Positions 1-64,000 of a stretch of DNA of 64,000 nt are shown one piece after another (within the stretch, counting starts at the first letter, position 1; each line of letters opens with the position of its first letter). Under the pieces are notes generated by a model that had not been told where the DNA came from, did no database searches, and saw only the letters and a program-made list of their open reading frames with translations. The position numbers and the translations under genes were made by a program. Location: assembly GCF_002979475.1 (NCBI RefSeq), contig NZ_PCOY01000003.1, positions 186,001 to 250,000 of the forward strand, in the 5' to 3' direction. Source of the stretch: Microbacterium sp. MYb62. Its GTDB lineage: Bacteria > Actinomycetota > Actinomycetes > Actinomycetales > Microbacteriaceae.

Positions 1-76
1 TGCGGGACTCGGTGCAGTCACCCGGGCCAGCGCCCTCCTCACACCGCTCGGAGAATCGCTCCACGTCGTCCTTCAT
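1..76 (-). CDS. 5' fragment of an unrecognised gene (N-terminal 25 residues)
   Basis: Only the first 25 codons lie in the window; the gene runs off the left edge. An ATG at 76-74 is preceded about eight bases upstream by a strong purine-rich Shine-Dalgarno stretch (AGGGGGGA on the minus strand), and no stop occurs before the edge. The peptide begins MKDDVERFSERCEEG and carries two cysteines, too little to identify. It lies 103 bases downstream of the acidic protein gene in the same direction, so it could be a ninth member of the kinase-phosphatase unit, but the gap and its own strong ribosome site also allow independent expression. Confidence 0.5.
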   Translation of the reverse strand, partial: MKDDVERFSERCEEGAGPGDCTESR

Positions 77-179
77 CGATGTTCCCCCCTCAAGGCCATC
101 CCCTCACCCTACGTGACGGTGGCGCCGCGAGTTGAGCACGTCGTGGCGGCGGGAGCGGTCGACGCGGAGCGGGCGCCGA

Positions 180-995
180 TCAGCCGAAGACGACGAACCC
201 GAGCGCCACGAGACCGGCTGCCGAGACGACGCACGCCCCCGCAGCGGCGACGAGCGTGATCAGGCTCCACCGCTGCCCCTGCTTCGCGACGGAAGGAAGC
301 CCCGGGTCCTCGACCCGCGTGGGCGCCGCGGCACCCATCACGACGGGCGGCGCGACAGGCGCGAGCGGTGCCGGGCGAGGCTTGTAGATCGCCGGAGTCG
401 GACCATCGGTCGGCGCCGCGAACGATTCGACGCGCCGGACGTTCCCGGTGTCTTCCGGACCCGATTCCTCGGCGCCCGCCGCGTCGGCGCGCTTCCGTCG
501 CAGGCGACGCGCCGGTCGGGAGACGACGACGGTGGCCTCGTCGGGGGCGTCGGCCTTCGGTGCTGCGGCGCGGTCGACGACGACCGTCGCCTCGTCGAGA
601 GACTCCGCGGCTTCGAGAGACGCCACCTCCTCCGGGGCTTCTCCCGTGTCGGAGGCGCCCAGCACGTCGAACGCCTCCGGCTCACCAGGTGCATCCCGCT
701 CTTCGGGCAGCGACGCGGGTTCGTCCTGTTCGTCCGGGTTGCCAGGATCGTCGAGGTCGTTCCCCGATTCCGCCTCGTCGGATGCGGCGGTCTCGTCGGC
801 CGGCAGAGCGGGCTCGACGTCCTGCACGGCTTTCGCGCGTTTCACCACGATGGTCGCCTCGTCCGCATCCGCGTCCGCGTCCGCGTCCGCGTCCACGAGC
901 GGCTGCGCCTCCGCAGCGTCGGTTCCCGAAGAAACAGCGCGCCGCCGGTCGCGGCGGGTGAGGATGATCGTCTCCTCGGTCTCGTCGTCGGTCAT
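180..995 (-). CDS. acidic single-pass membrane protein with repeated Thr motifs
   Basis: This 271-residue protein is low-complexity and acidic for about 160 residues, then basic, and ends in one hydrophobic segment (about 243-270) reaching the C-terminus, so most of it should be cytoplasmic and tail-anchored. Four similar motifs are visible: ETIIL (Thr9), DEATIVVKR (Thr48), DEATVVVDR (Thr137) and DEATVVVSR (Thr155). The neighbouring FHA protein carries two more. The ATG at 995 overlaps the phosphatase stop as ATGA; a longer upstream reading into the phosphatase gene has Arg-rich out-of-frame composition and is rejected. It is the last clear gene of the unit. I infer a phosphorylated scaffold for the FHA protein; no enzyme fold is recognised. 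A (DA)n tract at residues 35-44 is encoded by a 6-bp repeat. Confidence 0.75.
   Translation of the reverse strand: MTDDETEETIILTRRDRRRAVSSGTDAAEAQPLVDADADADADADEATIVVKRAKAVQDVEPALPADETAASDEAESGNDLDDPGNPDEQDEPASLPEERDAPGEPEAFDVLGASDTGEAPEEVASLEAAESLDEATVVVDRAAAPKADAPDEATVVVSRPARRLRRKRADAAGAEESGPEDTGNVRRVESFAAPTDGPTPAIYKPRPAPLAPVAPPVVMGAAAPTRVEDPGLPSVAKQGQRWSLITLVAAAGACVVSAAGLVALGFVVFG
871..894. repeat. GCGTCC hexanucleotide repeat, four copies
   Basis: Four perfect 6-bp copies inside the acidic protein gene encode part of the Asp-Ala tract. Copy number changes would alter linker length by two residues without shifting the frame. Confidence 0.8.
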
Positions 996-1819
996 CTCGC
1001 CCGTACCGGGATCGTCGTGCCCTCGAGCATCGAATCGGTGAGCGCAGACGCCGCGATCCGACCGGCGGTTCCCTCTTCGGTGCGTGTGCGCGCCCCACCC
1101 GAGACGACATCGATCACGACGACCGAGACGTTGTCGCGTCCGCCGGCCTGGAGCGCCCTGCGGACCAGCGCCGTGGCGGCGGTCTCGGGGCGTCCGTTCA
1201 TCGTCAGCGTCGCCCGGATGGCCTCGTCGCTGACCTCCCCGCTCAGACCGTCGGAGCACAGCAGCAGACGCTCGCCGTCGACGACCGGGAGCAGCCAACT
1301 GTCCGCGGTGCTGTCGGGCGCGCCGATGGCGCGCGTGATCACGTTGCGCTGCGAGAACGAGGCGAGGTCCTCTGCCCGGAGCTCACCCGCATCGACGAGC
1401 TCCTGTCCCAGTGAGTGATCGATCGTCAGCTGCACGAGCTCGTTGCCGTGGTGGCGGTAGACACGGGAATCGCCGACGTTGAAGACGAGCCAGTGCGGCG
1501 AGCCCTCGTGTTCCACGAGCGCGACACCGGTGACCGTGCTGCCCGCTCCGCGCTTGTGTGCGGCAGCGATACCCTCGACGACGTCCGCCGCGCGGCTCAG
1601 GGCGTCGCGCACGTCGTCCACTTCCACCGCCCGCCCTCGCAACGGCTCGAACGCCGCCACGACGGCCGCGCTGGCTCGGTCGCCCGCCTCGTGCCCGCCC
1701 ATCCCATCGGCCACGAGGAACACCGGCGACGCATTCAGCACCGAGTCCTCGTTCGCCGTGCGCTTGAGTCCGGTGTCGGTCAGCGACGCGACATTGAGGA
1801 CGACCGACGCGACCGTCAC
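992..1819 (-). CDS. PP2C-family Ser/Thr protein phosphatase
   Basis: This 275-residue protein is a complete PPM/PP2C phosphatase of the bacterial PstP/Stp type, expected to remove phosphate from Ser/Thr sites in the cytoplasm using two metal ions. Signature blocks are present in order: NEDS near residue 24, VADGMGGHEAGDRAS (about 36-50), FNVGDSRVYR (about 112-121), LCSDGLSGEV (about 187-196) and GRDNVSVVVID near the end. Unlike PstP it lacks a transmembrane or extracellular part. The GTG start at 1819 overlaps the stop of the FHA gene as GTGA, and the gene's own stop overlaps the next start as ATGA. The context pairs it with the kinase at the head of the same unit. Confidence 0.93.
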   Translation of the reverse strand: MTVASVVLNVASLTDTGLKRTANEDSVLNASPVFLVADGMGGHEAGDRASAAVVAAFEPLRGRAVEVDDVRDALSRAADVVEGIAAAHKRGAGSTVTGVALVEHEGSPHWLVFNVGDSRVYRHHGNELVQLTIDHSLGQELVDAGELRAEDLASFSQRNVITRAIGAPDSTADSWLLPVVDGERLLLCSDGLSGEVSDEAIRATLTMNGRPETAATALVRRALQAGGRDNVSVVVIDVVSGGARTRTEEGTAGRIAASALTDSMLEGTTIPVRAR

Positions 1820-3657
1820 GAATCGCGCTCCGCGACGACATGCATGCCGACCTCGCCCAAGATGAACCGTCCGGTGCCGATGACGCTCTCGCCGGGATCG
1901 AGGAGCATCTCGGCTCCGTCATCCGCGACGACCACGACGCCGTTCGTGGCGTGCAGGTCGGTCAGACGCCACTCGTCCTCCTGCACGACGAGACGGGCGT
2001 GCGTCTTCGAGAGCGTGCGCGTGGTATCGGAAATCGCCAGCCGCTGCTCACCCGGGTCGCCGACCGGGTTGCGCCCGATCACGACACTCGCCCCCGACAG
2101 GGCGAACCGCCGACCGTCGTCCAGCACGAGGACGCGACGCACGCCGCGCTTGCGAGCGACGACGACCGTGGCGTCGAGGTCGTCATCCGTCGGACGCGGG
2201 GTCACCACGGTGGCGTCGACCTCGGGGGTCAGCCCACCCTGCGGGGCCGCCGGCGGCGCCACAGGGGCGAGGGGCTGTGCCGCAGGGGCAGGAGGCGCGA
2301 CCTGCGGGGCGGGAGGCGTGACCTGCGGGGTGGGAACGACGGGCTGTGCGGGCGCCGGGGCGGACGCGTTCGCCTCGCCGTCGACGGGTTCGCCGAGGGA
2401 CAGGTCCGGAGCAGGGCGGATCGTCGGCATCTGCGGTTCAGCGTCGTGAATCCCGTCATCCCGGAACGACGGCGGCACCGAGCGCACGGCGCGCTGCGGT
2501 TCGTCGACGGACGCGGCGAGCTCGGAATCCGCGGTCGGCGGCGCCGGACGCGGAACCGGTTCGAACACCGACGTCGACGGGTGCGCGGACGGGACCTCGA
2601 CGAAAAGAGGGGGTGCCGGCGGCTCGGGAGCCTGAGGCTCAGGAGCGAGCGGCTGCGGAGCCTGAGGCTCAGGAGCGAGCGGCTGCTCGACCGCTCCCGC
2701 CGGCGGTATGGCGACGGCGCCGGTCATGGCGGCCATGATCCCGGTCGGCGGGTACGCCTCCCCCGGCGCGGGCGGCACCGGCGCCGCGGCCGGGGGAACG
2801 AACGGCGCCCCGGGGGCGGGCGACTCCTGCGGCGCGGCCACGACGGGCTGCGGGGGCGCGACAGGCTGGGGCGCAGGCGGCGGCACGGCGGACGGCTGCG
2901 GTGCCGGAGGCGGGGGCGCCGGAAGCTGCGGCGCGGGAAGCTGCGGCGCGGGAGGCTGCGGCGCGGGAAGCTGCGGCGCGGGAATCTGCGCTGCCGGGGG
3001 CGCGAAAGACCGGGCGGGCGCATCCACCGGCGGCTGCCCCGCGACCGGCTGGGGCGGCACACCCCAGGCGGAGGGCGCGGGAGGTGCCACGGCCGCTTCC
3101 GGTTCGCTCGCCCGGGGCGGAGCGTAATCGGGGAAGACGAGCGCCGGGGACTCGGCCGGCGCCGTGCCGGAAGGCGACAGCGAGGGGATCGTGTAGCCCG
3201 AGGCGTCCCGTGCGGGAGCCGCCGCCGGCGACGCCGAGCGACGCGGACCGGGCTGGAGTGCGGCGAGACGTTCCCCCTCCGGATACGGGGCCGCGCCCCA
3301 CGCGAGGACCGTCGCCCAGACCGGCGGCAACAGGATGGCGAGCACGGTCATGCCGGCACCATGGCCGAACCGCTTGTTGATGCGGTGAGTGGCGACGACC
3401 TTCAGATACAGACCGTAGATCTGCACCAGGGGGATGAAGTAGAACACCACCGACCACGCGGGGACCCCACCGCGCGCCAGGATCTCCGCCTCGTTGAGAA
3501 CCGGGACCCAACCCTTCCACCCTTCACCGTCGATGCGCGGGAACAGGCGCGACAGCGCGAACGCGTACCAGACGTAGATGGCGATGCCGATGAGCAGTCC
3601 GAGACCGCCGACGATGAACAGCATCGTGGCCAGACCGGTGTCCGCGGGCGCGGTCAT
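1816..3657 (-). CDS. membrane-anchored FHA-domain protein (DUF5684-like N-terminus)
   Basis: This 613-residue protein starts with a hydrophobic region of three to four predicted membrane segments (about 8-145) resembling DUF5684 proteins, continues with a long Pro/Ala/Gln-rich linker with many PAPQ repeats (about 150-470), and ends in an FHA phosphothreonine-binding domain (about 510-605). FHA hallmarks are visible: VVIGRNP (Gly-Arg near 528), SKTHARLV and a following ATNG. Just before it lie DATVVTPR (Thr483) and DATVVVARKR (Thr497), reminiscent of the N-terminal phospho-Thr of GarA/OdhI. The start is the ATG at 3657, which overlaps the upstream stop as ATGA; the reading upstream of it lies inside the transglutaminase gene. 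Probable role: a membrane-tethered phospho-reader in the kinase-phosphatase unit. Confidence 0.88.
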   Translation of the reverse strand: MTAPADTGLATMLFIVGGLGLLIGIAIYVWYAFALSRLFPRIDGEGWKGWVPVLNEAEILARGGVPAWSVVFYFIPLVQIYGLYLKVVATHRINKRFGHGAGMTVLAILLPPVWATVLAWGAAPYPEGERLAALQPGPRRSASPAAAPARDASGYTIPSLSPSGTAPAESPALVFPDYAPPRASEPEAAVAPPAPSAWGVPPQPVAGQPPVDAPARSFAPPAAQIPAPQLPAPQPPAPQLPAPQLPAPPPPAPQPSAVPPPAPQPVAPPQPVVAAPQESPAPGAPFVPPAAAPVPPAPGEAYPPTGIMAAMTGAVAIPPAGAVEQPLAPEPQAPQPLAPEPQAPEPPAPPLFVEVPSAHPSTSVFEPVPRPAPPTADSELAASVDEPQRAVRSVPPSFRDDGIHDAEPQMPTIRPAPDLSLGEPVDGEANASAPAPAQPVVPTPQVTPPAPQVAPPAPAAQPLAPVAPPAAPQGGLTPEVDATVVTPRPTDDDLDATVVVARKRGVRRVLVLDDGRRFALSGASVVIGRNPVGDPGEQRLAISDTTRTLSKTHARLVVQEDEWRLTDLHATNGVVVVADDGAEMLLDPGESVIGTGRFILGEVGMHVVAERDS

Positions 3658-6209
3658 GAGTCCCCCTTCTTCCGGCCGCCGAGCGAACCGGTCAATCCGA
3701 GCGTACCGAGAGCGGGCCCGGCACCGAGCAAGCGCATGCCTCCCGCCGGCTTCGCCCTGACGATGAACGATGTCGGCCGCACGCGCATGAGCAGTCGGTG
3801 CCACCATGTGCCGGTGTGCGAGAGCTCGGTCCGCTCCGCGTCGACGATCTTCCAGGCCGCGGTCGCGTCGTCGCTCGTGGGCGGGTGCTCCGCGAAGACG
3901 GCACGATCGACGAGCACGGCCAAGCGCTCAGCGGCATCCCGCTCCGTCGACTCCGCGCGCTGCGCCCGCGTCCCCTGCACATCCATGACCACACCGTGGT
4001 CGGCGTACACGTCGACCAGCTCCTCCCAGGCCCCGGCGAGACGCACCTCGGGATCCTCGGCGGTGCGACGCACCCGAGCGCGCTGCCTCTTGGCGAGCAG
4101 GAGCACGAGGAACGGCAGCGCCAGCAGCACGAGCGCGAGGAGACTGAGACCGACGGCGGACAGGATCGGCAGCAGGATCGCCAGAACCTCGGACTGCGGC
4201 TCCTCGAGCGGAGGAGCCTCGTTGTTGGAGTCGCTCTGCGCCTGAGGCGGGTCCAGTGCCTCGGAGCGCGGCTGCTCCGGGACGGTGGGGTGCTCCGGCA
4301 GCTGCTCGCCCTCGGTGATGGCGCTGGGCAGCATCGCGTACTGGGGCGTCGTGTCGACGGGGATCCACTCGCCGCCGGTGGCGCGCACCTCCACCCAGGC
4401 GCTCATGTTCGCACCGGTGCAGGCCTCGGAGCACGCGGGGATTCCCGGCACCTCTTCCGCGCCGGCGAGCCGCGCCCCGATCACGATGCGGGACTCGAGC
4501 CCCCAGTGCTCGGCGAGGAGCGCGGCGGCCACCGAGAACTGCTCGTCGTCACCGACCGCCGCGACGAGCATCTCCGGCGCGGCGTCCGCCCCCGCCCGTC
4601 GCTCCTGCTCGACCAGGTCGGCGAAGAGCTCTTCGATGCGGGCGGCGGAGTGACCGGCGTAGCTCGGAGCGAACGCATAGCCCTCGGCCCCCTTGAGCGA
4701 TGAGATCCAGCCCGCGGCGGCCTCGTCGTCGAGCAGCGCGTGGCTGAGGTAGCCGCGCTCGCGGAGGCGGTCGATGACCTCGAGGTAGCCGGCTCCCGTG
4801 CGGGGCTGCTCCTGCATCTCGGCCCATTCGGCGAGCACCGGGTACAGGTCGGTGTCGAGCGTCGACGCACCGCCCTGCAACGCGGTGACGTCACCCTGCT
4901 CGCCCGGGGCATCGATCAGCACCGTGTAGCGATCGCCCGGCACGAGTCCCTCTCCGCCGCCCGGAGCCTCGGCGACCGTGATCGCGGTATCGCCGCCGGC
5001 GTTCACGTGGAAGCCGTCCGCGAGATCGTCGGCACGGGAACCGGTGAACGCCGGAGCCTCGGCGAGCCCGGCCGGCGACGGGACCCAGATGCCTCGATAG
5101 GCCTCGCCGATCGTCATGTCGAGCGACACCCGACCCGGCGCCGGGAGCGCCGTGCGAGGCAGACGACTGAAGCGGTCGTCCGGATCGATGTGGAAATCCT
5201 CGCCGTCGTACGAGTCGAGCGTGACGAGCCGGATGCGGTCGACGGCACCGGGGTCGCCCTGCACCTGCACGACCGTCGCGTCGAGCGTGTCGCCCGCGAA
5301 CCAGGACCGGTAGGCGCTGAGCGGACTGGGCTGCTGCTGCACCACGATCATGGGCTCGATCTCGTCGCGCAGCACCGAGCGATCCGACCACCCCGCTGCG
5401 GCCGGAGCGATCGCGAATCCGGCGATGAGTGCGACGACGGCGAGTGCCGCCGAGAGGAGGTGGCGTCGCACGCTCAGCCACACCGGAGTGGCCTGGCGGG
5501 AGATGTTGGCCGCCGCGACGATGCGCAGCGCTTCGGCACGCTGCAGTCGCGCCCGACCGACGAGCCAGACCAGAGAGGAGACGAAGAACGCGACCCCGAT
5601 CAGCCATTCCCGCGGAGCAGGGAGGGTCATGCCGAGCACCGTGACCGGAGCCGTCGTGCCACTCACCCCGAAGGCGATGCCGAAGACGCTCATCGCGACC
5701 ACGACCGGCACGGCGATCGTGGCGCGGCGCCCCGTCTCCAGCACGAGGAGCGCGGCGAGGAACGATCCGAACAGCATCACGACGAGGAAGGGGATGAGAA
5801 CGGCCTGGTACTCGCCCAGCGGCGGGTTCAGCGTCAGCATCTGCTTCCACCCGAGGACGACCCCGAGCACCGCATCGCGGAGACCGCCGAGGAACGCCGG
5901 GACGGAGGAGAGCGCCGAGGGGATCGCGAGCGGCACCGCGACCACCACGTAGACACCAGCTGCCGCGAGCACGGCGATGAGCGTTCCCCAGCGCAGCGCC
6001 CGCGCCACGACGGCGACGGTGATGCCGAGGATGCCGCCGACGAGACCCACCACGAGGGCACGAGGGGATTCGTACACGGGCCACGCGGCGGCGGTCGCGA
6101 GGAGCACACCGACCAGCACATAGCCGAGAGACCAGAAGGTCAGAGCCGACACGGCGAAGGTGCGGCGTGATCGCGCCACCCTGCCGCGCTTCGGACCGGC
6201 GGCGCTCAC
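3654..6209 (-). CDS. multipass protein with a degenerate transglutaminase-like domain
   Basis: This 851-residue protein follows the TgpA/DUF3488-transglutaminase plan: about seven N-terminal membrane segments (residues 20-265), a large extracytoplasmic part with the transglutaminase fold (about 540-640), another membrane helix near 680-705, and a cytoplasmic tail. The fold blocks are recognisable (EQFSVAAALL, GLESRIVIGARL, SAWVEV, GEWIPVDTT). By manual alignment the usual catalytic Cys before the first block is Asp555, and the His expected before AWVEV is Ser603, while Asp619 is kept. It therefore looks inactive as a transglutaminase or protease. The GTG at 6209 overlaps the DUF58 stop. MoxR, DUF58 and transglutaminase genes are a well-known triad; here the enzyme may serve as a structural or binding module. 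Confidence 0.85.
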   Translation of the reverse strand: MSAAGPKRGRVARSRRTFAVSALTFWSLGYVLVGVLLATAAAWPVYESPRALVVGLVGGILGITVAVVARALRWGTLIAVLAAAGVYVVVAVPLAIPSALSSVPAFLGGLRDAVLGVVLGWKQMLTLNPPLGEYQAVLIPFLVVMLFGSFLAALLVLETGRRATIAVPVVVAMSVFGIAFGVSGTTAPVTVLGMTLPAPREWLIGVAFFVSSLVWLVGRARLQRAEALRIVAAANISRQATPVWLSVRRHLLSAALAVVALIAGFAIAPAAAGWSDRSVLRDEIEPMIVVQQQPSPLSAYRSWFAGDTLDATVVQVQGDPGAVDRIRLVTLDSYDGEDFHIDPDDRFSRLPRTALPAPGRVSLDMTIGEAYRGIWVPSPAGLAEAPAFTGSRADDLADGFHVNAGGDTAITVAEAPGGGEGLVPGDRYTVLIDAPGEQGDVTALQGGASTLDTDLYPVLAEWAEMQEQPRTGAGYLEVIDRLRERGYLSHALLDDEAAAGWISSLKGAEGYAFAPSYAGHSAARIEELFADLVEQERRAGADAAPEMLVAAVGDDEQFSVAAALLAEHWGLESRIVIGARLAGAEEVPGIPACSEACTGANMSAWVEVRATGGEWIPVDTTPQYAMLPSAITEGEQLPEHPTVPEQPRSEALDPPQAQSDSNNEAPPLEEPQSEVLAILLPILSAVGLSLLALVLLALPFLVLLLAKRQRARVRRTAEDPEVRLAGAWEELVDVYADHGVVMDVQGTRAQRAESTERDAAERLAVLVDRAVFAEHPPTSDDATAAWKIVDAERTELSHTGTWWHRLLMRVRPTSFIVRAKPAGGMRLLGAGPALGTLGLTGSLGGRKKGDS

Positions 6210-7576
6210 CGGAGAGCTCCCCGCGCGAGCATCTGCGGAAGGTCGCCGAGCGCGCCGAGAGTCATCACCGCGAGCTCACGCGCCGTGCGCATCGTGGGCT
6301 GCTCGCCGAGTTCGCTGCGCACTGCGACCGCCTCGACGGCCGCCGGAAGCTTCACCGCCGCGTGACGCAGTCGCTCCAGGGGCATCCGAGAGCCGGTGAG
6401 CAGGAAGCCGATGGAGAGGTCGGGATACGACTGCGCGGTGAGCGCGGCGACGGCCTCGAGGCGCATGACGCGCTCGGCCGGATCGATCGTCGAGGTGGCG
6501 TCGAGGAGAGCCTTGGGCGTGACCGTCGGCAAGGTGCGGATCGACAGCACCTCGGCGCGACTCTGCTCGGGGATCTCGTTGCTCACGGAGAAGAGCACGT
6601 CTCGGCCGTCGCGCACACCCTGCAGAGCGAGGGACGCCGCGGCGCTGACCGTGTTCTCGAACTCGTCGTCGCTCTCGTACGACTCGGTGTCGAGGTCGAG
6701 GATGATGGCGATGCGGGCGTGCCGGGACTCCTCGTACTGGCGCACCATGAGCTTGCCGGTCTTCGCGGTCGACTTCCAGTGCACGTGCCGCTGGGAGTCG
6801 CCGACGACGTACTCGCGCACGGCGTGGAAGGACAGGTCGGCGTCGACCAGCGTCGTGCTCGGTGTGCCTTCGAGGTCGCGGATCAGCCCGGCGCTGGTGC
6901 TCGGGAGGCGCACCGTCACCGGATGCACGTGGATGCGCTGCACGTCGGGCCAGCGCAGCTCGCGACGGAGGATGCCGATCGGGTCACCCCGGGTGATCGT
7001 CATCGGCCCGACATCGATGACGCCGCGGCGGTGTGCGGCGATCGTGAGCTGTTCGCGGTGGTGCGCTCCCGGTCGCAGGAGCGGCACATGCGCCTCGACG
7101 AGGCCCTCCCCCACGGGCACGTCGACGATGCCGGGCAGGGAGAGCCGGGTGCCGTTGTTGCGCACGTCGAGCGTGGCACCGATCTCGGCGCCGGCGACGA
7201 CGCGGTCGCGATCGAGAGCGAGGTCGATCCGGTAGTCATGTGCACCGAGGATGAACGGGACGCAGGCCAGCAGCAGCACCAGTGCGATCGCGGCCACCGC
7301 CCACGCCTCGACCCAGCCGAAGAGCAGCCCCGCGGTGATCCCGAGCACGCAGGCCACCGCCACCAGCATCCCCGCCGCCGTGACGGTCTCGCGCACCCAG
7401 CCGACGACGGCCCTCGCCGCACGCCCGGTGTTGCGAGCCGCCCGACGTACACCGAACACCGCACCGCGGACAGGTCCGCGGTGCGTCCGGTCGTACCGCG
7501 TCACGGTGGTCGTGCGGGTCGACGTGCTCGTGCCTGCCGCGGTGCGCGTCAGGCGGGATTCGGTGCTGAAGCTCAC
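6206..7576 (-). CDS. DUF58 domain-containing membrane protein
   Basis: This 456-residue protein has an N-terminal Thr/Arg-rich stretch, two adjacent hydrophobic helices (about 60-110), and a C-terminal DUF58 domain marked by the motif REYVVGDSQRHVHWKSTA followed by KLMVRQYEE and a von Willebrand-like strand (IAIILDLD). DUF58 proteins accompany MoxR ATPases and are thought to be their partners or substrates, but no biochemical activity is established. The start is taken as GTG 7576, which overlaps the MoxR stop as GTGA; the open frame upstream of it lies within the MoxR gene and has shadow-like Arg-rich composition. Confidence 0.88.
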   Translation of the reverse strand: MSFSTESRLTRTAAGTSTSTRTTTVTRYDRTHRGPVRGAVFGVRRAARNTGRAARAVVGWVRETVTAAGMLVAVACVLGITAGLLFGWVEAWAVAAIALVLLLACVPFILGAHDYRIDLALDRDRVVAGAEIGATLDVRNNGTRLSLPGIVDVPVGEGLVEAHVPLLRPGAHHREQLTIAAHRRGVIDVGPMTITRGDPIGILRRELRWPDVQRIHVHPVTVRLPSTSAGLIRDLEGTPSTTLVDADLSFHAVREYVVGDSQRHVHWKSTAKTGKLMVRQYEESRHARIAIILDLDTESYESDDEFENTVSAAASLALQGVRDGRDVLFSVSNEIPEQSRAEVLSIRTLPTVTPKALLDATSTIDPAERVMRLEAVAALTAQSYPDLSIGFLLTGSRMPLERLRHAAVKLPAAVEAVAVRSELGEQPTMRTARELAVMTLGALGDLPQMLARGALR

Positions 7577-8562
7577 GCAGTGCCGTTCTCGCGCGGAGGC
7601 TCCACATCGAGGAGGATCTGTCCGATCACGGCAACGGCCGTCACGCCGTCGAACTCGGCCTCGGGCTCGAGCACCAGTCGGTGCGCGAGTGCGACGACGG
7701 CGAGTTCGCGCACATCGTCGGGGGTCGCGAACGTGCGGCCGTTCTTGGCGGCCCACGTCATCACCATCCGGGACAGGGCGAGTGCCCCTCGGACGCTCGC
7801 GCCCAGACGCACCTCGGATGCGCGACGCGTCGCATCGACGATGCGCATGATGTAGTCCGAGACGAGCGGGTTCACATACACGCCGCGCGACATCTCGGCC
7901 ATCGTGAGGATCGTGTCCGTGCCCACGATGCCGTCGAGCACGACCTTCTGCCGGCCCGCGCCCTGGAGGATGCGCATGGTGGCCGCCTCGTCGGGGTAGC
8001 CGATCGAGGTCTTGATCATGAAGCGGTCCAGCTGCGCCTCGGGCAGACGGTACGTGCCGCCCTGCTCGATGGGGTTCTGCGTCGCCATCACGAGGAAGGG
8101 CGACCCGACCGGCCGTGTCACGCCGTCGACGGTGACCGTGCCCTCTTCCATGACCTCGAGCAGCGCCGACTGCGTCTTCGGGCTCGCACGGTTGATCTCA
8201 TCCGCGAGCACGATGTTCGCGAAGACGGGACCCGCGTGGAACTCGAAGGCTCCCTCCTTCTGGTCGTAGACGGTGATGCCCGTCACGTCGCCGGGGAGGA
8301 GGTCGGGGGTGAACTGGATGCGCGTGCTCGTGCCGTTCACGGTCTGGGCGACCGCACGGGCGAGAGCCGTCTTCCCGGTTCCGGGGAAGTCCTCGAGCAG
8401 CACGTGGCCCCCGCTGACGGCGGCGGCGAGCACCAGCTCGATCACGTGCAGCTTGCCGAGGATCGCCTGCTCGATGTTGCCGGTGAGGATCGAGAACGTC
8501 TCGGCGAACCAGGATGCCTGTTCGGGAGCGATGGTCACGGGTGCGGCTGAGGTGGCTGGCAT
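7573..8562 (-). CDS. MoxR-family AAA+ ATPase
   Basis: This protein of about 329 residues is a MoxR-type AAA+ ATPase, a chaperone-like ATPase usually linked to maturation or activation of partner complexes. It shows Walker A (FPGTGKTALARA), Walker B with the MoxR signature (LADEINRASPKTQ), a sensor-1 stretch (VMATQNPIEQGGTY) and the arginine-rich LPEAQLDRF block. The ATG at 8562 is preferred because the conserved domain starts soon after it; GTG 8616, which would overlap the upstream stop by eight bases as most junctions here do, is an alternative adding 18 residues. Neither has a strong ribosome site, fitting translational coupling. DUF58 and transglutaminase partners follow directly. Confidence 0.93.
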   Translation of the reverse strand: MPATSAAPVTIAPEQASWFAETFSILTGNIEQAILGKLHVIELVLAAAVSGGHVLLEDFPGTGKTALARAVAQTVNGTSTRIQFTPDLLPGDVTGITVYDQKEGAFEFHAGPVFANIVLADEINRASPKTQSALLEVMEEGTVTVDGVTRPVGSPFLVMATQNPIEQGGTYRLPEAQLDRFMIKTSIGYPDEAATMRILQGAGRQKVVLDGIVGTDTILTMAEMSRGVYVNPLVSDYIMRIVDATRRASEVRLGASVRGALALSRMVMTWAAKNGRTFATPDDVRELAVVALAHRLVLEPEAEFDGVTAVAVIGQILLDVEPPRENGTA

Positions 8563-8608
8563 AACAGCAAGAGTATTCGTCCGCGGGGCGCGCGACGCGC
8601 GACCCGCG

Positions 8609-11600
8609 TCACTCACAGGTACCCGCGACACGATGGGTGATGGTCTTCAACGCACCGAACGCGTCTATCCAGTCGATGGTCACGTCGAAGGCGCCGGGGG
8701 TGTCCACCACCGCAGTCGAAGTGAGGGCATACGCACCCCGCGCGGCGCGCGACACCGTCACGACGTCTTTCTCCACGGCCGGCATACAGGCCTGGAAGGT
8801 CACGTCCACGGTGGTCGGCGCCGTCCTGGCGGTGACGGGCACCTCACCGGAGCAGTACCCGGTGAAGACGGCATGGCATGCCTGCGCCCGCACCTGTCCC
8901 GGAGACGCGTCGGAGGTGAGCGAGAACTCGGACTTCTTCTCCCCGTACATGTAGTACTTGGGCACGAACCCGTCCTGGACGTGGATGCTCGGTGCGGAGG
9001 CCAGTCCGTAGGTGTAACGGTCGCCCTCGCGCGTGGGAGTGTCCGCCACCGTGTAGCTGGCGTCTCCACCGGGGCCGTCGACGAAGGTGAAGGTGAACAC
9101 CTGCGCCGTCGACGACTCCGCGACGCCGTACCCGTTCGACGCGCACGCCTTGACGTTGTACGTCTGGTACTGCTGCAGGCCCTGCAGGGACGGCGAAGCG
9201 GACTGCACCTCGGCTCCCGCGACCGAGAGTCGGCCGTTCCCGTCGGCGGTGCAGCTGGCCGTGCCCGAGCGCCAGGCCAGATAGACGACGTCGACGCCCA
9301 GTGCGCTGCCGTTGGCCTGCGGCGCGACGCCCGAGACGCTCACGGAGGTGTTCGTCACGGCATCGGCCTGCGTCCAGGAGGGGTCGAAGTACACCGTGCC
9401 CGCGGCCGTCACCGAGGTGCGGAAGGCGCCGCCCTCGTTCCCACCCTCGCCGGTCGGGGGCTGGAACTGGCTGATCGGGACGAGCGTGAGGGTCTGCGCT
9501 CCGGGCGACAGCGCGATGTCGGCCGATGTGGTCGCCCCGGTGCGGGGGATGACCTGCCCGTTCTCCTCGATCCGGAAGGCCTGCGCGTCGTCGGAAGCGC
9601 TGATCGACAGTGCGACCACGCCCTGCCCGCGCTCCGTCACACCCGGTCGGTAGACGGGCGCGGCCGATGCGTTCGAGACGACCGGCGCGGCGTAGGCCCA
9701 GCTGGTGTGCGGCGACGTGGCCGCCGATGTGCCGACCGCGTTGACGGCGGATGCGGTGAAGACGTGCGGTGCGCCGTTGACCAGCCCGTTCACCGTGCAG
9801 CGATACACGGCGCCGGCCGGACTGCACGAGGCGTTCGCGGGAGAGCCGTCCTGCAGGATGGTCACTCCGGAGACGCCGGGGTGGGCGCGGCCGGCTTCAC
9901 CGAGCGGAACCTCGAGCACCACGCTCGACCGGCTGAAGCCGACGGTGGTGACGCTCGCCGGAGCCTGCGGGAAGCCCTGGAGGTCGAGGGTGAGGGTTCC
10001 CGTGCCCGTACGGCCCTGGGCATCCGACACCACGAACGGGATGACGCACTGTCCGCCGGGCGCCTGTCCGCCTCCGGGCCAGGTCGCGGTGATGGCCTTG
10101 CTGCCGGAGGTCGCGACGGAGGCGACATCGCATCGTGCGCCCGCGCCGAGCGACATCAGTCGCAGGCCGGAGCCGGGCTTCCCGACGAACGGGTCGTACT
10201 CGCCCGCGACGTCGACGACATCGATCGTGCAGCTCGCACTCGTGACGATGCACTGCTTCGTGAACGTCGCTCCGCGCGGGGCATCGGGCGGCGCAGCGCC
10301 CACGACCAGGCGCACCGATGCCGACGGCTGACCGTACTGCGGCACCGTGACGCTGACGTTCTCGGTGTTGCCCGGTCGCGCATCGGCGCGGGCCTCGATC
10401 GTCAGCGTCGAGCCGCTCTGGGTGACGATGAACGCCGATCCGGAGTGCACGATCCGATACTCGAGCGAGCCGACGTTGCCCTCGCGCCCGCCTTCCCAGG
10501 CCGCCATGTTGGCGTAGAGGTCGACGGTCTCGGTCGCTCCGGGAGCGATCGTGTGCGCGATCGACGAGAGCAGCAGCTGCGGCTCGGCGGGACGGATGCT
10601 GACCGGCACATCGATGTACGACCAGCGCTCCTGTCCTTGCAGGCGCACCGGGATCAGGCAGGTGTCGGACCACGGCGCCTCGCGGCCGGCACGGTACACG
10701 GCTCCGCCCGAGCCCTCCGCGGCGCACGACGCCGCAGCGCGCTGCGCGGTGAACTGGCCCGAACCGACTTCCACGGCATCCGACGACGCCAGATCGACGT
10801 AGTCGCCCACCGCGAACGAGGCGGACGCATCCTCGTCGACCACGACCGGGGTCGCTCCCGGCTTGAGCTGCACCTGCATGTCGTCGAAGGCCGGGATCCG
10901 CAGGAACCCGTAGGCGACGACGCCGCGGCCGCCCGCCGCCGTCCCCGACAGCTGGAACGGCACCAGCGCGCCTTCCTGCGGCGCCGCCCCCACGATGCGG
11001 TTGCCCTGCACCGTGTACCCGGGCTGCTCGCCCCACAGGCTCAGCTTCAGCGACGAGGCATCACCGGACGGCCAGCTCACACGGTCGGTCACGACGTCGA
11101 CCCCGCGATCGGCGAGGTCGTCACGATCACGGGCGGTGAGGACGGTGTCGGCGACGCTCGGCTGATCGGCGACGGTGCCGTCGGTCACGGTGACCACGAT
11201 GAGCCCCTGCGCGGTGCTCCCCGTCCGCTTCGACTTCACGGTGTAGAAGTACGAGTTCGTGCCTGCCGTGTCGCCGGCGCGGAGCACGACGCGGCCATCC
11301 TTCAGCGCGGTGTCCGAGTCGATCAGCGCGTTCAGTCGCTCATACAGCGGGTTGCCCTTGACCGGAGGCGCATTGGGCACGAGCTCCGTGATCTCGAGTT
11401 CGCTCTGCGCGGGGTCGAGGTCGTTCGAACGCGGGTCCAGCACGATGGGGGTCTTCGACCCCGCCTCGACGCGGACATAGTCGCTGAAGGTCACCGGGGC
11501 GGCATCGTCGACGTCGGCATCCAGCACGCCGATACGGACGGCTCCGCTCCCCTCCTCGCCCTGCGGATCGCGCACGGTGTAGCGGAACGAGACCTGCCCG

Positions 11601-14530
11601 CCGTCGACACCGCCGGCAGGAGCCCGATACACGATGGCCTCGCCGTTCGCCGAGATCGTCGCCGTGCCCGCCCCCTTCTCCGGCTGCTCGATGCCGGCGA
11701 GCACGACCCGGTCGCCATCGCTGTCCATCCCGGTCGCGGGAACGGGGAGCGAGACGGTCTGACCGCTCAGGACGCGACCGGTGAGCGTCGTCGGAGTGGG
11801 CGCGCGGTTCGTCCCCGGCGGCAGGACCGTGACGGTCACGATGCCGTTGTCGTACAGCGACGGGTTGCGTTCGAGGGAGACGGCGTACGTGAGCCGATAG
11901 GTGCCAGGAGTCGTGGGCGCCAGGTAGCGCAGCGCGTTGCGATCGGCGAACACGAGTTCATCCGGCTCACCGGACCCGGTCACCTCCGGAAGCACCACCA
12001 GCGGTTCACCGCGGGGCGCCACGTCGTTCGCGGTGACGTTGATGCGGGTGAGAGAGCCGGCGCGCACGGTGATCGCATCGGGGAACACGATCGGCCGCGT
12101 GACCGTCGACGGCGGCGTGAGGAAGACGGTGACCGTCCCCTCCACGGCCGCGCCCGACCCGTCGGCGACGGTCACCGTGGCCTTGCCGATCACGCCCGGA
12201 TCACCGCTCTCGGTCGTGCCGTTGACGCGGATGCTCTCGTTGCCGACCACCCGCACGTTGAGCTGCGGGGTCGAGCTCACGGCGCCGGACAGCATCAGCA
12301 CCCGGCCGCTGGTGTTCTGCACGGCCCGGAGGACGTCGACGGTCGTGTCCTCGCCCTCGCGCACGAACGCGGTGAGGGGCGCCATCGCGAGTCCCGAGGA
12401 GCCGTCGACGGCGGTGATGCGGATGACCGCCGACTGCTCGGCCTGCGTCGACGCGTCCTGCGCCGTGTAGGTGACCACGTACTGACCGGGTTCGGCGACC
12501 GTCAGCTCGACCGTGCCCGAAGCCGGATTCGGCGTCACCTCGAGCCCCTGCGCGGTGGCCGCGGTCTGCACCGCGTCGACGAGTCGGTACGATCCCGAGC
12601 CTCCGGAGAGGTGATCGGAGATGCGCACGGACTGGCGCTCGCCGACCCGGGCGGTCAGTGCCACCGGCGAGGCGATCAGTGCCGGGCTTCCGGTGACCTG
12701 CACGTCGAGGGTCTTCTCGGCGGTCGCTCCGTGGACGTCCTGGACGACGACGGTGACGGAGATCACCGCATCCGCCGCGTTCTGATCGGTGTGCCGGATC
12801 GCCACGCGCCCGTCGGCCATCGGCACCACCATCACGGGAGCCGAGGAGTCGGTCTCGTAGGCGTCGCTGAGGATGAAGGGGTCGCCTTCGGGGTCGACCC
12901 AACCCGAGAGCGCGGAGACGACCGTGCTGCCCCCGGGAAGAAGCTGTGGCGCCGGCCACTCCTGTTGACAGGCGTCGACGCCGCACCAGACGGGCGCCGA
13001 GTTCACCCCGGGATCGACCACGGTCAGCGTCACCGTCGCGGGAGAAGACACCGCAGCGCCGTCGGTGACGGCATAGGTGAAGGATGTCTGCCCCGAGCCC
13101 GCCTTCACGTTCACGACCAGCGACTGCCCGTTGGCGACGAGCGTCAGATCACCGAACGCGGAGTCGGAGAGTCCTCCCGACACCGAATCGGGATCGATCG
13201 TCAGGACGTCCTTCTTGTTCGGATCGTGATCGTTGAGCAGAACGGGCAGGATCACCTGCTCCCCGGCGCGCACGCCGAACGCATCGTCGACCGCGACGGG
13301 CGGAAGCTGCTCCGCCACGTCCTCGACGATGATCGTGCCCTCCTGCTGCTCGGTGTCGTCTTCGATCTTCCACTGCTCGAGCGGGATGAGCACGCCGTCC
13401 GGCGCGGTCCAGATGAGGCCGGTCCCGGTCTCGCTCAACACGGCGCGATCGCCGTTCTCCTGGAAGACCGGCGCGATCGTGGCGGAGTCGAGCGTCTCAT
13501 CGGGAACCCGCAGCGGCACCGTCTCGCCGTCTGTCCACAGCGTTCCCGCCCCGGTGTCGAGCCAGGCGGCATAGGTCTTCCCCCCGACCACGACCGGTGC
13601 CGCAGGGACCCCGGTCGCGTCCGCCACCCGCTCGGATTCGCCCGAAGCCGGGTCGACCGACACGAGCCCGTCCGAGTCGGCGACGACGAGGGCATCACCG
13701 GAAGCGGATCCGCCCTGCAGGCGCGCATCCTCCACGACGTCGAGCTCGACCGGCTGGTCGCGGCCGGAGATCCACAGGGCGCCGGAGCCCGCCTGCAGCA
13801 TCGCCCAGCGATCGCCGACGACGGTGAGCGCCAGACCGTCGCCGGCCTCCGGCGCCTCGGGCACGGAAGCCGCATCGCCGAGGAACCTGTGCTCATCGAT
13901 GTCGAATCGCCGAACCGCTCCCTCATCCGCGGAGTAGAGGACCAGGAGACCGTCGGGCGACAGGCCGATCGCATCCGCCGTGTAGGTGGGAGGGTCCTCG
14001 CCCTCTTCGACCTCGACCCCCGCGAAGGGATCGACGAGCGCCGTCCCCGCCCCGGCCGCGACGGTGGAGACGGAGACCTGGCCGGTGTCGGTGCGATACG
14101 CCACGTACGGACCGGCGGAGAGGATCTCCCTGGTACCGGCGGGGGTGGGCTCCGAAGCGAGCGGAGTCCCCTCTTCGGAGGAATCGGAGAGGAGGTCGGC
14201 GGGGCTTGCCGGGTCGAGGTCCCAGCGCTGCCTGTTGCCCTGGGCGTAGAGCACCGCGGCGGAGCCGTTCTGCCAGACCGCCTCGGGGTCGTCGACGTTG
14301 CGCACGGTGTCGATCTCGGCGAGCTCGGTGTTCACGCGGGCGTACTGACCGCTGTCGCGCATGACCCAGACCGAGGCGTCGAGGCGTGGAACCTCCTGCG
14401 ACTGATACCCCTGCGCCGTCACCGCGAGGGTGAGCACGACGGCCAGCGCGGCGATCCCCGAGATCGTCGCGATCAGTCGACCGCGGGGCCGCCTGATCGC
14501 TTCTGTGCTCTTCCGGTCGCCGATCGCCAT
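8609..14530 (-). CDS. giant membrane-anchored Ig-like/fibronectin repeat protein
   Basis: This 1973-residue protein has a short basic N-terminus, one hydrophobic helix (about 19-40) and no evident cleavage site, so it is read as a type II membrane protein with about 1930 residues outside the cell. Residues 45-400 look like repeated beta-strands (propeller-like, with recurring Leu-Val-Ser-Asp blocks). From about 400 a string of Ig/cadherin-like modules follows, with recurring phrases such as DPNKKD, DPEGDPF, DSDGDRV, DPQGEEG and NDLDPAQ, and fibronectin-like modules near the C-terminus (SVSGVAP, QTYNVKACASNGYG). Several cysteine pairs sit in the C-terminal half. The ATG at 14530 shares its A with the kinase TGA stop. 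Because the kinase has no outside domain, this protein is the obvious candidate sensor or surface effector of the unit. Confidence 0.88.
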   Translation of the reverse strand: MAIGDRKSTEAIRRPRGRLIATISGIAALAVVLTLAVTAQGYQSQEVPRLDASVWVMRDSGQYARVNTELAEIDTVRNVDDPEAVWQNGSAAVLYAQGNRQRWDLDPASPADLLSDSSEEGTPLASEPTPAGTREILSAGPYVAYRTDTGQVSVSTVAAGAGTALVDPFAGVEVEEGEDPPTYTADAIGLSPDGLLVLYSADEGAVRRFDIDEHRFLGDAASVPEAPEAGDGLALTVVGDRWAMLQAGSGALWISGRDQPVELDVVEDARLQGGSASGDALVVADSDGLVSVDPASGESERVADATGVPAAPVVVGGKTYAAWLDTGAGTLWTDGETVPLRVPDETLDSATIAPVFQENGDRAVLSETGTGLIWTAPDGVLIPLEQWKIEDDTEQQEGTIIVEDVAEQLPPVAVDDAFGVRAGEQVILPVLLNDHDPNKKDVLTIDPDSVSGGLSDSAFGDLTLVANGQSLVVNVKAGSGQTSFTYAVTDGAAVSSPATVTLTVVDPGVNSAPVWCGVDACQQEWPAPQLLPGGSTVVSALSGWVDPEGDPFILSDAYETDSSAPVMVVPMADGRVAIRHTDQNAADAVISVTVVVQDVHGATAEKTLDVQVTGSPALIASPVALTARVGERQSVRISDHLSGGSGSYRLVDAVQTAATAQGLEVTPNPASGTVELTVAEPGQYVVTYTAQDASTQAEQSAVIRITAVDGSSGLAMAPLTAFVREGEDTTVDVLRAVQNTSGRVLMLSGAVSSTPQLNVRVVGNESIRVNGTTESGDPGVIGKATVTVADGSGAAVEGTVTVFLTPPSTVTRPIVFPDAITVRAGSLTRINVTANDVAPRGEPLVVLPEVTGSGEPDELVFADRNALRYLAPTTPGTYRLTYAVSLERNPSLYDNGIVTVTVLPPGTNRAPTPTTLTGRVLSGQTVSLPVPATGMDSDGDRVVLAGIEQPEKGAGTATISANGEAIVYRAPAGGVDGGQVSFRYTVRDPQGEEGSGAVRIGVLDADVDDAAPVTFSDYVRVEAGSKTPIVLDPRSNDLDPAQSELEITELVPNAPPVKGNPLYERLNALIDSDTALKDGRVVLRAGDTAGTNSYFYTVKSKRTGSTAQGLIVVTVTDGTVADQPSVADTVLTARDRDDLADRGVDVVTDRVSWPSGDASSLKLSLWGEQPGYTVQGNRIVGAAPQEGALVPFQLSGTAAGGRGVVAYGFLRIPAFDDMQVQLKPGATPVVVDEDASASFAVGDYVDLASSDAVEVGSGQFTAQRAAASCAAEGSGGAVYRAGREAPWSDTCLIPVRLQGQERWSYIDVPVSIRPAEPQLLLSSIAHTIAPGATETVDLYANMAAWEGGREGNVGSLEYRIVHSGSAFIVTQSGSTLTIEARADARPGNTENVSVTVPQYGQPSASVRLVVGAAPPDAPRGATFTKQCIVTSASCTIDVVDVAGEYDPFVGKPGSGLRLMSLGAGARCDVASVATSGSKAITATWPGGGQAPGGQCVIPFVVSDAQGRTGTGTLTLDLQGFPQAPASVTTVGFSRSSVVLEVPLGEAGRAHPGVSGVTILQDGSPANASCSPAGAVYRCTVNGLVNGAPHVFTASAVNAVGTSAATSPHTSWAYAAPVVSNASAAPVYRPGVTERGQGVVALSISASDDAQAFRIEENGQVIPRTGATTSADIALSPGAQTLTLVPISQFQPPTGEGGNEGGAFRTSVTAAGTVYFDPSWTQADAVTNTSVSVSGVAPQANGSALGVDVVYLAWRSGTASCTADGNGRLSVAGAEVQSASPSLQGLQQYQTYNVKACASNGYGVAESSTAQVFTFTFVDGPGGDASYTVADTPTREGDRYTYGLASAPSIHVQDGFVPKYYMYGEKKSEFSLTSDASPGQVRAQACHAVFTGYCSGEVPVTARTAPTTVDVTFQACMPAVEKDVVTVSRAARGAYALTSTAVVDTPGAFDVTIDWIDAFGALKTITHRVAGTCE

Positions 14531-15663
14531 CAGAGGATCCCGGTGACGAAGAGGACGACCGTGCCGATCGCGGCGAGCGCGGTCGCGCCGATCAGGGCGC
14601 CGATGATCCCGGCGACAAGGGGCGAGCGCGTGCGGCGCCGGGGGGTCGACGGGAGGTCATCGCGCTCGCGCGGCGCGGCCTGAGGGCGTGCGGCGCGCAC
14701 GGCGCGTCGCGAGTCCGGGGCGACGGTGGTGATGACGGGTCCGCGGACGGTGGAATCCGAGAAGCTCACCGGCGCGGCGGCGGCCCATTCCGCCGACGCC
14801 GCCTCGAACGCGGTCGGGGCGATCCCGAGCTCGTACTGCGCCCAGCGCAGCCGCTCCGCGAATTCCGCCATGCTCGCGGGGCGCTTGCCGGGGTCCCGGT
14901 GCATCGCGGTCGCGAAGATGTCGTCGATGATCGGGGGGATGCCACCGACCGGCACCGCCGTGTAGCGCGCCTTGATGATCCGTTCGGTGAGCTGATCGCG
15001 CGAGTTCGAGCCGCGATCGGCCCGCTCGAAAGGACTGCGGCCGGCGAGCAGGGTGTACAGCGTCGCTCCGAGGCTCCAGACCTCGCTGGGCACCGACCCG
15101 GACACCCGCTCCTGCAGCACCTCGGGTGAGCTCCACGGCACGGACATCGCGATGGTCTCGCCGTCACCCTCGTCGATGACGGCCGCCGCGATCCCGAAGT
15201 CGGCCAGCACCGGGGCGCCGAGGGAGTTGATGAGCACGTTCGACGGCTTGATGTCGCGATGGAGCAGACCAGCCCTGTGCACGGTCTCGAGCGCGCCGGC
15301 GATGCGCACCCCGATGTCGAGTACCTCGGCGAGCGGGAGCGGAGCCTTCTTGTAGCGGGCGCTCATCGTGTCGGGGCAGTACTCCATCGCGAAGTACGGT
15401 CGACCGTCGGCGGAGATCGACGCCTGATAGATGGTGACGATCGACGGATGCGCGCTCAGCCGTGCGGAGATGTCGGCCTCCACGTTGAAGGTGCGCAGAA
15501 CCTCGGGGTTCACGGCATCCGCCAGCAGCACCTTCACCGCGGCGACACGACGCGGCATGTCCTGTTCGTAGAGGAACACGTCGGCGAAACCACCGGAACC
15601 GAGCGGGCGCACGTAGCTGTAGCCGGCCAGCGTCGGCGGTGTCGCTGCCATGCGCGTTGCCAC
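14530..15663 (-). CDS. membrane-anchored Ser/Thr protein kinase (PknB-like)
   Basis: This 377-residue Hanks-type kinase has all core elements: glycine loop LGSGGFADVF (21-30), AVK Lys44, the HRDIKPSNV catalytic loop (Asp136), DFG (Asp154), a WSSPE segment and the ERADR region. A juxtamembrane linker (about 265-345) is Arg/Ala-rich. One hydrophobic segment (about 347-375) ends the protein, leaving almost nothing outside, so it lacks the PASTA or other sensor domains seen in PknB relatives. The GTG at 15663 has a well-spaced GAGGAG upstream and is preferred over the in-frame ATG four codons later. It is the first gene of the eight-gene unit; the phosphatase, FHA protein and Thr-motif protein downstream are likely counterparts. 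Confidence 0.93.
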   Translation of the reverse strand: MATRMAATPPTLAGYSYVRPLGSGGFADVFLYEQDMPRRVAAVKVLLADAVNPEVLRTFNVEADISARLSAHPSIVTIYQASISADGRPYFAMEYCPDTMSARYKKAPLPLAEVLDIGVRIAGALETVHRAGLLHRDIKPSNVLINSLGAPVLADFGIAAAVIDEGDGETIAMSVPWSSPEVLQERVSGSVPSEVWSLGATLYTLLAGRSPFERADRGSNSRDQLTERIIKARYTAVPVGGIPPIIDDIFATAMHRDPGKRPASMAEFAERLRWAQYELGIAPTAFEAASAEWAAAAPVSFSDSTVRGPVITTVAPDSRRAVRAARPQAAPRERDDLPSTPRRRTRSPLVAGIIGALIGATALAAIGTVVLFVTGIL

Positions 15664-15744
15664 TCATGCTCCTCACGGTCGGAAAGGGAGACCGCGCCCT
15701 GCATGACCCCGACGCACCGCGTCGGGAGATCCCCCCGGTCACCG

Positions 15745-15750
15745 ATTATA
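15745..15750 (-). promoter_or_regulatory. candidate -10 box of the kinase operon
   Basis: A perfect TATAAT reads on the minus strand in the 134-base gap upstream of the kinase gene, about 82 bases before its GTG. I see no good -35 at 17-18 bases. In DNA of this GC content a perfect match in the right place is suggestive. Confidence 0.4.
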
Positions 15751-15797
15751 TCGAGGGCCTGGACGATCCCGACGACGCATCCTCCGCGGTCGGCCCG

Positions 15798-16367
15798 TCA
15801 GGCGCGCCAGCACCCCGCGATGTGATCGTCGACCATCCCGGCCGACTGCATCAGGGCGTACATGGTGGTCGGTCCGACGAAGCGGAATCCGCGCCGCCGC
15901 AGCTCTTTGCTCAGCGCCGTCGATTCCGGCGTGACCGCCGGCACGTCGGCGAAGGCTGCGGGACGGGTGTCGGACACCGCAGGCGTGAACGACCACATGA
16001 GCTCGTCGAGCTCCCCCTCGGCCATTCCCCGCACGAGGCGGGCGTTGCCGATGGTCGCCTCGATCTTGGCGCGGTTGCGGACGATTCCGGCGTCGCCCAT
16101 CAGCCGCTCGACGTCGGACTCGTCGAATTCGGCGACGACCTCGGGCTCGAAGCCCGCGAACGCCTCCCGGAACCGCGGCCGTTTGCGCAGGATGGTGATC
16201 CACGAGAGCCCGGCCTGGAACCCCTCCAGCGCCATCTTCTCGAACAGCGCGCGGTCGCCGTGCAGGGGCGTGCCCCACTCCTCATCGTGATAGCGACGGT
16301 ACTCGTCGTCGTCGCCCACCCAGGCGCAGCGGTCGCGGGCATCGGGGCCCGTGAGGAGAGAGATCAT
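15798..16367 (-). CDS. tag: DNA-3-methyladenine glycosylase I
   Basis: This 189-residue protein matches the Tag family, which removes 3-methyladenine from alkylated DNA as the first step of base-excision repair. The N-terminal Cys followed by AWVGDDDEYRRYHDEEWG, the central LEGFQAGLSWITILRKR block (helix-hairpin-helix part, substrate Glu and Trp) and the C-terminal DDHIAGCW supply the Cys/His zinc ligands typical of Tag. The ATG at 16367 gives the usual family length; the frame continues upstream but without family similarity. It is tandem with the kinase operon but separated by a gap carrying that operon's promoter candidate. Confidence 0.93.
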   Translation of the reverse strand: MISLLTGPDARDRCAWVGDDDEYRRYHDEEWGTPLHGDRALFEKMALEGFQAGLSWITILRKRPRFREAFAGFEPEVVAEFDESDVERLMGDAGIVRNRAKIEATIGNARLVRGMAEGELDELMWSFTPAVSDTRPAAFADVPAVTPESTALSKELRRRGFRFVGPTTMYALMQSAGMVDDHIAGCWRA

Positions 16368-16496
16368 GCCTCCAACGTATCGGCGGTCGCCGACATGGCG
16401 AGCACCGCTCATCGACCACCCGCCCGATCCGGGATCATCCGGGAGTGCAGCACCAGAATGCTGGTCTGGCGGCGGCCTATCCACCAGACTGTGCGG

Positions 16497-17963
16497 ATGG
16501 ATGCTGTGAATGAATGGCTGCTGACCTGGGGCGACAACCTGTGGACCTGGATCGTCCTCCCCGTCGTCGTCCTCCTCGGGCTGTACTTCACGGTCCGCTC
16601 CGGCGTCGTGCAGTTCCGGCTGATCCCGGAGATGTTCCGCACGCTGACGGACAGGACCCCGCGCACCGAGAGCGGTGAACCGCAGTCGGTCTCGGCGTTC
16701 CAGGCGTTCACGATCTCCGCGGCCTCGCGCGTCGGCGTCGGCAACATCGCCGGCGTGGGCACCGCGATCGCGATCGGCGGCCCCGGTGCCATCTTCTGGA
16801 TGTGGCTGATGGCGTTCATCGGCGGCGCGTCGTCGTTCATCGAGTCCTCACTCGCGCAGCTCTACAAGACGCGTGACAAGGACGGCTTCCTCGGCGGTCC
16901 GGCCTACTACATGCAGCGCGGGCTCGGCGCGCGCTGGATGGGCATCCTCTTCGCCATCATCCTCATCATCTGCTTCCCCATCGCCTTCAGCTCCCTGCAG
17001 GCCAACACCATCCAGGCCACCATCGCCGGGAGCCTCGACGGCGAGGCCGCGGCCTGGCTGCCCTGGGCGATCGGCGCGGCCCTCGCGATCCTCATGGGTC
17101 TGGTGATCTTCGGCGGTGTGCGCCGGATCGCCTCGGTCACCCAGACGCTCGTGCCGATCATGGCGCTGCTGTACCTGCTTCTCGGGCTGGTGATCGTCGC
17201 GATGCACATCGAGCGTCTCCCCGAGGTGTTCGCCCTCATCTTCACTCAGGCTTTCGGCCCGAACGAGATCGTGGGCGCGGCCCTCGGCTACATCATCCTC
17301 ACCGGCGTCAAGCGAGGCATGTTCTCGAACGAGGCGGGGCTCGGTTCCGCGCCCAACGCCGGCGCCAGCGCCGCCGTCACGCACCCCGTGAAGCAGGGCC
17401 TCGTCCAGACGCTCGGGGTGTACTTCGACACGTTCCTGGTGTGCTCGATCACCGCGTTCATCATCCTCGTCTCGGTCCCCGACCTCGCGAACGCGGAGCG
17501 CGGCATCGGGTTGACGCAGGGGGCCGTGGTCGGCGCGCTCGGCAGTTGGTCGAACATCCTCCTGATCGTGATCATCTTCCTGCTCGCGTTCAGCTCGATC
17601 CTCGGCAACTACTACTACGGCCAGACCAACATCGAGTTCATCACGTCGAAGCCGGCCGTCCTTCTCGGCTACCGGCTCTTCGCCATCGCCGCGGTCTTCG
17701 TCGGCTCGATCGTGTCGGCGGACGTGGTGTGGAACTTCGCCGACGGCGCGATGGGCTTCATGGCGATCGTGAACCTCGTGGCCATCGCCCTTCTGTCCGG
17801 CGTCGCGTTCAAGCTCCTCAAGGACTACACGCAGCAGCGGCGCGAGGGACTCGATCCGGTGTTCACGAAGGCGAGACTCCCCGAGGTCCGCGGAATCGAG
17901 GTCTGGGAGGACGAGCTCTCGGTCACCGGTCCGATCGATCTGCCGACGGCTCGACGCCGCTAA
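16497..17963 (+). CDS. AGCS-family sodium:alanine/glycine symporter
   Basis: This 488-residue multipass protein matches the alanine-or-glycine:cation symporter family (AlsT/DagA type), which imports small neutral amino acids with Na+ or H+. Family blocks are clear: GGPGAIFWMW, GGPAYYMQRGLG, RGMFSNEAGLGSAPNA (the hallmark motif) and VWNFADGAMGFMAIVNL. About ten to eleven membrane segments can be drawn. The ATG at 16497 is chosen because the first helix starts soon after; GTG 16491 and an upstream ATG are alternatives and no strong ribosome site decides. It is divergent from tag and converges on the alcohol dehydrogenase with a 23-base gap. Confidence 0.93.
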   Translation: MDAVNEWLLTWGDNLWTWIVLPVVVLLGLYFTVRSGVVQFRLIPEMFRTLTDRTPRTESGEPQSVSAFQAFTISAASRVGVGNIAGVGTAIAIGGPGAIFWMWLMAFIGGASSFIESSLAQLYKTRDKDGFLGGPAYYMQRGLGARWMGILFAIILIICFPIAFSSLQANTIQATIAGSLDGEAAAWLPWAIGAALAILMGLVIFGGVRRIASVTQTLVPIMALLYLLLGLVIVAMHIERLPEVFALIFTQAFGPNEIVGAALGYIILTGVKRGMFSNEAGLGSAPNAGASAAVTHPVKQGLVQTLGVYFDTFLVCSITAFIILVSVPDLANAERGIGLTQGAVVGALGSWSNILLIVIIFLLAFSSILGNYYYGQTNIEFITSKPAVLLGYRLFAIAAVFVGSIVSADVVWNFADGAMGFMAIVNLVAIALLSGVAFKLLKDYTQQRREGLDPVFTKARLPEVRGIEVWEDELSVTGPIDLPTARRR

Positions 17964-17986
17964 CTCCCGGCGGGCCCGCGCCGACG

Positions 17987-19033
17987 TCAGTCGGCGAAGG
18001 TGGCGGCGTCGATCACGAACCGGTACCGCACGTCCGAGGCGAGCACGCGTTCGTATGCGACGTTGATGTCCGATGCCGGAATCACCTCGATCTCGGCGGC
18101 GATGCCGTGCTCGGCGCAGAAGTCGAGCATCTCCTGCGTCTCGCGGATGCCGCCGATGTTGCTGCCTGCGAGTGAACGCCGCCCGCCGATCAGCGACATC
18201 ACCCCGACGGAGAGCGGCTCGGCGGGTGCGCCGACGCAGACGAGGGCCCCACCGACGTCGAGCAGGCTCAGGTACGAGCGCAGATCGATCACGGCGCTCA
18301 CGGTGTTGAGGATGACGTCGAACGACGAGCGCAGCTCCCGGAACGTCTGCCGGTCGCTCGTCGCGCGGTAGTGATCGGCGCCGAGTCGCAGACCGTCGTC
18401 CTTCTTGCTCAGGGTCTGCGAGAGCACGGTGACGTCGGCGCCGAGTGCGTGCGCGATCTGCACGCCCATGTGCCCGAGTCCGCCGAGACCGACGACGGCG
18501 ACACGAGTGCCCGGTCCGACGTTCCAGTGCCGCAGGGGCGAGTAGGTCGTGATGCCGGCGCACAGCAGCGGCGCGGCCGCATCCAGAGGCAGCGCGTCGG
18601 GGATGCGCAGGACGAAGGCCTCGGTCACGACGACCTGCTCGGAGTAGCCGCCCTGGGTCACGGTGCCGTCTCTGTCCATGCTGCCGTAGGTGAGCACCGC
18701 GCCTTCGGTGCAGAACTGCTCCTCGCCGCGGAGGCAGTTGCGGCACTCGCCGCACGAGTTCACCAGGCACCCGACGCCGACGCGGTCACCCACCGCATGC
18801 CGGGTGACGGCCTCGCCGACCGCGGCGACCGTGCCGGTGATCTCATGCCCCGGGGCGAGCGGGTACTGCTGCGGCCCCCAGTCCCCGCGCACCGTGTGGA
18901 TGTCGGAGTGGCAGATGCCGGCGAACGCGATGTCGATGAGCACATCGTGCGGTCCGAGATCACGTCGCTCGACGACGGTCTTCTCCAGCGGGGCGGCCTC
19001 ACGGGGTGCGGCATAGGCGTTCACGGCAGGCAT
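17987..19033 (-). CDS. zinc-dependent NAD(P) alcohol dehydrogenase (CAD-like)
   Basis: This 348-residue medium-chain dehydrogenase interconverts alcohols and aldehydes/ketones in the cytoplasm. Catalytic zinc ligands are Cys41 (GICHSD) and His63-Glu64 (PGHEITG); the structural zinc site is Cys94, Cys97, Cys100 and Cys108; the dinucleotide fold shows [13 protein letters not shown]. The GICHSD and WGP signature and the length match the cinnamyl-alcohol-dehydrogenase/AdhC/YahK subgroup, which usually prefers NADPH and broad aldehyde substrates. Start ATG at 19033. No operon partner is evident. Confidence 0.93.
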
Positions 19034-19159
19034 CTCGGACTCCTCGGATCGGGTACCTGCCGAGACTACCCAGGGCGGCGGGGAAAACGATCGTGTGGAG
19101 CGACTCGGCGGTTGTCAAGGGTGGGGGCGTTCTCCTTCTGACGCGTCTAGGCTCGCGGG

Positions 19160-19603
19160 ATGACCGCCTCCGACGACCGGATCTCCGACTACCTCACCCG
19201 CTACGCCGACAGCCTGACGGCGTTCGATGCCGAGACCGCCGCCGGCCTGTGGTCGGCGCCGGGGATGATCGTGAACGACCGCACCTCGGGGGTGCTGGAT
19301 TCCCGCGACGCGATGGTCGACGGTCTGCGGCAGTCGTATCCGATCTACCAGCGGCTCGGACTGGCCTCCGTCGGATTCGAGCTCCTCGAGCGGCGCGACC
19401 TCTCCGACCGGCTCGCGCTGGTGCGCGTGCGATGGCTGTTCTTCGACGCCGGCGGCGCCCAGCTGACCGACACGGACAGCTACTACCTGCTGCGCGACGA
19501 AGCGGAGGGACTGCAGGCGTGCGTGTGCGTCGAGACCGATGCCGCACAGAAGCTCCAGGCGTTGGCCGCTGAGCGCGGCGTGGATCTCACCTCGCTCTCC
19601 TGA
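19160..19603 (+). CDS. NTF2-like (SnoaL/DUF4440-type) protein
   Basis: This 147-residue protein has the cone-shaped NTF2-like layout: an N-terminal helix (YLTRYADSLTAFDAETAAGLW), a region with PGMIVNDR, and long C-terminal strands (LALVRVRWLFFDAGG, DSYYLLRDEAEGLQACVCVE). The family includes small enzymes and ligand binders, and the sequence alone does not tell which. It starts with ATG at 19160 downstream of the divergent dehydrogenase and ends before a strong terminator hairpin. Confidence 0.7.
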   Translation: MTASDDRISDYLTRYADSLTAFDAETAAGLWSAPGMIVNDRTSGVLDSRDAMVDGLRQSYPIYQRLGLASVGFELLERRDLSDRLALVRVRWLFFDAGGAQLTDTDSYYLLRDEAEGLQACVCVETDAAQKLQALAAERGVDLTSLS

Positions 19604-19636
19604 CCGCGTTCGCGATTCAGGAAGGACGACTCCCGG

Positions 19637-19685
19637 ACGCAGGGATCCCGCCGCGGATGCGAAGACCGGGGCGGGATCCCTGCGT
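19637..19685. terminator. strong hairpin between convergent genes
   Basis: A perfect 16-bp inverted repeat (arms 19637-19652 and 19670-19685, 17-base loop) lies between the NTF2-like gene and the acyl-CoA oxidase gene, which converge. It probably ends both transcripts; there is no long T tract. Confidence 0.8.
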
Positions 19686-19702
19686 GGCGATCTGCAGGCG
19701 GG

Positions 19703-21769
19703 TCAGCGCTGCTTCTTCTTCAGCGCCTTCTCCTGGATCGGGGCCTTGCCGGTCGCGGCGAGGTCGGCGTAGTACGCCCGGGCCTCGTCCTGACGCTGCT
19801 TCTCCAGGCCGCTCGCGATGGGCGCGCGCACGTGCTCGGGCTCGTAGCCGAACGCGTTCACCAGGTCGAGGGCGTACGGGCGCAGACGAGCGCACAGCCG
19901 GTCGATGTAGCTCGACACGGCCGCGGCACGCTGGGTCGACAGGCGTCCGTTGATCAGGTGCCAGGCGAGGTGCTTCTCGATCAGCTGCAGGCCGAACAGG
20001 TCACGCAGCCAGGTGAGCACCTTCTTGGTGTCGGGGTCGTCGATCTGGTGCACGGCGTCGGTGAACGCCTCCCACTGCAGCAGCTCTCCGTGCGCGCGCG
20101 CGGCTTCGATGAGCTCGGCCTGATTCTCGTTGAACAGCCGAGCGCCCAGCGCCTTGTCCTTCGCGCCGGGGCGCAGACGGGAGGCGATGTCGGCCACCAT
20201 CTGCTGCACGCGACCGGCGAGCAGGTCGTGCTGCTGCTCCTCGCGCAACCCGCGCTCGACCGAGCGGCTGACCTGACCGAAGTCCGAGACGGCCTGGCCG
20301 AGCTGGCGGAGTCCGGCTCCGTGGAACACCTTGCCCGCGGTCATGCCCACCGCGAACTTGGCGAGCGCCGCGGCGTCCTTGCCCTGGAACTGCTTGGCGT
20401 AGTCGGTGAGCAGACGCTTGCCGACGAGCTGCAGCAGGACGTTGTTGTCGCCCTCGAAGGTGACGTAGATGTCGAGGTCCTGGCGGAGTCCGACCAGACG
20501 GTTCTCGAACATGAACCCGGCACCGCCGGTGGCCTCGCGGGCCTCCTGCAGCGTGTCGAGCGCGTGCCACGTCGACAGCGGCTTGAGGGCGGCGGCGAGG
20601 GTCTCGAGGTCTTCACGGTCGGCCGGGGTGTCGGTGCGACCGGAGAAGACGCCGTCGAACTTCTGCAGGAACTCGTCGTGCGCGAAGATCTGCGCGTAGG
20701 TGGTCGCCAGGCGCGGGAGCAGACGACGCTGGTGCTTGCCGTAGTCCATGAGCACGACCTCCTGCCCGTCCGCACCGTCGAACTGGCGGCGCTGGGTGGC
20801 GTAGGTGATCGCGATGTGCAGGCCGAGCGCCGAGGCCCAGGATGCCGCACCGTCGAGGGACACGCGTCCCTGCACGAGCGTTCCGAGCATCGTGAAGAAG
20901 CGTCGGCCGGGGCTGTCGATCGCACTGGAGTAGGTGCCGTCGACCGCGACGTCTCCGTAGCGGTTGAGCAGGTTGGTGCGGGGAACACGCACGTGGTCGA
21001 ACGAGAGGCGCCCGTTGTCGATGCCGTTGAGTCCACCCTTGAGTCCGTCGTCCTCGCGGCCGATGCCGGGAAGGTCGACGCCGTCCTCACCCCGCAGCGG
21101 CACATAGAAGCAGTGCACGCCGTGGTTGACGCCGTTGGTGATCAGCTGCGCGAACACGGTCGCCGCGATGCCGTGCAGGGCCGCGTTGCCGAGGTACTCC
21201 TTCGTCGCCCCGCGGAACGGGGTGTTGATGACGAACTCCTCCGTCTCCGGGTCGTATGTCGCGGTCGTGCCGACGGCGGCGACGTCGGAGCCGTGGCCGA
21301 TCTCGGTCATCGCGAAGGCTCCGGGGATGGAGAGGTCCATCACGCCGGGAAGCCACTTCTCGTGGTGCTCCTTCGTGCCCAGCTGCAGGATCGCCGAGCC
21401 GAAGAGACCCCACTGCACGCCGGACTTGATCTGCAGGCTGGGGTCGGCCACCACGAGCTCCTCGAAGCCCGCGATGTTGGCACCGTTGTTCTCCTCGCCG
21501 CCGAGCGACTTGGGGAACGCGCGGTGCACGGCCTTGTTCTCGACCAGCAGGTGCAGCTGGCTGAGCACGCGCTCCCGGTGCTCGTCCTTGCCCAGCTCGT
21601 CCTTGCGCCAGAACGCGGAGTCCTTGATCATCTCGCGCGCCTGGCGGCGGACGTCGCCCCAGGTGCCCATCAGGGCGTCGTTGACGCGGGCGACATCGAT
21701 CCGCGCTGCGACGGCGCTCTCGTGCGATTCATCGGGTGTCGTCGTAGGACGGACGGCAGCGTCGACCAT
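19703..21769 (-). CDS. acyl-CoA oxidase-like long acyl-CoA dehydrogenase
   Basis: This 688-residue flavoprotein is much longer than a standard acyl-CoA dehydrogenase (about 380) and has the acyl-CoA oxidase layout: an alpha-helical N-domain, the flavin-binding middle block (AFAMTEIGHGSDVAAVGTTA, FINTPFRG-like), the GGAGFMFENRL region where family members carry a catalytic Glu or Asp, and an extra C-terminal helical domain (about 480-688). It should oxidise fatty acyl-CoA in beta-oxidation; oxidase or dehydrogenase activity cannot be told from sequence. The ATG at 21769 has a good GGAGGAAAG site. The C-terminus is Lys-rich (KKKQR). Confidence 0.88.
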   Translation of the reverse strand: MVDAAVRPTTTPDESHESAVAARIDVARVNDALMGTWGDVRRQAREMIKDSAFWRKDELGKDEHRERVLSQLHLLVENKAVHRAFPKSLGGEENNGANIAGFEELVVADPSLQIKSGVQWGLFGSAILQLGTKEHHEKWLPGVMDLSIPGAFAMTEIGHGSDVAAVGTTATYDPETEEFVINTPFRGATKEYLGNAALHGIAATVFAQLITNGVNHGVHCFYVPLRGEDGVDLPGIGREDDGLKGGLNGIDNGRLSFDHVRVPRTNLLNRYGDVAVDGTYSSAIDSPGRRFFTMLGTLVQGRVSLDGAASWASALGLHIAITYATQRRQFDGADGQEVVLMDYGKHQRRLLPRLATTYAQIFAHDEFLQKFDGVFSGRTDTPADREDLETLAAALKPLSTWHALDTLQEAREATGGAGFMFENRLVGLRQDLDIYVTFEGDNNVLLQLVGKRLLTDYAKQFQGKDAAALAKFAVGMTAGKVFHGAGLRQLGQAVSDFGQVSRSVERGLREEQQHDLLAGRVQQMVADIASRLRPGAKDKALGARLFNENQAELIEAARAHGELLQWEAFTDAVHQIDDPDTKKVLTWLRDLFGLQLIEKHLAWHLINGRLSTQRAAAVSSYIDRLCARLRPYALDLVNAFGYEPEHVRAPIASGLEKQRQDEARAYYADLAATGKAPIQEKALKKKQR

Positions 21770-21885
21770 GGCTTTCCTCCAGGAGAGTTGGGATGCTCCC
21801 ATGGTAGGTCTGCCACAACCAGGAGCGAACTGCACTGTCTGGACCCTCCAACACCCGACGGGCACATGTCCCCGCCGGATTGTCG

Positions 21886-23163
21886 TCAGACCACAGTCGG
21901 GCCCACCGGAGCCCTCTCCGCGTCGACGGGCACCGCGGGTGGCGACGCCGACTTGGCCTCCTGCCATCGCCGCTTCGTCCCGGCGCTGAGCCGCCCCCAC
22001 GTGCGGTCGCGGATGAAGATCGAGTCGATCGCGATCATGGTGAGCGAGAACCACGGCAGCCCCATGAGCACGGCGATGCCGATGTGGAAGGAGAGGATGC
22101 CGAGCAGACCGATCAAGCGCGTCGGACGCGTCAACAGCATCAGCGGGAACGCGACCTGCAGGATGATCGACCCCCAACTCGCTACCGTGACCATCGGCCC
22201 CCATGTCGTCACGAGATCGCTCAGCACCGGCCAGGTGCCGAACCGCGCCGTCTGCAGCGGGTTGTAGACCGCGTACCCCTCCTCCCACGGCGCGCCGCCG
22301 GCCTTGTACAGCGCGCCGGAGGCGTACACGAAGCACACCTGCGCCGTGAGCGCCACGAGAGTGAGATTGTGGAACATCGTCCCCAGCAACACCGGTTGGC
22401 TGTTCGGGGCGAACCACTCCCCCGACCTCGCCCGTCGCCTCGCGTCCAGCGACCACCGCGCCGCCGGGTCTGCGAAGAACAGGAGAAACAGGGCGATGCG
22501 GAACATGTTGTCGCCCTGGTCGCCCACCATGTCGTTGGCCTCGATGAAGCCCACCCAGAGGCAGAAGAAGACCGGCAGCACGATGCGGAATCGCCAGCCG
22601 AGGACGAACAGCACCGCGAGCACTCCGAGGAGCAGATAGAGGGCGGTGTAGACGACGTCGTTCCCCATGGCGGCGTGGAAGGCGCTGAACACCCAGATCT
22701 TCGGGAACTCGCTCACGGGCTCGGCGAGCTCGCCGTTCCAGGCCGAGCCCGATCCGAAGGTGTAGAGACGGGTGGTGAAGTTGGAGGCGAGCAGACCGAT
22801 CGCGGTGACGCCGAAGAGGATGCGCGTGACCGCGAGTCCGTAGAGTGCCTTCTTGCCGTTGAAGAGCCAGTCGCCGACGAACGCCGAGATGCGGTCGACG
22901 GCCGAGAGCACCATCGCCCAGAGGCCGCCGATCATCGACGAGACGAAGGTCAGCAGCCGGGTGACGAATGAACGCGGAGGCACAGTGCTCGCCGGGGCCG
23001 GGACGGGTTCGCGAGGAGGAGCGGGAGGTGTGACAACCGGGGAGGTCGCCGACGTCGTCGTGCTCCGCGGCGCAGCATCCTTCCTCTTCTTCGTCTCCGC
23101 CTTCTTCGTCTCCGCCTTCTTCGTCTCCGCCTTCGGTGCCGCGGTCTTGATCGGGGCACTCAC
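21886..23163 (-). CDS. HTTM-domain integral membrane protein
   Basis: This 425-residue protein carries an HTTM domain, the transmembrane module related to vitamin-K-dependent gamma-carboxylase. Features include about eight membrane segments (from about 115), the family-like stretches RILFGVTAIGLL, GDNMFRIALFLLFFADP and SGALYKAGGAPWEEGYAVYNP, and a Pro/Lys-rich cytoplasmic N-terminus. Its N-terminus holds three AETKK repeats. The GTG at 23163 overlaps the DUF5819 stop as GTGA and defines a tightly coupled pair. No carboxylase activity has been shown for most bacterial HTTM proteins and none is claimed here. Confidence 0.88.
   Translation of the reverse strand: MSAPIKTAAPKAETKKAETKKAETKKRKDAAPRSTTTSATSPVVTPPAPPREPVPAPASTVPPRSFVTRLLTFVSSMIGGLWAMVLSAVDRISAFVGDWLFNGKKALYGLAVTRILFGVTAIGLLASNFTTRLYTFGSGSAWNGELAEPVSEFPKIWVFSAFHAAMGNDVVYTALYLLLGVLAVLFVLGWRFRIVLPVFFCLWVGFIEANDMVGDQGDNMFRIALFLLFFADPAARWSLDARRRARSGEWFAPNSQPVLLGTMFHNLTLVALTAQVCFVYASGALYKAGGAPWEEGYAVYNPLQTARFGTWPVLSDLVTTWGPMVTVASWGSIILQVAFPLMLLTRPTRLIGLLGILSFHIGIAVLMGLPWFSLTMIAIDSIFIRDRTWGRLSAGTKRRWQEAKSASPPAVPVDAERAPVGPTVV
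23086..23130. repeat. 15-bp tandem repeat, three perfect copies
   Basis: Three identical 15-base units inside the HTTM gene encode the AETKK pentapeptide repeat of the N-terminal tail; length changes here would stay in frame. Confidence 0.85.
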
Positions 23164-23978
23164 GGCTGGTTCCTCTCGAACTGCCCGCGGAAGGTGTCCG
23201 CGAAGTTCTCGCGGCTCTGGCCTTCCTCTTCTATGGGGAGGCGCCATCCGGTGGTCGAGAACGTGGGGTCGGGACGCTGTGCGCTCGGATCGTTGCGGTC
23301 AGCGTAGGGGACGACGTTCTGACGACTCACGCGGTACTGCACCTTGACCACGGCATCGGCTCCCCAGATCGCGTAGGCCACCTGGGTCGCGTAGGCGGTG
23401 GAGAGGTGCTCCTCGGCCATGTACTTCTCGGTCGACGGGTTGTCGCCCTCGAGCTCGTCGAAGGAGCGGACCATCCACTCCTCCCACCCGTCCTCGGCGA
23501 AATCAAGGCCGATGACGGCCTGCTGGTCGGCGTTCAACTTGTTGTAGGCGTTCATCTGTCCGCTCGCCACTTCGCTCGACTGGATGCCGGCGCGCGGCGG
23601 GAACAGGTTGTAGCGGATCATCGAGAGTTCGACATCGGTGGCACTCACCCAACCGGTCTCGACCTGCTCGCCGTCCTTCTCGATGACGGCGCGGACGTTG
23701 AAGTGGTAGTCGCCGTTGATGGGCTCCGGCGCGAAGACGCTCCACGACTGACCGAACATCGGCAGCATGTAGCCGGACAGCACCTCCTGCGTCGGAATCT
23801 CGCGCAGTGCCGAATACGGCGCGATCCACAGGAACGACGCCCCGATATGCCAGAGGGTGAGCAGACAGGCGGCGAAGGCGATGAGCTTCACCCACCAGGT
23901 CGGACGCGGACGCACGGCGGCCGCTGCCTTCGATGCAGACACATCGAGCTCCGGTGAGGACTCGGGTTTCGTGCTCAT
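23160..23978 (-). CDS. DUF5819 family membrane-anchored protein
   Basis: This 272-residue protein has a basic N-terminus, one membrane helix (about 30-52, IAFAACLLTLWHIGASFLWI) and an outside domain with the DUF5819-like phrase LPMFGQSWSVFAPEPINGDYHFNVRA. The ATG at 23978 has a GGAGGGAAG ribosome site. The following HTTM gene overlaps its stop, so the two products are probably made in equal amounts and may act together. The recurring DUF5819-HTTM pairing in actinobacteria is known from genome annotation; its function is not. Confidence 0.85.
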   Translation of the reverse strand: MSTKPESSPELDVSASKAAAAVRPRPTWWVKLIAFAACLLTLWHIGASFLWIAPYSALREIPTQEVLSGYMLPMFGQSWSVFAPEPINGDYHFNVRAVIEKDGEQVETGWVSATDVELSMIRYNLFPPRAGIQSSEVASGQMNAYNKLNADQQAVIGLDFAEDGWEEWMVRSFDELEGDNPSTEKYMAEEHLSTAYATQVAYAIWGADAVVKVQYRVSRQNVVPYADRNDPSAQRPDPTFSTTGWRLPIEEEGQSRENFADTFRGQFERNQP

Positions 23979-24001
23979 TCACTTCCCTCCGTACCGCCGA
24001 G

Positions 24002-24034
24002 GGTCGGGACCGCCGTGGGGAAACGGTCCCGACC
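24002..24034 (-). terminator. hairpin after the giant surface-protein gene
   Basis: A perfect 10-bp inverted repeat (24002-24011 and 24025-24034, 13-base loop) lies 23 bases past the stop of the surface-protein gene and before DUF5819. Confidence 0.65.
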
Positions 24035-24056
24035 ACTCAGCGTTCCTGCATCGCGA

Positions 24057-27000
24057 TCACTCCGTCTGAACCAGTCGTCGTCGGGATCTCGCGAGTCTCA
24101 TCGTCCCCAGGCCGAGTACCAGGAGCAGTGCGGCCAGAGCGATCCATCCGCTCTGGATCTGTCCGCCGGTCGTGGCCAGGCCCGATGCCACCACCTGGAA
24201 CGAGGCCGACACGCTGCCGGAGCTCGCACCGGTCAGCGTCACGGCGTGCGTTCCGAGATCGGTGGCGGACGGGACGGTCCAGGTGAAGGTGACCGTGCCC
24301 TGCGCGTTCGCGACCTGGCTGCCCAGCGCGATCGGGTCGGAGGCCATCACGCCGGTGACCCTCTCCCCGGGCTGGAAGCCCGTGCCGACCGCGGTCTGCT
24401 GCTTGCCCCGCTCCAGCACCGGGGACTTGAGCGCGATGGCGATGTTCCCGGTCGGATCGGCCGCTGCGTCGGCAGATGCCGATGCCGTGGCCGAAGCGGA
24501 TGCCGCAGCCGTCGCCTCTGCCGAGGCATCAGCGGCCGCCGATGCGGAGGCCGTGGCCGACGACGAGGCGTTGGCCGCCGCAGCCGCCGAGGCGTTCGGG
24601 TCCGCGTCGGCCGAAGCCGAGGCGTCCGCCGCACTCGTGGAGGTCGCGTCGTTCTGCGCCGCAGCCTGCGCCGCCGCAGCGGCCGAGGCGTTCGCTGCCG
24701 TGGTGGCCGTGGTGGAGGCGTCCGTGGAGGCATCCGTGGTTGCGGCCGCCTGAGCCGCGGCGCTGGCGGATACGTCTGCGGCTGCCGAGGCCTGACTGGT
24801 CGCGTCAGCGAGTGCCGCAGCCACTGCCGCTGCCTCCGCCGAGGCGTTGCTGTCGTCGTCTGCCTGTGCCGAGGCCGCTGCCGACGCCGAGGCGTTGGTG
24901 TTGATCTCCGCTGAGGCATCCGCCGAGGCGACCGCGTCCGAGGAGGCATCGGTCGAGGCGTTCGCGATCGCCGCCGCGCTCGCATTCGATGCCGCACTCG
25001 TACTGGCGTCCGACGTCGCCGAAGCCTCGGCTGCGGTGTTCGTCGTCGCGTCGGCCAGGGCCGCGGCCTGGGCGGCTATGGCCGCACCGGCATTGGCCTC
25101 GGAGGTCGCATCGGCTGTCGCCGACGTGGACGACGTGGCTGTCGCCGCCGCCTCCGACGCCGCGTCGGCCGCCGGATCGGCGGCTGCCGACCCTTCAGCC
25201 GTCGCATCGGCGAATGCCGCGGCCTGTGCGGATGCTTCGGCGACGGCAGCGGTGGTGGCATCGGCGTTCGCCGAGGCGGATGCCGATGCTGCCGCGTTCG
25301 TGTTCGCCGCAGCCTCCGACGAGGCGTCCGTGGACGAATCCGTGGTCGCCGCCGACTCCGACGAGGCTGCGGAGTTCGACTCCGCCGCCGTCGACGCCGA
25401 GGCGTTCGCGTCATCCGAGGCATCCGCCTGCGCCGCCGCCTGAGCGGCGACCGCCGCGGAGGCATTCGCCGTCGACGTCGCATCGGTGGAGGCGGTCGTC
25501 GATGCCGTGGTCGTGGCCGCGGATTCGGCGGCCGACGTGGCATCGGCTGTCGCTGCGGCGGATGCCACGGACGTCGCGTCGGCGAGAGCGGCGGCTTCCG
25601 CGGCTGCCTGCGCTGACGGGTCGCCGTCTGCGGTCGCATCGGCCGAGGCCGAAGCCGAGGCGGCCGCGTTCGTGTTGACGTCGCCCGGGTCGCCGACCGT
25701 CACCTCGGTCGTGTCCGAACCGGTGACCGCGCCCGATGTCGCCGTGAGCGTGTATCCCGTGCCCGGTGTGGTGCCGATCGGCACCGGATAGTTCGCCGTG
25801 AACGCACCGGCCGCGTCCGTGGTCGCCGTCACCGGGCCACCGACGTTCGCGCCCCCGCCCGGAGCCGTCAGCTGGAGCGACACCGGGGAGCTCACGGGCC
25901 AGCCGGAGCCGGTGACGGCCAGGTTGGTGCCCGCAGGAACCGTGGGGGCCACATCGACCACGACGGGAGCGGCAGTGACCTCGGTCGTATCGGTCGCCGT
26001 CTGAGCCCCGACCGATGCCGTCACCGTGTAGCCGGTGCCGGCCGGGGTGCCGGCCGGTACCGGGTAGTCGAGCGAGAATCCGCCGAGCCCGCCCGTCGTC
26101 ACCGTCTGGGGTGTGCCGATGTTCGCGCCGCCGGGGGCCGTGAGCTGAACCGAGACCACGGTGTCCGCCGGCCAGTTCGTCCCTGCGACGGGCAGATCGC
26201 TACCCGCCTGCACGGTCGCCGCCGCATCGACGGTCGCCGCCGCGGTCACTGCCGTCGTGTCGGTCGCGGTCTGCGCGCCGACGTTCGCGGTCACCGTGTA
26301 GCCGGTTCCGGGCGTGGCTGATGCAGGCACCGGGTAGTCGAGCGTGAACCCACCGGATGCGTCGGTCGTGACGGTCTCCGGTCCGCCGACGTTCCCGCCG
26401 CCGGGAGCCGTCAGCTGCACCGACACTTCGGTGGTCGCCGGCCAGTTCGTGCCCGTGACCGGAAGGTTTGCACCCGCCTGGACCGTCGCCGCCGCATCGA
26501 TCGCCGCCGCGGCCGTGACCTCGGTCGTGTCCGTGGCGATCTGAGTGCCCACGGCCGCCGTCACGGTGTAACCCGTGCCCGGTGTCGCGGATACGGGAAC
26601 CGGATAGTCGACGGTGAAACCGCCGGAGGCGTCCGTCGTGGCCGTCACCGGGCCACCGATGTTCCCACCGCCGGGAGCCGTCAGCTGCACCGAAACCTGC
26701 GTCGTCGCCGGCCAGTTCGTGCCCGTCACCGGCAAGCTCGTCCCCGCCTGCACGGTTGCCGCCGCATCGACGGCCGCAGCGGCCGTCACCTCGGTGGTGT
26801 CGATCGCCGTGATCACACCGGCCGTGCCCGTGACCGTGTAGGCGGTGCCGGGCGCAGCGGATGCCGGAACCGGGTAGTCGAGCGTGAACGCACCGGATGC
26901 GTTCGTCGTCACGGTCTCCGGACCGCCGATGTTCGCGCCGCCGCCGGGTGCGGTCAGCTGCACCGACACCGCGGTGTTGGCCGGCCAGTTCGCGCCTGTG

Positions 27001-29252
27001 ACCGGGAGACTCGTGCCCGCCTGAACTGTCGCTGCCGCGTCGATCGCCGCGACCGGCGCATCCGTCACCTCGGTGGTGTCGGTGGCCGTCTGGGTGCCGA
27101 CCGTCGCTTCGACCTCGTAGCCGGTGGCCGCGGGGGTTCCTGCCGGCACCGGGTACGCGAGGGTGAACGTGCCGGACGCGTCGGTGGTCACGAGCTCAGG
27201 GCCGCCGATGTTCGCGCCTCCGCCGGGCGCCTGCAGCTGCACCGACACCTGAGTGTTCGCGGGCCAGTTCGTCCCTGAGACCGCGAGATCAGTGCCCGCC
27301 TGCACGGCGGGGGCCGCATCGATCGCTGCCGCAGCCGTGACCTCGGTCGTGTCCGTCGCCGTGCTCGTGCCGTCGGTCGCCGTGGCCGTGTAGCCCGTGC
27401 CCGGTACCGCCGATGCGGGAACCGGGTAGGAGAGCGTCAGCCCACCGGACGCATCCGTGGTCGCCGTCACCGGGTCGCCGACCGCTGCGCCCCCCGGCGC
27501 CGTCAGCTGCACCGTGACGTCGGTGTTCGCGGGCCAGCCGGATCCGGTGACGGGAAGACCGGTTCCCGCCTGCACCGTGGCGGCGGCATCGATCGCGGCG
27601 ACCGCGGTGGCCGCTGCCTTCACCGTCGAAGACCCGAGGTCGAGAGAGACTCCGCCGCCGACGGCAGGGAGCAGATTCACTCCGAGGGCCCGCACGGTGA
27701 AGCTGCCGCCGGGGATGTCCCCCGTGGCCGGCTGTTCGTTGATCGTGATGGTCGCGACCCCCGCCAGCACTCCCTGGAGCACGGGGTCGAGCGTCGTGAG
27801 CACGGGACCCGTCAGAGCGGCGAGCGCCGGCTGCACGAGCGGGATCACGCTGTTCAACGCGGTGTTCACGAGCGGACCGGTCGTGGTGGCGACCGCATTC
27901 GTGACCGCGGCGACCACGGGGTTGAGGAGCAGCCCGATGTTGAGGCCAGCGAGGGTGATGTCGGTCGTGACCACGGGGACCGGAGTGGCGGTGCCCGCGA
28001 ACTGCGCGAGCGAGCCCTTGACGGTCACGTCGCCTGAGACGAGTGGAGTTCCGGTGAGCGGAACCGTGAGGTCGACCCCCACGGTCAGCGTCACCTGGAG
28101 CGCATCGAGCGTCGACTTCAGGATCGTGGAGACCTTGCCGTTGAGGCTGTTCGGGTGCGTCCCCGTCAGCGCGGAGGTGATCCCCTGCTGGATGGCGGAG
28201 ATCGTGGTGGCCGAGAGGACCGGGGTGTTCGCGGGCAGGGTGTTGAGGTCCGCACCCGCTCCGGTCTCGACGAGGATCTTGGCGAGGTCGACGGAGACCG
28301 TCCCCGTGCTCAGGTCGACGAACACCGAACCCGTCGTGTTCTCGAGCGGCGACTGCAGTACCTGCGTGGTCACGGTCTGTCCGACGGTGTCGAGTCCGGC
28401 GATGGCGACCGTTCCCCCGGTCGCGGTGAAGGCCGCGACGAGCGGGACATCCGGAATCGCGTTGATCGTGTTCACGAGGGTCGTGACCAGCGCGGTCAGC
28501 GCTCCCCCGGGGCCGGCGAGGTCACTCACCGGGGTCACGGTGCTCTGGATCGCCGAGGCGAGGGTCGTCGAGAGTCCGGCGACCAGGTTGCTGTGCAGGT
28601 CGAGGTCCAGGTCCGCGATGCGGTACTCGGACGTGACGGTGCCGGCGTTCGACTCGGCGCGCGATGCGAGCGCGCCGATGCCGACCGATGCCTGATCGAG
28701 GACCGCGTCGGTGAGGCCGGCCACGTTGAGCTGGTCGAAGAGATCGGTGAGTTCGAGGGTGCCGGGGTTCACGCTGCCGTCGATGGCGCCGGTGTCGATC
28801 GCTCCACCCGAGGTGATGGTTCCCGAGGATGCGATCGACTGGGTCTGCGTCGGCGACGAGCTGAAGCTCTGCGTGGCACCCAGGTCTCCGAGCCGCAGCA
28901 GACCGGGCGTCGTGCCGTCGGTCAGCAGCGGGATGTTGAGCGTGCCGACGTCGATGTTGAGCGCGTCGAGCAGCCCCACGACCAGACCGCCGAGCTCCGA
29001 GCCCGGGGCGGCGGGATTGCTGGTCACGGTGTGACCGAGCGCCGCGATGTCGAGGCCGCCCAGCAGCGCAGCGGGCAGCTGGATGATCTGCCCCTGTGCG
29101 ACCGAGGGATCATTCGGATTCGCCGCATCCAGCGCGTTCGCCGCTGTCGGCGTCAGGGCACTTGCGAGGATCACCGCGCCGACGGTGGCGCCGGCGATGC
29201 CTCCTCCGATTGCTCTGCGGCGTCGCAGAGTCGTACTGTCCAACATTGACAT
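24057..29252 (-). CDS. giant cell-surface protein, choice-of-anchor-G-like, LATTG sorting signal
   Basis: This 1731-residue protein has a signal peptide (RRRR followed by a hydrophobic core, likely cut after Ala40), an N-terminal domain of about 500 residues resembling choice-of-anchor G proteins (VAQGQIIQLPAALLGGLDIA, later FTVRALGVNLLPAVGGG), seven tandem beta modules of about 91 residues (about 550-1187), a stalk of about 410 residues of almost only Ala, Ser, Asp, Thr and Glu (about 1190-1600), a last beta domain (about 1603-1690), then LATTG (1692-1696), a hydrophobic helix and an RRR tail. That end is a sortase-type signal with Ala in place of Pro. The ATG at 29252 has a GGGAG six bases away. 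Likely an adhesin or surface-layer protein; substrate unknown. Confidence 0.88.
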   Translation of the reverse strand: MSMLDSTTLRRRRAIGGGIAGATVGAVILASALTPTAANALDAANPNDPSVAQGQIIQLPAALLGGLDIAALGHTVTSNPAAPGSELGGLVVGLLDALNIDVGTLNIPLLTDGTTPGLLRLGDLGATQSFSSSPTQTQSIASSGTITSGGAIDTGAIDGSVNPGTLELTDLFDQLNVAGLTDAVLDQASVGIGALASRAESNAGTVTSEYRIADLDLDLHSNLVAGLSTTLASAIQSTVTPVSDLAGPGGALTALVTTLVNTINAIPDVPLVAAFTATGGTVAIAGLDTVGQTVTTQVLQSPLENTTGSVFVDLSTGTVSVDLAKILVETGAGADLNTLPANTPVLSATTISAIQQGITSALTGTHPNSLNGKVSTILKSTLDALQVTLTVGVDLTVPLTGTPLVSGDVTVKGSLAQFAGTATPVPVVTTDITLAGLNIGLLLNPVVAAVTNAVATTTGPLVNTALNSVIPLVQPALAALTGPVLTTLDPVLQGVLAGVATITINEQPATGDIPGGSFTVRALGVNLLPAVGGGVSLDLGSSTVKAAATAVAAIDAAATVQAGTGLPVTGSGWPANTDVTVQLTAPGGAAVGDPVTATTDASGGLTLSYPVPASAVPGTGYTATATDGTSTATDTTEVTAAAAIDAAPAVQAGTDLAVSGTNWPANTQVSVQLQAPGGGANIGGPELVTTDASGTFTLAYPVPAGTPAATGYEVEATVGTQTATDTTEVTDAPVAAIDAAATVQAGTSLPVTGANWPANTAVSVQLTAPGGGANIGGPETVTTNASGAFTLDYPVPASAAPGTAYTVTGTAGVITAIDTTEVTAAAAVDAAATVQAGTSLPVTGTNWPATTQVSVQLTAPGGGNIGGPVTATTDASGGFTVDYPVPVSATPGTGYTVTAAVGTQIATDTTEVTAAAAIDAAATVQAGANLPVTGTNWPATTEVSVQLTAPGGGNVGGPETVTTDASGGFTLDYPVPASATPGTGYTVTANVGAQTATDTTAVTAAATVDAAATVQAGSDLPVAGTNWPADTVVSVQLTAPGGANIGTPQTVTTGGLGGFSLDYPVPAGTPAGTGYTVTASVGAQTATDTTEVTAAPVVVDVAPTVPAGTNLAVTGSGWPVSSPVSLQLTAPGGGANVGGPVTATTDAAGAFTANYPVPIGTTPGTGYTLTATSGAVTGSDTTEVTVGDPGDVNTNAAASASASADATADGDPSAQAAAEAAALADATSVASAAATADATSAAESAATTTASTTASTDATSTANASAAVAAQAAAQADASDDANASASTAAESNSAASSESAATTDSSTDASSEAAANTNAAASASASANADATTAAVAEASAQAAAFADATAEGSAAADPAADAASEAAATATSSTSATADATSEANAGAAIAAQAAALADATTNTAAEASATSDASTSAASNASAAAIANASTDASSDAVASADASAEINTNASASAAASAQADDDSNASAEAAAVAAALADATSQASAAADVSASAAAQAAATTDASTDASTTATTAANASAAAAAQAAAQNDATSTSAADASASADADPNASAAAAANASSSATASASAAADASAEATAAASASATASASADAAADPTGNIAIALKSPVLERGKQQTAVGTGFQPGERVTGVMASDPIALGSQVANAQGTVTFTWTVPSATDLGTHAVTLTGASSGSVSASFQVVASGLATTGGQIQSGWIALAALLLVLGLGTMRLARSRRRLVQTE
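24450..25690. repeat. low-complexity Ala/Ser/Asp stalk-coding DNA
   Basis: About 1.2 kb encodes loosely repeated units such as AQAAAQADA, SEAAA and NASA. Long open frames appear in several other frames here purely from composition. Confidence 0.75.
25690..27603 (-). repeat. seven tandem coding repeats of about 273 bp
   Basis: Seven copies of a beta-sandwich module (IDAAATVQAG, GTNWPA, VSVQLTAPGGG, TTDASG, DYPVP, GTGYTV, DTTEV) follow one another. The inner copies (second to sixth) are closest to one another and the seventh is most diverged, as expected for expansion from within. Confidence 0.85.
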
Positions 29253-29476
29253 TCGCTACTCCCGTGTGATGCAGATCTTCCGCGTCACATGGCCCCCCCA
29301 CGGGTCGACATCTGTCGGCCGAGCGATGTTGCAGCCAGTATTCCGGGATAACGGGCGTTAAGTCCAGGAAATATCCAGAGATCCTTCGCACGTCTCGCTG
29401 GCCCGAGACATTTCGCGCGGCGGACGACGCACGAGGACTCCGGAGGAACCCACGGACGCCGGCCGAAACACGGAAC

Positions 29477-29504
29477 CGCCCCGCAGGCCGAAGCATGCGG
29501 GGCG
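29477..29504 (-). terminator. hairpin after the GH3 glycosidase gene
   Basis: A perfect 9-bp GC-rich inverted repeat (29477-29485 and 29496-29504, 10-base loop) lies about 22 bases past the GH3 stop. Confidence 0.65.
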
Positions 29505-29526
29505 ATTCTGGCCGGCGGATCAGCGG

Positions 29527-31269
29527 CTACAGCGAGAGCCCATGATCGGCGGTGTCGAACGGGACGTCGGGGCGCGAGGCCTCGACCGCGGCCATCGACC
29601 GCGGCAGGTCGAACGGGAGCCTGCCCTGCGCCCGCACCGCACCGCTGAGCACGTCGAGCAGGGCCGCACCCGACGAGCCCCAGTTCACGGTCACCGCGGC
29701 GGCGACCTCCACGATCGGGGTCAGGATCGCCGGGCGATCGGCGAGCACGTCGACGACGGTCGGCACGACGGCGGCGATCTCGCGGACGTGAGCGACGGCC
29801 TCGTCCGAGAAGGCGAGCGAGCCCGCGTGGAAGAAGTTCTCGAACATCGTCGCGCGCTCCTCGAACGGAGCCTGCAGGCGGATGATGGCGAGATCGGCCT
29901 CCCCCGGCGTCTCGACGATCACTCCGAACGATGCAGCCACCTCGGCGTCGATGCCTTCGACGTAGAGCTTCCGTCCTCGGGCGAACGGCAGTACGCCGTC
30001 GTTCGCGAGCACCGTGATCGAGGCGCGCTGGGCATCCTCCCCGGCGGCTCGGAACTCGGCGCGACCCACGATCTCGTCGGCCGCGTCTTCGTCGACGTAC
30101 GGGTTCTCGAACAGTCCGAGCTCGAACTTCTCGCGCAGGATGCGTCGCGCCGAGACGTCGAGACGGGCCTCGGTCACCTCCCCGTCGGCGATGAGCTCGA
30201 GCAACAGCTCCGGATTCGCCTCGCCGCCGAACTGATCAGCACCGGCATCCAGCACCTTCTTCATCCGCTCGCGCGGCGTGAGGTCTTCGACGCCCCAGGC
30301 ACGTGCCGGGAAGGGGTGGCCGAAGATCTCGGAGTCGCTGATCAGACCCCAGTCGGTGCACACGAGACCATCGAAGCCGTAGCGCTCGCGCAGCAGACCG
30401 GTGATCACGGACTTGTTGAAGCCGAAGCCCACCTCCTCGTACTCGGTGCCGACAGGCATCCCGTAGTACGGCATCATCTGCCGGGTGCCCGCTGCGAGCG
30501 CATCTTCGAACGGCTTCAGGTGAAGCTCGAACTCGCCGCCAGGATAGACCTGCTCGCGACCGTAGGGGAAGTGCGGATCCTCACCGTCCTTCTGCGGACC
30601 ACCACCGGGGAAGTGCTTCGTCATGGTCGACACCGAGCCGGGTCCGAACGACGCGCCCTGGAATCCACGGATGTAGGCCGCACCGAGTTTGCCGGAGAGC
30701 TCTGCATCTTCACCGAACGTCGCCGTCTGCCGCGCCCAGCGGGGTTCGGTCGCGAGGTCGACCTGCGGGTGCAGCGCCACGCGCAGGCCGACCGCGGTGT
30801 ACTCCTGGCGAGCGATGTCGGCGAAGCGCTCGACGAGCTCCTCGTCACGGATCGCGGCGAGACCGAGGGTCTCCGGCCACTGCGAGAACGGGCCCGCGAG
30901 GATCGAGGCACCGGGGTTCTCGCTGAACGAGTGCCGCGGATCGGTCGACAGGGTGACGGGGATGCCGAGGCGGGTGGATGCCGCGAGCCGCTGCAGGGCG
31001 TTCTGCCACGCGGCGATCTCCCGACCGGTGGGCGCGGCGCCGAGCAGGTTGAAGTGCGTCATCTGCTTGGTCTCGAGGAACTCCCTCGCGGAGGGCGTCG
31101 CGAAGATCGGGTTGGGCTCTTCGAGGTCGCCGATCGCGATCATGGTGTGGAAGAAGAGTCCGGCCTTCTCCTCGATCGTCATGGCGTCGAGCAGCAGCTG
31201 CACCCGCTCGTCGACGGGAAGGTCGGTGTCGAGCCAGGGGCGCGCGACGGTCGTTTCGGTCATGGTCAC
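29527..31269 (-). CDS. glycoside hydrolase family 3 protein (beta-glucosidase-like)
   Basis: This 580-residue protein has the GH3 barrel domain followed by a shortened second domain. It shows TKHFPGGGPQKDGED (Lys-His substrate pair near 218), and FDGLVCTDWG with the likely nucleophile Asp306. There is no signal peptide, so it should act on imported oligosaccharide in the cytoplasm. The start is GTG 31269, overlapping the transporter stop as GTGA; an in-frame ATG two codons later is equally possible. The coupled MFS transporter upstream and the divergent TetR regulator suggest a small sugar- or glycoside-utilisation unit. The substrate is not visible. Confidence 0.9.
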   Translation of the reverse strand: MTMTETTVARPWLDTDLPVDERVQLLLDAMTIEEKAGLFFHTMIAIGDLEEPNPIFATPSAREFLETKQMTHFNLLGAAPTGREIAAWQNALQRLAASTRLGIPVTLSTDPRHSFSENPGASILAGPFSQWPETLGLAAIRDEELVERFADIARQEYTAVGLRVALHPQVDLATEPRWARQTATFGEDAELSGKLGAAYIRGFQGASFGPGSVSTMTKHFPGGGPQKDGEDPHFPYGREQVYPGGEFELHLKPFEDALAAGTRQMMPYYGMPVGTEYEEVGFGFNKSVITGLLRERYGFDGLVCTDWGLISDSEIFGHPFPARAWGVEDLTPRERMKKVLDAGADQFGGEANPELLLELIADGEVTEARLDVSARRILREKFELGLFENPYVDEDAADEIVGRAEFRAAGEDAQRASITVLANDGVLPFARGRKLYVEGIDAEVAASFGVIVETPGEADLAIIRLQAPFEERATMFENFFHAGSLAFSDEAVAHVREIAAVVPTVVDVLADRPAILTPIVEVAAAVTVNWGSSGAALLDVLSGAVRAQGRLPFDLPRSMAAVEASRPDVPFDTADHGLSL

Positions 31270-32564
31270 TGGACTCCCTTGATGCGGTAGACGAGAACGG
31301 CGCCGGCCAGCGCCACGAGCGCGCCGAACAGGTACCAGGTGGTGTAGCCGCCGAGCGGCGTCGCAGCGCCGATCGCGATGATGGCGGGGGCGATCACGGG
31401 GGCGATCGACTGCGGCAGAGCGTTCGCGATGTTCAGGACACCGAGGTCCTTCGCGACGTCGTCGGGGTTGGGCAGCACTTCGGTGGCGAGGGCGAGATCG
31501 ACCGAGAGGAACGAGCCGGCGCCGAGCCCGATGATCGCCTGGGCGATGATGACGGTCGTGACGTCGGGGGCGACGGCGAGGATCACCAGTCCGACCACCA
31601 TGATCACGCCGGCGATGGCGACGAACGGTCGACGCTTGCCGATCTTGTCGGAGAGGAATCCGCCGAGGGGCGAGGAGATCGCCATCGCCGCCATCGACGC
31701 GAGGTTGGCGAGGAGGATCGTGCCCACCGCGCCCTGCTCGTCGAGGCCGAACTTCGTGACCAGGTACAGCGGAAGGAAGGTGGCGATACCGGCGTAGCCG
31801 AACATCACGAAGAACTTCGTCAGCCAGGTCCAGCCGAAGTCGGGGTGCTTGCGCGGGTTGAAGACGAAGGACCCGAAGAACATGCGGACCGTGAACTTCT
31901 CGGCGGGTTTCTCCGTGAGGCGGCGGTCCTTGAGGACGAGGACGAAGACGATCACGAGCACGAGGGCGATGACACCGGGGACGACGAAGCGCTCGAAGTC
32001 GCCGGGGAGGAAGTTCACGATGAAGCTGCCGGCGAGGATTCCGATGGGGGTCGTGATCCCGATGATGCCGGAGACCTTGCCGCGGCTGGACACCGGCACC
32101 TGGTCGGGCAGGGTCGCGTTAGCTGCCGCGAGGACCGCATTCATCGCCGTCTGCACGAGGCACCACGCCAGCAGCACCATCCACACCGAGGAGGCGACGC
32201 CGATGAGCATGAATCCGCCGAGACCGACGATCGCGCCGCCGAGGATCCAGGGGCGGCGCATGCCCCAGCGCGAGGTCGTGCGGTCGGAGAGCCTGCCCAC
32301 GAGGGGATTGGCGATGAGGGCGAAGGCCGCCCCGACGCCCATCACGAGCCCGAGGCTGACCTCGGTGTTGACAGGGTCGATGTGCTGGATCTTGAACGCC
32401 ATCGACACCATCACCGGCGTGAGCAGCGCGAGGAACACGCCGAAGTTGACGACGGCGAGGCCCGGCGTGTAGCCGCGCGGAGTCTTCGGGGGCGTGGTTC
32501 CGGGGGCTTTGAACCCGGTGGTGCCGACCGCAGCCACAGAAGCGGCGGATGACAACTCTGTCAT
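31266..32564 (-). CDS. MFS transporter, probably for a sugar or glycoside
   Basis: This 432-residue protein has twelve predicted membrane segments after a polar N-terminus. The loop GRLSDRTTSRWGMRRPW after helix 2 matches the MFS motif in the SLC45/GPH-like sugar porter group, and a second GGFLSDKIGKRRPF appears in the C-terminal half. Its gene directly precedes and overlaps the GH3 gene, so it likely imports the glycoside that GH3 cleaves. The ATG at 32564 faces the divergent regulator gene, and the operator-like sites lie about 70-100 bases upstream. Confidence 0.88.
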   Translation of the reverse strand: MTELSSAASVAAVGTTGFKAPGTTPPKTPRGYTPGLAVVNFGVFLALLTPVMVSMAFKIQHIDPVNTEVSLGLVMGVGAAFALIANPLVGRLSDRTTSRWGMRRPWILGGAIVGLGGFMLIGVASSVWMVLLAWCLVQTAMNAVLAAANATLPDQVPVSSRGKVSGIIGITTPIGILAGSFIVNFLPGDFERFVVPGVIALVLVIVFVLVLKDRRLTEKPAEKFTVRMFFGSFVFNPRKHPDFGWTWLTKFFVMFGYAGIATFLPLYLVTKFGLDEQGAVGTILLANLASMAAMAISSPLGGFLSDKIGKRRPFVAIAGVIMVVGLVILAVAPDVTTVIIAQAIIGLGAGSFLSVDLALATEVLPNPDDVAKDLGVLNIANALPQSIAPVIAPAIIAIGAATPLGGYTTWYLFGALVALAGAVLVYRIKGVQ

Positions 32565-32632
32565 GACAGTCCTTTCGATTCACCGCACGTCTTCGGGCGA
32601 CGCGGTTCTGGCATGACGATACACGAATCCCG

Positions 32633-32666
32633 ACCGAATGGTAAGTGAAAGTAGACCAGTTGGTAA
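32633..32666. promoter_or_regulatory. twin operator-like sites between MFS and TetR genes
   Basis: Two matching 12-base blocks, ACCGAATGGTAA (32633-32644) and ACCAGTTGGTAA (32655-32666), sit 22 bases apart, i.e. two helical turns. Each contains an ACC-N4-GGT dyad. They lie in the divergent gap where a TetR-type repressor would control both directions. Confidence 0.5.
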
Positions 32667-32698
32667 TGAGCGAGGATAGGAGGATGAAGGAGGATGCG

Positions 32699-33979
32699 AT
32701 GACGACCACCACGCCGACCGGCTCGCGACACGAGCGCGCCACCGCGACACGGCAGCGCATCCTCTCCGCCGCACACGATCTGTTCGTCGAACGCGGCTAC
32801 CGTTCCACGTCTCTGCGCGACATCGCCGCCGCGGCATCCGTCAGCCACCCGGGTCTCCTCGGCCACTTCGCGTCGAAGGACGAGCTGCTCGCCGACGTCG
32901 TCGCCGCACTCGAGGCCGACAACGAGACGGTGTTCAGCGCGGTCGCGGCAGCATCCGAGCCCGGCGAGCTGATCTTCGCCGGCATCGCCGAGCGCAACGC
33001 CCGCACCGAGGGCTACCTCGAGCTGTTCGCCGCACTCACCGGAGAGGCGTCCGCACCCGGCCACCCCGCGCACGAACGGATGCGCGAGCGATACTGCCGG
33101 TTGCGGGCCCTGAGCAACGATGTCCTGGAGGATGCGAAGTACCACGGCGTGATCGCCGCCGACCGCGACGTCGACGGAGAGACCGTTCGGCACATGGCGG
33201 GATGGGACGGCCTGCAGCTGCTCTCGCAGTACCTTCCGGATCAGGTCGACGTGGTGGAGATGCTCGAGGAACGCGAGAACCTGTGGGCGTCACCCCTCGG
33301 TTGGCGGGACCCCGACGACGAGGACGCATCCGACGCCACGGCTCCGGCCGGCCCCCTGCCCGATCTGCGAACGACAGCGGTGCCCGACACCGATCCCGGA
33401 TATGCGGTCGGCCGCCGCCGCCGCGCGCAGATCCTCGCGGATGCGACACGCCTGTTCTCGCGCGACGGCTACGGCGACACCAGCCTGCAGGACATCGCCA
33501 CGGCGGTCGGAGTGTCGAAGTCGACCCTCCTGCACCACTACGCCTCGAAAGAGCTGCTGCTGCGCGCCGTCCTCACCGAACGCGACAGCGCCGTCAACGG
33601 GAACCAGGGATACAGGGGAGCCGCGTCGGCCGGCGAGATGCTCCGCAGCATCCCGGACGGCGCCGCCCTCAGCGCCCGGGACGAGCCGGGCCTGATCGAG
33701 GTCTACGCGGTCCTCTCGTGCGAAGCGGTGCCCGCCGCGCATCCCGGCCACGACTACTTCGCGACCCGGTTCGCGAACGCCCGCGAGTATTTCACGGAGC
33801 TGTTCCGGCTCGCCCAGGCCGACGGCGATCTGCCGGCGCATCGCGACCCCACCCACGAGGCCACCTGGCTCATCGCGATGTGGGACGGCCTGCAATATCA
33901 GTGGCTGTACGACCGGAGCAGGGTAGACATCGCCGCGCACCTGCGCGCGCACCTCGAAGACGTGCTGCCCCCACGCTGA
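32699..33979 (+). CDS. double TetR/AcrR-type transcriptional regulator
   Basis: This 426-residue protein is twice the usual TetR length and holds two complete TetR halves. The first DNA-binding domain is at about 10-58 (RQRILSAAHDLFVERGY, RDIAAAASVSHPGLLGHFASK), the second at about 236-290 (RRAQILADATRLFSRDGY, QDIATAVGVSKSTLLHHYASK); each is followed by its own helical ligand domain (CEAVPAAHPGHDYF in the second echoes GEASAPGHPAHERM in the first). The halves look like a tandem duplication. The ATG at 32699 has AAGGAGG seven bases upstream; an ATG at 32684 has no spaced site. It is divergent from the MFS-GH3 pair and is probably its sugar-responsive repressor. Confidence 0.9.
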   Translation: MTTTTPTGSRHERATATRQRILSAAHDLFVERGYRSTSLRDIAAAASVSHPGLLGHFASKDELLADVVAALEADNETVFSAVAAASEPGELIFAGIAERNARTEGYLELFAALTGEASAPGHPAHERMRERYCRLRALSNDVLEDAKYHGVIAADRDVDGETVRHMAGWDGLQLLSQYLPDQVDVVEMLEERENLWASPLGWRDPDDEDASDATAPAGPLPDLRTTAVPDTDPGYAVGRRRRAQILADATRLFSRDGYGDTSLQDIATAVGVSKSTLLHHYASKELLLRAVLTERDSAVNGNQGYRGAASAGEMLRSIPDGAALSARDEPGLIEVYAVLSCEAVPAAHPGHDYFATRFANAREYFTELFRLAQADGDLPAHRDPTHEATWLIAMWDGLQYQWLYDRSRVDIAAHLRAHLEDVLPPR

Positions 33980-33992
33980 GTCGGCCGCGAGA

Positions 33993-36041
<2,049 letters not shown>

Positions 36042-36257
36042 CCCTCCAGCGTAACGACCCCCGCCGACGCGAGCGGCGCGTCATCCACAGGCGGGGCGCG
36101 TCCTGCCCGGCTCTCGATGCGCGAGAACCCGGACCGTCGTGCACCCCGACGGCGCGCCGCCCCGCGCCGTGCCTGAACCGGACGGTCTGGGTTTTCGCCC
36201 GCCCCACCCCTCGCACGCGGGCGTAGGTTGGAGGCATCCCGTTCGAAGGAGCATCCG

Positions 36258-36602
36258 ATGACCGACATCACCGTGACCCGCAACGACCAAGAGTCGCGCT
36301 ACGAGATCCGCGCCGACGACGTGCTCGCGGGCTTCGCGGCGTACGATCTGCGGCCCGGCTCCATCCGCTTCATCCACACCGAGATCGACCCTGCCTTCCA
36401 GGGTCAGGGGCTGGCCGGGAAACTGGCATCGGCGGCGCTGGCGGATGCTGCGGGTCGCGGTGACGCGATCGTTCCGCTGTGCCCGTACATCGCGAAGTAC
36501 CTCGGAACGCACGAGGTGCCGGGTGCCGAGATCCGCTGGCCGAAGGACCCGTCGGGCACCGCCGGCTCCGCGGACGAGGACCCGACGGGCCGAGCCGAAT
36601 GA
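36258..36602 (+). CDS. small GNAT-fold protein (NATD1/YjdJ-like)
   Basis: This 114-residue protein resembles the short GCN5-related acetyltransferases of the NATD1/YjdJ type: FIHTEIDPAFQGQGLAGKLASAAL holds the acetyl-CoA loop, followed by CPYIAKYL. Substrate unknown. The ATG at 36258 follows GAAGGAG by six bases; an upstream ATG 30 bases earlier lacks a site. Its stop overlaps the pirin start as ATGA, so the two are co-translated. Confidence 0.85.
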   Translation: MTDITVTRNDQESRYEIRADDVLAGFAAYDLRPGSIRFIHTEIDPAFQGQGLAGKLASAALADAAGRGDAIVPLCPYIAKYLGTHEVPGAEIRWPKDPSGTAGSADEDPTGRAE

Positions 36603-37534
36603 TCGGGCAGCACCGCCTCATCCTCGAGCCGCGCGAGGTTCCGCTCGGCGGAGTGCGCGGCATGAACGTGCTGCGTGCCCTGCCGCACCGCAACCTGCCG
36701 ACGATCGGTGCCTGGTGCTTCCTCGACCGGTTCGGTCCTGCCGACACGAAGATGCGGGTCGAGCCGCACCCGCACATCGGACTGCAGACCGTGACCTGGC
36801 CGCTCGTCGGCGAGATCCGCCACCGCGACTCGCTCGGCAGCGATGCCGACCTGCGCCGCGGACAGCTGAATCTGATGACCGCCGGCAACGGCATCTCGCA
36901 CTCGGAGTACTCGATCGGCGAGGGCCCCGTGCCCCTCGACGCCCTGCAGTTCTGGGTCGTGCTGCCGGACTCCGCGCGCCACGGCGCGGCTGGATTCGAA
37001 CGGCACACCGAGCTTCCCGCGTTCGCGCTCCCGGCCGACGAGGGCGCGGATGCCGAAGCCACCGTCGTCCTCGGCGACTACGCGGGCGTGCGCTCGCCCG
37101 CCACGGTGCACACCCCGATCGTCGGAGCCGAGATCGTGCTCGCCCCCGGCTCGCGGGTGCGCCTGCCGCTGCGCTCCGACTGGGAGCACGCGCTGATGCT
37201 CGTCGAGGGCGATGCCGTGGTGGCCGCGCATCCGCTCGATCGCAACGGTCTGCTCTACCTCGGCGACTCCCGCGACGAGGTGGAGGTGTCGAGCGACGAG
37301 GGCGCCCTGCTGTTCCTGCTCGGCGGCGAGCCCTTCGAGGCCGACATCGTGATGTGGTGGAACTTCGCCGGCCGCACGCACGACGAGATCGTGGCGGCGC
37401 GCGAGGAGTGGGAGGCGGAGTCTTCGACGGGCGCGGCGCCCACGCGCTTCGGCACGGTCGAGGGACACGACGTGCGCATCCCCGCCCCTCCCCTGCCACC
37501 CGTGCGGCTCATGCCGCGCAGCCGGAAGCTCTGA
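36599..37534 (+). CDS. pirin family protein
   Basis: This 311-residue protein is a bicupin pirin. The N-terminal cupin keeps the metal-binding motifs PHPHIGLQTVTW and GNGISHSE (two His, then His and Glu). Bacterial pirins include quercetin 2,3-dioxygenases and regulators of central metabolism; nothing here picks between them. The start ATG at 36599 overlaps the GNAT gene stop by four bases, which is stronger evidence than the longer open frame upstream. It converges on the SSS symporter gene. Confidence 0.9.
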   Translation: MIGQHRLILEPREVPLGGVRGMNVLRALPHRNLPTIGAWCFLDRFGPADTKMRVEPHPHIGLQTVTWPLVGEIRHRDSLGSDADLRRGQLNLMTAGNGISHSEYSIGEGPVPLDALQFWVVLPDSARHGAAGFERHTELPAFALPADEGADAEATVVLGDYAGVRSPATVHTPIVGAEIVLAPGSRVRLPLRSDWEHALMLVEGDAVVAAHPLDRNGLLYLGDSRDEVEVSSDEGALLFLLGGEPFEADIVMWWNFAGRTHDEIVAAREEWEAESSTGAAPTRFGTVEGHDVRIPAPPLPPVRLMPRSRKL

Positions 37535-37540
37535 CGCGCG

Positions 37541-37575
37541 GTCCCGCTCCATTCCGCGTGGGTGACGGGCGGGAC
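37541..37575. terminator. weak hairpin between convergent genes
   Basis: A 7-bp inverted repeat GTCCCGC/GCGGGAC with a 21-base loop (37541-37547 and 37569-37575) lies between pirin and the SSS symporter. It is short, so weak evidence. Confidence 0.3.
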
Positions 37576-37604
37576 GGGGACGGACGGGCGCAGGTACGGG
37601 GAGC

Positions 37605-39062
37605 TCAGCCGCGCTCGGGGGTGTGCACGCGCGCGAGAAACCGCGCGGTGCGCGGCGACGGCCCGCGCGGATCGAGGAGCGAGACGACCACCGTCACCGC
37701 CGTGGCGAGGGGGATCGTCCACGCGGCGGGCTGGGCCAGATACGGCGCGGCGACCCCGACGCCGCCGACCGCCGCGTGCACGAGCAGTGCGAGACCCGCG
37801 GCGATCCCGCCCGACAGCATCCCGGCGACCGCCCCGCGGGCGGTGAGCCCTCGCCACCAGACCCCGAGCAGCACGACCGGCGACAGCGTCGACGCCGCCA
37901 CCACGAACACCACACCGACACTCGAACCGAGTCCCGCCGGCGCGGTCAGCAGGGCGACGGCGAGGGGCACCAGCGCGCAGAGCACGGCCGACAGCCGGAA
38001 CGAGCGCACCGACCCGGAGAACACGTCCTGGCTGATGACGCCCGCGAGCGACACGACGAGGCCGGCCGACGTCGCCAGGAACGCCGCGAACGCTCCGGCG
38101 ACGATCAGCGCGGTCAGGAGTTCGCCGAGAACGCCGGGGAAGACCCGCGACGGCAGCAGCAGCACCACCGTGTCGGCGACGCCCGGCACCGCGAGATCGG
38201 GGGCGGCGATGCGCGCCAGCAGTCCCATCGTGCTCGACACCGCATAGAACGCGCTGACCATGCCGATCACGATCACGGTCGTGCGCCGTGCCGAGACCCC
38301 GGTCGGACTCGTGTAGAACCGCACCAGCACGTGCGGCAGGCCCATGGTGCCCAGCAGCAGCGCGAGCAGGAGGGATGCCGTCTCGTACGCGTCGAATCCC
38401 GAGGGGCCGGCCTCGACCGGGAACACCAGCGCGGGATCGAAGTCGTACGGCCCGCCGCTGAGCGCGAAGGCGATGAACACCACCGGCACGAGAAGCGCGG
38501 TGAGCTTGAGCCAGTACTGGAATGCCTGCACGTAGGTGATGGCGCGCATGCCACCCGCGGCCACCGCAGCGGCCACCAGCACCGCGACGGTCACGGCCCC
38601 CACCCATTCCGGAAGGCCGGCGACGACGAACAGCGTGATCCCGGCGCCGTGCAGCTGCGGCACGATGTAGAGCCAGCCGATCACCAGCACCGCGATGCTG
38701 GTCACACGCCGCGCCGACGTCGACTCCAGTCGCGCCTCGATGAAGTCGGGGATCGTGTACGCCCCGCTGCGACGAAGCGGCGCTGCCACGAACGCGAGGA
38801 CCAGGAGGTAGCCGGCCGCGTATCCGATCGGGAACCAGAAACCGCGGGCGCCGTCGAGCAGCACGAGGCCCGACAACCCGAGGAAGGTGCCGGCCGAGAG
38901 GTACTCTCCGCTGATCGCCGACGCGTTCCACACCGGGCGAACGGTGCGCGAGGCCACGAAGAAGTCGCCGGTCGTCCGCGAGATGCGCAGACCGTAGACA
39001 CCGATGAGCAGCGTCGCGATGATCACGAGCGCGACCCCGATGAGATCGAGGACCGCGTTCAT
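37605..39062 (-). CDS. SSS-family cation:carboxylate symporter (ActP/MctP-like)
   Basis: This 485-residue multipass protein belongs to the solute:sodium symporter family. The N-terminal ISGEYLSAGTFLGLSG block and MGLPHVLVRFYTSP are characteristic of the acetate/monocarboxylate transporters ActP and MctP. About thirteen membrane segments fit. The ATG at 39062 overlaps the stop of the small membrane protein as ATGA. That upstream partner and the nearby CstA support a role in uptake of acetate, pyruvate or a related acid, possibly controlled by the LytS/LytTR genes. Confidence 0.88.
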   Translation of the reverse strand: MNAVLDLIGVALVIIATLLIGVYGLRISRTTGDFFVASRTVRPVWNASAISGEYLSAGTFLGLSGLVLLDGARGFWFPIGYAAGYLLVLAFVAAPLRRSGAYTIPDFIEARLESTSARRVTSIAVLVIGWLYIVPQLHGAGITLFVVAGLPEWVGAVTVAVLVAAAVAAGGMRAITYVQAFQYWLKLTALLVPVVFIAFALSGGPYDFDPALVFPVEAGPSGFDAYETASLLLALLLGTMGLPHVLVRFYTSPTGVSARRTTVIVIGMVSAFYAVSSTMGLLARIAAPDLAVPGVADTVVLLLPSRVFPGVLGELLTALIVAGAFAAFLATSAGLVVSLAGVISQDVFSGSVRSFRLSAVLCALVPLAVALLTAPAGLGSSVGVVFVVAASTLSPVVLLGVWWRGLTARGAVAGMLSGGIAAGLALLVHAAVGGVGVAAPYLAQPAAWTIPLATAVTVVVSLLDPRGPSPRTARFLARVHTPERG

Positions 39063-39433
39063 TCGCGATCCCGGAGCGCCCGATACCGACGTTCGTTGCG
39101 GGCGGCCGTGCGCACGTAGAGCACCGCGAACACGAGGATGATCGGATAGAACGCGTAGGCCTGCAGCAGCCAGGACAGCGGCAGACCCCACACCACGACG
39201 CGCCCGATCTCGGGGATGAGCGCGATGGCCAGGGTCAACGCGATCACGACGACCACGAACCCCGCCACCGTCCCGAGCGCGAGTCGGAGTTGACTGCGCA
39301 TCAGTGCCCGCGCATAGACGGCATCCGCTTCGTCCACCGGGGAGCCGGGCAGCGCGATGCCGCGGGTGAAGGTCGCCGGCCGCCGATCGGGCAGATCGGC
39401 CGTCACCCGCACGCGCTTCGGCTTCTCGGTCAT
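39059..39433 (-). CDS. small membrane protein preceding the SSS symporter
   Basis: This 124-residue protein has a polar N-terminus and two membrane helices (about 55-75 and 87-108), ending in a basic tail (RNERRYRALRDRE). In position and layout it resembles YjcH/DUF485-type subunits found next to ActP-like symporters, but the sequence match is weak, so no firm family is given. Start ATG 39433 overlaps the LytTR gene stop as ATGA. Confidence 0.8.
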   Translation of the reverse strand: MTEKPKRVRVTADLPDRRPATFTRGIALPGSPVDEADAVYARALMRSQLRLALGTVAGFVVVVIALTLAIALIPEIGRVVVWGLPLSWLLQAYAFYPIILVFAVLYVRTAARNERRYRALRDRE

Positions 39434-40167
39434 CCTGCGCCCTCGCCGCGCAGCAGCGTCTCGCGCACCGCGGGCACCAGGCGCCGGCTGACCGGCAGGG
39501 CGACCGCGCCGATCGAGACCGCGGGCTCCGCCCCCGAGAGCCGCGCCTCCGTCACCGCGGACATGCGCACGAGCGAGGAGCGATGGATGCGCAGGAATCC
39601 GGCGTCGGCCCACCGCGCCTCGAGCTCGGAGATCGGGATGCGCACCAGGTGTCCCGTCCCGTCGCCCGTGTGCAGCCGCGAATAGTCACCCTGCGCCTGC
39701 ACCCAGCGCACGTCGCTGCGGCGCACGAACCGCACCACGGATCCGACCGTGACCGGGAGCATCTCGTCGTCTCCGGCGGCCGCGGTCTCTCCGAGTTCGA
39801 CCACCCGGTCGACGGCCTGACGCAGCCGTTCGGCGCGCACGGGTTTGAGCAGATAGTCGGCAGCCCGCAGCTCGAACGCTTCCACGGCCCTGGCCTCGTC
39901 GGCCGTGACGAACACGACGGCGGGCGGTTCGGCGAGAGTGGACAGGGCGCGAGCGAGCTCCATGCCGCTGAGTCCCGGCATGTGGATGTCGAGGAATGCG
40001 ATCCGCACCGCCCGCTCCGACAGCAGCCGCAACGCCTCCGCGCCGGACGACGCCGTGACGATCCCGCCGATGCGGGGATCGGTGCGCAGCAGGTGGACCA
40101 GCTCGTCCAGAGCGGGTCGCTCGTCATCCGCGACGAGCACGTCGATCTGCTGTGCACTGTTCGTCAT
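39430..40167 (-). CDS. LytTR-type response regulator
   Basis: This 245-residue protein has a receiver domain (about 8-125; acidic pocket ADDE, phosphorylated Asp60 in FLDIHMPG, Lys near 108 in LLKPV) and a C-terminal LytTR DNA-binding domain (about 135-235; RWVQAQGDYSRLHT and FLRIHRSSLV). It is expected to be phosphorylated by the adjacent kinase, whose gene ends five bases upstream. LytTR regulators of E. coli (BtsR, YpdB) control pyruvate transporters, which matches the flanking cstA and SSS genes. Confidence 0.93.
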   Translation of the reverse strand: MTNSAQQIDVLVADDERPALDELVHLLRTDPRIGGIVTASSGAEALRLLSERAVRIAFLDIHMPGLSGMELARALSTLAEPPAVVFVTADEARAVEAFELRAADYLLKPVRAERLRQAVDRVVELGETAAAGDDEMLPVTVGSVVRFVRRSDVRWVQAQGDYSRLHTGDGTGHLVRIPISELEARWADAGFLRIHRSSLVRMSAVTEARLSGAEPAVSIGAVALPVSRRLVPAVRETLLRGEGAG

Positions 40168-40172
40168 GGTCG

Positions 40173-41354
40173 TCAGTCGTTGTCGGGGTCGTGCTGCGGT
40201 TGGGATTTCGGCACCCGCATGCGCACCAGGGTACCCGCGCCCGTGTTCGTCTCGACCACCAGGCCGCCGTCGGCACCGTAGAGCTGGCGGAGTCGGGTGT
40301 CGACGTTGCGGAGCCCGACGTGCACGCCGTCATCGCCGGCGGTGAGCGTGGCCCTCAGTCCCTCGGGATCCATGCCCACGCCGTCGTCTTCGACCGTGAT
40401 CTCGGTGTGGGTGCCGTCGTCGCGCGAGGCGATGCGGATCTCCCCTCCTCCTTCGCCCGGTTCGAGGCCGTGACGTACGGCGTTCTCGACCAGCGGCTGC
40501 ACCGAGAGGAACGGGATGACGGTCGCCAGCGTCTCCGGTGCGATCTGCAGCACCACCCGCAACCGGTCGCCGAAGCGCGCGCGTTCCAGTTCGAGGTAGG
40601 AGTGGATGCTGCCCAGCTCCTCCGCGAGCGTCGTGAACTCCCCCTGGCGCCGGAACGAGTACCGGGTGAAGTCGGCGAACTCGAGCACCAGCTCCCGTGC
40701 TCGGGCCGGATCGGTGAGGACGAACGACGCGATCGCGGTGAGGGCGTTGTAGATGAAGTGCGGCGAGATCTGCGCCCGCAGCGACCGCAGCTCCGCCTCG
40801 GCGAGCTGGGTCCTCGATGCATCGAGTCCGCCGAGTTCGACCTGCGCCGCACACCAGTCGGCGACCTCTTCCGCTGCGCGCACGAGCGCGGCCCGCACGG
40901 GAGCGGCGAATGCGACCACCACGCCGACCGTCCTGCCGTCGATGAGGATCGGTGCGCCGACGGCTTCGAGCTCGTCGGCCTCCCCCGACGCCGGGAAGAC
41001 CTGTCGACGTCCGGTCGCCCTGACACGTTCGGCGATGCGTCTCGCGCTCGGCTCGAGTCCGTCGGAGGCACCGTCGAAGGAGACCACATCGTCGGCGCTC
41101 ACGATCGCGACCGCGGCACTGCCGAGGAGCACCCGCAGATGCCGTGCGGCCTTGATCACATCGGGTGCCGCGAGCCCTTCCCGAAGATGCGGCGCCGCCA
41201 GGCTCGCCTGGTGCAGCGCGGTGAGAGCTGCCTGTTCGGCGTCGCTTCCGAGGTCGGCGGCACCGCGCGCCAGTCGACGTGCGAGCAGGAGGAGCACCGA
41301 GAGGACGATGCCGCCGAGCACGCCGAGGATCGCTGCGAGAACGACGTCGGTCAT
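40173..41354 (-). CDS. LytS-type sensor histidine kinase
   Basis: This 393-residue kinase has one N-terminal membrane helix (about 4-25), a GAF-like input domain (about 65-165, ending ILIDGRTVGVVVAFAAP), a His_kinase domain with SPHFIYNALTAI (His199) and an HATPase domain (ENAVRHGLE, DDGVGMDPEG, GVHVGLRNV). The many-helix LYT sensor of LytS and BtsS is missing, so the signal is probably read in the cytoplasm. It is followed five bases later by the LytTR regulator and preceded 31 bases upstream by ybdD, all in one direction with cstA. Confidence 0.92.
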   Translation of the reverse strand: MTDVVLAAILGVLGGIVLSVLLLLARRLARGAADLGSDAEQAALTALHQASLAAPHLREGLAAPDVIKAARHLRVLLGSAAVAIVSADDVVSFDGASDGLEPSARRIAERVRATGRRQVFPASGEADELEAVGAPILIDGRTVGVVVAFAAPVRAALVRAAEEVADWCAAQVELGGLDASRTQLAEAELRSLRAQISPHFIYNALTAIASFVLTDPARARELVLEFADFTRYSFRRQGEFTTLAEELGSIHSYLELERARFGDRLRVVLQIAPETLATVIPFLSVQPLVENAVRHGLEPGEGGGEIRIASRDDGTHTEITVEDDGVGMDPEGLRATLTAGDDGVHVGLRNVDTRLRQLYGADGGLVVETNTGAGTLVRMRVPKSQPQHDPDND

Positions 41355-41385
41355 GCCTTCAGCCTAGGCACTGGCATTGCCGCGC

Positions 41386-41631
41386 TCAGCAGCAGCGGGC
41401 ACCGGGGTTGCGATCCTGATCGTCCATCCGCTGCCGCCAGAACTGTCGTTCGGTCAACGGCTCCTCATCCGGATGCCGGCGACGATGATGGGCGACGTAG
41501 GTCGCATAGGCGGTGTCGCCCATCAGCGTCGTCATGTACCAGCGGATGCCGCGGCCGACCCGCCCCACGGCGCCGATGAGCGTCCGCAGGAGGGTGGTCG
41601 CGGCATCCGTCCGACTCATGGTGTCGGCCAT
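41386..41631 (-). CDS. YbdD/YjiX family small protein
   Basis: This 81-residue protein matches the small proteins that follow CstA/BtsT genes: the block MGDTAYATYVAHHRRRHPDEEPLTERQFWRQRMD is close to the E. coli YbdD/YjiX pattern. The ATG at 41631 lies one base past the cstA stop; an in-frame ATG four codons later is an alternative. It ends in CC, just before the kinase gene. Its role beside the carbon-starvation transporter is not settled. Confidence 0.88.
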   Translation of the reverse strand: MADTMSRTDAATTLLRTLIGAVGRVGRGIRWYMTTLMGDTAYATYVAHHRRRHPDEEPLTERQFWRQRMDDQDRNPGARCC

Positions 41632-41632
41632 C

Positions 41633-43918
41633 TCAGTGCGTCGACGCCTTGCGCTCGTCGGCGAGGATCGGCTCCCACTGCTTCTCGAGCTCGCGCTCCT
41701 CGGCGCTCGGCAGGAAGCCCGCCGGGGCGAAGCGGCGCGAGGCCACGGGGGCGTCCTCGGTGTTCTCGCCGCCACCGTTGCGGATGGCCTTGATCGTGAC
41801 GATCACGGCCATGACCATCACGATGATCGCGAGGGTGACGAAGATGATCGACAGCGTGCCCTGCACGGCGGTGTTGCGGATGACCGCGTCGAGCACCTCC
41901 GGGCCACCGAGCGAGGTGTCTCCGCTGTCGCGGGCGGCGACGTACTTGAAGTGGTTCGCCCAGTAGCCGATCGCGGGCACCGGGGAGAGGATCTTGTAGA
42001 GCGACGCCGTGATGGTCACGACCGCGGTGAACGCGAGCGGCAGCGCGATGATCCACAGCCACTTGAAGTAGCTCCGGCCGCGCTTGGCGACGATCGCCAG
42101 CACCACGGCGAGCGCGATCGCGGCGAGCAGCTGGTTGGCGATGCCGAACAGCGGGAAGAAGGTGTTGATGCCGCCGAGCGGGTCGGTCACACCGAGGATG
42201 AGGATCGCTCCCCAGCCGGCCACCATGATCGCGGTGCAGATCCAGACGCCGGGACGCCACGACACGTCGCGGAACTTGGGGAACCAGGCGCCGATCGAGT
42301 CCTGCAGCATGAAGCGGGCGACACGCGTGCCGGCATCCACCGCGGTGAGGATGAACAGCGCCTCGAACATGATCGCGAAGTGGTACCAGAACGCCATGAG
42401 GGCCTGCCCGCCGAGGGCCTGCTGCATGATGTGCGCGAGGCCGAGCGCGAGGGTCGGTGCTCCACCGGTGCGCGAGACGATCGATTCCTCGCCGACCGCG
42501 GCTGCCGTGCCCGTGAGCATCTCGGGCGTGAGGTTCACCCCCGTCAGCCCCAGCGAGTTGACGAAGGCCACGGCCCCTTCGACCGTGCCCCCTGTCGCGG
42601 CCGCCGGCGCGTTCATCGCGAAGTAGATGCCCTGATCGATCGAGATCGCGGCGACGAGCGCCATGATCGCGACGAACGACTCCATGAGCATGCCGCCGTA
42701 GCCGATGAAGCGCGTCTGGCGCTCCTTCTCGATGAGCTTCGGTGTCGTCCCGGAGGCGATCAGCGCATGGAACCCGGAGAGGGCACCGCACGCGATCGTG
42801 ACGAACAGGAACGGGAAGAGCGGACCGGCGAACACCGGGCCCATGCCGTTCTCGCCGAAGATGCTCACCGCGGGGACGGTGATCTCCGGACGCACCAGCA
42901 CGATGGCGCCGGCGAGCATCACGATCACGCCGATCTTCATGAAGGTCGACAGGTAGTCGCGCGGGGCGAGGAGCAGCCAGACCGGGAGCACGGCGGCGAT
43001 GAAGCCGTAGATGATGATGCCCCAGGCGATCGTGGTGCGGTCGAGGTGGAAGATCGCCTGGCCCCAGTCGGTGCCGGCGACCCAGCCGCCGCCGATGATC
43101 GCCGCCATCAGCAGCACGAAGCCGATGATCGACACCTCCGTGACCTTGCCGGGGCGGAGGTAGCGCAGGTAGACGCCCATGAAGAGCGCGATCGGGATGG
43201 TCATGGCGACCGAGAACACACCCCAGGGGCTCTCGCCGAGTGCGTTGACCACGACGAGCGCGAGGATCGCGACGATGATCAGCATGATCAGCAGCGAGGC
43301 GATGATCGCGGCGGTGCCACCGATCTTGCCGAGTTCCTGACGGGCCATCTGGCCGATCGTGCGTCCGCCGCGGCGCATCGAGAAGAACAGGACGGTGTAG
43401 TCCTGTACGGCACCGGCGAGCACGACGCCCACGATGATCCAGATCGTGCCGGGGAGGTAGCCCATCTGCGCGGCGAGCACTGGTCCGACGAGCGGTCCGG
43501 CTCCGGCGATGGCGGCGAAGTGGTGACCGTAGAGGACGCGGCGGTCGGTGGGGACGTAGTCCTTGCCGTCCTGCTTGACCTCAGCCGGGGTGGCCCGGCG
43601 GTCGTCGGGGCGGGTGATGTACTTCTCGATCACCTTCGAGTAGAACCGGTAGCCGATCAGATACGTGCACACCGCGGCGAACACGAACCAGATCGCGTTG
43701 ACCGTCTCTCCGCGGACGATCGCGAGCATGGTCCAGGCGACGGCGCCGAGAAGGGCGATCGCGGCCCACAGGATGATCTTCGGCAGGGTCCAGCGGTTCG
43801 CCTTCTCGTGATGCTCATCGGTGAGGGCGACGGAGGGGAGTTTCGGATCGGTGACGATCACGGGCTCGTCATCGACGAGTCCTGCGCCGTCGCGGCGGCG
43901 CGACGAAGGTGCGGTCAT
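41633..43918 (-). CDS. cstA: CstA-family pyruvate/peptide transporter
   Basis: This 761-residue protein has about sixteen to eighteen membrane helices and the CstA blocks GHHFAAIAGAGPLVGPVLAAQMGYLPG, QDYTVLFFSMRRGGRTIG, and FHALIASGTTPKLIEKE. In E. coli the homologues CstA and BtsT import pyruvate with protons; early reports suggested peptide uptake. The ATG at 43918 has GAGGAG upstream; the frame continues further but composition changes. ybdD follows after one base, then the LytS/LytTR pair. Confidence 0.93.
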   Translation of the reverse strand: MTAPSSRRRDGAGLVDDEPVIVTDPKLPSVALTDEHHEKANRWTLPKIILWAAIALLGAVAWTMLAIVRGETVNAIWFVFAAVCTYLIGYRFYSKVIEKYITRPDDRRATPAEVKQDGKDYVPTDRRVLYGHHFAAIAGAGPLVGPVLAAQMGYLPGTIWIIVGVVLAGAVQDYTVLFFSMRRGGRTIGQMARQELGKIGGTAAIIASLLIMLIIVAILALVVVNALGESPWGVFSVAMTIPIALFMGVYLRYLRPGKVTEVSIIGFVLLMAAIIGGGWVAGTDWGQAIFHLDRTTIAWGIIIYGFIAAVLPVWLLLAPRDYLSTFMKIGVIVMLAGAIVLVRPEITVPAVSIFGENGMGPVFAGPLFPFLFVTIACGALSGFHALIASGTTPKLIEKERQTRFIGYGGMLMESFVAIMALVAAISIDQGIYFAMNAPAAATGGTVEGAVAFVNSLGLTGVNLTPEMLTGTAAAVGEESIVSRTGGAPTLALGLAHIMQQALGGQALMAFWYHFAIMFEALFILTAVDAGTRVARFMLQDSIGAWFPKFRDVSWRPGVWICTAIMVAGWGAILILGVTDPLGGINTFFPLFGIANQLLAAIALAVVLAIVAKRGRSYFKWLWIIALPLAFTAVVTITASLYKILSPVPAIGYWANHFKYVAARDSGDTSLGGPEVLDAVIRNTAVQGTLSIIFVTLAIIVMVMAVIVTIKAIRNGGGENTEDAPVASRRFAPAGFLPSAEERELEKQWEPILADERKASTH

Positions 43919-44040
43919 GGGGGTCTCCTCGGGATACGCGACGTTGCGTTCCCCCACGTTAGGAAGGCGAGGCCGAGGGAGGAGGACCGAGGAGCGGATG
44001 CTGCGACGAGCGGCGCGGATCACGCGATGAACGGGCGTCT

Positions 44041-44168
44041 CGTCTCCTCACCGCGCGCGCCCGATGGTCGGGACTCCGCTCGCGCGATGGCCGCCAGGGA
44101 AGAGCTTCGCTCGCCCAACGGCCGGGAAGGGAGACCCGGACGTTGAGCGAGCGAAGTGTGAGGAGACG
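44041..44168. repeat. nested inverted repeats between cstA and the subtilase gene
   Basis: An outer pair of 11-base arms (44041-44051 and 44158-44168, perfect) encloses an inner pair of 16-base arms (44105-44120 and 44141-44156, one mismatch, 20-base loop). The whole lies just past the subtilase stop and about 120 bases upstream of cstA, so it could act as terminator or be an interspersed palindromic element. Confidence 0.75.
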
Positions 44169-44175
44169 CTCAGGC

Positions 44176-47100
44176 CTACTCCGGCTTCTCCGTCTCCGGT
44201 GCCGGCGTCTCCGGTGCCGGCGTCTCCGGTGCCACGGTCGGCGGAGCGCTCGTCTCGGGTGCCGGCGTCTCGGGTGCCGGGGCCTCCGGCGCCGGGGTCT
44301 CCGGTGCCGGGGTCTCCTGCACCGGCTCCTTCGCCTTCTCCGCCTCCGGCACATCGACCGAGACCACCGTGCGGACCGCGGAGTCGCCGTACTGCACGAG
44401 CCCGAGGTAGCGGGTGCCGGCGGTCAGGCCGGTCCAGCGGAGTTCATACGCCGTCTTCTCGCCGCGGACCGCCGCAAGGGGGTTCGGCGTCGCGGTGAAC
44501 GAGCCCTCTCCGGCCGGCAGCACGTTGGCGTAGGTCATGTCCCACGTCATCGGGCCCGTGGTCGCGTACACGTTCGCCACCACGAGGTACGTACCTGCGG
44601 TCGGCGCGGGGATTGTGACCTGCTCGTCCGCCGAACCGGTCGCCGACTGCCACCGCTGGTAGTACTGCAGATCGTCCGGACTCACCACGCGGTACACGGT
44701 GAGGTCGAGGTCGCTACCCTCGTCGTCCGACGAGTCGAGATCGAACCGTGAGAGCGTCGTGCCCTCCGGCACATCCACGATCCAGGCCACGTCCTTGTTC
44801 GCGTCGCCCGAGTTCTCGTTCCCCGAGTGCCCGTCGACCGGGTTCTCCGGGTCGCTGAGCAGCTGGAACGGGGTGAGGCCCGAGAGGTTGAGCGCCAGGT
44901 CACCGTCGAGGCCGGGGATGATGTCGACCGAGGTGCTGCCGTCGGCACCGGTGCCGGTGACCTCCGCCGGAGCATCCGCGGTGACCGGGAACAGCGCGAT
45001 CGGCGAACGCACCGTGTTCTTCGCGCTCGTCCAGGTCAGCGAACCGGTGGCCCACTGCTCCACCGGCGCGCTGGTGTTGTCGAACGTGACCGTGAAGGTC
45101 TTGCTCTGCCCCGGGCGGTCGAACTTCAGCTGCGCGGGGGTGACCTTGACGTCGACACCCGGAACCGAGGCCTTCGCGGTGAACGTCCCCTTCTCCGTCG
45201 AGGTGACGGTCCGGGTGACGGTCTGCGCGCTGGCCAGCGAGCCGATCGAGATCGAGGCCTGGTTCAGATCGCTGCCGTCGATGGGGTCGATGCCGGGGAA
45301 GTCCGACAGCCCCTTCCCATCGAGGAACGCGGCCCAGTCCTTCACCCCGTTGAGGTAGAGCAGACCCGGGTTCAGATACCGCTTCGCATCGACCTGGCCC
45401 GCACCCTGCTCGAACGGGTTGGTGTTCTTCGTACCGTCGGGCAGCACGGTGTCGTAGGCGGTGGTCATCATCGCCGACTTGATCTCGGCCGGTGTCGCCT
45501 TCGGGCGCTCGCCGAGGTACAGAGCAGCAAGGCCCGCCACGTGCGGCGACGCCATCGACGTGCCGGAGAGGATGCCGAACGTGGGCTCCTCACCCGGAGC
45601 GTTCTCGGTGGCCGCGAGGATCGCGACACCGGGAGCCGCGACATCGGGCTTCATCACATCGCTGCCGTCTGCCAGCATCGGTCCGCGGCTCGAGAAGCCC
45701 GCGATCTGCGGCGTCGGAGTGGTCACGCCCGTGGTGTTCTCACCGACGAGGGTGATCGGACGATCGGCTCCGCCCTGCACGTATGCGAGCACGGCTGCGC
45801 GGTGCACGGCATTCAGGTGCACGGTCGGCACCGCGTGGAAGTCGTTGTCGAGCGAGTCGGCACCGCCGGGCACGTTCACGAGCACCATGCCCGTGCCACC
45901 GGCATCCTTGACGACCTGCGACTTCTCGGCGCGGGCGTTGCCACCGCGGTCGCACACCACGATGTGTCCGGCGACCTCGGCCGGATCGAGGGTGCCGGGC
46001 AGGCAGAGCTGCGGATCGACGGCGCCTGGCGCGGCGGCATCCACTGCGGCGATGGACGGGCCGGTGATCGTCTGTCCGAACGGCACGCTCACCGACGCGC
46101 CGGCCTGTGCGAACCCGTCGAACTGCACGGTGCCCTCCCACGTGGGGATGGTGGAGGCGGCGACCGTCGTGTACCAGGGCGACGCGTGGTCGGCCGTGAC
46201 CGGGTCGGGACCGTCGTTGCCCGCGCTGGTCGCGACGAAGACGCCGGCGGCCGCGGCGTTGAAGAACGCGAGGTCCTCCGGTGCCATCACGGTGCTCGCG
46301 GCGCCCCCGCCGATGGAGTAGTTGATCACATCGACGCCGTCGGCGACGGCCTGATCGATCGCGGCGATGAGGTCGCTCTGCGCGCAGATGTCGTCCGTGG
46401 TGACCGTCGTGTCGGGACCGACGTAGCAGGCCTTGTAGGCCGAGATCTTCGCACCGGGAGCGACCCCCGAGATCGTCCCGAAATCGACGTTCTCGATGCT
46501 GGCGTCGACCTTGAAGTTGCCGGCAGCGGTGCTCGCCGTGTGCGAGCCGTGGCCGTCGCCGTCGCGCGGCGAGAGGTAGTCGTACTGGAAGTCGAAGCCG
46601 GCGGCCTCGGCCCCGGCGAAGAAGTACTGTCCGCCGATGAGCTTCGAGGAGTAGTCGCTCCTGTCCCAGTCCTGGCCTTCGACCATCGCGGCCTGGAACT
46701 GCCCGCCGTCGGACTTGTCGAAGTAGACGTACGTCCCGTCGGTGTAGGGCTGACCACCCTTGCGGCGGTCGTGCTGCTTCTTCTGCTTCTTGATCTTCTT
46801 GCCCTCGAAGGAGGGGTGCTCCGGGGCGATGCCGGTGTCGATCACACCCACCACGACGCCCTCGCCGGCCTTCTCGACTCCTCCGGTCTGCTGCCACACG
46901 CCTCCGCGGCCCTTGCGGTCGTCGCCGAGTCCGAGGTAATCGGTCGACGTCTGCGCGTCGGGGTGACGGATCTCATCGGGGTAGACACCGAGAACATCCT
47001 TCGAGGCACGGAGCGCATCGACCTGCTCACCGCTGAGGTCGGCGCTGAACCCGTTCAGCACGACCTGATAGGTGGTGTCCGGGGTGACGCCGATATCGCT

Positions 47101-47394
47101 GACGAGGTCGGTCTGCTCGGTCTGGAGGTGCTCCACATAGCGCTGCGAGTCCTGCGACTGCGTCTCGAGCTGGTCGCCTTCGGCGGGCTTCGTGGCCTTC
47201 AGCCCCTTGACGTCGCCTTCGTAGGTGGCGAGCGGATCCGACTTCATCACCACGATGTAGTGCCCTGGGGTGCCTGCGACGGGGACGGGGTGCGTCACCT
47301 CCTCCGTCGCCGCGTAGCCGGTGGTTGCCGTCGATGCGATGAACAGCGTGGCCAGGGTGGTGGCTGCTGCCATCCGGAGGGGTGTTCGACCCAT
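44176..47394 (-). CDS. secreted subtilisin-like serine protease (S8) with PA domain
   Basis: This 1072-residue protein has a signal peptide (likely cut after Ala28), an inhibitor I9 propeptide (about 40-140), and an S8 catalytic domain with Asp186 (GVIDTG), His282 (GHGSHTAS), Asn393 (SAGNDG) and Ser613 (GTSMASPH). A PA domain is inserted at about 455-550. A Lys/Arg-rich insert lies near 199-213 (KKIKKQKKQHDRRK). Fibronectin-like domains follow (about 700-1000), then a tail of Pro-Glu-Thr-Ala repeats from about 1020 with no LPXTG signal or membrane helix. It is probably released or loosely wall-bound. The ATG at 47394 has GGAG six bases upstream; two upstream in-frame ATGs lack one. Confidence 0.93.
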   Translation of the reverse strand: MGRTPLRMAAATTLATLFIASTATTGYAATEEVTHPVPVAGTPGHYIVVMKSDPLATYEGDVKGLKATKPAEGDQLETQSQDSQRYVEHLQTEQTDLVSDIGVTPDTTYQVVLNGFSADLSGEQVDALRASKDVLGVYPDEIRHPDAQTSTDYLGLGDDRKGRGGVWQQTGGVEKAGEGVVVGVIDTGIAPEHPSFEGKKIKKQKKQHDRRKGGQPYTDGTYVYFDKSDGGQFQAAMVEGQDWDRSDYSSKLIGGQYFFAGAEAAGFDFQYDYLSPRDGDGHGSHTASTAAGNFKVDASIENVDFGTISGVAPGAKISAYKACYVGPDTTVTTDDICAQSDLIAAIDQAVADGVDVINYSIGGGAASTVMAPEDLAFFNAAAAGVFVATSAGNDGPDPVTADHASPWYTTVAASTIPTWEGTVQFDGFAQAGASVSVPFGQTITGPSIAAVDAAAPGAVDPQLCLPGTLDPAEVAGHIVVCDRGGNARAEKSQVVKDAGGTGMVLVNVPGGADSLDNDFHAVPTVHLNAVHRAAVLAYVQGGADRPITLVGENTTGVTTPTPQIAGFSSRGPMLADGSDVMKPDVAAPGVAILAATENAPGEEPTFGILSGTSMASPHVAGLAALYLGERPKATPAEIKSAMMTTAYDTVLPDGTKNTNPFEQGAGQVDAKRYLNPGLLYLNGVKDWAAFLDGKGLSDFPGIDPIDGSDLNQASISIGSLASAQTVTRTVTSTEKGTFTAKASVPGVDVKVTPAQLKFDRPGQSKTFTVTFDNTSAPVEQWATGSLTWTSAKNTVRSPIALFPVTADAPAEVTGTGADGSTSVDIIPGLDGDLALNLSGLTPFQLLSDPENPVDGHSGNENSGDANKDVAWIVDVPEGTTLSRFDLDSSDDEGSDLDLTVYRVVSPDDLQYYQRWQSATGSADEQVTIPAPTAGTYLVVANVYATTGPMTWDMTYANVLPAGEGSFTATPNPLAAVRGEKTAYELRWTGLTAGTRYLGLVQYGDSAVRTVVSVDVPEAEKAKEPVQETPAPETPAPEAPAPETPAPETSAPPTVAPETPAPETPAPETEKPE

Positions 47395-47476
47395 GTGGTG
47401 CTCCCGATGATCACGGTGCAACCTCGTTGCTGCACCGCGGCCAACATAGTCCCGCGCTCGGCGATCGATCCGAGAT

Positions 47477-47514
47477 CTGGCCGATCGGTCAACCCCGCTT
47501 CGCCGATCGGCCAG
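47477..47514. promoter_or_regulatory. inverted repeat in the divergent subtilase/ECF gap
   Basis: A perfect 12-bp inverted repeat (CTGGCCGATCGG at 47477-47488, its complement at 47503-47514) lies between divergent genes. Each arm holds the palindrome CCGATCGG, with centres 22 bases apart, and a third dyad CTCGG-N8-CCGAG lies at 47457-47474. This fits an operator cluster better than a terminator. Confidence 0.45.
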
Positions 47515-47561
47515 GGTTATCCACGGCCTGCCTCCCGATAGGTCGACAGTAAGCTGGAGAG

Positions 47562-48107
47562 GTGGCCCGTACCTCCGTCCTCTCGACTCGAGTGCTGCTC
47601 GTATGCGCGGCGATCGGAGTCGCTACGGGCATCCTCGCGGGTATCGCCGGGTGGGTGACTCCGGTGCTGCTGGCGAGCCCCCTTCTCTTCCTCTACGGAC
47701 TGGTTCTCGGCTCGCATGTGCTCCCGGGCATCATCGCGCAGGAGGTGCTGCGCCTACCTCTCGTCGCCTTGATCACGCACGTGTTCGCCGCGCTCATCGC
47801 GAGCGCCTTCAACCCGGCCTGGGCGTTGCGCTTCCTCGGCACCGCACTGCTGTTCGGCCTGATCCAGGAGGGCGTCGCGGCACTCACCCGATATCGCGCC
47901 TGGGGACCGTGGCGCTTCTTCATCTCGGCGGCGGTGATCGGCGTCTTCGTGGCGGTCGTGGTGTTCTTCGCCGCCCACCTCTCGGTCATGCCGCTGTGGG
48001 CGCAGATCCTGTACCTCGCGATCTCGGTGCTCGGACCGATCGCGTGGACCGCTGTCGGCCTCGCCATCGGCTCGGCGCTGCGCACGGCCGGAGTCGCCCG
48101 GCGCTGA
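47562..48107 (+). CDS. ECF transporter S component (YkoE-like), first copy
   Basis: This 181-residue protein is almost wholly hydrophobic, with five to six membrane helices, and is homologous to the second S component at 51650 (shared pattern of VLLVCAAIGVATG, PLLFLYGLVLG, LRLPLVALI, TALLFGLIQE, YLAISVLGPIAWTAVGLAIG). Both resemble YkoE-type substrate-binding subunits, assigned elsewhere to thiamin precursors by genome context. The GTG at 47562 has GGAGAG close by. It precedes the ATPase gene by 132 bases holding an iron box, so it may be transcribed separately from the rest. Confidence 0.8.
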   Translation: MARTSVLSTRVLLVCAAIGVATGILAGIAGWVTPVLLASPLLFLYGLVLGSHVLPGIIAQEVLRLPLVALITHVFAALIASAFNPAWALRFLGTALLFGLIQEGVAALTRYRAWGPWRFFISAAVIGVFVAVVVFFAAHLSVMPLWAQILYLAISVLGPIAWTAVGLAIGSALRTAGVARR

Positions 48108-48183
48108 CCCCCGGGCAGGAGCACCGCCCCGCCCACCCTCGCTGTCGTCGCCGCTGCCCACTCGATCTTCGCCCGATGGCGAA

Positions 48184-48202
48184 TCAGGTAAGGCTCAGCT
48201 AA
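48184..48202 (+). promoter_or_regulatory. DtxR/IdeR/DmdR-type iron box
   Basis: TCAGGTAAGGCTCAGCTAA matches the 19-base actinobacterial iron-box consensus TTAGGTTAGSCTAACCTAA at 15 positions. It lies 38 bases upstream of the ATPase GTG, with a TACGAT (48213-48218) as possible -10, so an iron-loaded repressor bound here would block transcription of the ATPase, T component, flavoprotein and second S component. Confidence 0.65.
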
Positions 48203-48239
48203 GTTAGACGAGTACGATCCGCCGACCCGGGACTCCGCC

Positions 48240-49952
48240 GTGCGCCCATCCGCGCCCCTGCTCCGCGTGCGTGAGCTCTCCCTCACCCACGCCGATGCGG
48301 CGCACCCCTCGCCTCGGGACGTGACGTTCGACATCGACGCCGGCGAGGTGGTGCTGCTGCTCGGCCCCTCCGGTTCGGGCAAGTCGACCCTCACCCTCGC
48401 CCTCAACGGGCTGATCCCGCACGCGCTGCCCGCGACCATGACCGGCACGGTCGAAGCCGGTGGCATCGACACCGCGCACGCGCAGACAGCCACACTGAGC
48501 ACGCAGGTCGCGATGGTGTTCCAGGATCCGGATGCGCAGATCGTCACCGGCACGGTCTACGACGAGGTCGCGTTCGGCCCGGAGAACCTGCTGCTGCCGC
48601 TCGCGGTCGTCCGTGCCCGCGTCGAGGAGGCGCTGCGACGCGTCGGTCTCTGGGATCGCAGGGACGAGAACCCGGATCACCTCTCCGGAGGCGGACGGCA
48701 GCGGCTCGCGATCGCGTGTGCCCTCGCGATGGGCTCCCCGCTGATCGTGCTGGATGAGCCGACGGCCAACCTCGACCCGCAGGGCATCGACGACGTCTAC
48801 GCGGCCCTGGCCGATGTCGTCGCCGCCGGCGACCGCGCCATCCTGCTCGTCGAGCACAATCTCGATGCCGCGATGGCCTTCGTCACCCGGACCGTCGTGC
48901 TCGATCGCGAAGGTCGGGTCGTGTTCGACGGGCCGGCCGCCGAGGTCATCCGGGAGCATGCCGACGAACTGCTCCGGATGGGCGTGTGGCTTCCCGCGGC
49001 GACGTTGGCGGCGCTCCGGCTTCGTGACCGGGGGATCACACTCGACCCGCTGCCGTTATCGCCGCACGAACTCGCCGATGCGCTCGCGGGGGTGGACGTC
49101 TCGTCGCGCTCCGCGCGCTCGACGACCGCGGACGGACTCCCCGCGGGATCGACGACCGCGGAGCGGCGCGACGGGGCGGGGCACGATGACACAGTGATCA
49201 TCCGCGCCCGCGGACTGACCGTGCGTCGGCGTCGCACCGAGATCCTGCACGGCATCGATCTCGAGCTCGACGCAGGAAGCCTCACGGCGATCGTCGGGGC
49301 GAACGGCGCGGGGAAGACCACGCTGATCCAGGCGCTGGCCGGCGTCGTCCCCCCGCCCCGAGGCCGGGTCACGGTCGACGGCATCGATCCGGGAACCGCG
49401 TCCCCTCGCGACCTCGCCGCGCGCGTCGGGTTCGTGTTCCAGAACCCCGAGCATCAGTTCATCGCTCCCACCGTGTTCGACGAGCTGGCCCACGGGCTAC
49501 GCCTGCGCCATGTGCCGGATGCCGAGATCTCGACCCGTGTGGACGAGATGCTCCGCCGCTTCGGCCTCGAGCACAAGGCGGAGGTGCATCCGTTCCTGCT
49601 GTCGGGCGGAGAGAAGCGACGGCTGTCGGTGGGCACGGCCCTGATCACGCGACCGCGCGTGCTGGCGCTGGATGAGCCCACGTTCGGACAGGATCGCGCG
49701 CGGGCGGCCGAGCTCCTCGACCTGCTCCAGGATCTGCGCCAGGAGGGGACGACCATCGTGATCGTCACGCACGACCTCCAGCTCGTGGCCGAGCACACCA
49801 CCCACGTCGTGGTCCTCGCCGAGGGACGCGTGCGGGCGGTCGGTCGCACCGTCGCCCTGTTCCAGGATGAGCAGCTGTTCGCCGATGCAGGCCTGCGGCT
49901 CCCGGCACTGCAGCGGGTGCTGGCCACGGCCGGTCTCGGAGCGACCTCGTGA
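48240..49952 (+). CDS. ECF transporter tandem ATP-binding protein
   Basis: This 570-residue protein carries two ABC ATPase domains as in YkoD. The first has Walker A GPSGSGKST (about 41-49), signature LSGGGRQRL and Walker B LIVLDEPTANLD; the second has GANGAGKTT (about 354-362), LSGGEKRRL and LALDEPTFGQD. A linker of about 50 residues with Ser/Thr/Ala-rich sequence joins them. Both keep the Q-loop (FQDPDAQ, FQNPEHQ) typical of ECF ATPases. GTG 48240 has a poor ribosome site and follows the presumed promoter closely, so translation may be nearly leaderless. It is coupled to the T component by a GTGA overlap. Confidence 0.92.
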   Translation: MRPSAPLLRVRELSLTHADAAHPSPRDVTFDIDAGEVVLLLGPSGSGKSTLTLALNGLIPHALPATMTGTVEAGGIDTAHAQTATLSTQVAMVFQDPDAQIVTGTVYDEVAFGPENLLLPLAVVRARVEEALRRVGLWDRRDENPDHLSGGGRQRLAIACALAMGSPLIVLDEPTANLDPQGIDDVYAALADVVAAGDRAILLVEHNLDAAMAFVTRTVVLDREGRVVFDGPAAEVIREHADELLRMGVWLPAATLAALRLRDRGITLDPLPLSPHELADALAGVDVSSRSARSTTADGLPAGSTTAERRDGAGHDDTVIIRARGLTVRRRRTEILHGIDLELDAGSLTAIVGANGAGKTTLIQALAGVVPPPRGRVTVDGIDPGTASPRDLAARVGFVFQNPEHQFIAPTVFDELAHGLRLRHVPDAEISTRVDEMLRRFGLEHKAEVHPFLLSGGEKRRLSVGTALITRPRVLALDEPTFGQDRARAAELLDLLQDLRQEGTTIVIVTHDLQLVAEHTTHVVVLAEGRVRAVGRTVALFQDEQLFADAGLRLPALQRVLATAGLGATS

Positions 49953-50767
49953 CGGCGACGGTGTTCGACCCGTACGCGCGGATGACGGCGACCTCGCGCC
50001 GACAGTTCCTGTACACCCTGAATCCACTGGCGAAGGTCGCCGGCTTCGCGCCGGCGATGATCCTCCTCGTCTTCGTCCGGGATCTGGCCACCCCCGCGGC
50101 GTTCCTGGTGTTCGCCTACGCCCTGATCCTGGTCGGTGCACGTCTGACCGGTCGGCTCCTCGCCCTGCTGCTGCTCGGCCTGCCCGCAGGCATGCTGCTG
50201 ATCGGCATCGGGTTCTCGCTGTGGGTGGATGCCGGACTCGTCGGCGACAGCATGCCGATCCTGCGGATCGGTGAGTGGACGCTCTACAGCGGGGCGCTGC
50301 TGATCGGCTTCGCGACGGCGCTGCGGCTCGGTTCGATCGTCGCTCTGGCGCTCGTCGGCGGCCTCACGACCAGCGGCCCCGATCTCGTGCGGGCCGGCGT
50401 GCAGCAGCTGCGGGTGCCTTACCGGATCGGCTACACGGCGCTGGCGGCTTTCCGGTTCGTGCCGCGGTTCGGGCATGAGCTCGCGGTCATCCGGGCGGCC
50501 CACCGGGTGCGCGGTTACCACGGCGGGCGCGGGCCGTTCGCCCGCATCGCTCGCGGGTGGGGGTACATCGTGCCGCTCCTCGCCGGCGCGATCCGTCACG
50601 CCGAGCGTGTGGCGCTCGCGATGGATTCGCGGGCGTTCGGCGCTCATCCGACCCGCACCGAACGGCACCTCGTCCCGTTCCGCACGCGGGACACGGTCTT
50701 CACCGTCGCGACCCTGTTGGCCTCCGCTGCCATCTTCGTCGCGTTCTTCCCCTGGCAGCTCCCCTGA
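49949..50767 (+). CDS. ECF transporter T component
   Basis: This 272-residue protein is the energy-coupling transmembrane subunit: five to six helices and a cytoplasmic coupling region with ARGWGYIVPLLAGAIRHAERVALAMDSRAFG, where the Ala-Arg and Arg-Ala-Phe-Gly elements typical of EcfT/CbiQ sit. It links the ATPase to either S component. The GTG at 49949 overlaps the ATPase stop. Confidence 0.9.
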   Translation: MTATVFDPYARMTATSRRQFLYTLNPLAKVAGFAPAMILLVFVRDLATPAAFLVFAYALILVGARLTGRLLALLLLGLPAGMLLIGIGFSLWVDAGLVGDSMPILRIGEWTLYSGALLIGFATALRLGSIVALALVGGLTTSGPDLVRAGVQQLRVPYRIGYTALAAFRFVPRFGHELAVIRAAHRVRGYHGGRGPFARIARGWGYIVPLLAGAIRHAERVALAMDSRAFGAHPTRTERHLVPFRTRDTVFTVATLLASAAIFVAFFPWQLP

Positions 50768-50777
50768 AAGGCGCCCG

Positions 50778-51653
50778 ATGGCATTCAGCAAGATGGTCAA
50801 GCCCGAGTCGACCGAGCTCATCCACCTGACGGTGCTGCGCACGGAACGGTTGTCGGCGCATTGGATCCGTGTGACGCTCGGCGGCGGTGAGATCGAGAAG
50901 TTCCGTCCGATGGGATTCGACCAGTGGTTCCGGCTGTTCCTGCCGATCGGCGGTGACGCAGGTCTCGACCGGGTGCCGGCGAAGGCGAACAAGATGTTCG
51001 GGTACCTGAAATTCCTGCGGATCCCCGACGGCGAGCGTCCGGTGATGCGCAACTACAGCGTGCGGGCGTACCGCGCCGCCACGGCCGAGGCCGGCGCCGA
51101 GATCGATGTCGACTTCGTGCTGCACGGCTCGGCCGTCGACGGCACCGCCGGGCCCGCCTCACGCTGGGCCGAGACCTGCGAACCCGGCGAGCACGTGCTG
51201 ATCATCGACGAGGGACTGACGTTCAATCCGCAGCGCGGCACGGATCGTGTGGTGCTGGTCGGCGATGAGACGGCGCTGCCGGCGATCGCCTCGATCTGCG
51301 CCTCGCTGCCCGCAGATGCCGTCGGCAGCGCGATCATCGAGGTGCCGAGCGAGGAGGATGCTCTCGAGTTCCCGCATCCGTCCGGCGTCGAGGTCGCGTG
51401 GATCGTGCGTCCTCATGACGTCGCTCCCGGCGCGTTCGCGCTGGAGGTGCTGGGGAGCACCACCCTGCCGGATGCCCCGTTCCACGCCTATGCGGCGGGT
51501 GAGCAGGCACTCGCCTCGGGCGTCCGCAAGCACCTCGTGGGAGATCGCGGGGTCGACAAGAACGCCGTGAGCTTCTGCGGATACTGGAAGATCGGTGCGG
51601 CCGCCCCCGCCTCGAAGGCCGCTCGTGAGGCGGCTGCGGAGCCCCTGGCATGA
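50778..51653 (+). CDS. siderophore-interacting protein family flavoreductase
   Basis: This 291-residue protein matches the SIP family (ViuB/YqjH-like), FAD-dependent reductases that free iron from ferric siderophores in the cytoplasm with NAD(P)H. The FAD site is seen in RPVMRNYSVRAY (about 90-101), then DVDFVLHG, the NAD(P)-domain loop VVLVGDETALPAIASI, and CGYWKIG near the C-terminus. The ATG at 50778 follows GAAAGG. Its place inside an ECF operon behind an iron box suggests that the transporter brings in an iron complex; that link is inference. Confidence 0.9.
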   Translation: MAFSKMVKPESTELIHLTVLRTERLSAHWIRVTLGGGEIEKFRPMGFDQWFRLFLPIGGDAGLDRVPAKANKMFGYLKFLRIPDGERPVMRNYSVRAYRAATAEAGAEIDVDFVLHGSAVDGTAGPASRWAETCEPGEHVLIIDEGLTFNPQRGTDRVVLVGDETALPAIASICASLPADAVGSAIIEVPSEEDALEFPHPSGVEVAWIVRPHDVAPGAFALEVLGSTTLPDAPFHAYAAGEQALASGVRKHLVGDRGVDKNAVSFCGYWKIGAAAPASKAAREAAAEPLA

Positions 51654-52279
51654 GCGAGGATGCCGCGGGGGTCGTCGATCCCCGGGATGCCGCGGTGATC
51701 GCCCCGGCGAGTTCCGCATCCGCTGCCGGTGGACGGTTCCGATTCCCCACCGCGATCCTGCTGACCTGTGCGGCCCTCGGCGTCGCCGGGGCGGTGCTGC
51801 TCGCGCCGATGAACTGGCTCTCGACCCTGCTGACCGGTCCGCTGCCGTTCGTCGGCATGGCCCTCGCCGGACTCTGGCTGCTGCCGGCGGTGATCGCGCT
51901 GCGGCTGCTGCGTCGTCCGTTGGTCGGACTGCTCGTCGCCCTGATCTCCGGGCTCGTGCTGGTCCCGTTCACCGGGCTGGGGTTCGGTCCGGTGCTGACC
52001 AATCTCTGGTGGGCGGCGTTCACCGAGCTGCCGTTCCTGTTCGTGCTCTGGCGCTACTGGGGCACGTGGATGCACTACCTCGGCGCCGTCGCGGTGGGCA
52101 TCGTGTACCCGATCTCGGCATGGGCATGGTTCAACCTCGGGTCGATGTCGCTCTTCGCCCAGATCGCGTTCTTCGCCGTGACGATCGCCAGCTGCGTCGG
52201 CGGTACGGCCCTCGGCATCCTGATCGCCGATCGCCTTCGGAAAGCGGGTGTGGGCGGCCGCCGCTCGCAACGATTCTGA
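51650..52279 (+). CDS. ECF transporter S component (YkoE-like), second copy
   Basis: This 209-residue protein has a polar N-terminus and five to six helices, homologous to the S component at 47562 (TAILLTCAALGVAG, PLPFVGMALAGLWLLP, LRRPLVGLL, NLWWAAFTELPFLFVLWRYWG). The second half carries more Trp residues than the first copy, so the ligand may differ. The ATG at 51650 overlaps the flavoprotein stop as ATGA, placing it in the same transcript behind the iron box. Confidence 0.82.
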   Translation: MSEDAAGVVDPRDAAVIAPASSASAAGGRFRFPTAILLTCAALGVAGAVLLAPMNWLSTLLTGPLPFVGMALAGLWLLPAVIALRLLRRPLVGLLVALISGLVLVPFTGLGFGPVLTNLWWAAFTELPFLFVLWRYWGTWMHYLGAVAVGIVYPISAWAWFNLGSMSLFAQIAFFAVTIASCVGGTALGILIADRLRKAGVGGRRSQRF

Positions 52280-52295
52280 GCCACATCGCCACGAG

Positions 52296-52470
52296 GCCAG
52301 CGGTGCAACGCGGTCACGAGGCCAGCGGTGCAACGCGGTCACGAGGCCAGCGGTGCAACGCGGTCACGAGGCCAGCGGTGCAACACGGTCACGAGGTCAC
52401 CGGTGCAACACGGTCACGAGGTCACCGGTGCAACACGGTCACGCGGTGACCGGCGCCACGCGGTCAGGAG
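52296..52470. repeat. 25-bp tandem repeat array, seven copies
   Basis: Units begin at 52296, 52321, 52346, 52371, 52396, 52421 and 52446. The first three are identical, the fourth has one change, the fifth and sixth share a variant, and the seventh is degenerate. The array fills the gap between two convergent genes. There are no spacers, so it is not CRISPR. Confidence 0.9.
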
Positions 52471-52471
52471 G

Positions 52472-53860
52472 TCACGCGGCGATGTCGAAGCGTGCGCGTC
52501 CGCCGAGTCTCGGCGTGCGTGCGGGGTCGACGTAGTCGGGCGGTATGAACCACACCCGCGGCGGCACGCCCCGAACGCTTCCGCTTCCGCTTCCGCTTCC
52601 GCTTCCGCTTCCGCGTCCTGCACCGGCGATGTGGATCTCCCACCCGTTGTCGTGGATGCGGTGATGACACGTCTCACACAGCAGCACCCCGTTGGAGAGA
52701 TCCGTCGGTCCGTGATCGCGTTTCCACCACCGGATGTGGTGCGCCTTCGTCATCTCCGGCGGCAACCCGCACATCGCACACCCACCGTCCCGCTCCACCA
52801 ACGCCAACCGCTGCGCCTTGGTGAACAACCGCTTCTCCCGCCCCCAATCGAGAATCTCACTCGCACCCCCGAGCACACACGGGATCACTCCCCCGCCTGC
52901 GGCCATCCGCCGCGCGGCTCCGACGCTCACCGTCTGCTCGATCCCGTCGATCTCGGATGAACCCGTACCAGCCTCCAGATCCTCGACACGCACCCGGACG
53001 ACCACCGTCGCCCCCGCCACCGGGACACGCCCCTCGCACCCGAGCACATGCGCGCAGAACACGGCCAGGGCGTCAGCCTGGATCATCGGGACCGTCCGCC
53101 GATCCGCATCCGGAGCCTCCGCGTCAGGCGCATCCTTCCGCGCCGCGAACGCCGCCGTCACGAACCCCCGGATCGCCGCCACCACCGGAGCCGCGGTCTC
53201 GACATCGAGAACCGCATTCAGGTGCACCATCCCATCCCGCTCGAACAACGACAACGCGCGCTTGCCCCGACGCTCCTCCTCCTTCGGTTCCACACCATCC
53301 GGGTCCAGCCACGCTTCCGCGCGCACGACGAGCTTGCGCACGTCATCCAACGCGAGCCCTTGAGCCTTCTCCACCAGCAGACGCTCCGCCTCAGCGACAC
53401 GCACCGAACCCGCCGCGACCCGACACCTCTCCAGCAACCCGATGATCATCGCCGCCGTCTGCGCGCTCAGCACCCCCGACGCCAGCGCCTCACGGGCCAG
53501 CGGGTAGCGAGCGGGAAGCGCTGCTCCGATGAGATCGGTGCGAGGCGCCGTCGCCACACCGACATTCACCAGACGCTGCGCGTCGCCCGTAGAGACTCCG
53601 GTCGTCGCGGCGATCAGCTTCGCCGGGGTGCGGAAGCCCTGCTGCTTCGCCAGGCTCTCCGCCCCGAGCTCCGGCCGCGATTCGTGCGAGATACCGGCCG
53701 CGACCTCGACGTGCACGGCGTCCAGCCGCCGCTGCAGCAGACCGATCGCGTCGTTGACCGCGATGAGCTGCACGCGGGAGAGGCCGCCGGAATCGTCGGC
53801 GTCGGCCCACGCGGCGTCGAGACGGGTCATCGCCTCGTGCAGACCGGTGAGTGTGGACAT
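52472..53860 (-). CDS. DUF222/HNH endonuclease (13E12-repeat family)
   Basis: This 462-residue protein has an N-terminal DUF222 helical domain (about 5-340) and a C-terminal HNH nuclease motif (about 360-420: CAMCGLPPEMTKAHHIRWWKR, then GVLLCETCHHRIHDNGW), with two Cys pairs for zinc and the catalytic His. This architecture is that of mycobacterial 13E12-repeat proteins. A Gly-Ser linker follows, encoded by 6-bp repeats, and then a conserved-looking end. The ATG at 53860 lies 31 bases after a perfect SOS box, so LexA control is likely. Function in mycobacteria is unknown; the nuclease fold suggests DNA cleavage. Confidence 0.92.
   Translation of the reverse strand: MSTLTGLHEAMTRLDAAWADADDSGGLSRVQLIAVNDAIGLLQRRLDAVHVEVAAGISHESRPELGAESLAKQQGFRTPAKLIAATTGVSTGDAQRLVNVGVATAPRTDLIGAALPARYPLAREALASGVLSAQTAAMIIGLLERCRVAAGSVRVAEAERLLVEKAQGLALDDVRKLVVRAEAWLDPDGVEPKEEERRGKRALSLFERDGMVHLNAVLDVETAAPVVAAIRGFVTAAFAARKDAPDAEAPDADRRTVPMIQADALAVFCAHVLGCEGRVPVAGATVVVRVRVEDLEAGTGSSEIDGIEQTVSVGAARRMAAGGGVIPCVLGGASEILDWGREKRLFTKAQRLALVERDGGCAMCGLPPEMTKAHHIRWWKRDHGPTDLSNGVLLCETCHHRIHDNGWEIHIAGAGRGSGSGSGSGSGSVRGVPPRVWFIPPDYVDPARTPRLGGRARFDIAA
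52576..52611. repeat. CGCTTC hexanucleotide repeat, six copies
   Basis: Six perfect copies plus a degenerate seventh encode the Gly-Ser linker of the HNH protein. Expansion or loss keeps the frame. Confidence 0.9.
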
Positions 53861-53891
53861 GCTCTGATTCTATCGTCGGCACATCTGAGTT

Positions 53892-53907
53892 TCGAACTTT
53901 TGTTCGA
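53892..53907. promoter_or_regulatory. perfect actinobacterial SOS (LexA) box
   Basis: TCGAACTTTTGTTCGA matches the mycobacterial/actinobacterial SOS consensus TCGAAC-N4-GTTCGA at all defined positions. It lies 31 bases upstream of the DUF222-HNH start codon. Confidence 0.85.
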
Positions 53908-53992
53908 TCCCATTCCGGTCGGACCGAGATACCGCGAACCCTGCAGATCAGGGGGCGGAGCCGAGCGGAGCACGAGTCCACGCCGCCGGCCC

Positions 53993-54364
53993 TCAGAGCG
54001 ACAGATGCAGCCGCAGCGCCTCGTCAATCTCGCCCATGAGCTCGGCGGGAACCCAGCCGACCGGACGGACGATGCGAGAAGTAGCGATCGTCCGCACCTG
54101 CTCGGCCTGCGCCTTGGAGTCACGCTCCAGCCCGGTGGCGGCAGCCGGGAGCAGAACCTGGAACGGGAGCACTCGCACGATGTTCGACGTCACCGGCACG
54201 ACGGTGACGGTGGCCCGAGGCCGACGCGCGGCGAGGCCGTTCGAGGTGTTGTTGCTCACGAGCACGGCCGGTCGCGACTTCCGCGTCTCCGATCCGACAG
54301 CGGGGTCGAAGGACGCGAGGATGATCTGCCCCCGACGGAGCAGGGAGACGGCGTCATCGCTCAC
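53993..54364 (-). CDS. MazF/PemK-type toxin
   Basis: This 123-residue protein has the PemK-fold signature LLRRGQIILASFDPAVGSETRKSRPAVLVSN with the Arg-Pro-Ala-Val core, and later TVVPVTSNI and KAQAEQVRTI, typical of MazF endoribonucleases that cut mRNA at short sites. The GTG at 54364 overlaps the antitoxin stop as GTGA. The longer frame upstream lies in the antitoxin gene. Order antitoxin-toxin and tight coupling match MazEF modules. Confidence 0.9.
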   Translation of the reverse strand: MSDDAVSLLRRGQIILASFDPAVGSETRKSRPAVLVSNNTSNGLAARRPRATVTVVPVTSNIVRVLPFQVLLPAAATGLERDSKAQAEQVRTIATSRIVRPVGWVPAELMGEIDEALRLHLSL

Positions 54365-54582
54365 ACGGAGGCCAGGCCGTCGTGAGAGGCGGTGTCCCAC
54401 TCATCGTCGTAGCCCTCTGCGTAGGCTTCGGCGTAGGCATCGGCGAGACGGCTCTCACGAAGCAGCCGCACCGCGTCTTGAACCGCCGCAGAGCGCGACG
54501 CGTACCGCCCTTCGAGAGCCTGCGCATCGAGGAATGCCAGGTCGCTCTCGCTGAGACTGAGACTGACTTTCGCCGTGGACAT
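54361..54582 (-). CDS. ribbon-helix-helix antitoxin
   Basis: This 73-residue protein starts with a strand (KVSLSLSESDLAFLD) and two helices (LEGRYASRSAAVQDAVRLLRES) typical of ribbon-helix-helix antitoxins, followed by an acidic, Tyr/Ala-rich tail (about 45-73) that would mask the toxin. It should repress its own operon by binding upstream. The ATG at 54582 lies nine bases from the end of the serine-hydrolase gene. Confidence 0.85.
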   Translation of the reverse strand: MSTAKVSLSLSESDLAFLDAQALEGRYASRSAAVQDAVRLLRESRLADAYAEAYAEGYDDEWDTASHDGLASV

Positions 54583-54589
54583 GCGCTGA

Positions 54590-54605
54590 TACTACTCCGG
54601 TGGTA
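54590..54605. promoter_or_regulatory. operator-like palindrome upstream of the antitoxin
   Basis: TACTAC-TCCG-GTGGTA is an imperfect palindrome (five of six pairs) just upstream of the antitoxin ATG and overlapping the serine-hydrolase stop; a GGTA/TACC dyad follows at 54602-54619. This is the usual place for autoregulation. Confidence 0.4.
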
Positions 54606-55728
54606 CCGATATTGCTACCGCAGCGATTCGCTGCGCATCCCCGAACAGCCCCATGATCTCCGGCCCCATCTCGACCTGGCTCAGCACGATCCCGAATGAG
54701 CCGTCGGGGTCGATCCAGAAGTCGGTGCCCTGCCCGCCCGACCAGCCGTAGCGTCCGGCGCTCTCCCCGTCGGTCTGCACCGCGACGCCGAAGCCCCACC
54801 CCGTGCCGCCCCAGAACCCCGGGAAGAAGCTGTCCTCGGTCTTCGCACTCGCCGGCACCTGATCGGAGCGCATCAGCGCGAGCATCCCGGGGTCGACGAC
54901 GACCTCACCATCATGCCGCCCACCAGCCGCGAGCATCCCGGCGAACGCGGCATAGTCGGCGGCGGTCGACACGAGCTCCGAGTGGCTGAGATCGAACGGC
55001 GCCGGGGCGAGCGAGAACCCGCCGGCAGCCGGCTCGACCTCCACCAGACTCCCGTCCTCACCATGCCGATATGCCGCAGGGAGCCGGTGCGCCTGATCGG
55101 CGGGAACCGTGTACCCGGTGTCGACCATGCCGAGCGGCCCGAAGAGGTCGCGTCGCAGGTGCTCCTCCAGCGAGCCGTCGACCACCCGTGAGAGCAGGAT
55201 TCCGAGGATTCCGAAAGAGTGGTGGTAGCGCCATCCGGTTCCGGGTTCGAACGCGAGCGGCAGCGCGGCGAGCGCGTCCAGCCACTCCTGAGCCCCCATC
55301 GCGACCGGCTCCTGTCCCGCGGCCGTCCGGTTCGCGATCATCGCCTCCGCCAGCGGCGACGGGACGACCTGCACGCCGTACCCGGAGGTGTTGGTGAGCA
55401 GGTGCCGCAGCGTGATCGGCGTCGTCGCGGTCTCGACGTCGTCGAGCGCGGCATCCGGCGAGCGCAGCACCCGGCGGTCGGCGAGCTCGGGCAGCCACCT
55501 CTCCACGGGATCGTCAAGACCGAGGCGGCCGTCCTGCACGAGCCTCAGTGCCGCGACCGCGAGGATCGGCTTGGTCATCGACTGGATGCGCACGATCGCA
55601 TCGGCCGGCAGGTCGCCGGACGTGACGACCTCGACCCTCCCGCCTGGAGCGCCGCGCACTCCGACGATGCCTGGTGCGGTGCCCCGCGCGACGTGGTCAT
55701 CCAGGATCTGCGGGAGCGTGGGGGTCAT
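54592..55728 (-). CDS. beta-lactamase-like serine hydrolase
   Basis: This 378-residue protein belongs to the beta-lactamase/class C penicillin-binding family of serine hydrolases: SMTK (about 49-52) is the SxxK active-site motif, YHHS fills the Tyr motif, and SGGQGTDF near 341 is the third element (GGQGT in place of KTG). No signal peptide is visible, so it is probably a cytoplasmic esterase or peptidase, not a resistance enzyme. ATG at 55728. Stop TAG at 54592-54594, unusual here where TGA dominates. Confidence 0.88.
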   Translation of the reverse strand: MTPTLPQILDDHVARGTAPGIVGVRGAPGGRVEVVTSGDLPADAIVRIQSMTKPILAVAALRLVQDGRLGLDDPVERWLPELADRRVLRSPDAALDDVETATTPITLRHLLTNTSGYGVQVVPSPLAEAMIANRTAAGQEPVAMGAQEWLDALAALPLAFEPGTGWRYHHSFGILGILLSRVVDGSLEEHLRRDLFGPLGMVDTGYTVPADQAHRLPAAYRHGEDGSLVEVEPAAGGFSLAPAPFDLSHSELVSTAADYAAFAGMLAAGGRHDGEVVVDPGMLALMRSDQVPASAKTEDSFFPGFWGGTGWGFGVAVQTDGESAGRYGWSGGQGTDFWIDPDGSFGIVLSQVEMGPEIMGLFGDAQRIAAVAISVPPE

Positions 55729-55791
55729 GCCCTCGATTCAACCGGGCGGCCGCCCCGCTGTCCATGCCCGATGGCGATCGGGCAGAGACGA

Positions 55792-55825
55792 GAGGAGGCC
55801 CCGGATATGCATCCGCGGCCTCCTC
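55792..55825 (-). terminator. strong hairpin after the acyl-CoA dehydrogenase gene
   Basis: A 15-base inverted repeat with one mismatch and a 4-base loop (55792-55806 and 55811-55825) lies 12 bases past the acyl-CoA dehydrogenase stop. Confidence 0.8.
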
Positions 55826-55837
55826 GAGAGCAGAGCG

Positions 55838-57001
55838 TCAGCGCTTGCCGACGATCTGACGGCCGACGAGATCGCGCATGATCTCGTTCGTGCCGCCGTA
55901 GATGCGGTGCACCCGAGCGTCGGTGAAGGCGCGGGCGATCGGGTACTCCATGATGTAGCCGTAGCCGCCGTGCAGCTGCACGCCGGTGTCGAGCACCTCC
56001 CACTCACGCTCGGTCGCCCAGAACTTGACCTTCGCGGCGTCTTCGGCGGTGAGCGTGCTGTTCTTGTAGGCCAGCAGCGCGCGGTCGATGTACGCCCACA
56101 TCGCATCGGTGGTCGCCGCCATGTCGGCGAGCCGGAAGCGGGTGTTCTGGAAGTCGGCGATGCGCTCGCCGAACGCCTCGCGGTCCTTCGTGTAGGCGAC
56201 GGTCCAGTCGAGAGCGGCCTGGGCCGCTGCGGCCGCGGCGACGCCGATCGAGAGACGCTCGAGCGGCAGGTTCAGCATCAGCTGGATGAAGCCCTGACCC
56301 TCCTTGCCGCTGATGAGGTTCTCGTCGGGGACGAACACGTCGGTGAAGCTGAGCTCAGCGGTGTCCCAGCCGTGGAAGCCCATCTTGCTGAGCTTCTTGC
56401 CCTGATCGAAGCCCTCCATGCCCTTCTCGACGAGCAGCAGGCTGAACGCGTCTGGACGGTTGCCCTCACCGGTCTTGACGAAGGTCACGACGACGTCGGC
56501 CGTCGTGCCCGAGGAGATGAACGTCTTCGCGCCGTTGAGGATGTAGCCGCCGTCGACCTTCTTGGCGTTCGTCTTGATGCCACGCAGATCCGAACCCGCA
56601 CCGGGGTCGGTCATGGCGAGCGCGCCGAGCACTTCACCGGTGGCCATACGAGGCAGCCACTTCTCCTTCTGCTCCTGCGTTCCCATGTGCACGAGGTAGG
56701 GCACGGCCAGGTCGTCCTGGATGCCGAAGGCACCGGCCAGCGAACCCGCGCCGGAGGCGATGACCTCTTCCATCACGATCGTGCGGAAGCGGTAGTCCTG
56801 CAGCATCCCGGCGCCGCCGAACTCCTCGGGGACCGACAGTCCGATCAGACCCGCCTCGCCGGCCGCCAGCATGGTCGCCCGGTCGATCTCACCCGCGGCA
56901 TCCCACCGCTCGATCGCCTCGTTGTTCACGTGGCGCTTGACGAAGTCCTTGACCAGGTCCCGGAATGCCTCGTGATCCTCGTCGTAGATGTCGCGTTCCA
57001 T
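55838..57001 (-). CDS. acyl-CoA dehydrogenase
   Basis: This 387-residue flavoenzyme has the standard length and domains: helical N-part, flavin/substrate middle block (ALAMTDPGAGSDLRGIKTNAK, then FISSG), and a C-part ending in QLHGGYGYIMEYPIARAFTDARVHRIYGGTNEI, where GGTNEI holds the usual flavin and catalytic region. It oxidises a short- to medium-chain acyl-CoA in beta-oxidation or branched-chain acid breakdown; which one is unclear. The ATG at 57001 has AGGAGG six bases upstream. Confidence 0.95.
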   Translation of the reverse strand: MERDIYDEDHEAFRDLVKDFVKRHVNNEAIERWDAAGEIDRATMLAAGEAGLIGLSVPEEFGGAGMLQDYRFRTIVMEEVIASGAGSLAGAFGIQDDLAVPYLVHMGTQEQKEKWLPRMATGEVLGALAMTDPGAGSDLRGIKTNAKKVDGGYILNGAKTFISSGTTADVVVTFVKTGEGNRPDAFSLLLVEKGMEGFDQGKKLSKMGFHGWDTAELSFTDVFVPDENLISGKEGQGFIQLMLNLPLERLSIGVAAAAAAQAALDWTVAYTKDREAFGERIADFQNTRFRLADMAATTDAMWAYIDRALLAYKNSTLTAEDAAKVKFWATEREWEVLDTGVQLHGGYGYIMEYPIARAFTDARVHRIYGGTNEIMRDLVGRQIVGKR

Positions 57002-57153
57002 GCCGTCCTCCTGAACGTCTCATGCATCGTTGCTCCGGCGATTCTACGTCGCGGGGAGGGTGTGGGACAGGACGTTGTGAGAATGCATCCCATAAACCGT
57101 GACACTCGGTACCGCGATTGTCGGATGCCGCAACCGCGTCCGTCGACGCGCGC

Positions 57154-58083
57154 TCAGTGCCCGTAATCCGGGGCCGCCGGGAGCCCGAAGAACTCCTCGA
57201 GCGTGTGGTAGCCGCCCTCACGATAGGCCGCGGCGAGGTCGACGCCGACGTAGCGAAGATGCCACGGCTCCGGGGCATAGCCGGTGACCGGAGTGCCGAC
57301 CTGTTCGTAGCGCACGATGAATCCGTACTCCCACGCGTGCTCCGCGACCCAGTCGCTCTGCGCCGTCCCGCCGAAGCCGTCGAGCCCCCCACACGCACGC
57401 GCGCACGCGACCACGTCGAGCGCGAGACCGGTCTGATGCTCGCTGTGTCCGGGCCGCGCCGAACCGGCATCCGCATCGGCCTGCCCCTGGGAGCGCACAT
57501 GCGAGTCGTACGTCGTCACCTGCAGCCCATAGGAACGGTAGCCGTTGTTCGCCCCGATCCTGCCGACGCCTTCGGCCGCCGCCACCTCGGCCATCCGCCC
57601 GACCGCAGCAGCGACATCGGAGCGCACCCGTCCGGACGGCGTCGTCATCTGCAACGGCACCGAAGCGAGATCGGCGGGCTCGTAGTCCGGCGGATTCAGC
57701 GGCAGCGACTTGTTCACCACGACCCAGACACGCGTCGGATCGCTGAGGGAGATGCACGGAGCATTGCCTGCGACGACCGCCTCGCGGAACGCCGCGCCAC
57801 CCCCGAAGCCGGCGATCGTCGCCGCGTCGTCGCCGTTCGCGATCGCCTGCTGGACGGACGGATCGGCGCACGGATCGGCCGCGGTGGTCGCCCCGACGTG
57901 CACGGAGGGCACCTGCATCACGGCCACCGGCTCCGGCATCGCGTCGGCTCCGGAGGGCGCCGACGGCGCGGACCCGATCGAGAACAGGATCCCGATCGCG
58001 GTCACGGCGACGCCGATCGGCAATGCGGGTCCGCGGATCGGGGATCGCGGAGCCGCATGCTGAGCGTGCGGCAGGAAGTGCAT
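57154..58083 (-). CDS. VanY-type D-alanyl-D-alanine carboxypeptidase
   Basis: This 309-residue protein is a zinc LAS peptidase: SEHQTGLALD (His216, Asp223) and EPWHLRYVG (Glu272, His275) are the metal and catalytic residues. One N-terminal hydrophobic stretch (about 20-37) acts as signal or anchor; a Cys-containing region (71-110) precedes the catalytic domain. It should trim cell-wall peptides outside the cell. Most such proteins are housekeeping enzymes, not resistance genes. The ATG at 58083 faces the divergent radical SAM gene. Confidence 0.92.
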   Translation of the reverse strand: MHFLPHAQHAAPRSPIRGPALPIGVAVTAIGILFSIGSAPSAPSGADAMPEPVAVMQVPSVHVGATTAADPCADPSVQQAIANGDDAATIAGFGGGAAFREAVVAGNAPCISLSDPTRVWVVVNKSLPLNPPDYEPADLASVPLQMTTPSGRVRSDVAAAVGRMAEVAAAEGVGRIGANNGYRSYGLQVTTYDSHVRSQGQADADAGSARPGHSEHQTGLALDVVACARACGGLDGFGGTAQSDWVAEHAWEYGFIVRYEQVGTPVTGYAPEPWHLRYVGVDLAAAYREGGYHTLEEFFGLPAAPDYGH

Positions 58084-58157
58084 TGATCCATCCTCTCATT
58101 CGAAGAAACGTCGCAGAGTCGCTTGCGCTAAGTTCGTCTTTCTGTTCGAATTGTCAG

Positions 58158-59249
58158 ATGAGATGGCAGGGGCAGAAGCTCGGAGAGACGGATGCGGCGG
58201 CGCTGCCCGGCCTCGAAGACCGGTCGAGCGTACTGCGCTCGGTGACGACTCCCGAGTTCGCGGGGATGACGTTCCACGAGGTGCTGTCGAAGTCGGCCCT
58301 GAATCATGTGCCCGGTGCGTCGCGCATGCCGTTCGCATGGACGATCAACCCTTATCGCGGATGTTCACATGCCTGCGTGTACTGCTTCGCCCGCGGCACG
58401 CACGAGTACCTCGACCTCGACGGCGGGTCCGACTTCGACTCGCAGATCGTGGTGAAGGTGAACGTCGTCGACGTGCTCGCACGCGAACTGCGCAAGGGCA
58501 GCTGGGAGCACGAGACCGTGGCCCTGGGAACCAACACCGATCCCTACCAGCGCGCGGAGGGGCGCTACAAACTCATGCCCGGCATCATCGAGACGCTCGC
58601 AGCATCCGGCACCCCGATCTCGATCCTCACGAAGGGCACGCTGATCCGCCGAGACATCCCGCTGCTCGTGAAGGCCGCGAAGCGGGTGCCGATCGATGTG
58701 CAGATGTCGATCGCGATGTACGACGACGACCTGCAGAAGGCCATCGAGCCGGGAGCCCCGACGACGCAGGCCCGGCTCGACACCGTGCGTGCACTGGCCG
58801 ATGCCGGATTCCCCGTGACGGTTTTCCTCATGCCGATCATGCCGCACATGACCGACTCGCTCGCCGCGATCGACAGCGCCCTCGTGCGCATCAAAGAGGC
58901 GGGGGCGCGCAACGTCATCTACGGAGCCCTGCACCTGCGACCGGGTGTGAAGCCGTGGTTCTTCCAATGGCTCGACGCGAATCGCCCCGACCTCGTCTCG
59001 TCGTACCGGGGGCTGTATCCGGGGGCTTCGGCCGAGGCACCCAAGGGGTACCGACAGTGGCTCGCCAAGCGGACCCGCCCACTCATCCGCATGCACGGAC
59101 TCGACGGCCGCCACGAAGACGACTACTCCCGCCGCGGGTTCCGACCGGGGCAGGGCCACGTGCAGACGAGTGCGGCCGCCGCGGCAGCGGTGCGCTTCAC
59201 GCCCAGCGCCCGAGCCGACGCTTCGGCTGCGCAGCCGATGCTCTTCTGA
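58158..59249 (+). CDS. radical SAM protein, Rv2578c/SplB-like
   Basis: This 363-residue protein has a radical SAM cluster motif C-x3-C-x2-C at Cys69, Cys73 and Cys76 (RGCSHACVYCFARG), NPYRGC before it, and the TNTDPYQ and ILTKGTLIRRD stretches of the Rv2578c group, distantly related to spore photoproduct lyase. The family's substrate is unknown; DNA repair is often proposed. The ATG at 58158 (MRWQGQ) is the conserved family start. The upstream gap has a half SOS-like site. Confidence 0.9.
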   Translation: MRWQGQKLGETDAAALPGLEDRSSVLRSVTTPEFAGMTFHEVLSKSALNHVPGASRMPFAWTINPYRGCSHACVYCFARGTHEYLDLDGGSDFDSQIVVKVNVVDVLARELRKGSWEHETVALGTNTDPYQRAEGRYKLMPGIIETLAASGTPISILTKGTLIRRDIPLLVKAAKRVPIDVQMSIAMYDDDLQKAIEPGAPTTQARLDTVRALADAGFPVTVFLMPIMPHMTDSLAAIDSALVRIKEAGARNVIYGALHLRPGVKPWFFQWLDANRPDLVSSYRGLYPGASAEAPKGYRQWLAKRTRPLIRMHGLDGRHEDDYSRRGFRPGQGHVQTSAAAAAAVRFTPSARADASAAQPMLF

Positions 59250-59295
59250 CCCGGCGGTCGGGCTCCCCTCCCGCAGCCGCGTAGGCTCGAGGATC

Positions 59296-59835
59296 ATGGC
59301 GATCGGTTCGACAGTCCACACATTCGAGGTGCAGCTCGCTGACACCGATCGCGGCGTCTACGAGGACTATTCGCTGCGCGTGGCGCGGCATCCGTCCGAG
59401 ACCGATGCCTACATGCTCACCCGCGTGCTCGCCTACGGGCTCGAGTTCGCCGAAGGCATCACGTTCGGCGGCAGCATCTCGTCGACCGAGGAGCCGGCGG
59501 TGCTGGTGCGCGACCTCACCGGTCTGATCACGGCCTGGGTCGAGATCGGGGCGCCCGATGCGGAGCGGCTCCATTACGGCAGCCGCCTCGCCGAGCGCAC
59601 GGTGGTCTACACCCACCGCGACCCCGCCAAGGTCATGGCGCAGTGGGCGGACAAGCGCATCCACCGTCGCGAGGACATCCGCGTCTACAGCTTCGACCCC
59701 GGGTTCATCGACACCGCGGCCGCCCTGATCGAGCGTCGCAACACGATGACCCTCACCGTGACCGAGAGCGTGATCTACCTCGACCTCAACGGCACCAACC
59801 TGACTTCCGCCGTGCACGTGCACGAGTTGGCCTGA
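59296..59835 (+). CDS. YaeQ family protein
   Basis: This 179-residue protein matches YaeQ: TVHTFEVQLADTDRGVYEDYSLRVARHPSET at the N-terminus, AYGLEFAEGITFG and the C-terminal IYLDLNGTNLTS. YaeQ has a PD-(D/E)XK-like fold and no firm function. ATG at 59296, 46 bases after the radical SAM gene in the same direction; a longer in-frame reading starts inside that gene and is rejected. Confidence 0.92.
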   Translation: MAIGSTVHTFEVQLADTDRGVYEDYSLRVARHPSETDAYMLTRVLAYGLEFAEGITFGGSISSTEEPAVLVRDLTGLITAWVEIGAPDAERLHYGSRLAERTVVYTHRDPAKVMAQWADKRIHRREDIRVYSFDPGFIDTAAALIERRNTMTLTVTESVIYLDLNGTNLTSAVHVHELA

Positions 59836-59843
59836 CCCCACCG

Positions 59844-60497
59844 TCAGCCGCCCACAAGCCCCTGCTCGTACGCCGCGATCACGAGCTGCGCCCGGTCCCG
59901 AGCAGCGAGCTTCGACAGCAGACTGCCGATGTGGGTCTTCACCGTCGCCATCGAGATCGTGAGCGCCACGGCGATCTCGGAATTCGCGAGGCCCCGACCG
60001 ACGAGGGTGAGCACCTCGGTCTCCCTCGCCGTGAGTACCGCGAGCGGGCGGCCCGCCGGTCGATTCGCGCCATCCAGGAAGTGCTCGACGAGACGGACGA
60101 GGATGCTCGGCGCGAACAGCGACTCCCCCTCGTGCGTACGGCGGATCGCCTCGACCAGCTGCTCGGGACGCACGTCCTTGAGCAGGAATCCGCTGGCTCC
60201 CGCGCGCAGGGCGCCGTCGACGTACTCGTCGAGCTCCAGCATGCTGAGCACGAGGACGCGTGTGCTCGGGAGGGTCGTCGTGATGGCACGCGTCGCACTG
60301 ATGCCGTCGAGCCCCGGCATCCGGATGTCCATCAGCACGACATCCGGCCTGATGGCACGGGCCAGCTCGACCGCCCCCGCGCCGTCAGCGGCCTCGCCGA
60401 CCACCGCGAGCCCATCGGCGCCCGCGATGATCAGCGCGAGGCTGTGTCGCAGGAGAGCCTGATCGTCCGCGATCAACACGCGAATGCCGTCGCTCAT
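59844..60497 (-). CDS. NarL/LuxR-type response regulator
   Basis: This 217-residue protein has a receiver domain (Asp11-Asp12 pocket, phosphorylated Asp57 in LMDIRMPG, Lys near 108) and a C-terminal LuxR helix-turn-helix (about 150-210; LTARETEVLTLVGRGLANSEIA, MATVKTHIGSLLSKL). It pairs with the kinase whose stop overlaps its ATG, and likely controls the divergent ABC exporter genes. Confidence 0.94.
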   Translation of the reverse strand: MSDGIRVLIADDQALLRHSLALIIAGADGLAVVGEAADGAGAVELARAIRPDVVLMDIRMPGLDGISATRAITTTLPSTRVLVLSMLELDEYVDGALRAGASGFLLKDVRPEQLVEAIRRTHEGESLFAPSILVRLVEHFLDGANRPAGRPLAVLTARETEVLTLVGRGLANSEIAVALTISMATVKTHIGSLLSKLAARDRAQLVIAAYEQGLVGG

Positions 60498-61354
60498 GAC
60501 CCCGCCCCGAGCGGGACGCGCGCCTCGACCCGGAAGCCCGCGCCCAACTGCTCACCCCTCAGTGTTCCTCCGAGCGCGTGCACACGCTCCCGCGCACCCT
60601 GCAGGCCGTGGCCCGCTCCGGGCTGCGGCACCCATCCCGTGGCAGGACCCTCGTCGACGATGATCACGCGGACGTCGTCTGCGTCCCGCTCGACCACCAC
60701 GACCGCCGGCACGGGGCCGGCGTGACGACCGATGTTCGACAGCGCCTCGCGGATCGTGGCGCAGACCGCTGCCTGCACGGCGAGGGGCACCTCGCCCAGA
60801 TCGTCCACCCGCAGAGACGTGCGCACGCCGAATGCCTCGGCGGCGGCGACGATCCCCGGCACATCGGCGAGACGCGCCGGCGGATGCAGGGGGACCTCGT
60901 CTCCCGGCTCGCGCAGCACGGTCAACATACGCCGCAGCTCGGACATCGCGGAACGTCCGGCCTCCTCGATGTCGACCAGCGCGCTTCGGCGCTCGGCATC
61001 TCCTGCGGTGCCGGTGAGCCCGGCGACCGCGGCCGCACGCATCGTGATCAATCCGAGCCCGTGCGATGCGAGATCGTGCAGCTCGCGGGCGATCCGGAGC
61101 CGCTCCTGCTGCGCGGCCCGGTCCGCCGCCCACTCCGTGAGGCTGCGTTCGTACTCCCGACGTTGCCGCTGCGACCTCACCGTCGCCCAGCCGAGCACGC
61201 CCAGCACGACGGCCCCCGCACACGCCAGCACGACCGTGAGGCTCTGCGGCCCGTCGAGTCCGAGCATGCTCAACAGCACCACCAGCAGCGCGATCATCCC
61301 CGCGGCGGCGATCCACGTGCGCGAACGCCAGGTCGGGCGGGGCGAAGCATCCAT
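60494..61354 (-). CDS. NarL-partner sensor histidine kinase (HisKA_3)
   Basis: This 286-residue kinase has two membrane helices (about 13-33 and 39-58) with almost no outer loop, a HisKA_3 domain (RIARELHDLASHGLGLI, His93) and an HATPase domain (REALSNIGRHAG, GHGLQGARERV). Short sensors of this type usually respond to membrane or antibiotic stress. ATG 61354 is chosen; an ATG six codons earlier is possible. Confidence 0.92.
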   Translation of the reverse strand: MDASPRPTWRSRTWIAAAGMIALLVVLLSMLGLDGPQSLTVVLACAGAVVLGVLGWATVRSQRQRREYERSLTEWAADRAAQQERLRIARELHDLASHGLGLITMRAAAVAGLTGTAGDAERRSALVDIEEAGRSAMSELRRMLTVLREPGDEVPLHPPARLADVPGIVAAAEAFGVRTSLRVDDLGEVPLAVQAAVCATIREALSNIGRHAGPVPAVVVVERDADDVRVIIVDEGPATGWVPQPGAGHGLQGARERVHALGGTLRGEQLGAGFRVEARVPLGAGS

Positions 61355-61485
61355 CCGCCTGAGTCTAGGCATCCGCGCCCCGGCGCACATCAGACCACGG
61401 GCTGAGGGACTCGGGGCGGAGGGCCCTACCGGGTTCCCTCCTGAGGACCGATGCCCCGCACGCTCCGGACGGCTGGGATCGAGGG

Positions 61486-62217
61486 ATGCTGAAGATCGAA
61501 TCACTCACGAAACGGCGGGGCGCCCGCACCGTGCTCGACGCCGTCGCCTTCGAGGCGCGGCCAGGGCGCGTGACGGCCTTCCTCGGCGCGAACGGAGCGG
61601 GGAAGTCGTCGACCCTGCGCATCCTTCTTGGACTCGACCGCCCGTCAGGAGGGCGTGCGCTGATCGACGGCCGCCCCTACCGCGAACTGCGCGATCCCCT
61701 GCGCACCGCGGGGGCGATGCTCGACGGTTCCGGCGCGCACCGCTCACGTACGGCCCGCGGCCACCTGGGCTGGATCGCCACGGCGGGCAGCATCGCACGC
61801 CATCGCGTCGACGAGGTGCTCGAACAGGTCGGGCTGGCCGACGCCGCGCGCACGAAGGTGGGCCGCCTGTCGCTCGGGATGGGGCAGCGGCTGGGCCTCG
61901 GGGCCGCGCTTCTGGGCGCGCCGCCGACGCTGATCCTCGACGAGCCGGTGAACGGGCTCGACCCCGAGGGCATCCGGTGGATGCGGCAGCTGCTGCGCGG
62001 TCAGGCGGATGCCGGAGGGACCGTGCTCCTCTCGAGCCACCTCATGGGAGAGGTCGCCGGAGTCGCCGACGACCTCGTCGTGATCGCCCAGGGCAGGATC
62101 GTCGCCACCGGCACCGTGGATGAGATCACGCACGGCCATGCGGACCTCGAAGCGGCGTTCTTCGCCCTGACGCGCGGAGACGGCTCCACCCCGGCGGACG
62201 GCGGGCAGACCCGATGA
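61486..62217 (+). CDS. ABC transporter ATP-binding protein
   Basis: This 243-residue ATPase has Walker A GANGAGKSS (about 34-42), signature LSLGMGQRLGLG and Walker B LILDEPVNGLDPEG, as in bacitracin/lantibiotic or ABC-2 type exporters. It is divergent from the two-component genes and precedes two membrane subunits with overlapping starts. ATG at 61486. Substrate unknown. Confidence 0.93.
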   Translation: MLKIESLTKRRGARTVLDAVAFEARPGRVTAFLGANGAGKSSTLRILLGLDRPSGGRALIDGRPYRELRDPLRTAGAMLDGSGAHRSRTARGHLGWIATAGSIARHRVDEVLEQVGLADAARTKVGRLSLGMGQRLGLGAALLGAPPTLILDEPVNGLDPEGIRWMRQLLRGQADAGGTVLLSSHLMGEVAGVADDLVVIAQGRIVATGTVDEITHGHADLEAAFFALTRGDGSTPADGGQTR

Positions 62218-63008
62218 GGTTCCTCCGAGCCACCGCCGCCGAGACGGGCAAGATCCTCACCCTCCCTGGCGTGTGGGCGGGGATCATCGCGAGCGTCCTC
62301 GGCACCGTCGCGATCACGGTGCTGAATGCGATGCAGGCCGCATCCGCCCTCGACGAAGGAGAGGCCGACATCTTCGGCCCTATCTCGGTGTTCGAGACCG
62401 CGTTCGCCGCCGCACCGCTGGGCACGATCGGCGCGATCGTCGTGGGCGTGCTCGCCGTCAGCAGCGAGTACGCCCCGAACAGCCCGGACGCGGGAGGGTC
62501 GCGTCAGATCGCCAGCACTCTCGTCGCGATCCCCGGGCGTATCAGGATCGTCCTGGCGAAGACCACCGCCGTGGTGGCGATCACGATCCTCACGGCTTTC
62601 GTGGCCTTCCCCTCGTGCCTCGCTGTCGCGCAGCTGCTCCTCGGCGACCGTGCGCCGGAGTCCGTCGACGGCGAGCAGGCGCTCTGGCGCCTCGCCGGTG
62701 CCACGATCTACTGGACGCTCACCGCCCTCTTGGCACTCGGGATCACCCTGATCACCCGCAGCGCCGCGCTCCCGCTGATCATCCTCATCCTGAACAGCTC
62801 CGTCGTCTCGATCTCCCTCCTCCTCACCAAAGTGACCTCGCTCGCGCACTGGCTTCCCGACATGGCCGGACGCAATCTGTTCGGATTCGACGCGGAGCTG
62901 GTCCTCCCCGGAGGGCTCGACGCCGTGACGGGCGGGCTCGTCATGGCCGCATGGGCGGCGGCCTCCGTCGTCGCGGGAGCCATCGTCTTCGCGCGGAGAG
63001 ATGCCTGA
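62214..63008 (+). CDS. ABC-2 type permease, first
   Basis: This 264-residue protein has about six membrane helices and the ABC-2 layout (ETGKILTLPGVWAG start, YAPNS and QIASTLVAIPGRIRI coupling region). It partners the ATPase, overlapping its stop (ATGA), and the second permease, with a one-base overlap (TGATG). Confidence 0.88.
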   Translation: MRFLRATAAETGKILTLPGVWAGIIASVLGTVAITVLNAMQAASALDEGEADIFGPISVFETAFAAAPLGTIGAIVVGVLAVSSEYAPNSPDAGGSRQIASTLVAIPGRIRIVLAKTTAVVAITILTAFVAFPSCLAVAQLLLGDRAPESVDGEQALWRLAGATIYWTLTALLALGITLITRSAALPLIILILNSSVVSISLLLTKVTSLAHWLPDMAGRNLFGFDAELVLPGGLDAVTGGLVMAAWAAASVVAGAIVFARRDA

Positions 63009-63730
63009 TGACGCGGGCGTGGAGAGCCGAGCTCTCGAAGCTGCGCACGCTTCCCCTCACTGCATATGCCGCTGGAGGCATGGTGACTCTCGGTGCGGTC
63101 CTTGCGCTGGCTTTCGCGGCGCTCCACGCGGACGGAGGGGGTGTGGTGTCTCCCGTCGCCGCCGCACTCGACACCGTGCCCTACGTCCAGGCGGGCGCGA
63201 TCCTGCTCGGGGTGCTGCCCGTGTCGCAGGAGTACGCAGGACGACAGCTCAGCACGACGCTCACGGCGGTTCCGCATCGTCTGCGGGTCGTCGTCGCGAA
63301 GACGTTCGCTGCCGTGGTGGTGCTCGCCCTCGCCGCGGTGGCGACCGTCGCCGCCGCCTGGCTCGTCGCCGAGGCGACCCTCCGCGCCACGGACATGCGC
63401 GCCGCCGCGGTGGTGACGGAAGATCTGAGCCGACTCGGCGGCGCGGCCCTCTACCTCGTGCTGATCGGGCTGCTCGCCCATGCCGTGACGCTCGTGCTCC
63501 GACACCTGGTCGCAGCCCTGGTGTCGATGCTCGTGCTGGTGTTCATCCTGCCGTTCGCAGTCACCGCGCTCGGGGAGCACACCCGATGGCTGCCCACCCG
63601 CGCCGGGGTGCAGCTGTTCGCGCACGACGATGCGGTCCTCACGGCTGTCACCGGCGGCCTCGTGCTGCTCGGCTGGGCGGCCGTGATCGGCGCCGCCGGT
63701 GCGGTGCGCTTCGCACGCTCCGACGCCTGA
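63008..63730 (+). CDS. ABC-2 type permease, second
   Basis: This 240-residue protein has about six helices and is homologous to the first permease (RAELSKLRTLPLTAYAAG, QEYAGRQLSTTLTAVPHRLRV). The two may form a heterodimer with the ATPase. ATG 63008 shares its A with the previous TGA. Confidence 0.88.
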   Translation: MTRAWRAELSKLRTLPLTAYAAGGMVTLGAVLALAFAALHADGGGVVSPVAAALDTVPYVQAGAILLGVLPVSQEYAGRQLSTTLTAVPHRLRVVVAKTFAAVVVLALAAVATVAAAWLVAEATLRATDMRAAAVVTEDLSRLGGAALYLVLIGLLAHAVTLVLRHLVAALVSMLVLVFILPFAVTALGEHTRWLPTRAGVQLFAHDDAVLTAVTGGLVLLGWAAVIGAAGAVRFARSDA

Positions 63731-63761
63731 CCCCACTCCTCCTCTCATCCCCCCCACCGCC

Positions 63762-63841
63762 GTCGAGTGCACGGGTTCTCGCCGAACGCACGGCCTCAAC
63801 ACGCACGCATCCCGTGCACTCGACAGCAACCCGTGCACTCG
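63762..63841. repeat. inverted and direct copies of a CCCGTGCACTCG element
   Basis: GTCGAGTGCACGGG (63762-63775) pairs perfectly with CCCGTGCACTCGAC (63811-63824), and a third copy CCCGTGCACTCG follows at 63830-63841. The palindrome GTGCAC is at the centre of each. Confidence 0.8.
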
Positions 63842-63897
63842 GCGCTCAGAGGCGAGGTGTCGCGACGCGACGGCGCGACGGCGCGCGGGGGACGCGA

Positions 63898-63930
63898 AAG
63901 GCCCCGCCCCTGGAAGCGGGGCGGGGCCTT
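63898..63930 (-). terminator. strong hairpin after the right-edge gene
   Basis: A perfect 13-bp GC-rich inverted repeat (63898-63910 and 63918-63930, 7-base loop) lies 13 bases past the stop of the partial gene; the minus-strand reading ends in TTT. Confidence 0.85.
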
Positions 63931-63943
63931 CATCACGAGAGAC

Positions 63944-64000
63944 TCAGGCCGTCAGGTCGGCCGCGGTCGGCACGCGACCGGCGATCTCCTCGATGATGTC
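63944..64000 (-). CDS. 3' fragment of an unrecognised gene
   Basis: The minus strand reads 18 codons and a TGA stop at 63946-63944, giving a C-terminus DIIEEIAGRVPTAADLTA. The frame is consistent with the downstream terminator. The fragment is too short to name. Confidence 0.6.
   Translation of the reverse strand, partial: DIIEEIAGRVPTAADLTA

Follow-up and report, generated by a model that had tools for sequence, protein, structure and literature searches.

What would a bacterium do with a kinase, a phosphatase and an FHA protein encoded alongside a MoxR-type ATPase and a giant surface protein? The question is raised by eight genes in a 64,000-nucleotide stretch of the Microbacterium sp. MYb62 genome (hereafter the window). 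A preliminary description, made from the sequence alone, had placed them side by side on one strand at window positions 180–15663, with overlaps of 1–4 bases except at the MoxR start. All eight lie there, on the minus strand (Table 1); the kinase gene and the giant gene share 1 base (TGATG), five further junctions are 4-base overlaps (ATGA/GTGA), and the MoxR ATG falls 46 bases past the stop of the giant gene. The kinase, Big_9, AAA_3/MoxR, DUF58, Transglut_core, FHA and PP2C assignments are Pfam matches above the curated cut-offs. Because the genes overlap, they are probably carried on a single transcript. A scan of window positions 1–17000 found no sigma-70-like promoter, and the 3 terminator-like sites in the same region compare with a mean of 2.5 in shuffled sequences, which is about chance.

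Table 1. Features of the eight-gene unit and its upstream neighbour (window coordinates)
Feature	Position	Strand	Basis
KIN, Ser/Thr kinase, 377 aa	14530-15663	minus	Pfam Pkinase, 137 bits
BIG, giant surface protein, 1973 aa	8609-14530	minus	Big_9 above curated Pfam cut-off
Gap between BIG stop and MoxR ATG, 46 bases	8563-8608	minus	sole non-overlapping junction, from sequence
MOXR, MoxR-type AAA+ ATPase, 329 aa	7573-8562	minus	AAA_3 206 bits, AAA_lid_2 70 bits
DUF58 protein, 456 aa, GTG start, two membrane helices	6206-7576	minus	DUF58, 40 bits
TG, polytopic, extracytoplasmic transglutaminase-fold domain, 851 aa	3654-6209	minus	Transglut_core above curated cut-off
FHA protein: DUF5684 membrane domain and FHA domain	1816-3657	minus	DUF5684 45 bits, FHA 26 bits
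PP2C-type phosphatase, 275 aa	992-1819	minus	PP2C_2, 38 bits
THR, tail-anchored cytosolic Thr-motif protein, 271 aa	180-995	minus	sequence, motifs
tag (3-methyladenine glycosylase), upstream neighbour outside the system	15798-16367	minus	Adenine_glyco, 238 bits

Although the preliminary description knew of no characterised example, one is in print: the PFNA operon of Bifidobacterium longum, with the order pkb2-fn3-aaa-atp-duf58-tgm-prpC-hyp-fha (PMC8430577, PMC6803598, PMC10688814). Its first five families (kinase, FN3/giant protein, MoxR, DUF58 and TG) are those of the window, in the same order and on a single strand. According to the accessible text of these reports, the PFNA genes are cotranscribed in B. 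longum GT15 and the operon kinase, Pkb2, phosphorylates its MoxR (PMC8430577); a mycobacterial moxR operon has also been likened to PFNA (PMC12067865). In both systems the phosphatase and FHA genes come after the first five, but in a different order: the window FHA protein stands ahead of PP2C and bears a DUF5684 membrane domain. The last window gene encodes THR, whereas the seventh bifidobacterial gene has no Thr motif (0 in L091, L093 and L095), and the host here is very likely not a gut organism. In PFNA the giant protein carries two fibronectin type III domains; the fn3 match in the window BIG is weak, at 22 bits against a cut-off of 25, and the BIG of L091 has two such stretches (75.9 bits).

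Among the loci that we collected, the Bifidobacterium-type ones (L091–L099) run kinase-BIG-MoxR-DUF58-TG, and L100 is the same minus MoxR; PP2C and FHA come next in L091 and L093. The window BIG matches that of L091 with an E value of 3e-41 over 1358 columns, and the kinases of the window and of L091 are 41% identical over 273 columns. From the similarity of a phosphoketolase to PDB 3ahc these loci probably belong to Bifidobacteriaceae, an assignment that leans on the organism we take that entry to come from.

PFNA is called unique to bifidobacteria in the accessible part of one report (PMC10688814). This restriction fails. The named loci are the best 80 of 535 confirmed, and among them all seven shared families are present in 53 of the 54 complete loci outside Bifidobacterium; the hosts are mostly Microbacterium, with Agreia, Herbiconiux, Arthrobacter and Cryobacterium. 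We take the result to correct the range in print without voiding the kinship. Thus, the outcome that the preliminary description had named as fatal to its reading, families not co-occurring outside this genome, is replaced by wide co-occurrence across actinobacterial loci. When loci were found through BIG first, MoxR-DUF58-TG stood beside BIG in 14 of the 15 that were untruncated (in L295 the BIG is partial); L280 has a BIG without a TG. TG matches were found in 59 of 396 genomes of the phylum and 174 of 297 of the order, ordinary transglutaminases counted in. The open-licence literature searched contained neither the operon outside bifidobacteria nor a dead TG in it, and the phage-receptor reports among the matches listed held nothing on a PFNA-type system. 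In print, PFNA is a host-facing immune sensor of bifidobacteria. Its wide occurrence in other actinobacteria, Microbacterium and Arthrobacter among them, moves the question from cytokines to envelope biology and makes hosts available that are easy to handle in the laboratory.

The preliminary description read the transglutaminase-fold protein as what its fold suggests. This does not hold, since neither the window TG nor any BIG-linked relative examined, the Bifidobacterium-type TG included, retains the catalytic Cys. In the window its position is occupied by Asp (GDDEQ) and that of the His by Ser, with the Asp position retained. At a BIG threshold of 200 bits (60 bits for gene counts), Cys is absent in 106/106 TGs encoded on the same strand as BIG, 72 of which came via a pattern favouring non-Cys, and in 14/14 TGs at loci found through BIG alone. 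By comparison, triads without a same-strand BIG keep it in 19 of 22 cases, including L230, the ordinary triad of the window's own genome. One of the two patterns used to find the named loci (GD[DSE]EQ) excludes Cys, so that the 72/72 non-Cys count among them is partly by construction; the 33 similarity-search loci and the 14 BIG-search loci are free of it. Two sets of 18 and 20 regions, and 20 control regions, were hand-picked from longer match lists. Three controls have no triad, and the 17 with a triad are all Cys-bearing (15 aligned; L243 and L240, which scored low in the alignment, read separately). These 17, with L054 and L051, whose contig ends about 1.5 kb past MoxR so that BIG cannot be judged there, make up the 19. 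Nine more Cys-less TGs have no BIG only because the contig or locus ends first.

Three TGs (L048, L052 and L053) have lost Cys without a same-strand BIG, so the loss is not strictly tied to BIG; L053 has a BIG on the opposite strand, and L048 and L052 have upstream ORFs with weak fn3 matches. In addition, nearly all Cys losses lie inside one clade of the MoxR tree, and the correlation between Cys loss and BIG is therefore close to one evolutionary event. This clade holds 43 of the 45 BIG-labelled rows (one labelled row, L053, having its BIG on the other strand), the bifidobacterial-type MoxRs and the window MoxR, which is separate from that of L230. The window DUF58 protein has a motif resembling that of vWA domains but lacking the Ser residues usually found there. 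The vWA Asp of DUF58 was considered as a further marker and rejected: it is Ser in 83/107 BIG-linked rows and kept in 17, as it is in the window, and it is kept in 16/16 control rows.

The predicted model of the TG ectodomain has a TgpA-like fold, with P. aeruginosa TgpA closest, and hydropathy indicates a polytopic N-terminus, as in TgpA; unlike TgpA, it does not have an intact Cys-His-Asp triad. The MoxR, DUF58 and polytopic TG order is likewise that of the MoxR-DUF58-TgpA triad (the MoxR proper subfamily neighbourhood), but here BIG and the kinase, PP2C and FHA genes are added and the catalytic Cys is lost. Judged from the sequences, the Cys-less TG is likely a scaffold and not an enzyme, and the loss of Cys in BIG-linked TGs appears to be new. 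There is a precedent in erythrocyte protein 4.2, a dead transglutaminase serving as a membrane scaffold, although this eukaryotic protein is a weak structural match for which no homology is claimed. A conserved pseudoenzyme argues against the cross-linking or protease activity presumed for TG and points to scaffolding.

BIG was said to be anchored, and it does have a single N-terminal hydrophobic anchor (residues 19–37), followed by Big_9 domains and a C-terminal tip. We rejected sortase anchoring, and with it an LPxTG wall-anchored adhesin, on finding no LPxTG anywhere in BIG. Its N-domain is a predicted beta-propeller. Functionally, BIG would act as an adhesin or as a receptor at the surface, and its tip diverges fast.

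On the cytosolic side, the kinase has a C-terminal hydrophobic helix (353–371, by hydropathy) and almost no extracellular part. Its family keeps the catalytic Lys and DFG in 92/92 sequences, with HRD in 89 and HHD in 3. PP2C scores 179 bits against NCBIfam Stp1_PP2C_phos, under the equivalog cut-off of 230. At an E threshold of 0.001, THR has no match in Pfam, NCBIfam or PADLOC; it has four [DE]xT[VI][VIL] motifs and a C-terminal helix (245–263). The FHA protein consists of the DUF5684 membrane domain, a proline-rich linker, two such motifs starting at 481 and 495 (Thr 483 and 497) and a C-terminal FHA domain, whose core pattern is present with SxxH and NG. Although the motif was picked after reading THR, it exceeds shuffled expectation in the FHA (101 observed vs 14.7), THR (22 vs 0.3) and KIN (40 vs 8.4) families, and also in BIG (124 vs 82.4); MoxR (0 vs 12.5) and PP2C (0 vs 5.7) have none. 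Its density per 1000 aa is 1.29 in FHA proteins vs 0.14 in flanking ORFs. It is carried by 74 of 161 FHA sequences, fewer than half, it lies within 60 residues before the FHA core in only 23 of 160 FHA ORFs, and the kinase of the window has none. The motifs of the FHA, THR and KIN proteins are predicted FHA ligands, and their enrichment in these families appears to be new.

Two known systems resemble this arrangement. In the FHA switches GarA and OdhI, as in the window FHA protein, the FHA domain is closely preceded by Thr motifs; here, however, there are two, and THR, a separate protein, adds another four. In the Thr phosphorylation pathway of type VI secretion (PpkA kinase, PppA phosphatase and Fha1), as here, a kinase, a PP2C and an FHA protein go with an envelope machine containing an AAA+ ATPase, but no T6SS parts were recognised among the eight genes and the likeness is one of analogy only.

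These results suggest a PFNA-type operon making a membrane machine that assembles or presents BIG under kinase/phosphatase control, with the Cys-less TG and DUF58 worked by MoxR; we put this at about an even chance. The single phospho-gated MoxR envelope unit of the preliminary description is borne out in part. In this scheme, the kinase would phosphorylate the Thr residues of the motifs and PP2C would reverse this. The FHA domain would bind the phosphorylated motifs, drawing the membrane proteins KIN, THR and FHA together round DUF58-TG. MoxR might next remodel DUF58, as MoxR ATPases act on vWA partners, and the TG ectodomain may grip BIG, most likely at its membrane-proximal propeller, rather than cross-link it. 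Three BIG loci (L041, L100 and L110) have no local MoxR, which may therefore be dispensable or supplied elsewhere. The widespread yet poorly understood MoxR-DUF58-TG triad would gain a candidate client in the giant protein. More tentatively, and less probably, there may be an unrecognised actinobacteria-wide surface-display machine, with MoxR, DUF58 and the dead TG as a phospho-switched clamp on the propeller of a single 2000-residue ladder, pThr-FHA binding gathering its cytosolic side and the bifidobacterial "immune sensor" being one branch.

A less probable alternative reverses the direction: BIG, a propeller joined to an Ig/FN3 rod, would sense ligands and signal inward to the kinase through TG and DUF58, with MoxR-DUF58-TG as the transducer. 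It is close to the published bifidobacterial reading of PFNA as a cytokine sensor/adhesin, which may hold for that genus and for which the accessible text of two reports gives TNF-alpha binding by an FN3 fragment and induction of the PFNA genes by TNF-alpha (PMC10688814, PMC12607495). A separate sensor would make sense for a kinase almost without an ectodomain, and the Foldseek rows for the BIG propeller include propeller ectodomains of sensors, BT4663 among them, but such fold matches are generic. The named hosts make host cytokines unlikely as the ancestral ligand, and an AAA+ ATPase would suit remodelling better than sensing.

It is improbable, in our view, that TG is still catalytic by other chemistry, with Asp or Ser for Cys, for example as a hydrolase of the wall or of BIG. 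In one alignment (A5) all 35 sequences have the Asp, 34 of them coming from a scan with a pattern favouring it, and the triad His and Asp are kept in 78/106 and 74/106 TGs with a same-strand BIG. However, the replacing residue varies in the 33 pattern-free loci (D 15, S 10, G 3, E 3, A 2), and the window TG has lost the His too; we know of no transglutaminase-fold enzyme with an Asp nucleophile. We give equally little credence to two independent modules, the triad and the kinase-PP2C-FHA set, merely adjoining a surface gene with no joint function. The kinase is first in the window and last in most named loci (again the best 80 of 535), PP2C and FHA lie upstream of it in L043 and L044, and several f77 loci show neither; against this stand the overlapping frames and the constancy of the families, both in the named loci and beside BIG in the BIG-first loci. 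An anti-phage or conflict system akin to the MoxR-vWA-propeller (bpX) ternary systems is very improbable. In its favour, the kinase matches PD-T4-6 models of PADLOC at up to 179 bits and the MoxR lies above the bpMoxR cut-off (41 vs 27 bits); against it, the kinase matches are numerous and look generic for the fold, the MoxR scores 206 bits with AAA_3 and otherwise gives only two weak PADLOC MoxR matches (18 bits), and the propeller, being part of BIG, is predicted to be extracellular.

Finally, EccB and EccD are encoded downstream of the unit on the opposite strand. A link to type VII secretion was considered and rejected: EccB-like matches occur in only 4/258 loci (L110, L118, L125 and L135), many of the 258 being short, and EccB/EccD are therefore treated as mere neighbours. 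On the other side, a tag gene lies upstream of BIG in 16 of the 65 named loci that were eligible (among the best 80 of 535 confirmed), marking a shared chromosomal site.

Re-checking of the sequence confirmed all eight genes of the unit at the positions originally assigned, on the minus strand throughout, together with the tight packing that had been claimed for them. The kinase and giant-protein (BIG) genes overlap by 1 base and the other overlaps are of 4 bases, the sole gap being one of 46 bases that precedes moxR. Seven of the eight gene families are supported by Pfam. The eighth product, the 271-aa Thr-motif protein THR, gave no family match at E 0.001 in Pfam, NCBIfam or PADLOC; it begins at an ATG and its C-terminal end is a hydrophobic helix.

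The preliminary description knew of no characterised example of such a unit. This claim fails because the PFNA operon of Bifidobacterium is already in print (PMC8430577). According to that paper, the order pkb2, fn3, aaa-atp, duf58, tgm is fixed, and in some Bifidobacterium species it is followed by a tail of prpC, a hypothetical gene and fha. As also described there, one transcript spans all eight genes in B. longum GT15, and the kinase Pkb2 phosphorylates the PFNA MoxR.

One family of small genomes (f77), which belongs to the same taxonomic order as the window, has its genes in the PFNA arrangement. Its phosphoketolase scored 1720 bits against PDB 3ahc, a Bifidobacterium breve protein, and 862 bits at most against 8io8 and lower-ranked entries; we infer that f77 represents Bifidobacteriaceae. 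In one f77 locus (L091) the giant protein contains two fn3 stretches, the best of which, at 1527-1600, lies near the FN3 position printed in PMC10688814. The giant proteins of the window and L091 align with an E value of 3e-41, and their kinases are 41% identical. The same paper states PFNA to be unique to bifidobacteria, a restriction that does not hold. The seventh gene is a point of difference: in three bifidobacterial-type loci (L091, L093 and L095) it encodes a protein in which two NP-rich stretches resemble each other, and the Thr motif is absent from all three proteins, so that the bifidobacterial seventh protein does not look like THR. Relative to PFNA as described in the open-licence literature searched, the apparently new elements are the occurrence outside bifidobacteria, the tail-anchored THR, and the TgpA-like transglutaminase-fold protein (TG) as a probable pseudoenzyme, recognised by the lack of the catalytic Cys in its sequence.

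A search with the window's TG gave matches at E 0.001 or better in 59 of the 396 phylum genomes and in 174 of the 297 order genomes, counts that include some ordinary transglutaminases. We fetched 38 hand-chosen regions (18 + 20), of which 35 had enough flank. On the strand of the TG gene these contained BIG in 32 cases, MoxR in 33, DUF58 in 35, the kinase in 28, FHA in 20 and PP2C in 19, and all seven families (all but THR) were found there in 15 of the 35. The genomes behind four BIG-bearing loci (L046, L047, L049 and L050) have no closer relation to the window than a common phylum. When genomes of named species were scanned, 535 relatives came up, of which the best 80 loci were kept; these are mostly from Microbacterium, with others from Agreia, Herbiconiux, Subtercola, Cryobacterium and Arthrobacter. 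All seven families were present in 53 of the 54 with enough flank, the exception (L181) having no PP2C match. The window itself very likely belongs to Microbacterium, since it is in one genus with a genome (G257) whose TG recovers Microbacterium first. Two records titled Planococcus and Stenotrophomonas maltophilia (L134 and L157) nevertheless carry Microbacterium-like units, the titles likely reflecting contamination or mislabelling.

Two main gene orders were found: kinase first, as in the window and bifidobacteria, versus kinase last, as in most of the best 80 of 535 named loci. The tag gene seen beside the window unit also lies upstream of BIG in 16 of the 65 eligible loci among these 80, and it precedes kinase-last units as well as the kinase-first unit of the window. 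This common neighbour indicates that in the window's genus either order can occupy one chromosomal site; the two versions thus seem to be alternative cassettes. In Microbacterium galbinum (L133) a complete kinase-last unit is immediately preceded by a PP2C-THR pair, which gives the impression that two versions have met.

Features and their positions
Feature	Locus	Position	Strand	Remarks
THR start codon	window	995
tag	window	15798-16367	same as unit	about 135 bases upstream of unit
EccD and EccB (type VII secretion)	L296 (contig C23 181417-184176)	1417-4176	opposite to unit	downstream of unit and of window; converge on operon end
HTTM frame	window	21889-23247		adjoins MG2 frame
DUF5819 frame	window	23163-23978		adjoins MG2 frame
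MG2-domain frame, 1731 aa	window	24057-29252
PFNA seventh gene	L091	15428-16237
PFNA seventh gene	L093	3052-3663
PFNA seventh gene	L095	15530-16324
PP2C-THR pair	L133	679-1488 and on
Upstream tag, among best 80 of 535 named loci	L117, L118, L119, L122, L124, L126, L128, L130, L136, L143, L144, L146, L150, L167, L174, L181

The motif [DE]xT[VI][VIL], which was chosen after the THR protein had been seen, occurs 22 times in 6 THR sequences against 0.3 in shuffled sequences. It is also frequent in FHA proteins (101 in 161 sequences, with 14.7 expected from shuffles) and in kinases (40 in 99; 8.4 shuffled), the window kinase itself being without it. The corresponding figures are 124 in 116 sequences against 82.4 for BIG, 17 in 118 against 10.3 for DUF58 and 9 in 120 against 19.0 for TG; 110 MoxR and 85 PP2C sequences contained none, and flanking ORFs had 12 per 85,919 aa. 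Catalytic residues are kept in the kinase family. The motif is predicted to be both phospho-acceptor and FHA ligand. Most likely, MoxR, DUF58 and the catalytically dead TG would together assemble or present the giant protein, an activity that would be switched by Thr phosphorylation; the main rival reading is that the unit acts as a sensor.

Incomplete units were also seen. Three loci (L041, L100 and L110) have no local MoxR match, L110 comprising two tandem DUF58-TG-kinase sets that both lack it. One genome (G008) has a giant-protein gene with no adjoining MoxR-DUF58-TG match (L280, contig C11) and a complete unit at another place (L040). EccB-like matches, as found beside the window unit, were also present in L110, L118, L125 and L135.
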